From positions 1 to 34,191 of the forward strand of contig WGER01000075.1 in assembly GCA_015492645.1 (NCBI GenBank): a DNA stretch of 34,191 nt. Reading direction: 5' to 3'. A model generated the notes under the pieces. The model saw only the letters and a list, made by a program, of their open reading frames with translations. It did no database searches and was not told the origin of the DNA. Below are positions 1 through 34,191 of the stretch, piece after piece. This stretch comes from Nitrospirota bacterium (GTDB lineage Bacteria; Nitrospirota; Thermodesulfovibrionia; Thermodesulfovibrionales; JdFR-85). The stretch's first letter is position 1. The number at the start of each line of letters is the position of its first letter. Both the position numbers and the translations under genes were made by a program.

Positions 1-390
1 GATTTATATAAGGAAAAACCCGAACCTATTGAGGTAGTGAGAGCCTATCTCCGGAAATTTCCTTCAACCATTCCTGATATGACAATAGACCGTGCTCACA
101 ATGAGAAATGGATCAAAGACGAGATGGAGCGTCGTTTGTGGCTCTGTGACAAGTGGTTTTACCAGTTACAACTAAAAAAGGTTGAATTAAGAAAAACCTT
201 GAGGGAAGTAGTGGATCATCTGAATGTATTCCTTGACTACAGGGAGAGGTATTATGGGGTGAAGGCAACAGATGAGAAGAATCTTCTCTGGGAATACCTG
301 CAGGCGAATGATGGGACATCGATTAAGAGGAAATTGAAAGAGTATAAAGATTGGTGGGCAGAGAATAAGGGGAAGGGAATTGGGTTATAG
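1..390 (+). CDS. 3' end of an unrecognised protein gene (5' end outside window)
   Basis: The frame is open from the first base, so the true start lies upstream; the GTG at 37 is an internal valine, not a supported start. At least 129 residues are visible. They are strongly charged, rich in Lys, Glu, Arg and Trp, and mostly predicted helical by eye (ERRLWLCDKWF, LRKTLREVVDHL, KRKLKEYKDWW). I see no signal peptide, membrane segment, cysteine cluster or recognisable catalytic motif. It ends with two consecutive stops (388-393) and is followed directly by the tandem-repeat patch. I do not recognise the family and assign no function. It is probably real because the frame is long, with coherent amphipathic composition, but it is incomplete. 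Confidence 0.55.
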   Translation, partial: DLYKEKPEPIEVVRAYLRKFPSTIPDMTIDRAHNEKWIKDEMERRLWLCDKWFYQLQLKKVELRKTLREVVDHLNVFLDYRERYYGVKATDEKNLLWEYLQANDGTSIKRKLKEYKDWWAENKGKGIGL

Positions 391-402
391 TAGATGGCAT
401 AC

Positions 403-445
403 GGTAGACAGGTAGACGGTAGACAGTAGACGGTAGACAGTAGAC
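403..445. repeat. Heptamer tandem repeat, unit (G/A)GTAGAC
   Basis: Six near-identical 7-base units run through this stretch: GGTAGAC at 403, 411, 418 and 432, and AGTAGAC at 425 and 439. One extra A at 410 breaks the phase. Degenerate copies trail off to about 490 (GGTATACAGAATACAG). The array lies between the end of the first gene and a four-helix-bundle gene remnant. No matching array was seen elsewhere in the window. I recall repeats of this style near four-helix-bundle (S23/IVP) genes in other genomes, but could not check that here. Confidence 0.85.
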
Positions 446-513
446 AGGGGAGAGGGGAAAGGCGGTATACAGAATACAGCAGGCAGCAAACAGGGGAAGA
501 TGTCGTCAAGGCG

Positions 514-588
514 ATGAAGGAAAAGATACAGAGGTTTGAGGATTTGAAGGTATTTCAGAAGGCGGTAGAATCTGCGGTTCTACAATAG
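514..588 (+). pseudogene. Truncated four-helix-bundle protein (S23 / 23S rRNA intervening-sequence family), N-terminus only
   Basis: A 24-codon ORF begins at ATG 514 and ends at TAG 586-588. Its translation contains IQRFEDLKVFQKAVES, which matches the characteristic start of the four-helix-bundle family found in 23S rRNA intervening sequences and related to Avd proteins (typical form RFEDLKVWQKA). Family members are normally about 110-130 residues, so only the first helix survives. After the TAG the sequence runs straight into the leader of the next gene, with no continuation in another frame that I can see. The nearby heptamer repeat suggests a scar of a lost or moved cassette. It is almost certainly not functional. 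Confidence 0.7.
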
Positions 589-637
589 GGCTATGTTATA
601 TGCAATTATGCTAAATATTAAACTCAAGGAGGCTAAA

Positions 638-1003
638 ATGGAAGTGTTGGAAAAGAAAAGGTTTTTTACAGGTTATTTGACTGTATCAGTGTTATTTTTG
701 ATGTTTATTGGAGGAAGTCTTAAGGCTGAAACAGTAAAGAATTTCAGGATTCTCAAGACTGACCCTATAGCACAGGTCGCAGTTATAAGAAGTGCTGAAA
801 ACAGGATAGAGGTGATAAAGGTCGGTGATAATCTGGAATATAAGGGGTCTAATTTTAAACTATCAAACATTTTTGAGGATCGTATTGTGCTTGATGGGAT
901 AGATATTGAGGAACGAATCATTATTAGGCCTACCAAGGAGGGGCAGGAAGTAAAAAGGATAAAAAGGGCTATTAAAAGGAAGCCTGTCTATGATATAGAA
1001 TAA
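638..1003 (+). CDS. Small membrane-anchored protein with GspC/PilP-like homology-region fold
   Basis: This is a 121-residue protein. ATG 638 is preferred over the ATG at 593 because AAGGAGG at 626-632 sits five bases upstream and the protein then starts MEVLEKKRFF. Residues about 9-28 form one hydrophobic segment (signal anchor or signal peptide), followed by a small beta-rich domain. The pattern IAQVAVIRSAENRIEVIKVGD, then a short linker and LSNIFEDRIVLDG, resembles the periplasmic homology region of GspC and PilP, which passes signals between inner-membrane and outer-membrane parts of type II secretion and type IV pilus machines. The tail is basic (KRIKRAIKRK). The gene ends 22 bases before the giant surface-protein gene and is probably cotranscribed with it, so a role in its export or display is plausible but inferred. 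Confidence 0.65.
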   Translation: MEVLEKKRFFTGYLTVSVLFLMFIGGSLKAETVKNFRILKTDPIAQVAVIRSAENRIEVIKVGDNLEYKGSNFKLSNIFEDRIVLDGIDIEERIIIRPTKEGQEVKRIKRAIKRKPVYDIE

Positions 1004-1025
1004 GTCTTAGACTGCCGGAGGGAGT

Positions 1026-4000
1026 ATGTTGCTGCGATGTATGAAGAAAGGGGTATTTTTTATTTGGTGTCTTTTCTTTCTTTCAACAATTTTGAATCTT
1101 TCAATCGTTGAGGCAAGTGAGTTCAAAGTTAATACTATTGATGACTACGGCAACATCACTGTCATGGAGGTGGAGGGTAACTACGATGCAACACTTCCTG
1201 ATGGTACCATAAATGAGGGACCACGACAGACAATAGCAAAAGAGTTCTTCAGACTCCATAAGGATGAATATGATTTCCTGGTGATCTTTACAAACTTTAA
1301 TTTTCAGATGCCAGAAGAAGAGACAAAGGCATTTTATCATCCTATAAAGAACGATGTGAGGGGGATAGGCATAGATGAATTCGATTATTCGGCGTTATAT
1401 GGAAGTAATGGTAGACTCCAGGGCATTATTGATATGGGAAACATCAATGGACTGGGACTTACTCCATTTGAACCTGGATTTGAAGAGACCCTTTCAACTC
1501 TATCTCATGAGATGCTTCATCGGTGGGGTGCGTATGTTAGATTTAGAGACGGAAATGGCAATGTAAGCAACGCCCTCTTGGGAAGGGGTGGTGACCACTG
1601 GAGTTTCCTCCTTGATACAGACGGTTCTGTTCTCTATGGGAATGACTGGCAGGACAACGGGGATGGGACCTTTACATCTGTGGGCACAGGTAAATATTAC
1701 AGTCCCCTTGACCTTTATCTGATGGGCTTTATAGACAGGACGAGGGTGCCTCCAATGCTTCTGATTGATAATCCATCAATAGAGCCTGCAAGGCTTCCTG
1801 AAAAGGGTGTTACCATCAAAGGAGAACCACAGTATGTGACCATAGATGATATTATTGCAGTAGAAGGAGAAAGAATACCAGATGTATATAGTTCGCAAAA
1901 ATCCTTCAAGATGGCCTTTATTCTTCTGACGCTACCTGGTACCTTCAGGATAGAAGGCGTATTCAGGCTGGAAGACCTGAGAAATGAATGGATAACGAGA
2001 TTTTCAGTACTTACAGACGGGATGGGCATAGTACAGGTTACATCTACACTGAAAGAGGAACTGCCTGAAAACCCCGGTGTGATTCCCCCTGTACTAAAGG
2101 CAAGGAGATTGCCTCCTGATATTGAAGATGGTATTAGATGGCTGATGAGGCATCAGGACTTTGACGGTAGTTGGGTTGCGATTGAACAGACTACAGAGAG
2201 AGATACTGCAGAGGCTGTGCTTGCTCTGAGCAACTTTGAGATGGCCTTCGAGCATTACCTTAAAGGGTTGCAATGGCTTGAGAAGACAGGCTCTCGGAAT
2301 ATGGACTATCTGGTCAGAAAGGTTATGGCCCTCACAGAGGCAGACAGAGATGTGACACCTCTGATTGATGAGATACTTTCACGACAGAACAGCGATGGAG
2401 GCTGGGGTAGTGGTGCCACTTATATGAGTAATCCCGTTGACACATCCTTTGCTCTTATGGCACTGGCTGTCTCCGGGTATTCTGGAGATCCTTCTGTATT
2501 AATAAAGGCGATCGAGTACCTTAAAGACAGACAGAATGAGGACGGCGGTTGGGGGAGCGACCACTCAAGCACTGTGCAGGCCACCACAAATGTCCTTATG
2601 GCATTCAACAGGTACAGGGATTCCTACCCGCTCGAAGAATACATCCAGAGGGGGACACAGTGGCTTATGGCTCATCAGAATCCTGATGGAGGTTTTGGCA
2701 ATAGCCCGAGTACAGTTTACGATACGGCACTTTCAGTTTTAGCACTCAGAGAACTTAATGTATCCACTGAGATTACAAACAGGTCTCTTAGTTATCTTCT
2801 TGACAACCAGACAGAAAGTGGTAGTTGGTATGAGAGTCCATACCAGACTGCACTCGCTGTGAGGGCCGTATGGAAGGCAAACATTGACCCTGACCTTTCC
2901 ATTAAGGCAGAGGATATAAGTTTTATCCCTTCCAGTGTTACCTCCCTTCCCTCCGATGTTGTGATTACTGCCAGGGTCTGGAACAATGGAAGAACAGGTG
3001 TTTCCCAAGCAAAGGTGGCTCTTTACAGAGGGGCCATCTCTGAGACAACAAAACTGGCAGAGCAGACACTGGCCTTTCCCGGACAGTCGGCTACAAGTGT
3101 TACATTCCCAATAACAGTAAAGGACCGCAACTCAGATTCATATATCATCGTGGTGGACCCTGACAATAACGTGAAGGAATCAAGTGAGACAAATAATCAA
3201 GCCAGCAGGTATATTTATCTCGAACCTACCTATGATTTCGTTGTTACACCACAGGATATATCACTGTCTTCAGAGAAAGTAAAGATTTATGACAACCTCA
3301 CAATCACTGCTGATATAACAAACAGGGGAACCTCGGATGCCTATAATCTGCAGGTGAGGATTTTCATTGATCTGCCTGAGGACCCCTATGAGATAGCGAC
3401 ATTAAACCTGGATGTTCCTGCAGGGGAGACGGTCACTGCAGAATACAAGTGGGATGCAACTGTTGAAGGAGTGTCTCTTCCCCTCACAGTAGAGGTAGAT
3501 CCTATTGGTTTCTTTTCTGAACTTTCAGAGGACAACAACAGGGCAACAGTGCCTCTCACAGTGGAAGGAGCAACTGAGCCCAATCTTATGGTTTCTTACA
3601 AAGAGATGGTCTTCACCCCTGAGCCTGCTAAGAAACTCGGAGACCTAACCATATCAGTGCCGGTGAAGAATAACGGCTTTTCTGATGCCTCTGGTGTGGT
3701 GGTGGAGTTTTATCTCGGCATCCCGGGAGTAGATGGAGCCCTGATTGGAAGGCAGACAATAGAGAAGATAGCCCCTGGTGAGAACAGAATTGTCTCGGTC
3801 CTCTGGCAGAAGATTCCGGTTTCAGGAGAGAAGACAGTCTATGTGACTGTAGACCCTGACAATCTGATTTCTGAGATCAAAGAAGATGACAATGAGGCAT
3901 TCAGGAAAATAACGATCCTGGATCTTCCTGACCTTGCGGTCTCCACAAACTCTATCACCTTTGAACCATCTGCCCCGAAGGAAGGAGACAGGGTTTCCAT

Positions 4001-7000
4001 CAATGTGATAGTAAAAAACATGGGAGGTCGGGATGTCCAGGATGTTACAGTTGATGTATATGGGAATAACAAGAAGGTCGGCACCGAAGTTATTCCTCTG
4101 ATTGGTGCAGATGCAGATGCCTCTGTCTCCTTTGTATACGATACCACAGGTATGGAAGGTGCACACGAGATTACTGTTAAGGTTGACCCTCTCAATCTCA
4201 TAGTTGAGAAGAGTGAAGACAACAATCAGGCATCAAGGGTGCTGGGTGTACAGGATGCGGATCTATGGGTCTCGGAACCCTATATCTCACCAAATGGTGA
4301 CGGAATAAAGGACAGCACAGATTTCTTTTTCAGGCTCAGGACACCTCAGACAGTAGAGGTCGTGGTGATTGATGGAAATGGTAGCACTGTGAGAGTCTTT
4401 TCAGGACCTGAACTGACAGATACCACTGGCACAACAATAACCTGGGATGGCATTGACAGTGAAGGCAGGGTTGTAGCAGATGGTCAGTACCGGATAGAGG
4501 TGGTGGACAGGGATGATAATGTTCTCGGTGGATTGTCAGTTGTGGTAGACAACAATCGTTTACCCTTTAAAGATGCTATCGGTACTGATTATCTCTGGCA
4601 GAAGAACATGACCTGTATGCTTCCTCAGATAAATCCAGAGCAATGGAAGTGGTTGCCTGATGAAAGCGGGATTGTATTCTGGATAGACTATGAAGATTCT
4701 GATACACCTGAGTATCCAGCCGGTCTCTACCGAATGGCTCCAGATGGTGAGGATATAAAGAGATTGATACCTGATGACTGGAATACCTCTGACAATCCAG
4801 AATTCATCTATTATAACTTCAGAGGGTATCCTTCTCCAGACAGTTCTAAAGTGGCCTTTCTCTTCTGGAAGGTAAATAGAAAGACCCAAGATCTCTCCTT
4901 TGAACTCTGGACAGTGGATGTGAATGGTGAACGACTGAACTATATAGATTCTATTTCGCCAGAGGCATGGTATCATGGTTTTTATAATATCCTATGGTCT
5001 CCTGATGGCAATTATCTTGGGTATATCAAGGCCTCTGCAGTGGATGACTATGTCCTATATATTGTTAATATTAACACCCTTGAGAGGATTGCTGTGGATT
5101 CACAGGTGTGGTATACCTATGAAGGTGAGATGGCCTGGTCACCTGACAGCACAGAGATAGCCTATCAGGCAGGTGAATGTGACCAGAATTATAATTGCTA
5201 TTCTGAGATAAGGGTAGCAGATATTCAGGGGAATAAGAGGGCGTTAAGAGAGATAAATGGGCTTCTATACTGGTTTGCCCCTGACAGGATTGTACTATGG
5301 GGTTACGGTGATAGAGATGAGGAGTTATGGCTCATAGATACAGAAGGGGATGCAGATAAAAGGATTGCAGAATCCACAGAGAGATATATTTCGATATCAC
5401 CTGATCATAGATTCTTTGCCTTTGTAGCGAAATCTCAGGGCATCCTCTCACTTTATCTCTCTGATATCTATGGAAACATCAAACAGATTGAGAGATTGAC
5501 TGCCTCTGATTACCGATGTCTACCTTATTTTTCAAGAGTTATCTGGGATCGTGAGAGCAAAAGGATCGCTTTTATGAAAACCGTGGCAGATAATGATGCC
5601 ATCTGTTCTGAGCCGTATGGTCCCTTCATCGAGTTATTTGAACTGGATACAAATGGTTCCCGCACCATTGCCATCTCTTCTGTTGATGGAACTGATGTAA
5701 GATTGAATGGCTGGTTATCAGATGGTGTTACGATTATTCTTACGGACCCCTATCAGGGGATATTCGCGATTGATACAAACCATGGGACTGAAGTGCCCAT
5801 ACTCTCTGGATATTATCGAGATGTTGACATCTCTCCCCTTGAAAGATATGTTACCTTTTACAGGAAGGCTGATAGCAGCAGTATCTGCTATAATAAAGGA
5901 TCTAACGATATATGGTCAATCAGTTCACTTCTCAATCTGACGGTTGAAATCAGGGTTAAGTCCGAGACATCTCATCTGATACTAAAAGGCACGGCTACTG
6001 ACCTCTATTTTGAAGGATACAAACTGGAGTATGCAGATGTAAAAGAACCTGACAGATGGGTTCTTATCAAACCACCTTCTGATCTGCCTGTTGTTAACGA
6101 TGTTATCACAGTATGGGTGCCTCCTCATAAAGGGAGATTTTATGTGAGGCTTACAGCATGGGACAGGGCAGGCAACGTTTTGCAGAGGGTTAGGCAGATA
6201 TCCTGGGGTAAACCTACAGGCATAATAGGTCTGTATCTTACAGAGACTCTATTCTCACCAAATGGTGACGGAGTAAAGGACAGTGTGGAACTACACTACA
6301 AGGTGCTTGATCCAGTGCATCTCGAGTTCTACATCTATGATGAGAGAGGAACATTGATAAGGACTTTTTACAGGGATTACACAGAAACTGTTAATGATTT
6401 TATTGTCTGGGACGGAAGGGACGATGCAGGTAATCTGGTCTCTGACGGGTTATATAAAATAAGAGTTTTTAATTACGAGTTTTTTGTTGAGGTGGACAAC
6501 ACCCTTCCTGATATAAATATAAGTTTCAGCAATAAAAATGCCTATCCATTGGGCTGGTGGAAATATATTAAGGGATATTCCCAGCCCCTATGGGCTCATG
6601 TTGTAGATAAAAACCTTAAAGAATGGCGTATTGAGTTAGGCTTTGGGGATAATCCAGAAAGATGGTATAGGCTGATGGGTGGAAGTAGTCTCGTTTCGGT
6701 ATTTGATCCTGCTGGTACACCTTTAGACCCTCCAAAAGATATTCTTATGGCGAGTTTTGGCCCTGAGTCTTCTTATCTGTACGATTTTCATATTGTTGAA
6801 AGAATGATCGGATCAACCAAGGTGCCCATTGTGAAGGTACGCCGTTTTGGAATTGGAATGGATCTGGACTGGCTAAATAATGCAAGGTTAAGGCTGTCTG
6901 CATCTGATAGCGGGGGAAACAGGATTACAATGATGACCGGATTTATACCTGAAAGGATGTTCATCTATAAGGTGAAAAACGATCGTGACAAATTGATAGA

Positions 7001-10000
7001 GATCCTGAAGGGTGGACAGATTATCGGGCCCCCCGGAGTATATAGGTTTTATTTACAGGAGACAATAAGAGAAAAACTTGATAGTATCACGGTACAGTAC
7101 ATGAGATACTGGTTTGTTGATGAAAAGAGAGATTATGTTACCGACTGGGTGTGGAATGATGGAGAGAGCATATCAGGGGTTGATGATGGCAAGATTGAAT
7201 TCTTATGGGATAGTTCAGACCTTGAATCAGGCATGAGATATTATGTAGTGCGTTTCAAAGCAGTAGACGAAGCCGGTCAAGAGTATTACAGTAATGAGGT
7301 GCGGATGGGGAATGCATTGGATTTGTATTCCCCATCATGTGCCCAAATGAACAGGGTTCCATCCTTTCGGATATATAACCTTATCAAGGACCTCCTATAT
7401 CTGAAGTTGCAGATAAAGGCACACTACTGGGGAGATGACCCAGAGTTTGCTGAATGGACTGACTTCAAGGTCTGGGATATAAGTAAAGGTGATGAGATAC
7501 CCGAAGGATTCTTTGAAGTCGAGGTTCCTGTGCTGAAGGAGGGTGTCTTATATAATATCCGCATAGTAGGGAAAGACGAAGAAGGGATTGTGTATTCTAG
7601 GGAAACATCTTACCCCAATATCTGTGTTGATATAGAGATTGAGCCATCCACTGAGGAGATGCCCTGTAACAGTCTTAAGACCTCTATAGATTTCAATGTA
7701 AAAATAACGGTCTCAAATCCAGTTCTTATAGAGCCTGATACAGTCTGGGTGACATTTGGTGAGCAGAGAAAGGAGATAAATAATCTGGATGTAAGAGATT
7801 TCGGTTCACTGGAAATTTCCTTTGATTCTTCCTTAATGAGTGAGGGCAACCATTTAGTAAACGCTGGTTTTATTTACAGAGACTTAGTGAATGGGATAAC
7901 AAAAGAAGCAACGATTAGACTTCCGTCTTATATCACAGTTGACCATACTCCTCCAGAGGCTGATATCCTCTCTCCCCCTGAGGGGTCAGAGGTGTGTCCT
8001 GTTGAAATTAATACAGAAGGGAAGAGATGGTCAGGCATACCAGTTGAGGGGGTAGCAACTGATAATTTAGGCGGGATATATTTTTTGCAAGTAAAAAAAG
8101 AAGACGGGCAATGGGCTACAGTCTCGACGTTTAATTCAAAAGGTGAGAGTGTACCCTTAAGAGACGGGACAGATAAGAGAGGTCTGCTTGGTATCTGGGA
8201 TGTATCAGGTTTAAAGGATAGAAATATCTCGCTGAGACTCAAGGTGATAGATAGGATGGGTAATGTGAGTTGCGATGAGACCCATTTCCTGATAGATAAG
8301 GTGATAGAGATTAATAGCATAAAACTGAATAATACCCTATTTTCACCAAATGGTGACCAGATAATGGATGATGTAACCGTTTATTACAACACGGATGAAG
8401 CAGCAACTGTTGATATAAAGGTGTATCCAGTCCAGATACTACCGAATGGTGATTATTACCTCAACCCTGTTCCGATAAGGACAGTGGCGTCAGGTCTTAA
8501 ACATCCCGGCGGTTATGGAGAGGTAATCTGGTACGGAATAGATGACTCTGGCGGAGTGGTGCCTGACGGTATTTACGGAATTGTGGTCAATGCAATTGAC
8601 TCCTGTAGTAACGCAGGGCAGAAGGGTGTCTATGTAGAGGTAGACAATACCGCACCATATGTTGAGATTACCAAGCCCATGGAGGGAGACCCGATAGGCA
8701 ATATTGTGGAGGTATGGGGTACAGTAAGAGATCCCAATTTGGCTGAGTATCACTTAGAGGCTATCAATAAAGAGACCGGAAAAAGGATCTCCTTTTCTTC
8801 AGGTACTCGCTCAATTGACAATGAGGTTGTTGGAAGATGGAGTACAGCAGGGCTTTCCGGGTCCTGGGAATTGGTACTTACAGCCACTGATAAGGTGGGC
8901 AATAAGAGTTCGAAATCCATCACAGTGAACCTTGCAGACAGGGTAAGCCTTATTAAGGACCTTAAGATCAGTCCTGAGGTCTTTTCCCCGAATGGGGATG
9001 GAAGACTGGATAAAACAGTTATCCTCTACGAACTCACTGATGGCTGCATTGTAGACCTTGAGATTATCAACGACTCAGGTGCTGTAGTAAAGAGGTATCG
9101 AACCAGTGTTGACTCTGCAGGTGTTTATAAGTATACCTGGGATGGTACGGACATGCTGGGTGATGTCGTACAGGAGGGTGAGTATAAGATCAAACTTATT
9201 GCCAGCCTTTTATCAAATACAACAGTGAGGGAGGAGGAGGCAATAACAGGGGTGGTGGATTATACCCCGCCCAGGGTTGATATAACCACACCGTTGAATG
9301 ATTCGTACTTAGATGCAACAGAGATCCCGGTTGTGGGTACTATCTCAGATGAAAACCTCCTCTATTACTCAATTATCAATGTCGGTCCCTCAGGAGAGAT
9401 CCTGATAGATGAAGGGAGTCAGTCAAGAGAGGCCCACACATTCGGTATCCTGAATGAATTGCCCGAGGGACAATACAGACTTAAGGTTGTAGCCCGTGAT
9501 AGTGCTGAAAATACAGAAGAAAAGACGATCGTATTTGTTCTTGACAGGACACCTCCTGAGGTCCTGTTGCTTTCTCCAGTGGATGGAGAGATATATGGAG
9601 GACGAGAAGGAACGGTTGAGATCAAAGGCTCCATAACAGAGAGAAACCTTGAGACTTACATTATCAGATATACCTCTGTGAAAACCCCCTTACAATGGAA
9701 GACCCTGGCAAGATCAGAGGACCCACCCCAGGGCGATATCTTATATCAATGGCGAACAGATAGAGATGTTGTGGAAGATGGTATCTATGTATTGTCCCTC
9801 TATGCAAAGGACCTTGCCGGTCACGAGGCAGAGACAAGGGTGAAGATAACGATTGACAACACCGTCCCTCTGGTTTATATAAAGGAACCTGAAGAGGGCC
9901 AGTACATCAAGGGACCTGTAGAGGTGCTGGGTACCGTGGATGATCTGAGCCTTGATAGGTATGAGGTGGAGTTTGCCGAAGGTGAATGTAGCGGTGCTTA

Positions 10001-12242
10001 CAGATGGGCAGTGCTGGGTGTATCTAATGCGGTAGTGCAGGATGGGGTGCTGGCTAAATGGCTTGCCCTTCCGGAAGACGGTGATTATTGTGTGCGGCTA
10101 ACTGCTGTGGATAAACTTGAGCAAAAAACAGCGACAAGCGTAAATGTAAGGGTTGATACCCATCCCCCTCAGCCTCCTGATCTTTCAGGTGAGACAGAGA
10201 ACAGGACAGACGTAAGGCTGAGATGGACCGCTAATACAGAGCCTGACCTTGCAGGGTACAATCTCTACAGGAATGGCATGAGACTGAATGGTGAACTCAT
10301 TACAGAGATTCAGTATATTGATCGGGGTCTGGCTGAAGGAAGTTATACATATACTGTAAAAGCGGTAGATCGGGCAGGTTGGGAGAGTGGACCCTCCAAT
10401 GAGGTGAAAATAAAGGTTGATCTGACGGGACCCTCTGTGAGGATAGGTCTTCCAGAAGATGGCTCAAGGATAGGTGGCCTCGTTGATATCAAGGGCACAG
10501 CATTTAGCAGGGATGATTTCAAAGAATACAGGCTCTATATGGGAAGAGGCAGTATGCCCGACTCGTGGAGTTTGCTTAGAAGGTCCCCACTGCCGATCTC
10601 ATATGGGGTTCTGGGTAAAATGGATACCACAGGGCTTAAGGATGGAGAGGTATACACCATAAAACTCGAGGCCGAGGATATTGTTGGTAATATCAATACA
10701 ACTCAGGTAACCACCACAGTTGACAATACCCCACCTTCGGCTCCTGTACTACTAACTGTGGTTGCTGACGGAGAGGATGTTACAGTGACCTGGAGTTCAA
10801 ATACAGAGCCAGACCTTGCCGGCTATCTCCTTTACCGTAATGATGAACTGGCCAATAGCGAAAGCGTAGTGATTGGTAACCTCTTTCCGTACGTTTTATC
10901 CGAGACAGTCTACTTCGATGAGGGGCTCCCAGACGGTAGATTCCGATACTATGTGGTTGCAATGGATGAGGCAGGGAATATGAGTGAGGAGTCAAATGCC
11001 ATTGAGGTTGCCATAGACACGCATCCACCCCATGCAGTAATTGTGGAGCCTGAAGATGGAGAGAGGTTTGAGAAGACTATTGTCGTAAGGGCTGATACTG
11101 CTGATCTTGATATAAAACAGGTACGATTTGAATACAGGAGCACAGCAGAGACCACATGGACACCCCTGGCGTCTGCTGACACACCACCCTATATCGTCAA
11201 CCTCAATCCTGAAGAACATGGTTTGACTTACGGAGAGTATAACCTGAGGGCAGTGGCTACGGATGAGGGTGGAAACACAGACCCAACCCCAGGGTTTATC
11301 ACAGTTGTTTATACCGATCTTACCCCACCTGAGGCCCCAGTTGACCTGAAGGCACGAACAGATGGAAGGGATGTCATCCTTAGATGGACGGCTGGTACAG
11401 AGTCAGATCTTCAGGGATATAACATTTACAGGATACATAAAAATGAAAAGGTGAAACTCAATACAGTACCATTAGATGATACCGTTTTTTATGACAGGGG
11501 ACTTGCAGATGGCTTTTATACCTATGAAGTGACGGCTGTTGATATCTATACCAATGAAAGCAGGCCATCCAACCGGGCAGAGGCAAGGGTGTATGCACCT
11601 GTTATAAACCAGCCTTATACGCCTGCAGCAGATAAGGTGGTTCAGATTGAAGGAGAAAAGGCAGAGCCTGATGCAACAGTTGAGGTGTTTGTGGATGCGA
11701 TTTCTCAGGGCACTACAACATCAGACGAAAATGGCCACTTTACATTTGATGTGATCCTTAATCCTGGTGAAAACAGGATAACTGCAAGGTCAGATAAAGA
11801 CGGAAACAGAAGCAGGCTCTCAGAGCAGGTTGTGATTGTCTATAATGAGCCTCCTGCTGCTCCTGCGGGTCTTGTGCCTGATACTAAAGACTACACTGTT
11901 ACACTTACTTGGGATCCAAATACAGAGCCTGACCTGGTTGGATACAATGTCTACAGAGGCGATGAGAGGTTAAACAGACTGATTCTTATGACTTCTGGGA
12001 CCGTCGTGGCATCCAGTTACTATTTCACGCATGAACCTGGACATGCCTTTGATGGGGACCCTTCAACATACTGGATGACCTATTCCTATTCAGGTCAGAT
12101 AGGACCTCAATGGTTGGAGATTGATCTACCAACATCTGAACTTATCAATACAATAGAGGTTCAATGGGAGAGTTTTCAATATTCTGGTAATGTATATGAG
12201 ATACAGGTATGGACAGGTTATACATGGATCATCAGACCATAA
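1026..12242 (+). CDS. Giant secreted multidomain protein, N-terminal part (metallopeptidase-like, toroid, CARDB, propeller, Ig, FN3); broken by frameshift
   Basis: The frame covers 3,738 residues. GGAGG at 1017-1021 favours ATG 1026. Residues 1-30 look like a signal peptide. H161-E-M-L-H165 is an HExxH zinc-metallopeptidase motif, followed by GGDHW near 191 and SPLDLYLMG. Residues about 365-622 carry five QW-type repeats (QNSDGGWG, QNEDGGWG, QNPDGGFG), an alpha/alpha toroid like terpenoid cyclases. Four CARDB domains follow (about 623-1076), then an SPNGDG FlgD-like domain, a TolB-like beta-propeller (about 1182-1637), more FlgD-like domains (starting near 1735, 2432 and 2646), several TPP-linked Ig domains, and FN3 domains from 3044 with the signature NTEPDLAGY. 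A discoidin (F5/8 C) domain starts at about 3656 and is cut by the stop at 12240-12242; its continuation is in the next frame. It is likely exported and cell-surface or extracellular. No substrate can be inferred. Confidence 0.9.
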   Translation: MLLRCMKKGVFFIWCLFFLSTILNLSIVEASEFKVNTIDDYGNITVMEVEGNYDATLPDGTINEGPRQTIAKEFFRLHKDEYDFLVIFTNFNFQMPEEETKAFYHPIKNDVRGIGIDEFDYSALYGSNGRLQGIIDMGNINGLGLTPFEPGFEETLSTLSHEMLHRWGAYVRFRDGNGNVSNALLGRGGDHWSFLLDTDGSVLYGNDWQDNGDGTFTSVGTGKYYSPLDLYLMGFIDRTRVPPMLLIDNPSIEPARLPEKGVTIKGEPQYVTIDDIIAVEGERIPDVYSSQKSFKMAFILLTLPGTFRIEGVFRLEDLRNEWITRFSVLTDGMGIVQVTSTLKEELPENPGVIPPVLKARRLPPDIEDGIRWLMRHQDFDGSWVAIEQTTERDTAEAVLALSNFEMAFEHYLKGLQWLEKTGSRNMDYLVRKVMALTEADRDVTPLIDEILSRQNSDGGWGSGATYMSNPVDTSFALMALAVSGYSGDPSVLIKAIEYLKDRQNEDGGWGSDHSSTVQATTNVLMAFNRYRDSYPLEEYIQRGTQWLMAHQNPDGGFGNSPSTVYDTALSVLALRELNVSTEITNRSLSYLLDNQTESGSWYESPYQTALAVRAVWKANIDPDLSIKAEDISFIPSSVTSLPSDVVITARVWNNGRTGVSQAKVALYRGAISETTKLAEQTLAFPGQSATSVTFPITVKDRNSDSYIIVVDPDNNVKESSETNNQASRYIYLEPTYDFVVTPQDISLSSEKVKIYDNLTITADITNRGTSDAYNLQVRIFIDLPEDPYEIATLNLDVPAGETVTAEYKWDATVEGVSLPLTVEVDPIGFFSELSEDNNRATVPLTVEGATEPNLMVSYKEMVFTPEPAKKLGDLTISVPVKNNGFSDASGVVVEFYLGIPGVDGALIGRQTIEKIAPGENRIVSVLWQKIPVSGEKTVYVTVDPDNLISEIKEDDNEAFRKITILDLPDLAVSTNSITFEPSAPKEGDRVSINVIVKNMGGRDVQDVTVDVYGNNKKVGTEVIPLIGADADASVSFVYDTTGMEGAHEITVKVDPLNLIVEKSEDNNQASRVLGVQDADLWVSEPYISPNGDGIKDSTDFFFRLRTPQTVEVVVIDGNGSTVRVFSGPELTDTTGTTITWDGIDSEGRVVADGQYRIEVVDRDDNVLGGLSVVVDNNRLPFKDAIGTDYLWQKNMTCMLPQINPEQWKWLPDESGIVFWIDYEDSDTPEYPAGLYRMAPDGEDIKRLIPDDWNTSDNPEFIYYNFRGYPSPDSSKVAFLFWKVNRKTQDLSFELWTVDVNGERLNYIDSISPEAWYHGFYNILWSPDGNYLGYIKASAVDDYVLYIVNINTLERIAVDSQVWYTYEGEMAWSPDSTEIAYQAGECDQNYNCYSEIRVADIQGNKRALREINGLLYWFAPDRIVLWGYGDRDEELWLIDTEGDADKRIAESTERYISISPDHRFFAFVAKSQGILSLYLSDIYGNIKQIERLTASDYRCLPYFSRVIWDRESKRIAFMKTVADNDAICSEPYGPFIELFELDTNGSRTIAISSVDGTDVRLNGWLSDGVTIILTDPYQGIFAIDTNHGTEVPILSGYYRDVDISPLERYVTFYRKADSSSICYNKGSNDIWSISSLLNLTVEIRVKSETSHLILKGTATDLYFEGYKLEYADVKEPDRWVLIKPPSDLPVVNDVITVWVPPHKGRFYVRLTAWDRAGNVLQRVRQISWGKPTGIIGLYLTETLFSPNGDGVKDSVELHYKVLDPVHLEFYIYDERGTLIRTFYRDYTETVNDFIVWDGRDDAGNLVSDGLYKIRVFNYEFFVEVDNTLPDINISFSNKNAYPLGWWKYIKGYSQPLWAHVVDKNLKEWRIELGFGDNPERWYRLMGGSSLVSVFDPAGTPLDPPKDILMASFGPESSYLYDFHIVERMIGSTKVPIVKVRRFGIGMDLDWLNNARLRLSASDSGGNRITMMTGFIPERMFIYKVKNDRDKLIEILKGGQIIGPPGVYRFYLQETIREKLDSITVQYMRYWFVDEKRDYVTDWVWNDGESISGVDDGKIEFLWDSSDLESGMRYYVVRFKAVDEAGQEYYSNEVRMGNALDLYSPSCAQMNRVPSFRIYNLIKDLLYLKLQIKAHYWGDDPEFAEWTDFKVWDISKGDEIPEGFFEVEVPVLKEGVLYNIRIVGKDEEGIVYSRETSYPNICVDIEIEPSTEEMPCNSLKTSIDFNVKITVSNPVLIEPDTVWVTFGEQRKEINNLDVRDFGSLEISFDSSLMSEGNHLVNAGFIYRDLVNGITKEATIRLPSYITVDHTPPEADILSPPEGSEVCPVEINTEGKRWSGIPVEGVATDNLGGIYFLQVKKEDGQWATVSTFNSKGESVPLRDGTDKRGLLGIWDVSGLKDRNISLRLKVIDRMGNVSCDETHFLIDKVIEINSIKLNNTLFSPNGDQIMDDVTVYYNTDEAATVDIKVYPVQILPNGDYYLNPVPIRTVASGLKHPGGYGEVIWYGIDDSGGVVPDGIYGIVVNAIDSCSNAGQKGVYVEVDNTAPYVEITKPMEGDPIGNIVEVWGTVRDPNLAEYHLEAINKETGKRISFSSGTRSIDNEVVGRWSTAGLSGSWELVLTATDKVGNKSSKSITVNLADRVSLIKDLKISPEVFSPNGDGRLDKTVILYELTDGCIVDLEIINDSGAVVKRYRTSVDSAGVYKYTWDGTDMLGDVVQEGEYKIKLIASLLSNTTVREEEAITGVVDYTPPRVDITTPLNDSYLDATEIPVVGTISDENLLYYSIINVGPSGEILIDEGSQSREAHTFGILNELPEGQYRLKVVARDSAENTEEKTIVFVLDRTPPEVLLLSPVDGEIYGGREGTVEIKGSITERNLETYIIRYTSVKTPLQWKTLARSEDPPQGDILYQWRTDRDVVEDGIYVLSLYAKDLAGHEAETRVKITIDNTVPLVYIKEPEEGQYIKGPVEVLGTVDDLSLDRYEVEFAEGECSGAYRWAVLGVSNAVVQDGVLAKWLALPEDGDYCVRLTAVDKLEQKTATSVNVRVDTHPPQPPDLSGETENRTDVRLRWTANTEPDLAGYNLYRNGMRLNGELITEIQYIDRGLAEGSYTYTVKAVDRAGWESGPSNEVKIKVDLTGPSVRIGLPEDGSRIGGLVDIKGTAFSRDDFKEYRLYMGRGSMPDSWSLLRRSPLPISYGVLGKMDTTGLKDGEVYTIKLEAEDIVGNINTTQVTTTVDNTPPSAPVLLTVVADGEDVTVTWSSNTEPDLAGYLLYRNDELANSESVVIGNLFPYVLSETVYFDEGLPDGRFRYYVVAMDEAGNMSEESNAIEVAIDTHPPHAVIVEPEDGERFEKTIVVRADTADLDIKQVRFEYRSTAETTWTPLASADTPPYIVNLNPEEHGLTYGEYNLRAVATDEGGNTDPTPGFITVVYTDLTPPEAPVDLKARTDGRDVILRWTAGTESDLQGYNIYRIHKNEKVKLNTVPLDDTVFYDRGLADGFYTYEVTAVDIYTNESRPSNRAEARVYAPVINQPYTPAADKVVQIEGEKAEPDATVEVFVDAISQGTTTSDENGHFTFDVILNPGENRITARSDKDGNRSRLSEQVVIVYNEPPAAPAGLVPDTKDYTVTLTWDPNTEPDLVGYNVYRGDERLNRLILMTSGTVVASSYYFTHEPGHAFDGDPSTYWMTYSYSGQIGPQWLEIDLPTSELINTIEVQWESFQYSGNVYEIQVWTGYTWIIRP
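4281..9015 (+). repeat. Four dispersed SPNGD (FlgD-like Ig) coding repeats
   Basis: Copies of the SPNGD motif open FlgD-like Ig modules near 4285, 6253, 8341 and 8983. The first three share the DNA core TCACCAAATGGTGAC. The fourth is diverged (TCCCCGAATGGGGATGG). Each module then runs through a W-D/Y-G-x-D segment and a (V/Q)xDGxY segment. Identity at DNA level among the first three copies points to duplication within this gene rather than convergence alone. Confidence 0.75.
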
Positions 12243-13068
12243 TAGAGAACAACAGAGAGGAAACCAACAGGATTGAATTCTCTCCTTCATACAGGACAGA
12301 CAGGATCAGGCTTTACATAAAACGGGTTAATGACCCCGAAAGCAGACAGTTGAGGCTGTCGGATGTAAAGATCTGGGTGGACAGGCCTGTTAAAGACAGT
12401 GTTTATACCGATGGAGGCCTCCTTGATGGTAAATACAACTATAGAGTTACCGCAGTTGACTATTATGGATTTGAGAGTTCCCCATCAGATGAGGTACAGG
12501 TAGAAGTAGGTGATACAGAACCACCTGTGCCTCCTCAGGGCCTTGTTGCCACCGCTTCAGGACCTGATGTGCTTCTGACCTGGATGCCCAACACAGAACC
12601 TGACCTGGCAGGATACAACATCTACAGGCTCTCATCTGAGGGATGGTCAAGAATAAATGAGGTGCTGATTACATCACCTGAATACACAGACAGAGGGCTC
12701 TCCAATGGTATCTATACATACAGGGTGACGGCCATTGATGCAGTGGGTAACGAAAGCATGCCCTCAAATGAGGCATCGGCGACTGTGTACATCGGACAGC
12801 CCGGACCACCCCTGAATCTGACAATTACAGCACCTGCTGAAGGGGCCTCCCTTGTGGCGATATGGCAGTATAGCGGTGGTGCATCAGGATACAATCTTTA
12901 CAGAGGCACCGTCTCGGGGGGGCCATATAGTAGAGTCAACAGTATGCCAATCAGAGAGACGACCTATACTGACCGAGGCCTCACAAACGGTACAACTTAT
13001 TACTATGTGGTTACTGCAGTTGATGCCTATGGCAATGAGAGTGCCTACTCCAACGAGGCGATGGGTAT
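10155..13068 (+). repeat. Fibronectin type III repeat series with NTEPDLAGY signature
   Basis: Six FN3 domains share a central signature. Near-identical DNA encoding NTEPDL(A/V)GY occurs at about 10233, 10800, 11919 and 12590. A diverged copy (GTESDLQGY) lies at about 11394 and a weak one (GGASGY) at about 12870. Each domain ends with a Y-T/V-x-A-x-D segment before the next PP-rich linker. The fourth domain is interrupted by the discoidin insertion. The series crosses the frameshift, which supports one original reading frame. Confidence 0.8.
12200..12242 (+). other. Frameshift zone joining the two halves of the giant gene
   Basis: The upstream frame stays open to the TAA at 12240-12242. The downstream frame is open from just after a TGA at 12197-12199. 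The change of frame must therefore lie in these 43 bases. A discoidin domain starts in the first frame (GHAFDGDPSTYW) and finishes in the second (RIRLYIKRV...VKIWVD). The second frame is reached by stepping back one base, so the sequence looks one base short. There is no X-XXY-YYZ slippery heptamer and no homopolymer longer than two bases. A point deletion or sequencing error is more likely than programmed shifting. Confidence 0.85.
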
Positions 13069-16000
13069 ACCAGAAGACACCGTGGCTCCCGCACCTCCCC
13101 TTCTTTACCATCCCATCTATGCCAATGAGAGTGTCAAGTTGAATAGAAAGAGGACCGTTGTTGCCGGAAGTGCCGAGCCCGGTGCCACAATCGAAGTTTA
13201 CAGGAATAACCTGATAGAAAGGGTGGTTACTTCAAGAATTGATGATGGTATCTCTAAGTATCTCCTTGATGCCGAAACAGGTTACATTACACTCTCGAGG
13301 GATGGAAGACATGCAGTGTACGAAAGAGGCGGATCTATATGGTTTATGAGCCTTGACACCGGGTTGTCAGAGATGGTGGTGCCAGAGGGGTACGCGCCAG
13401 TTTTATCGCCTGAGGGTGACAAGATAGCCTATGGTTATTTTGAAGATGGTACACTCCGGATCAGGGTCTACGATCTCACCACACATCAGGATACAACCCT
13501 TACGGATGACTTATATTCAGTTGAGTTAGACCCGGTCTGGTCAGCCGATGGGACAAAGATAGCCTTTGTTAGCAATCGTGAGGACAACAGGTATAATGTA
13601 TGGGTGGCAGACCTGAAGAGAGACTCTCTCACCAGGATCACCAATGTCGACAGTGCAGCCATGCCGAGATTCTCTCCTGACATGAGGTGGATGACCTTTT
13701 TTGAAGGTCAGACACTTTATATTGTAGACCTTTCAACTGAGGAGGTCAGAGAGATTGACTCCCTGACAGATGGATATACCGGGGGCTGGTCTCCAGACAG
13801 TAAAAGGGTTGCCTTTATCTCATACCGCGAGGGAAGGCCAGGGATATACATAATGGATGTCATAACAGGACACCAGTACCTCCTTGTATCCTCTCCAGGT
13901 ATATATGATCTACTGTGGTTGCCGGATGGTAGAGGTGTGGGATATCTGACAGATGAGGGAGGTCTGAGTTCACTATGGATCAAACCAACAGATTCAGAGG
14001 AAGAGAGGGTGCTAATAGAAGGGCTTCTACCCGGTGCCTCTATGCTCTCATCCGGTCCTGGCACAATCGCATTTAGAGAGGAGGACAGTCTCTTTATAGT
14101 TGAATTAAAGGGACACTTTATTATCAGAGACGTTGCTCTGGAAGAAGGGGAAAACACCTTCTATGCAACCGCAGTAGATGACTCCGATAATAGAAGTAAA
14201 CAGTCTGACAGGATTTTGGTAATACTGAATACCGAGAATATGCCAGATCTGGAGATTTCGGATAGTGACATCTACATATATCCTACCTCTCCTGTGGAAG
14301 GTGAAGAGGTGGTAATTAATTTGGTCATATGGAACAGGGGTGAGGCCGATGCTAATAATGTCGAAGTGGACCTTTATGTATGGGATTCCAGTGGTGAGAT
14401 GGATCTACTCAAAACAGAGAGTATAGAGAAGATCCCTGCCCACTCTGCAAGTCTTGTCACTGCAGAATGGAATAGCAGAGGTCACGAGGGTGTTAACAGG
14501 ATAATAGGGGTGGTTGATCCACTGGACGGTATTGATGAGGTGAGGGAATCAAATAACTATTCAATAAAGGAATTTAGAGTGGCTGACAGAGAGGGGCTCC
14601 TTCTCAGGATCTCAACTGATTCAGAACAGTACAGAAGCATGGAGGATGTGGTGATAGATATCACTCTGAGCAACAGTGGAAGAGAGGTGGATGGAATACT
14701 GAGGGTTACTGTAGAGGACGCAAATGGAGATGAGGTGGCCCGGGTCTGTGAGATTGAGATAACCATGCCCTATGCCTCAGAAGAGAGATATTCCTGTAAA
14801 TGGAATACGGACCTTCTGTATGCCGGGCAGTACCGGATTCATACTGTTGTATTAGCCGAGGGAGGCGTGATAGCCGAAGATACAGTGATGATGGTTATCC
14901 TGCCAGATATAGATGTGGACATCCTTCCATCAACAGACAGATCAACTTATCGTCCTAAAGAAGATGTGAAAATTAGTGTTGAGATATTGAACAATGGTCT
15001 GAATTATATCGTTCCAGAGATAATTCTCAAGTTGAAGATCTTAGACCCCATGGGCAGTACGGCCTTTGCAGAGGATCAGAGGGTTACGATGCTATTACCG
15101 ATGACCTCTGTAAAACTGAAAAGCCTCTGGAATACAGGGGTCTCTCTGCCCGGAGATTACACACTTGTTGTTGAGGGTTACCTTGATGGGCAGTTTGTCT
15201 CTCATAGGGAGATGAGATTCTGGATAGAGCCCGAAGTTATGTTTAATGGCAGGATAGTCTCGATGCCCTCCACGCTCGGATACGGGAATAACTTCAGGAT
15301 TGATTATCAGATTAAAAACACCGGAAATGTTTCTGCAAAAGGTGTGACTGTAGAAGTCCAGATAATGGATCCTGACTCACACAATAAGATGGATTCAAGA
15401 CAGGAAGTGTTTGACCTATCAATCAGCGGGACTCATAGGGGGACATTTTACTTTTCTACAGATGGGCTCAGTCTGAAAAGATACAGGGTGGTATTACAGG
15501 TGGAGTTCAGGGGAGTGACCTATCAGATTGATGCAGGCCATCTCACAATAATAGACAATAGACCCCCTCTGGTGGAGGTCCTGACACCAGAGGAAGGTGG
15601 CCACTATAACTCTGAGTTTATAATATCCGTATTGGTTGAGGATGATGGCTCAGGTGTAGAGAATGTCGAATACAGGATGGATGAGGGGGACTGGCAGAAG
15701 ATGGCCCTATCGGACCCCGCCTCTCACAGGTATATGGCAACCTTTAAGCCTACCAATGTGGATGAGGGTGATCATGTCATATACCTGAGGGCAACTGATA
15801 GGGAAGGAAACCAGAGTATACCAGTATCCGTACATATCACAATTGATTTTACACCTCCTGAGCCGCCCCGTATATTATATCCTGAAGATGGTGCCTACCT
15901 GTCATCGGAGGAGGTAGAGATTAAGGGTGTTGCAGAGCCTGGTGCACTTGTAGAGATGGGGTTTATCGAGGTCTTCCAGAGCACAGCAGATCCTGAGACC

Positions 16001-17383
16001 GGTGAGTTTTCTTTCACAGTAAACATTCTTCCGGGAAAGAATGTTCTGCTTTTTACCGCAAAAGACAGGGCAGGAAACATTAGCAGAACAATCAGATACA
16101 CCCTCTACCTCGGCAGACTCGATGTAAAAAAGAGTATATCTTTAAAACCGAGGGTCCTTGTCTGGTTTCTTGGTGAAGATAGGAGAAAGGCCCCATGTAG
16201 ATTGAATAGAGATGGAGGTGGAAGATCTGATGACTGTACAGACCTGATTGAGTTTATAGAAGATTCAATCAGCGGTATGAGCGGGATATATAAGATGGTC
16301 ATTGATGAGGAAGACTTCATTGAGTCTTTCCGGTCAGCCATCTATAATACGTATATAATTGTTGATCTCCATGATTGTGGGACGAGAGGGGATCAACACA
16401 AGAGACAGCATCTTCGGCCAGAAATACAGAGAGAATTAAGGGAGTCCATCTTCAGGGGAGAAGGTGTGGTTGTGGTAAAAAACCATCCTTCTGAGTGGCC
16501 CGAGTTGAGAAAGGCCCTTGGTGTGAAAATCAGGGGAAGGGCGGTAACCAGAGGTGATAAAGTAGTCTTTAGTAGTTCTGAGATATCAGAAGAGACTGTA
16601 GCCGAATTTTACGGCACTTACATACAGGTTGAGAATTACTCAGGTGAGGTGGTAGGATCGTTTAAAGATGGTGATAATCCATCTGTTGTGATCAATCGAT
16701 TTGGAAATGGCTCAACGGTGCTGTTTACATTCAACCCTGTGGATATTGTTAATAGGGAGGTCTCTACTCAGATCTTCCAGAATGCCCTATATTACGTGAG
16801 TCCTAAGGAGCAGGAGATTTATCCATATTCTGTTGTGTCAGTATATATATCTCTCATGGCCAGGTATAGGGACTTTGAGGTGAAGGTGTCAGAAGAGGTG
16901 CCGGACGAGGTTGTGATTGTTCACTCCTCAGAGGGTTTTAAAGTAGATGGACACAGTATAAAATGGGAGGGAGTTGTAAAACAAGATACGATTAAAGAAC
17001 TCTCTTATATGGTCAGAATTCCGGACAGGAGCGGTTCATATCTATTCACGACAGAGGTGTTTTATGTTACTGACAGTTCAGTGTCTGAGCAAGAGAGGAC
17101 AATTATAGTTTCTGTAGATAAGACCTTAGGAGAGATAATGGATTATATAATTTATGCTATTTCAGAGGTCGGATATAGTAATTCCAAAGTTATAGTGAAT
17201 ATACTCAAAAGGATCCAACAACGACCTACAGAGAGCAGAAGAGATATAGAAAAGAGCATCAGAGATATATTAAGGGTTGTGGAATTGATAGAAGATATAG
17301 ACATTGACGGGAAAGAGGATTTGAGACTGACACTGGACAGGATTCTTGTGATGTATGGGGTTATGTGGTCTGAGTCAGGATGA
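12209..17383 (+). CDS. Giant secreted multidomain protein, C-terminal part after the frameshift
   Basis: The frame covers 1,724 residues with no signal peptide and a poor ribosome site at ATG 12209, so it is read here as the continuation of the upstream gene. Order: end of the discoidin domain (to about 58), end of the FN3 domain that contains it (59-102), two more FN3 domains (about 104-290), an Ig domain begun at about 295 and interrupted by a TolB-like beta-propeller (about 343-632; motifs LSPEGDKIAY, WSADGTKIAF, WSPDSKRVAF), then resumed at 634-673. A CARDB domain (about 680-790), several Ig-like domains, and a Rossmann-like region resembling class I amidotransferase/ThuA domains (about 1313-1510, with YIIVDLHDC and FRGEGVVVV) follow. 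A beta domain and a helical tail end the protein. No C-terminal anchor or sorting signal is visible. The stop overlaps the next gene in an ATGA. Confidence 0.85.
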   Translation: MDRLYMDHQTIIENNREETNRIEFSPSYRTDRIRLYIKRVNDPESRQLRLSDVKIWVDRPVKDSVYTDGGLLDGKYNYRVTAVDYYGFESSPSDEVQVEVGDTEPPVPPQGLVATASGPDVLLTWMPNTEPDLAGYNIYRLSSEGWSRINEVLITSPEYTDRGLSNGIYTYRVTAIDAVGNESMPSNEASATVYIGQPGPPLNLTITAPAEGASLVAIWQYSGGASGYNLYRGTVSGGPYSRVNSMPIRETTYTDRGLTNGTTYYYVVTAVDAYGNESAYSNEAMGIPEDTVAPAPPLLYHPIYANESVKLNRKRTVVAGSAEPGATIEVYRNNLIERVVTSRIDDGISKYLLDAETGYITLSRDGRHAVYERGGSIWFMSLDTGLSEMVVPEGYAPVLSPEGDKIAYGYFEDGTLRIRVYDLTTHQDTTLTDDLYSVELDPVWSADGTKIAFVSNREDNRYNVWVADLKRDSLTRITNVDSAAMPRFSPDMRWMTFFEGQTLYIVDLSTEEVREIDSLTDGYTGGWSPDSKRVAFISYREGRPGIYIMDVITGHQYLLVSSPGIYDLLWLPDGRGVGYLTDEGGLSSLWIKPTDSEEERVLIEGLLPGASMLSSGPGTIAFREEDSLFIVELKGHFIIRDVALEEGENTFYATAVDDSDNRSKQSDRILVILNTENMPDLEISDSDIYIYPTSPVEGEEVVINLVIWNRGEADANNVEVDLYVWDSSGEMDLLKTESIEKIPAHSASLVTAEWNSRGHEGVNRIIGVVDPLDGIDEVRESNNYSIKEFRVADREGLLLRISTDSEQYRSMEDVVIDITLSNSGREVDGILRVTVEDANGDEVARVCEIEITMPYASEERYSCKWNTDLLYAGQYRIHTVVLAEGGVIAEDTVMMVILPDIDVDILPSTDRSTYRPKEDVKISVEILNNGLNYIVPEIILKLKILDPMGSTAFAEDQRVTMLLPMTSVKLKSLWNTGVSLPGDYTLVVEGYLDGQFVSHREMRFWIEPEVMFNGRIVSMPSTLGYGNNFRIDYQIKNTGNVSAKGVTVEVQIMDPDSHNKMDSRQEVFDLSISGTHRGTFYFSTDGLSLKRYRVVLQVEFRGVTYQIDAGHLTIIDNRPPLVEVLTPEEGGHYNSEFIISVLVEDDGSGVENVEYRMDEGDWQKMALSDPASHRYMATFKPTNVDEGDHVIYLRATDREGNQSIPVSVHITIDFTPPEPPRILYPEDGAYLSSEEVEIKGVAEPGALVEMGFIEVFQSTADPETGEFSFTVNILPGKNVLLFTAKDRAGNISRTIRYTLYLGRLDVKKSISLKPRVLVWFLGEDRRKAPCRLNRDGGGRSDDCTDLIEFIEDSISGMSGIYKMVIDEEDFIESFRSAIYNTYIIVDLHDCGTRGDQHKRQHLRPEIQRELRESIFRGEGVVVVKNHPSEWPELRKALGVKIRGRAVTRGDKVVFSSSEISEETVAEFYGTYIQVENYSGEVVGSFKDGDNPSVVINRFGNGSTVLFTFNPVDIVNREVSTQIFQNALYYVSPKEQEIYPYSVVSVYISLMARYRDFEVKVSEEVPDEVVIVHSSEGFKVDGHSIKWEGVVKQDTIKELSYMVRIPDRSGSYLFTTEVFYVTDSSVSEQERTIIVSVDKTLGEIMDYIIYAISEVGYSNSKVIVNILKRIQQRPTESRRDIEKSIRDILRVVELIEDIDIDGKEDLRLTLDRILVMYGVMWSESG

Positions 17384-17901
17384 ATATACTGATTACAGGG
17401 TTGCCGGGAGTGGGCAAGACAACCCTCCTGAAGAGGATCTCGGAGTCCCTGAAAGACAGAAGGCTCTGGGGTTTCTATACTGAGGAGATGAGGGAGGGGG
17501 GAAGAAGGGTCGGGTTCAGCCTCTGTTCCTTCTCAGGCAGGAGGGGGCTCCTTGCTCACGAATCACTGAAGACACCATACAGGGTGGGCAGATACTCTGT
17601 AGATCTTCAGGGGTTTGAGGACCTCCTGAGGGAGATCCTGCCAGAGAAGGGGACGGCGGATGTCTTTCTTATTGATGAGATAGGTAAGATGGAGTGTTTC
17701 TCTTCTCTGTTCGTAGAGACAGTGAAGGGGTGTCTGGATTCAAAGACCCCCTTTGTGGCTACAGTGGCAAAGAAAGGTGGAGGGTTTATAAAAGAGGTTA
17801 AACAGAGGAGGGATGTGATATTGATTGAAATGACTATGGGCAACAGAGACGAACTCCTGTCTGATATACTGGGGATGCTCTCTGAGACCCTAAGCAGTTG
17901 A
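17380..17901 (+). CDS. THEP1-type nucleoside-triphosphatase
   Basis: This is a 173-residue P-loop protein. Walker A is G7-LPGVGKTT-15 and Walker B is VFLIDEIGKME at 95-105; this spacing and the GK-M-E ending are typical of the THEP1/NTPase-1 family, usually about 170-190 residues. The family hydrolyses nucleoside triphosphates in the cytoplasm, and its physiological role is poorly known. No signal peptide is present. ATG 17380 overlaps the stop of the giant gene (ATGA), so translation is probably coupled. That link is unusual, because the upstream product is exported and this one is cytoplasmic; it may reflect simple gene packing. The 3' end overlaps the convergent ispD gene by 12 bases. Confidence 0.88.
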   Translation: MNILITGLPGVGKTTLLKRISESLKDRRLWGFYTEEMREGGRRVGFSLCSFSGRRGLLAHESLKTPYRVGRYSVDLQGFEDLLREILPEKGTADVFLIDEIGKMECFSSLFVETVKGCLDSKTPFVATVAKKGGGFIKEVKQRRDVILIEMTMGNRDELLSDILGMLSETLSS

Positions 17902-18576
17902 AGAGGCCCTCTCAAGGAGGGCCTCTGCTATGAGAATGTCTTCCCTGGTTGTGATCTTTATGTTGCTTTCTTCTCCCATTATCACCTTTACCCTTCCGCC
18001 TGCCCTCTCCACCACTGAGGCATCATCAGTGAAGTTTCCTGAGTGGTGGTCCCTGTAGGCCCTATAGAGGAAGGGTGTCCAGAACCCCTGTGGGGTCTGT
18101 ACAGAGACGAGGGAATCTCTCGGGATGGTCCTCTTTACAAAGCCATTCTCCACCTCTTTGATCGTGTCCCTCACAGGTAGGACAGGTATCACACCCTGGA
18201 CCTCCTCATCACTGGCATCAATAACCCTTCTAATTAACTCTGCACTCACCAATGGTCGGGCCCCATCGTGTATAAGTACCAGGGCATGCACCTCACCCAT
18301 ACTCTTCAACGCATTAAAGACAGAGTCCTTCCTCTCCTGTCCCCCTGAGACGATCCGTTTTATCTTCCAGAGATCCCTTTCCTCTGCCAGCCTCAAGAGC
18401 CTCTCTCTTGAGTCATCCCTGACTACAGGGATCACCTCCAGGACCTCGTCCACCTCATGAAACGTCTTCAGGGACCAGTATACAAGGGGCTCTCCCCTCA
18501 GAGGATGGAATATCTTGTCAGCACCAAACCTCCTGCCACGGCCTGCTGCAACCACCACTGCCACGACATGGGTCAC
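17890..18576 (-). CDS. ispD: 2-C-methyl-D-erythritol 4-phosphate cytidylyltransferase
   Basis: The protein has 228 residues, the normal length for IspD. It makes CDP-methylerythritol from MEP and CTP in the non-mevalonate isoprenoid pathway. The N-terminal nucleotide-binding loop is AAGRGRRFG (10-18) followed by K21. Further family motifs are SGGQERKDSV, VLIHDGARPLV, TIPRDSLVSVQTPQGF and FTDDASVVERAGG. The end is slightly extended with Ala and Ser. ATG is at 18574-18576 and overlaps the stop of the upstream PIN-TRAM gene by four bases, so the pair is translationally coupled. A yacL-ispD order is common in bacteria. Its 3' end is convergent with the THEP1 gene and contains a perfect hairpin. 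Confidence 0.95.
   Translation of the reverse strand: MTHVVAVVVAAGRGRRFGADKIFHPLRGEPLVYWSLKTFHEVDEVLEVIPVVRDDSRERLLRLAEERDLWKIKRIVSGGQERKDSVFNALKSMGEVHALVLIHDGARPLVSAELIRRVIDASDEEVQGVIPVLPVRDTIKEVENGFVKRTIPRDSLVSVQTPQGFWTPFLYRAYRDHHSGNFTDDASVVERAGGRVKVIMGEESNIKITTREDILIAEALLERASSTA
17902..17926. terminator. Perfect 10-bp hairpin at the convergent gene boundary
   Basis: AGAGGCCCTC (17902-17911), the five-base loop TCAAG and GAGGGCCTCT (17917-17926) form a perfect inverted repeat starting immediately after the stop of the THEP1 gene. It lies inside the last codons of ispD on the other strand. No T-run follows on either strand, so it is not a textbook intrinsic terminator. It could still end or stabilise the long plus-strand transcript. 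Confidence 0.45.
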
Positions 18577-19577
18577 CTCCTTGGCCTCACCTCCTCTCTC
18601 TCCTCTTCTTCCTTTATTCTGGTGAATATCATCCTGCCTGCAGTCGTCTGCAGGACACTGGTGACCACCACATCCACATTCTGGCCAATGTATCTCCGCC
18701 CGTTTTCTACCACAACCATCGTTCCATCATCCATGTAACCCACACCCTGGTTTGGTTCCTTCCCCTCTTTCAGGACAAAGACATTCATGGATTCACCGGG
18801 CAGAACAACGGGTTTCAGTGCATTGGCCAGTTCGTTGATGTTCAGTACCGGCACTCCCTGAAGTTCTGCCACCTTATTCAGGTTGAAGTCATTTGTGAGT
18901 ATCTTTGCATCCAGTATCTTCGCCAGTGCCACCAGTTTTGAATCCACCTCCTTGATATGGGGCAGTTCTTCCTCCACTATCCTTACCGAGATGCCTGCCA
19001 TCTTCTGTAGTTTGTGCAGTATATCCAGGCCCCTTCTACCCCTTGCCCTCCTGAGGGGGTCTGGTGAGTCGGCAATGTGCTGTAGTTCCCTGAGGATGAA
19101 CTGTGGTACGACGAGAGTGCCTTCAATAAAGCCGGTCTCACAGACATCAGCGATCCTGCCATCGATGATCACACTGGTATCAAGCAGTTTCTGATTCGTC
19201 TCCATGGTCTGCCCCTTCATCACCCTGATAAGACCTGAGAGGGTGAGGTTTCTGCCCCTTGTTGCCCCGATAAGCATGCCGCTGTAACCAAAGAGTGAAT
19301 ATACGATAAAATGTACGGTGGATATACTGTCTGGCAGGAATGGCTTTAAAGGAAACAGGATCGCCTTGGCAAATAAAAGGCCTGCAAAAAGACCTATAAA
19401 GGCACCTATAATCCTGCCGAGGACTATCCTTTCAAAGAACTTCTCTGTAAAAAGTGCAACAAGGGCGAGCAGGGCCCCGAGGGCCATGCCGATATAGGGA
19501 TAGCCGTATCGGCTTCCAAGCAGGTACCCGCCTGAAATAAGCAGGACCAGCATCAATAATCTGAGGAGCAGAATCAC
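18573..19577 (-). CDS. Membrane-anchored PIN-TRAM domain protein (YacL family)
   Basis: This 334-residue protein starts with GTG and is preceded by an 11-base ribosome site that is a perfect complement to the 16S anti-Shine-Dalgarno sequence. Residues 1-105 hold about four hydrophobic segments. The PIN nuclease-like domain begins at L131-LDTSVIIDGRIAD-144, with the acidic residues expected for metal binding (D133, D139, D144) and a later LTND segment. The C-terminal 60 residues form a TRAM domain (GVGYMDDGTMVVVENG), an RNA-binding fold. Family members such as Bacillus YacL are of uncertain role, with RNA processing or degradation usually suggested. It lies 20 bases downstream of htrA and overlaps ispD, so the three are probably one operon. 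Confidence 0.92.
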   Translation of the reverse strand: MILLLRLLMLVLLISGGYLLGSRYGYPYIGMALGALLALVALFTEKFFERIVLGRIIGAFIGLFAGLLFAKAILFPLKPFLPDSISTVHFIVYSLFGYSGMLIGATRGRNLTLSGLIRVMKGQTMETNQKLLDTSVIIDGRIADVCETGFIEGTLVVPQFILRELQHIADSPDPLRRARGRRGLDILHKLQKMAGISVRIVEEELPHIKEVDSKLVALAKILDAKILTNDFNLNKVAELQGVPVLNINELANALKPVVLPGESMNVFVLKEGKEPNQGVGYMDDGTMVVVENGRRYIGQNVDVVVTSVLQTTAGRMIFTRIKEEEEREEVRPRR

Positions 19578-19582
19578 CTCTT

Positions 19583-19593
19583 ATCACCTCCTT
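19583..19593 (-). promoter_or_regulatory. Perfect Shine-Dalgarno for the GTG-started PIN-TRAM gene
   Basis: On the minus strand the sequence AAGGAGGTGAT is a full-length complement of the 16S 3' tail, five bases before GTG 19577. It fixes the start codon and predicts strong initiation despite GTG. Confidence 0.75.
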
Positions 19594-19597
19594 TCCT

Positions 19598-21043
19598 TTA
19601 TGGTTTCAGGGCCAGGAAGAATCTCTTGCCCTGTCTATTTATAAACAGAATTACAGGCTCATCCGGCCTTATAGAGTTGCTCGCCTCTCTCCAGTCTTCG
19701 TACCGCTCAATCACTCTTCCCTCAACCTCCTGAATCACATCACCCTTCCTCAGGCCGGCCTCGTCTGCAGGAGAGCCCTCCAGTACATCCAGTACAATAA
19801 CCCCCTTCTCATCAGATGGGATGCCTACCTGTTTGGCGATTGAAGGCGTGAGTTCAGTTACGGTGATCCCGCTCAATACCGATGTCTTCTCCGGCCTCGG
19901 CTGATAGGGCTCGGGTGTCTCAGAGAATTCCTTGGGCATCTCTTCGATCTCAATTTCTACAATGTGGACCTTCCCCTTTCTGAGGAGTTTCAACTCAGCA
20001 GAAGAGCCCACCTCCATCTGTGAGATTATATTTCTGAGGGATGATACATTCCTGACAGGGGTCCCGTTCAACTCAACAATGATATCACCCCTCCTCAGCC
20101 CTGCCCTTTCGGACGGGCTGTCCCTGAATACATCGCTCACCAAGGCACCTTTAAGGTCCTTCAATCCAAACTTATCAGCGAGTTCGGGTGTGAGGTCCTG
20201 TATGGTGATCCCAATCCATCCCCTCACGACCCTTCCATGCTCCTTCAACTGCCACATCACCTTCTGTGCCATATTGCTGGGCACTGCAAAGCCTATCCCC
20301 TGATACCCTCCACTTCTTGAGAAGATCGCCGTGTTGATACCCACGAGTTGTCCCTCGGTGTTTACGAGGGGACCACCGGAGTTCCCCGGATTGATGGCAG
20401 CATCTGTCTGTATGAAGTCCTCATAATCGGCTATCCCTACATTCGCCCTGCCCAGTGCACTTACTATACCCATAGTGACGGTATGGCTTAACCCAAAGGG
20501 GTTACCTATTGCAAGGACAAACTCGCCGACCTGGAGTCTGTCAGAGTCACCCCACGGTATGGTCGGAAGTCCCCTCTCTTTGATCTTTATAAGGGCAAGG
20601 TCTGTCTTGGGGTCAACACCTACCACCTTGGCGGTATAGGTGCGACGGTCATAGAGCGTAACCCTGATCTCCTCTGCCCCCTCAATCACATGATAGTTGG
20701 TGAGGATGAAACCATCCTCTGTTACGATTACACCTGACCCGAGGGATTGCTCCTTCCAGGTCCTTTTTTTGCCTTCAGGATACATGAAATCGAAGAATGG
20801 TTCCATAAAGATACGGCCATCTGAGGAGATGCGTTTTGTTGTTGATATGTTAACCACAGAGGGGAAGACAGCCCTTACAACCTCAGAGAAGTCCCTGCCG
20901 GTTTCAACAATCCGCTGGGGTATGCCGGGAGGTGGCTTTCTTTGGGGAGCAGCAGAGAGGTCAATTATTATATAATATGTGAAACCTCCGAGCAGGAAGC
21001 CTATAAGTAAAATTAATGTGGGAACCAGTATTCTCTTTCTCAT
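19598..21043 (-). CDS. HtrA/DegP-family periplasmic serine protease with two PDZ domains
   Basis: The 481-residue reading starts MRKRILVPTLILLIG, a signal anchor, at ATG 21043. The frame stays open further upstream, but that extension overlaps the divergent gene and has no family resemblance. The trypsin-like triad is H118 (LTNYHVIEG), D148 (KTDLALIKI) and S222 (GNSGGPLV). PDZ1 spans about 272-365 and PDZ2 about 385-480. Such proteases degrade or refold damaged envelope proteins. The length and two PDZ domains fit the DegP/DegQ type rather than the single-PDZ DegS type. No Shine-Dalgarno precedes the ATG; a TATAAT box ends seven bases before it, which suggests a leaderless message. It is the first gene of the htrA-yacL-ispD unit. 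Confidence 0.93.
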   Translation of the reverse strand: MRKRILVPTLILLIGFLLGGFTYYIIIDLSAAPQRKPPPGIPQRIVETGRDFSEVVRAVFPSVVNISTTKRISSDGRIFMEPFFDFMYPEGKKRTWKEQSLGSGVIVTEDGFILTNYHVIEGAEEIRVTLYDRRTYTAKVVGVDPKTDLALIKIKERGLPTIPWGDSDRLQVGEFVLAIGNPFGLSHTVTMGIVSALGRANVGIADYEDFIQTDAAINPGNSGGPLVNTEGQLVGINTAIFSRSGGYQGIGFAVPSNMAQKVMWQLKEHGRVVRGWIGITIQDLTPELADKFGLKDLKGALVSDVFRDSPSERAGLRRGDIIVELNGTPVRNVSSLRNIISQMEVGSSAELKLLRKGKVHIVEIEIEEMPKEFSETPEPYQPRPEKTSVLSGITVTELTPSIAKQVGIPSDEKGVIVLDVLEGSPADEAGLRKGDVIQEVEGRVIERYEDWREASNSIRPDEPVILFINRQGKRFFLALKP

Positions 21044-21095
21044 TAATTTTATTATAATAGTGAGATTTGAATAAATGCAAAAGGAGGAAACAGAG
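21044..21095. promoter_or_regulatory. 52-bp divergent promoter region between htrA and the aminotransferase gene
   Basis: This short AT-rich gap must drive both directions. ATTATAAT at 21051-21058 contains TATAAT on the plus strand (21053-21058) and also on the minus strand (21056-21051). The minus box would start transcription at or next to the htrA ATG. The plus box leaves room for a leader with AAGGAGG at 21081-21087. No convincing -35 hexamer is seen on either side. Confidence 0.45.
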
Positions 21096-22244
21096 ATGTT
21101 AAAGAGGTATCTGCTTGCTCCTGGCCCTACTCCGGTTCCGCCTGAGGTCCTACTCAGGATGGCGATGCCAATAGTACACCACAGGGCACCTGACTTTATC
21201 CCAATATTTGAAGAGGCAAAAGAGGGGCTGAAGTGGCTGTACCAGACTAAGACCGATGTGCTCATTCTCTGTAGCACTGGTACCGGTGGGATGGTTGGTG
21301 CCGTGAATAACTTCTTTTCGCCGGGAGACAAGGTGCTCACCATCAATGGCGGGAAGTTTGGTGAGAGGTGGACAGAGATATGCAGGGCCTACGGGCTTGA
21401 GGTGCGTGAGATAGCGGTAGAATGGGGCTATGCCGTCAGGCCTGAGCAGGTGGAAGAGGCCATGAAGAAGGAGCCTGATATAAAGGGCGTTTTTGTACAG
21501 GCATCTGAGACATCCACAGGGGTGTATCATGATGTGCAGAGCCTGGCAGAAGTGGTTGGCAGATACGAGGATACCCTGTTTGTGGTGGATGCCATAAGTG
21601 GGCTTGTGGCTCATGACCTCAGGACTGATGAATGGGGAATAGATGTGATGATTGCGGGTTCCCAGAAGGGTCTGATGCTTCCGCCAGGGCTCGCCTTCGT
21701 GAGTGTCTCTGAGAAGGCGTGGCAGAGGGCTGAGAGGTCCAGGTGTCCCAGGTACTATTTTGATTTTCTGAAGGAGAGGAAAAAGCAGAGGGACAACCAG
21801 ACCAACTTCACCTCTGCAGTGAGCCTCATCATTGGCCTGAATGAGACCCTGAGGCTCCTCAAAAAAGAGGGTCTGGAGGCGGTATTTCAGAGACACGCAA
21901 GACTTGCCAATGCCACAAGGGAGGCGATGAGGGCCCTCGGGCTTGAACTCTTTGCGAAGGAATCTCCCTCCAATGCTGTGACCGCTGTAGAGGCACCTGA
22001 GGGTATTGATGGACAGAAGATATATAAGGTCCTTAGAGAGAGTTACGGGGTGACTGCGGCAGGTGGGCAGGGTAAGGCCCGTGGCAAGATATTCCGGATC
22101 GCCCATCTCGGCTATACCGATACCTTTGATATTGTGGTGGCGGTCAGCGCCCTGGAGATGACCCTCAAGGGACTTGGCTACCCTGTCCAACTGGGTAAGG
22201 CAGTGGCGGTGGTGGAGGAACTCCTCATGAAGGAGGTGCAGTGA
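21096..22244 (+). CDS. Class V aminotransferase (alanine-glyoxylate / phosphoserine type)
   Basis: This is a 382-residue PLP enzyme. ATG 21096 is preferred over ATG 21075 because AAGGAGG at 21081-21087 fits the second one. The start LLAPGPTPVPPEVL, the STGTGGM phosphate-binding loop, the D165-A-I segment and the Schiff-base lysine K191 (AGSQKGLMLPPG) mark fold type I, class V. Relatives are named serine-pyruvate, alanine-glyoxylate or broad-specificity phosphoserine aminotransferases. The stop and the serA ATG overlap (TGATG), so the pair is almost certainly an operon. From that I infer that this enzyme supplies the phosphoserine aminotransferase step in place of a classical SerC; serine-glyoxylate activity cannot be excluded. 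It is the first gene of a seven-gene run. Confidence 0.9.
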   Translation: MLKRYLLAPGPTPVPPEVLLRMAMPIVHHRAPDFIPIFEEAKEGLKWLYQTKTDVLILCSTGTGGMVGAVNNFFSPGDKVLTINGGKFGERWTEICRAYGLEVREIAVEWGYAVRPEQVEEAMKKEPDIKGVFVQASETSTGVYHDVQSLAEVVGRYEDTLFVVDAISGLVAHDLRTDEWGIDVMIAGSQKGLMLPPGLAFVSVSEKAWQRAERSRCPRYYFDFLKERKKQRDNQTNFTSAVSLIIGLNETLRLLKKEGLEAVFQRHARLANATREAMRALGLELFAKESPSNAVTAVEAPEGIDGQKIYKVLRESYGVTAAGGQGKARGKIFRIAHLGYTDTFDIVVAVSALEMTLKGLGYPVQLGKAVAVVEELLMKEVQ

Positions 22245-23821
22245 TGAGGGTACTGGTCAGCGATAACATATCTCCGAAGGGTATAGAACTCCTGAAGAAG
22301 GCGGGTCTGCATGTGGATGTGAAGACCGGGATGAGCAGAGAGGAATTGAAGGCCTGTATAGGTGAGTATCATGCGCTCATCATAAGGAGTGCCACAAAGG
22401 TCACGGCAGATGTGATCGAGGCCGCCACAAACCTGAAGGTGATAGGCAGGGCAGGTTCAGGACTGGACAATGTGGACAGGGAGGCGGCCACAAAAAAGGG
22501 GATTGTGGTTATGAATACCCCTGGTGGCAATACCATCACCACAGCCGAGCATACCATCGCCCTGCTGTTTGCCATTGCCAGGAATATCCCCCAGGCTACC
22601 CAGTCCATGAAAGAGGGCAAGTGGGAGAAGAAGAGGTTTATGGGAGTGGAACTCTTCAACAAGACCCTGGGTATCATAGGTCTTGGCAACATCGGTTCTC
22701 AGGTGGCAAAGAGGGCCCTTGGTCTTGAGATGAATGTTGTCGCCTATGACCCCTTCCTCAGCGACGAAAGGGCAAGAGAGTTGGGGGTTGAAAAGGTCTC
22801 CTTGGATGAACTCTTTGAGAGGTCTGACTTCATCACAATCCACACACCCCTGACCGATGAGACGAGGAATCTAATAAACAGAGAGAGTATCAAGAAGATG
22901 AAGGATGGGGTGATGATAATAAACTGTGCAAGGGGTGGAATAGTAAACGAGAGAGACCTCTACGAGGCATTGGAGGCCGGGAAGGTAGCAGGTGCGGCCC
23001 TTGATGTCTTTGAAAAGGAACCCCCGGAGGACCTCACCCTTATCAGACATCCGCAGGTCGTCTGTACACCCCATCTGGGGGCATCCACAAGGGAGGCACA
23101 GGAGAATGTGGCAGTGGCGATTGCTGAGCAGGTGATAGACTATCTTATAAACGGGACAATAAGGAATGCGGTCAACTTTCCCTCAATACCCTCTGAACAG
23201 ATACCGGTACTCATGCCCTATATTCAACTGGCAGAGGTTATGGGTAAGTTTACAGCACAGATATATGAAGGCGGCATTACAGAAGTGACAATGGAGTACA
23301 GGGGTGAGGCTGAGGAAATAAACACAAGGCCAGTCACCATTGCAGCACTGAAGGGGCTTCTTGAGCCTATCCTGACAGAGACGGTTAACTTTGTTAATGC
23401 CCCCCTGATAGCGAAGGAAAGGGGGATTGAGGTGAAAGAGACCAAGAGCCCTGATGCCGGTGATTATCACAGCATGCTGGTTCTGAGGATAAGGGCGGAT
23501 GGCAGTGAGAGGAGTGTCTATGGCACCCTTTACGGGAAGACACACCCGAGAATCGTCAGGGTCGATCAGTTTCCGGTAGAGATCATACCTGAGGGTATCA
23601 TGCTCTTCATCTTCAACAACGACAGGCCAGGGGTGATCGGCAGCATCGGAACCCTCCTGGGTCAGAACAACATCAATATTGCCAGGATGCACTTTGGGAG
23701 GGAGAGACCCGGTGGCCTGGCAATATCTGTTGTAAGTGTTGATTCAGATATTACCAGTGAGGTCCTGGAAAAGATAAAGATCCTTCCAAATATACTCTCT
23801 GTAAAAGTGGTGAGGCTGTAG
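22244..23821 (+). CDS. serA: D-3-phosphoglycerate dehydrogenase, long form
   Basis: The protein has 525 residues from ATG 22244 (AGGAGG at 22231-22236; the GTG three bases upstream is too close to it). It oxidises 3-phosphoglycerate with NAD to 3-phosphohydroxypyruvate, the first step of the phosphorylated serine pathway. The Rossmann fingerprint is GLGNIG (146-151), the active-site arginine is R230 in NCARGGIVNE, and the catalytic histidine is H277 in TPHLGAST with the acid at about 259. The C-terminal half contains the ASB (intervening) domain at about 315-450 and an ACT domain at about 453-525 (FIFNNDRPGVIGSIG), the usual site of serine feedback. The length matches the long SerA class. It sits between the coupled aminotransferase and hisZ. 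Confidence 0.96.
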   Translation: MRVLVSDNISPKGIELLKKAGLHVDVKTGMSREELKACIGEYHALIIRSATKVTADVIEAATNLKVIGRAGSGLDNVDREAATKKGIVVMNTPGGNTITTAEHTIALLFAIARNIPQATQSMKEGKWEKKRFMGVELFNKTLGIIGLGNIGSQVAKRALGLEMNVVAYDPFLSDERARELGVEKVSLDELFERSDFITIHTPLTDETRNLINRESIKKMKDGVMIINCARGGIVNERDLYEALEAGKVAGAALDVFEKEPPEDLTLIRHPQVVCTPHLGASTREAQENVAVAIAEQVIDYLINGTIRNAVNFPSIPSEQIPVLMPYIQLAEVMGKFTAQIYEGGITEVTMEYRGEAEEINTRPVTIAALKGLLEPILTETVNFVNAPLIAKERGIEVKETKSPDAGDYHSMLVLRIRADGSERSVYGTLYGKTHPRIVRVDQFPVEIIPEGIMLFIFNNDRPGVIGSIGTLLGQNNINIARMHFGRERPGGLAISVVSVDSDITSEVLEKIKILPNILSVKVVRL

Positions 23822-26361
<2,540 letters not shown>

Positions 26362-26391
26362 GACCTCTGAGATCAGAGAGGAGGGTGGGGG

Positions 26392-26844
26392 GTGTCGGAG
26401 AGAAAACGGAGATACAGGAGGTATACCAGGAGGATCGAGGTAGAGTTCATGGTGGATGATCTGACCTACAAGGGGATATCATCAGATCTGTCGGAGAGGG
26501 GTATATTTATAAGGACAAGGAGGCCCCCGGCACCGGGTGTCGAGATTGGTATAAGGGTCTTTCTGCCCAACGGAAAGGTGGCCAAATTGAGAGGGGTTGT
26601 GAGACATGCTGTGAGGACACCTTATTCATTTATGAAGAACGGTATTGGCGTTGAACTCACAGAGGTGGATGATAACTATATTGAGTTCTTCAAGACAGAG
26701 TTTGGTGTAGACAGTACAGGAGAGGAGTACATACTGATGGCCTGCCCCAATTGTAAAGTGAAAAACAGGGTAAAGAGGCAGATGCTTTCTCTTGGCCCTA
26801 AGTGTGGCAGATGTGGAGGTCCCCTTTCCTGGTCAGGTTCCTGA
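26392..26844 (+). CDS. PilZ-domain protein with C-terminal zinc ribbon
   Basis: This 150-residue protein starts with GTG after a purine-rich GAGAGGAGGGTGGGG stretch. Residues about 6-110 form a PilZ domain. The c-di-GMP-binding arginine motif lies in RRYRRYTRR (7-14) and the second motif is D32-LSERG-37, close to the canonical (D/N)xSxxG. The C-terminus has C118-x2-C121 and C138-x2-C141, a four-cysteine zinc ribbon. The combination suggests a cytoplasmic c-di-GMP sensor that binds a protein or nucleic acid through the ribbon; the target is unknown. The last 43 bases overlap the start of the comF frame, and the second CxxC lies within that overlap. It follows purA by 30 bases and is probably in the same operon. 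Confidence 0.88.
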   Translation: MSERKRRYRRYTRRIEVEFMVDDLTYKGISSDLSERGIFIRTRRPPAPGVEIGIRVFLPNGKVAKLRGVVRHAVRTPYSFMKNGIGVELTEVDDNYIEFFKTEFGVDSTGEEYILMACPNCKVKNRVKRQMLSLGPKCGRCGGPLSWSGS

Positions 26845-27542
26845 CTCTCTGTCTGCGGATCCTGGTCCCTGACAGGTGTCCAGTATGTGGTAGGGGAGGA
26901 GTTGCCCCGCTTGAGCCCTTCTGCAGAGGTTGCTATGAGGAACTGATGAGGATAAAGCAGAAAAGAAAGAGGCGTTGTCTCCGTTGCGGCACCGTCCTTG
27001 TCTCAGAGGGCAGACAGGGATGTCTCAACTGTCTCAACCAGAGATGGTATCTGGATGGGCTCTTCGTCTACGGCAGTTATGATGGGATACTGAGGAGGGC
27101 CGTGCAGGTGATCAAGTTTGAGGATGGTTTCAGGGTCGCCAGGGGTATCTCAGAGATAGTGGACCTGTCAGACATCCCGGCAGTGGACCTTGTGGTCCCT
27201 GTGCCCCTGAGTAAGAGGAGGCTCCTGAGGAGGGGCTTCAACCAGAGCCTGCTTCTGGCTGAGGGTATCTCGAGGAGGCTGGGTGTCACAACAGCAGTGG
27301 AGATGTTGCTCAAGGTGAGGGAAAACCCCCCTCAGAGCCTGCTTGAAGGATGCAGGAGGCTGAATAATCCGAGAGGTGCATACCTCTGGGTATCCGGTGA
27401 GACCGCTGCAGAGAGGATACTGCTGGTTGATGATGTCCTTACCACAGGTGCAACCCTGAATGAATGTGCCAGGGTGTTGAAGTCAGTAGGTGCTGGTGAG
27501 GTCTATGGGTTTGTCCTTGCCAGGTCAGATGGAGGAGTATGA
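26802..27542 (+). CDS. ComF-family phosphoribosyltransferase-like protein
   Basis: The frame gives 246 residues from GTG 26802; ATG 26811 is an equally plausible start and neither has a clear ribosome site, so the N-terminus is uncertain. The N-terminal part carries zinc-finger cysteines (CPVCGRGG, FCRGCY, CLRCG, CLNC). The C-terminal part is a type I phosphoribosyltransferase fold with the PRPP loop ILLVDDVLTTGATL. Other ComF hallmarks are VVPVPLSKRRLLRRGFNQS and a modified version of the usual KxxQxxL segment (ENPPQSLLEG). In competent bacteria ComF supports DNA uptake, although many carriers are not known to be competent and the substrate is uncertain. No other competence gene is in the window. 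It overlaps the genes on both sides. Confidence 0.92.
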   Translation: MWQMWRSPFLVRFLTLCLRILVPDRCPVCGRGGVAPLEPFCRGCYEELMRIKQKRKRRCLRCGTVLVSEGRQGCLNCLNQRWYLDGLFVYGSYDGILRRAVQVIKFEDGFRVARGISEIVDLSDIPAVDLVVPVPLSKRRLLRRGFNQSLLLAEGISRRLGVTTAVEMLLKVRENPPQSLLEGCRRLNNPRGAYLWVSGETAAERILLVDDVLTTGATLNECARVLKSVGAGEVYGFVLARSDGGV

Positions 27543-28198
27543 TGGTCGTGGGTGATGCCTTCAGAGAGGCCCTTGATGTCCTTAAGAGGAACATGACATT
27601 GGTGCTGCCTGCTGTATTTGGTGCCCTGATAACGAATATATTCTTTCTGCTCATGGTGTCGTCCCTGAAGAGTCCAAAGGGCACCTCCTTAGGGATAGTC
27701 CTGATGCTCTTCAATATCCTGATCTATGCCCTTGTGCAGGGTATGACCATCTCAATGGCCTCGGATGCCCTCAGAAGGGGCAGTTGCTCTATGGGGGAGT
27801 CACTCCATCTGGTCATTCAGAGGCTCTGGGCACTGCTCGCTGCAGCAGGTATCTCAGCAATACTCACAGCCATTGGCTTCTCTTTATTTGTGCTGCCGGG
27901 TTTCCTGGTGATGTTTTTCCTCATGTATACATTTGTGATCCTCATTGTGGAGGAGGCAGGCCCTGTCGATTCACTGAAGAAGAGTTTGACGACTGTATGG
28001 GGGAGCATGAAGGAGTCAGCCCTTGGTTTTGGGGGCCTCTTCTTCTTCGGTCTCGTTGCCTTTGCCATCAGGAGGGCATTACTCGGTATGCCTCTGGTAG
28101 GACAGATCGCGGCCATCTTTGTTAATGGGCTCTTTATGGCCTACTCCTCCCTGGTGCTCCTCGGGCTTTACAACAGGATCAGAAGAGCCGGTCAGTGA
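27542..28198 (+). CDS. Uncharacterised six-helix integral membrane protein
   Basis: The 218-residue reading starts at ATG 27542 (TGATG with the comF stop; GGAGGAG at 27531-27537). The ATG at 27539 is also in frame but only one base from the ribosome site. Hydrophobic segments lie at about 19-40, 50-72, 94-113, 115-137, 161-177 and 185-209. The segment [19 protein letters not shown] after helix four resembles a motif in several loosely defined membrane families (glycerophosphodiester phosphodiesterase membrane-domain-like or DUF975-like). It has no catalytic residues that I can identify. It is the last gene of the plus-strand run and overlaps the convergent ruvB 3' end by 20 bases. Function unknown. 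Confidence 0.8.
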
Positions 28199-29174
28199 TC
28201 GGTATCTTCAGGTGTTCATAGGCGGCCTTTGTTGCCACCCTGCCCCGGGGAGTCCTCTCAATAAATCCCTCCTGCAGTAGATAGGGCTCATAGACATCCT
28301 CCAAGGTCTCCTTGTCTTCCCTCAGAGATGCAGCAAGGGTATCCACTCCTACAGGTCCCCCCCCGTATTTCTCTATTATTGTCCTGAGGAACCTCCTGTC
28401 CATCTCGTCAAGACCCCTGTCGTCCACATCCAGGGCCTTCAGGGCATATCTGGTGATCTCTATGTCTATGACACCGTCCCCCTTAATGTCTGCAAAGTCT
28501 CTTATACGTCTCAGGAGCCTGTTTGCTATCCTGGGAGTCCCCCTGGATCGGCGGGCGATCTCGTAGGCGGCATCTTCTCTGACCTGGACATTCATTATAG
28601 AGGCGGACCTCTTGATTATCATCAGGAGTTCCTCTGGTGAGTAGTACTCCACCCTCATGATCATCCCGAACCTGTCGCGGAGAGGGGAGGTGAGGAGTCC
28701 TGTCCGGGTAGTCGCACCGATCAGGGTGAACCTCGGCAGGTTCACCTTCAGTGTCCTCGCATTTGGACCCTGTCCTATTACGATGTCAAGGTGGAAGTCC
28801 TCCATCGCCGGGTAGAGCACCTCCTCCACAACCCTCGGCAGTCTGTGAATCTCATCTATAAAGAGGATATCATGCTCGTTGAGATTTGTGAGGATTGCAG
28901 CAAGGTCTCCTGCCCTCTCGATCATCGGGCCGGATGTGGCCTTGATATTTACCCCGAGTTCATGGGAGATCACATGGGCAAGGGTGGTCTTGCCGAGCCC
29001 TGGGGGGCCGTAAAATAGGACATGGTCAAGCGGTTCTCCCCTTTTAATTGCCGCCTGTATGAATACAGAGAGGTTCTCTTTGATCTTCTGCTGACCGATA
29101 AAGTCATTGAGGGTTTTTGGTCTGAGTTGTCTCTCTATGCCCTCTTCTTCCGATGACACGTAATCCCTCAACAC
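28179..29174 (-). CDS. ruvB: Holliday junction branch-migration helicase RuvB
   Basis: The protein has 331 residues, typical for RuvB. It is the hexameric AAA+ motor that drives branch migration with RuvA. Walker A is G56-PPGLGKTT-64 and Walker B is ILFIDEIH at 103-110. Sensor-1 ([11 protein letters not shown]), the arginine-finger region (PLRDRFGMI) and a winged-helix C-terminus (ESxR-like [29 protein letters not shown]) are all visible. It starts with GTG 29174, which overlaps the ruvA stop by one base, with GGGAGG upstream. The 3' end is convergent with the membrane-protein gene. RuvC is not in the window. Confidence 0.97.
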
Positions 29175-29746
29175 TACTCTGCCTCCCTGTTGAGATATCT
29201 CAGGGCCTCCTTCAGGGCATCCTCTATGCCCATATCCTTCTGGTAGACCTTCTGCAGGGCCTCCTTGGCCTCTGATGCCCTGTACCCTAAGTTGACAAGC
29301 GCAGACAGAATGTCCTCATACACGGTGTCCTGTATCTTATCTGTGGCAGGCAGTGTCTGTTTCAGTTCAAAGATTATCCTCTTCGCCTTCTTCCTGCCGA
29401 TGCCAGGGAGTCTGCTGAGGATGGCGGTGTCTTCAGAGTCAACAGCCCTGTAAAATTCATCTGCAGTGGTGGCAGAGAGTATGTTCAGGGCGAGTCGGGG
29501 ACCGATACCACTCACACCGAGTAGTGACCTGAATACAGCCCTGTCAGACTCCTGCTGGAATCCATAAAGGGATATTTGACCATCCTTCACATAGGTATGG
29601 ATATAGAGAAATACCTCACTGCCCTCTGGTGGCAGATTTGATAGTACCCTAAGGGGGACCTGGACCTCATAACCAACCCCTCCTGTCTCGATTACCACAC
29701 CACTTGCAGACCTGTGTGTCAGTCTTCCCCTCAGGGTTGAAATCAT
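29174..29746 (-). CDS. ruvA: Holliday junction DNA-binding subunit RuvA
   Basis: The protein has 190 residues, the usual size. The N-terminal OB-fold domain ([27 protein letters not shown] pattern, positions 1-60) is followed by the two helix-hairpin-helix motifs that bind four-way junctions ([16 protein letters not shown] and [16 protein letters not shown]). A C-terminal three-helix domain ([20 protein letters not shown]) contacts RuvB. ATG 29746 overlaps the truD stop in an ATGA, and the stop overlaps the ruvB GTG, so the three genes are translationally coupled. Confidence 0.97.
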
Positions 29747-30915
29747 TTTCGTATTATATCACACTCTATGGCAAAGAGTCTCTTCAGCAGCATTGTCCCG
29801 TATGAACCCTTCGGAAGTGTGAAACTGAGTCTGATGGCCCTGTAGTTGCTGTATACTTCATCGGTCTCTGAGGAACACTGGAGGTCTTCAGGGATCACCA
29901 CCACCTTTCTGTTAAAGGATGGGAACCTGTATTTGAGAAATTGGAGGTTGAACTTCACCCCCTTCAGGCCTCTTTCTTCCAGGATCTCCTCAAGTAGCCT
30001 TGAGGTCCTTTTGTCCTGAAACACCATACTATCAGAGACCACCGGTATGGTGAGATCCTTCAAATAGGAAAATTCCTCAATCTCAGGGGTCCTGTAGAAT
30101 AGATAGTCACCTGCAATTCCCCTATATCTGAGAATCCTCCGGGAGACCTGAACTGTCAGTCTCCTGGCGGTCTCATTCCACAGAAAAGCCTGATAAGCCG
30201 CCACATACATGGATAGTTCCTCTCTGCCTATAAGACGGAGTGCATCCCTGGGGTCCCTTCCCCTGAGGAGGGTGCTGAAGATGTTCTTCTCAAAACCTGT
30301 CTCCGAGACCTCCAAACACCTCTGCCAGTCCCCCCAGCATTCCCTGAGCCTCCTCTTTCTCTGTCTTTCGGCCTTTTTGTCTTCAGGGTAGATATGGGTC
30401 AGGATTATCCTGAGTGCATCAAGGGGCCTGTCCAGAAGGATCTTTTCTGCTATGAACCCCTGTTTGGGGGCATAACTGCCGAACCTCTGATCATCAAAGT
30501 AGTTGATAAAACCCCATCGTGAGACTTCTGCAGAGGCCTCAGCGACCCTTCTGGTATCCTGTTCCCTCAGTTTCCTGACCGTTATCCTGAACCTGTTGCC
30601 CCTTATGAGGTCTGGTCCCATCGGTCTGTACATAGTGCCTATGGGGACAAGAGTATAGTTCTTTTCTTTGATATTGAACTCCCTCCGGTCCTTAATGGTG
30701 ATATACTGTGTGGTGAGGGCATACCGGTCCTTTTTGCCGCCATAGGAGATTGCCTGGAAGGGGACATTCAGTGTCCTGGAGAGTCTCCTGAGCAGGTCAA
30801 GGGTATTCCATCCCCATTTCTTCAGGTGATAGACCCTGTATGGACCGTCCTCTGACAGGGGTAGATAGGCGATCTCCTCTACCTGAAAGTCTTCAGGTCT
30901 GACCTTTATCTTCAC
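29743..30915 (-). CDS. truD: tRNA pseudouridine synthase TruD
   Basis: This 390-residue protein belongs to the TruD family, which isomerises U13 of tRNA-Glu in E. coli and other uridines in eukaryotic Pus7. The start MKIKVRPEDFQVEEI is the family signature. The catalytic aspartate is D63 in GGKKDRYALTTQ, equivalent to GLKDRHA. NRFRITVR, FINYFDDQRFGS and YQAFLWNE are further conserved blocks. The TRUD insertion domain is present (DKKAERQRKRRLRECWGD) and is rich in basic residues. It starts with GTG and overlaps the upstream methyltransferase gene by 23 bases. Confidence 0.93.
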   Translation of the reverse strand: MKIKVRPEDFQVEEIAYLPLSEDGPYRVYHLKKWGWNTLDLLRRLSRTLNVPFQAISYGGKKDRYALTTQYITIKDRREFNIKEKNYTLVPIGTMYRPMGPDLIRGNRFRITVRKLREQDTRRVAEASAEVSRWGFINYFDDQRFGSYAPKQGFIAEKILLDRPLDALRIILTHIYPEDKKAERQRKRRLRECWGDWQRCLEVSETGFEKNIFSTLLRGRDPRDALRLIGREELSMYVAAYQAFLWNETARRLTVQVSRRILRYRGIAGDYLFYRTPEIEEFSYLKDLTIPVVSDSMVFQDKRTSRLLEEILEERGLKGVKFNLQFLKYRFPSFNRKVVVIPEDLQCSSETDEVYSNYRAIRLSFTLPKGSYGTMLLKRLFAIECDIIRK

Positions 30916-31639
30916 GATCCCTCAGGGCCTTCTCTATCTGGGAACATATCCCGTGGAGCATCCTTACCTCCCAGGGCGTCAGACAGGCCCTACCGAAGAG
31001 GTGTCTCAGATTCCGCATAATCCTCTCCTCCATGTCTCTGTCTCCTTTTGGGATGTAACCAAGGGTGCGGAGGGTCTGCCTTATGTGACCATAGAGGTTT
31101 TCCAGTTCCTCGTGAGGTGCGAATTCCGGAGATGGACTCTCGAATGACCCCTCTGAGAGTTCATATGCCACAAGCAAGACCGCCTGTGCAAGGTTCAAGG
31201 AGGGGGCCTCAGCCGAGGTGGGTATGTAAATCAGAAAGCCGCACTCAAGGACCTCCTCATTGGTAAGGCCCCTGTCCTCTCTTCCGAACAGTATGGCCAC
31301 TCTGTTTCTGGATGCCACAGAGATGATCTCCCCCTTGGCCTCTTTGATAGGCAATATCAGGCCCCTCCTTTTTCCGATCCTGCGGGAAGTGCCCACTACC
31401 AGTGCCTTGTCCATTATCGCCTCCTTCAGTGTGGGATAGACCTCTGCCTCCTTCAGGACCTCTGTTGCATGGCAGGCGAGCCAGAAGTCATGGCCCTCTT
31501 CAAACCTCTCAGGGGGATTAACCAGGATGAGGTTTTTGAACCCCATGTTCTTTATCGCCCTTGCCGATGCCCCGATGTTTCCAGGTTCACGGGGTTCCAC
31601 AAGTACAAATGATATGTTGTCCTTCCAATTCTCCATCAT
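30893..31639 (-). CDS. trmJ: TrmH/SPOUT-family RNA 2'-O-methyltransferase (TrmJ group)
   Basis: The reading from ATG 31639 gives 248 residues. The start FVLVEPREPGNIGASARAIKNMGF is typical of TrmJ, which methylates the 2'-OH of residue 32 in tRNA. SPOUT knot motifs follow: ALVVGTSRRIG, VAILFGREDRGLTNEE, and IYIPTSAEAPSLNLAQAVLL. A C-terminal extension (HIRQTLRTLGYI, LRHLFGRACLTPWEVRMLHGICSQIEKAL) also matches TrmJ rather than the shorter TrmL. A TTG at 31678 would add 13 residues (MHLKGQIQLNIYL). Neither start has a clear ribosome site, so the N-terminus is uncertain. It is coupled to truD by overlap, giving a tRNA-modification pair, and follows the Suf-like pair by under 100 bases. Confidence 0.88.
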   Translation of the reverse strand: MMENWKDNISFVLVEPREPGNIGASARAIKNMGFKNLILVNPPERFEEGHDFWLACHATEVLKEAEVYPTLKEAIMDKALVVGTSRRIGKRRGLILPIKEAKGEIISVASRNRVAILFGREDRGLTNEEVLECGFLIYIPTSAEAPSLNLAQAVLLVAYELSEGSFESPSPEFAPHEELENLYGHIRQTLRTLGYIPKGDRDMEERIMRNLRHLFGRACLTPWEVRMLHGICSQIEKALRDREDKGQT

Positions 31640-31716
31640 TAGGTATATATTTAACTGGATCTGACCCTTGAGGTGCAATTGTCAGCAGGTGGGGAGAACC
31701 ATTGAGCCTCTGAAGG

Positions 31717-32664
31717 TCATCTCAGGATCCCTTCCACAATAATCTCGACCGCCCTGTCTGGTGGGACTCCACGTGCCATAAGGGTCTCCATTTGTTGTCT
31801 GTCAACACTACCAATGGCAGCCTCATGGGTCACCTTGGCCTCCGGATGGGTTACCTTTACCACAGGAACAGCACCTGCAACCGCCCTGTCCTTGACTATC
31901 TCCATACAGTCCACGTGCCCCCTCGCACCTGGGGCATTCCCTTCTGTTATCCCTGTAACCTCTGCACTGGCGGTGTCCTCAAGGGCAACACGTGTCTTTA
32001 TAAGGCTTCTCGCACCTGTACCCTTCAAACAGATCCTCTCCTTGATGTTGATCTTATCACTACCACGTCCAAAGACCTTTGCCACCATCTCTACCAGGGC
32101 ACCGGAGTCAGCCTCAGCATCGTAATCGATAGAGAGTTCACCTGCACGACCCTTTATGAGTATGAATTCAGAGGTATACCTGCCGCCCTTACAAACCCTT
32201 ATCCCGGCCTTTGGGTTCACAAAGGCACCACCTTTAAGGCCATGATAATGTGTCTCCCTGTAGCACATCTCGGCACCTTCCTGTATCAGGATTTTCGCAT
32301 CCATTATATGTTTCACTCCCTCTGCCTCAGGGAAGACACAATGGGCAATAAAGGATGCCCTTGAATGGGGCTCCAGAGTAACCTCTATCCTTATCTTTTG
32401 AGTGGCCCTTTTGTGAATTACCCCGAAACATACATGGACAGGATAAATTAGCCTTGCCTCTCTTTTTAGCAACACTCTGGCAGAGATCCCATCTTCTGTC
32501 TCTTCTGCATCAAACTCAAGCCCTTCAACTGTCCTCGCACTCAGTATCCGGTTGCCGACAGCCATAAGGTGGGCAATTTGAGGGTTTTCAAAGATCGCCC
32601 TCTCTCCACCTGTTATCTCAAAGGCCTCTAAGAGTTTTTCTTCATGATCCTTAAGACTGCTCAC
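31717..32664 (-). CDS. Short SufB/SufD-family Fe-S cluster scaffold protein
   Basis: This 315-residue protein is much shorter than E. coli SufB (about 495) and matches the compact form found in archaea and many anaerobes. The C-terminal core carries HVDCMEIV, where C253 aligns with the SufB cysteine (E. coli C405), and KVTHEAAIGSVDRQQ, where H280 aligns with the SufD histidine (H360). Having both in one chain suggests that a homodimer does the work of the SufB-SufD heterodimer. ATG overlaps the end of sufC by 14 bases, so the two proteins are likely made as a complex. No SufS, SufU or separate SufD is seen nearby. The role in Fe-S assembly is a family inference. Confidence 0.88.
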   Translation of the reverse strand: MSSLKDHEEKLLEAFEITGGERAIFENPQIAHLMAVGNRILSARTVEGLEFDAEETEDGISARVLLKREARLIYPVHVCFGVIHKRATQKIRIEVTLEPHSRASFIAHCVFPEAEGVKHIMDAKILIQEGAEMCYRETHYHGLKGGAFVNPKAGIRVCKGGRYTSEFILIKGRAGELSIDYDAEADSGALVEMVAKVFGRGSDKINIKERICLKGTGARSLIKTRVALEDTASAEVTGITEGNAPGARGHVDCMEIVKDRAVAGAVPVVKVTHPEAKVTHEAAIGSVDRQQMETLMARGVPPDRAVEIIVEGILR

Positions 32665-33367
32665 AGGTTACCCCATCACATACAAGACATGTCCTCGACT
32701 TGTACGCCTCTGTAACCTCCTCTGGTGACCCTGTTATATATATCCTTCCAGCACAGATCTGCGATGCCCTGTCTGCACAGAGTGCTATCTCCTCCCTGTG
32801 AGTGATAAGAAGTACCGATGAGCCAAACTCCTTAAACGCCTTGAGAACGTTTATTATATCCTCTGTGGATAGCATATCAATGCCCGAGTCCGGTTCATCA
32901 AGGATGGCGAGTCTTGGCCTCATTGCAAGCACTGAGGCGAGTTCTACCCGTTTCCTTTCTCCACCACTGAGTGAACGGTCAACATTCCTGTCCAAGTAGA
33001 GTTCAGGGTGCAGGCCAACCATCTTCAGACATTCTGAAGGATCTGTATCCCTTCCTGATATCATAAGATACTCCTTTACCGTTATGCCCTCAAATCTTGC
33101 AGGCTCCTGCCAGGCAAGTGTGATCCCGAGCCTTGCCCTTTCATGTATCGGGAGATTGGTTATGTCCTTCCCGTCAAAGATGATCCGCCCCTTTGTTGGT
33201 CTGTAGTTACTGCAGCCCATAATGAGGTAGGCTAGGGTGGTTTTGCCTGTCCCATTGGTGCCAATCAGGGCATGAATCTCTCCATAATGTATTGTCAGAT
33301 TGAGTCGATTCAGGATTGTCCGTGAATCAACTACAAAGGAGACCCCATCAAGGACAAGGAGGTTCAT
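32651..33367 (-). CDS. sufC: SufC-like ABC ATPase for Fe-S cluster assembly
   Basis: The protein has 238 residues. Walker A is G36-TNGTGKTT-44, the Q-loop region is W86-Q-E-P, the ABC signature is L133-SGGERKR-140, and Walker B is LAILDEPDSGID (153-164), where EPDSGxD is the typical SufC form. The H-loop is LLITHREE. Soluble and without membrane partners, it should power the adjacent scaffold. The tail carries C227-x2-C230-x4-C235 (CLVCDGVTC), which E. coli SufC lacks; these could bind metal or a cluster. ATG 33367 has AGAGGTG upstream. It is the first clear gene of the minus-strand run ending at ruvB. Confidence 0.92.
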   Translation of the reverse strand: MNLLVLDGVSFVVDSRTILNRLNLTIHYGEIHALIGTNGTGKTTLAYLIMGCSNYRPTKGRIIFDGKDITNLPIHERARLGITLAWQEPARFEGITVKEYLMISGRDTDPSECLKMVGLHPELYLDRNVDRSLSGGERKRVELASVLAMRPRLAILDEPDSGIDMLSTEDIINVLKAFKEFGSSVLLITHREEIALCADRASQICAGRIYITGSPEEVTEAYKSRTCLVCDGVTCEQS

Positions 33368-33423
33368 AAATGTTCACCTCTCTGCTTTCCTTTTAATCTC
33401 ACCTTCAGTTGCATCTGAAACAT
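33364..33423 (-). CDS. Possible 19-residue leader ORF overlapping the sufC start
   Basis: ATG 33423 is preceded by GGAGG (33431-33435 on the plus strand) at a seven-base spacing, and the ORF stops in an ATGA overlap with the sufC start codon. The product would be a basic 19-mer starting MFQMQLKVRLKG. The good ribosome site and perfect coupling are what make it worth listing; the sequence itself resembles nothing I know. A competing reading in another frame (33374-33493) covers the same bases. Confidence 0.3.
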   Translation of the reverse strand: MFQMQLKVRLKGKQRGEHL

Positions 33424-33493
33424 CGACATTCCTCCAAAAATAATCTACACAAAATGGTATTGTTTTCTCAAAATTGACAAAGAGGGCAACCAT
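33374..33493 (-). CDS. Possible 39-residue ORF or C-terminal gene remnant upstream of sufC
   Basis: The frame from ATG 33493 gives 39 residues starting MVALFVNFEKTIPF and ending DATEGEIKRKAER, with protein-like composition and a charged end. A TAA lies two codons upstream of the ATG and no ribosome site is seen. It may therefore be the tail of a larger gene broken by a frameshift. The 98-residue ORF upstream (33468-33764) runs into it in a different frame. It stops six bases before sufC. No family recognised. Confidence 0.3.
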   Translation of the reverse strand: MVALFVNFEKTIPFCVDYFWRNVDVSDATEGEIKRKAER

Positions 33494-33764
33494 CCGTTAA
33501 ATTTTTATGTTTTAGTACAATCTTTTTTATTTGCTTTTCGAATTCAAAACGTATGGAAATATTTTTGTTATGAGGGCGAATAGTACCTTTTCTGCTCAGA
33601 GAGGTGAGGACAAAGTCAATGTTACCGTTCTGATCATATGAGACCGTGACTGTCCTTTGCCCTGGGTTGTTGATATCAGCCTGCCTTGTGCTGTAAATCA
33701 ACGGCTCAAGCCCGGGGATTTTTATTTCTTTTGTAAGGAGTGTGGTATTGTCGTATTTGGCCAA
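33468..33764 (-). CDS. Doubtful 98-residue ORF, possibly degraded gene
   Basis: The only start is a TTG directly after an in-frame TAA, with no ribosome site. The translation includes TVSYDQNGNIDFVL, a basic stretch, and ends DGCPLCQF. The YDQNGNI piece is loosely like a YD/RHS repeat, but one short match is weak. Base composition is AT-richer by eye than the neighbouring housekeeping genes and similar to the degraded right edge. It may be a fragment that once continued into the 39-residue ORF beside sufC. Function unknown. Confidence 0.3.
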   Translation of the reverse strand: MAKYDNTTLLTKEIKIPGLEPLIYSTRQADINNPGQRTVTVSYDQNGNIDFVLTSLSRKGTIRPHNKNISIRFEFEKQIKKIVLKHKNLTDGCPLCQF

Positions 33765-33815
33765 TTAACCGCCCTTCAGACCCTTAGGGCACAATTAATT
33801 TCACCCTGGCAATAA

Positions 33816-34039
33816 CATTTACACCTTTCAATTACCAGAGACAATGCAGGCAGGATTGTGCAGAGGGTGGAACAGATTCAGGGGGAAACTATTACATGGG
33901 ATTATGGTTATGATGAACTTGGAAGGTTAATAAAGGTAAAGAGAAAGGCACAGTGGTTGAAAGTTACGCCTATGATGCTAATGGAAACAGGATTGAAACG
34001 AATTCATTTAAAGGTGTTGTAGAGATGACATACACCTAA
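33816..34039 (+). pseudogene. RHS/YD-repeat protein fragment, frameshifted and cut by an insertion sequence
   Basis: One frame reads ITRDNAGRIVQRVEQ and then DYGYDELGRLIKV up to about 33938. The next frame continues from 33941 as EKGTVVESYAYDANGNRIE and ends VVEMTYT at TAA 34037-34039. YGYDELGRL and YAYDANGNR are consecutive YD repeats of the RHS family, so this is one coding piece with one missing base near 33938. There is no start codon or ribosome site. Upstream frame continuity is lost at a TAA at 33813-33815. The fragment ends where IS sequence begins. RHS proteins are large surface or toxin-delivery proteins; this copy is not functional as it stands. Confidence 0.8.
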
Positions 34040-34045
34040 CTTGCG

Positions 34046-34093
34046 GTAGTCACTAAAAGCGTTGACAAGTGACCTTCCGGCTTTAGCAACTAC
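34046..34093. repeat. Imperfect inverted repeat at the IS end
   Basis: GTAGTCACTAAAAG (34046-34059) pairs imperfectly with CTTTAGCAACTAC (34081-34093) across a 21-base loop. It lies just outside the transposase stop and just inside the inferred IS boundary. It could be a transposase-binding end structure or a weak terminator for the transposase message. Confidence 0.5.
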
Positions 34094-34191
34094 GCTACTT
34101 CATCTATCACCTCCCCTCTATTATGAAGATATTGCTTACAGAGGTCAAGCCCCTCTTTGAAAGTCTCCATTGGTGTCCTTCCATTACAATA
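34090..34191 (-). CDS. C-terminal end of an IS481-type transposase (partial)
   Basis: Thirty-three codons are visible to the TAG at 34090-34092. The segment YCNGRTPMETFKEGLDL matches the conserved end of DDE transposases of the IS481/integrase-core type, where the usual form is (Y/L)xNGxTPxxTFxxG and comes after the catalytic Glu. The tail HNRGEVIDEVA is hydrophilic, as is common. The catalytic residues would lie outside the window to the right, so integrity cannot be judged. Confidence 0.7.
   Translation of the reverse strand, partial: YCNGRTPMETFKEGLDLCKQYLHNRGEVIDEVA

Follow-up and report, generated by a model that had tools for sequence, protein, structure and literature searches.

The experimental literature on SMS that we found comes from archaea throughout, and SMS is discussed there as the ancestor of SUF. 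In M. jannaschii, cryo-EM places a [4Fe-4S] cluster on SmsC residues C218, C239, and C242, while SmsB alone binds none; ATP and cluster are mutually exclusive, and a solvent molecule has been suggested as the missing fourth ligand (PMC12192291). Variation in the number and spacing of cysteines in SmsC tails has already been described as well (PMC12192291). In Methanothermococcus, SmsC cysteine mutants lack the cluster, and an SmsB quadruple mutant (three cysteines and one histidine) retains it and can still activate aconitase (PMC12584684).

M. maripaludis is without a cysteine desulfurase and uses sulfide (PMC10500019). In M. acetivorans, which also has IscSU, SMS is dispensable: deletion of both sufCB pairs left growth and Fe-S content unchanged (PMC10500019). 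Given the normal Fe-S content of these deletion strains, a role in Fe-S assembly should not be assumed wherever SMS and ISC coexist.

Here we describe an smsCB gene pair from a Nitrospirota bacterium. The window, meaning the whole stretch of DNA that was analyzed, comprises 34,191 nucleotides of contig WGER01000075.1, and its features are summarized in Table 1. The pair is a bacterial member of a known machine, with an extra conserved cysteine in SmsC, and it belongs to an unusual bacterial branch.

The smsCB Locus

Table 1. Features of the window, with two features from other contigs that are referred to in the text.
Feature	Positions	Strand	Size	Description	Basis
smsC	32651-33367	-	238 aa, ATG start	SufC-type ABC ATPase
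smsB	31717-32664	-	315 aa, GTG start	SufB/SufD-type beta-helix protein, short N-terminus
smsC/smsB gene overlap	32651-32664		14 bases	GTGAGCAGTCTTAA	Direct sequence reading
SmsC C-terminal region, C205, C227-x2-C230-x4-C235	32663-32755	-		Cluster-binding by homology	Alignment
SmsB C253, H280, E281	31822-31908	-		SufB/SufD-type residues	Alignment of 52 short SmsBs
trmJ	30893-31678	-		Downstream of smsB	Family match
truD	29743-30915	-		Downstream of smsB	Family match
ruvA	29174-29746	-		Downstream of smsB	Family match
ruvB	28179-29174	-		Downstream of smsB	Family match
trmJ-truD-ruvA-ruvB block	28179-31678	-		Probably co-transcribed with smsCB
Candidate leader frame	about 33366-33424	-	19 codons	GGAGG site before it, ATGA overlap with the smsC start	Sequence reading
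YD-repeat (RHS)-like fragments	33468-34010	both		Possible remnant of a degraded gene	Sequence reading
Giant frame 1	1026-12242	+	3738 aa	Probable large surface or secreted protein
Giant frame 2	12209-17383	+	1724 aa	Probable large surface or secreted protein
HesB/IscA-type frame (L103, contig C13)	5567-5824	-		Looks like a HesB-like selenoprotein	Sequence reading
Joined smsC and smsB (L045, Methanoperedens bin)	5263-6774	+	504 aa	Possible gene fusion or misassembly

SmsB matches the Pfam family SUFBD_core with 62.5 bits (cut-off 27). A Pfam ABC_tran match marks SmsC as an ABC ATPase, and its sequence contains a Walker A motif (GTNGTGKT, residue 36), LSGGE (residue 133), a Walker B motif (LAILDEP, residue 153), and the H-loop motif ITH (residue 188). 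Downstream, only 38 bases separate smsB from the first possible trmJ start, and truD, ruvA, and ruvB each touch or overlap the preceding gene. No sufD, sufS, sufE, sufU, or sufA was found among the frames flanking smsCB, where the upstream side is visible for 824 bases only, the distance from smsC to the end of the contig. A 98-aa frame on that side had no Pfam match.

Further observations concern the ends of the window. The YD-repeat (RHS)-like fragments extend between smsC and the contig end, and the candidate leader frame immediately precedes smsC. Far from smsCB, the two giant frames contain CARDB, prenyltransferase-like toroid, Ig-like, and fibronectin domains.

Identification as a Short-Type SMS

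A first-pass annotation of this DNA had taken the pair for a minimal two-gene SmsCB system, an identity borne out by both sequence and fold matches to MJ0034 and MJ0035. Among solved structures, the best phmmer match of SmsB is M. jannaschii SmsB MJ0034 (E = 5e-68, 37% identity over the length), which at 316 aa is one residue longer, and the best match of SmsC is M. jannaschii SmsC MJ0035 (E = 8.6e-75, 55% identity). The AlphaFold model of SmsB (pLDDT 92) has 9h78_B as its top PDB fold match (Foldseek E 7.5e-23, TM 0.84 by query length). For the SmsC model (pLDDT 88), 9h7x_C ranks first (Z 30.9, 1.9 A rmsd over 226 residues), and comparison with 9h78_A gives Z 27.2 and an rmsd of 2.6 A over 234 residues. 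The E. coli SufBCD complex ranks after the M. jannaschii chains in the fold search, with about 14% identity to SmsB.

Kinship of SmsB with SufD was considered and rejected, as MJ0034 is the optimum in sequence as well as in fold; the protein groups with MJ0034 and the short bacterial SmsBs, not inside classical SufD. Against the NCBIfam model NF052511 (SUF_like_SmsB), SmsB scores 58.1 bits, under the curated cut-off of 650, but the verified M. jannaschii SmsB MJ0034 fails too, with 91.6 bits. This cut-off is thus no boundary marker for SMS, and we set it aside as a test of membership. The results support assignment of the smsCB pair to SMS of the short, methanogen (MJ0034/MJ0035) type and not to SUF.

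Predicted Cluster Site

Three cysteines of the SmsC C-terminal region, C205, C227, and C230, align with MJ0035 C218, C239, and C242, respectively, and are present in all 47 aligned sequences. The next one, C235, aligns with MJ0035 P247, and this position is a cysteine in 43 of the 47. M. jannaschii, genome G149 (an archaeal short form), and Caldithrix are among the sequences without a cysteine there, and all three branch off outside the bacterial clade. C235 is probably the fourth cluster ligand, as judged from the alignment, and could occupy the position suggested for solvent in M. jannaschii; the structural model is silent on this, since its tail after residue 230 has pLDDT < 50.

The first-pass annotation had instead relied on SmsB, arguing that one scaffold protein carries both C253 and H280. 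Both residues are found at the positions it gave (RGHVDCMEIVK and EAKVTHEAAIG), and they align with M. jannaschii SmsB C252 and H279. Across the alignment of short SmsBs, the C253 column holds 51 cysteines and one gap, the H280 column 50 histidines and two gaps, and E281 is invariant where filled. At the level of the alignment, this invariance shows that the residues matter for something. They are not, however, cluster ligands in the nearest characterized systems, and the SmsC cysteines had been missed; the residue argument has to be amended on this point.

Other Fe-S Genes of the Host Genome

The host genome (2,432,978 bases, or 2.43 Mb; 100% complete) contains one SUFBD_core match, in a search that gave a match in all 14 control genomes. 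A single SUFBD protein in a complete genome leaves no room for a hidden SufB or SufD; the claim that the scaffold has no separate partner therefore extends from the locus to the whole assembly. A classical SUF operon elsewhere in the genome was likewise rejected on this single gene, and the desulfurase gene beside iscU is of the NifS/IscS type.

That desulfurase (contig C56) scores 506 bits against NifS vs. 165 against SufS, and it is part of a cluster (L066) with the only IscU-type protein of the genome, an IscR-like regulator, and a TusA-domain protein. Contig C24 encodes another desulfurase-like protein, which appears NifS-like on sequence reading. The co-chaperone HscB was not found in the host genome. 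By gene content, the other Fe-S system of this organism is MIS-type, built on IscS and IscU without HscB, and a check for Isc genes, which the first-pass annotation had proposed, thus reveals a host that is not SMS-only. As a separate observation, the genome has a single HesB/IscA-type (A-type carrier) match, and its frame contains an in-frame TGA within GGG-TGA-S, with a stem-loop after it (L103 in Table 1).

Proposed Working of the Complex

Very probably, smsCB encodes an SmsC2B2 complex of the methanogen-type SMS that carries its cluster on the SmsC tail and acts as a non-core system beside IscS-IscU. The genes, homology, folds, motifs, single-copy status, and co-occurrence with IscSU on which this reading builds were observed here. 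SmsB, a beta-helix protein, would form a homodimer to which two SmsC ATPases are attached. Iron and sulfide would form a [4Fe-4S] cluster on one SmsC tail, bound by C205, C227, and C230, with C235 the probable fourth ligand. The cluster would then be handed to a client, with ATP binding competing with the cluster and ATP binding plus hydrolysis resetting the complex. The cluster site, the ATP cycle, and the use of sulfide are drawn from published work on relatives.

The most likely role of smsCB in this host is that of a second system outside the core supply. Clusters made with sulfur from cysteine would come from the MIS-type IscS-IscU, with SMS as an additional route fed by free sulfide. We infer this accessory role, as we do the fourth ligand and the horizontal acquisition discussed below.

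Distribution, Gene Order, and Phylogeny

Within the order, 46 of 121 genomes encode an SUFBD protein, one per genome, and its length mostly falls into two size classes, about 313-377 aa (the window type) and about 412-461 aa (long). IscU matches occur in 105 of the 121 genomes, including all 18 of the short type. In family f9, none of the 13 sampled genomes has an IscU match and 12 have a long-type SmsB (G009, G022, G032, G042, G052, G062, G071, G079, G087, G095, G103, and G118), so SMS probably carries the whole load there. A congener of the host (G006) has IscU and no smsCB; its trmJ-truD-ruvA-ruvB block is conserved, with a response-regulator gene in the place of smsCB, a comparison that covers the trmJ side of the locus. 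The closest relative of the window SmsB is the sister copy L002, from the same family (genome G102), where smsCB lies beside a P-type cation ATPase gene and beside neither trmJ nor ars genes.

Short SmsBs from Nitrospirota, Myxococcota-labelled bins, Rhodocyclus, Gallionella, and Methanoperedens group together in the tree, away from the long SmsBs. In a careful tree, from which two sequences of 320-339 aa on a very long branch (L068 and L069) were omitted as doubtful, as they were from the arsenic count below, this group split from MJ0034, G149, and Caldithrix at 87/89, and five Methanoperedens-type copies were nested among bacteria. Backbone support was modest and several rows were long, so this tree gives only a tentative view of the number and direction of transfers. 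Of 120 Halobacteriota genomes around a Methanoperedens genome, a close match was found in that genome and one other (44% identity); the remainder had distant matches or none. In one Methanoperedens bin, smsC and smsB read as a single open frame (L045 in Table 1).

The simplest reading is that the smsCB of the window was gained by horizontal transfer. The first-pass annotation had described the system as ancestral, which applies to SMS as such and not to this copy: with IscS-IscU in the host, a congener without smsCB, a patchy distribution in the order, and Methanoperedens copies nested among bacteria, the word misdescribes it.

Arsenic-Resistance Genes near Related Loci

Proteins encoded around related loci were clustered and then named, which yielded ACR3, an ArsP/SaoE-type permease, an ArsE-type thioredoxin, ArsR, and a thioredoxin-type ArsC. 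Under fixed score limits, at least one ars gene lies within 6.5 kb of 24 of the 52 non-redundant short-type smsCB loci (among them L003, L008, L010, L014, L019, L020, L024, L028, L029, L032, L079, and L082). Almost all of these genes share the strand of smsCB, and some touch smsB (L028, L020, L079). No ars gene was found within 6.5 kb of the 18 long-type loci (Fisher p 1.4e-4 vs. the short type) or at the 17 IscU loci from genomes of the short SUFBD size class (p 2.5e-4), p-values that are overstated, given the relatedness of the loci and the choice of families from these very flanks. The IscU-locus control search was not blind to such genes, as the same queries found arsenic genes on contig C27 of the window genome. 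Arsenic linkage, mapped as a label on the tree, shows at least 13 changes.

The window copy has no ars-type neighbor in its 34 kb. An arsenic island as the context of this smsCB was rejected, as the genome has no ArsP, and its ArsC and an ACR3-like protein are encoded on contig C27. In our reading, arsenic linkage is a tendency of the family and does not stand for the function of the window operon. Our literature search found no published report of smsCB in an ars operon, which does not prove that there is none. Other recurrent neighbors of short-type loci are TrmO-like, CDF efflux, ChrA-like transporter, CcdA-like, and P-type cation ATPase genes (L005, L009, L010, L011, L012, L042, and L081).

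Alternative Explanations

The cluster could be held as in SUF, between two SmsB subunits on C253, H280, and E281, with the SmsC cysteines otherwise employed. These SmsB residues, invariant wherever filled, correspond to E. coli SufB C405, SufD H360, and SufB E434, and a ligand role has been proposed for the equivalent residues in Thermococcus SmsB (PMC12442378). We nevertheless consider such a site quite unlikely, given that M. jannaschii SmsB alone carries no cluster and cryo-EM locates it on SmsC (PMC12192291), that mutating the cysteines and histidine of Methanothermococcus SmsB leaves cluster binding and transfer unaffected (PMC12584684), and that the full cysteine site is present in the window SmsC. 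An SmsCB-derived ATPase complex with a role other than Fe-S assembly would fit the lack of any change in growth or Fe-S content in the M. acetivorans sufCB deletions (PMC10500019), but it is very improbable for a pair that keeps all cluster ligands and ATPase motifs and whose relatives bind and transfer [4Fe-4S] (PMC12192291, PMC12584684). A methanogen-type SMS with its cluster on the SmsC tail remains our preferred reading of the complex.

As for origin, SMS has been inferred to be ancient (PMC12192291), and the copy closest to that of the window comes from the same family, as would suit an operon that is a vertical relic of a bacterial or universal ancestor and was lost in most relatives. 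This is rather doubtful, however: the SUFBD protein is confined to 46 of 121 genomes of the order and has two distant forms there, the congener lacks smsCB at a conserved locus, gene order around smsCB differs between the window and its sister, and the Methanoperedens, Rhodocyclus, Gallionella, and Myxococcota-labelled copies lie inside the same gene clade. Horizontal gain stays the simpler account. A tentative and rather unlikely proposal on function is that bacterial short SmsCB may be a stress module that moves with metal and metalloid resistance genes and restores Fe-S clusters after damage by arsenite or soft metals. The frequency of ars genes near short-type loci (24/52 vs. 0/18 long-type and 0/17 IscU loci) and the repeated changes of the linkage label speak for it. 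Against it, the window copy has no ars neighbor and its genome keeps ArsC and the ACR3-like protein elsewhere, the sister copy adjoins a P-type cation ATPase gene instead, and the idea is read from the neighborhoods of related loci, with gene families picked from the same flanks. Equally tentative is a broader picture in which bacterial short SMS would be a mobile accessory scaffold, with a four-cysteine [4Fe-4S] site and links to metal resistance, passed from bacteria to Methanoperedens and serving cluster repair under metalloid stress and not general supply.

Significance and Comparison with Known Systems

A bacterial smsCB beside IscS-IscU indicates that SMS is also an option that bacterial genomes gain or lose. 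The order offers a natural comparison among genomes with long-type SMS and no detected IscU, with IscU only, and with IscU plus short SMS, and this mix makes it well suited to asking what SMS can do beyond the reach of IscSU. A single mutation of the conserved C235 can test the fourth-ligand question, and the arsenic genes so often found nearby suggest an initial, testable idea of why smsCB is retained in bacteria. In our view, the fourth SmsC cysteine and the recurrent arsenic-island setting in the bacterial branch are the parts worth following.

The M. jannaschii SMS (MJ0035/MJ0034; structures 9H78, 9H7X, 9H7Y, and 9HBL) consists of the same gene pair, with similar lengths, fold, and ATPase motifs. 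The three SmsC cysteine ligands are shared, and SmsB C252, H279, and E280 have equivalents in the window protein. The differences lie in the bacterial host with its IscS-IscU, in C235 vs. P247, and in sequence, with 37% (SmsB) and 55% (SmsC) identity. The SMS of M. maripaludis and M. thermolithotrophicus (SufB2C2; PMC12584684) has in common with the window pair a two-protein scaffold and a CXnCXXC tail on SmsC, but only three C-terminal cysteines are reported for SmsC there (PMC12584684). A two-protein scaffold without SufD is also found in T. kodakarensis (TK0730/TK0731; PMC12442378), whose SmsB is of the long form (430-450 aa); the long form of the order is separate from that of the window in the tree. 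E. coli SUF (SufBC2D) shares the SufB/SufD beta-helix fold and the SufC-type ATPase, whereas the window has no SufD partner, and E. coli SufC is without the C-terminal cysteine tail (PMC12584684). In gene content, the host follows the same pattern as M. acetivorans, which combines SMS with a minimal IscS-IscU system (PMC10500019).
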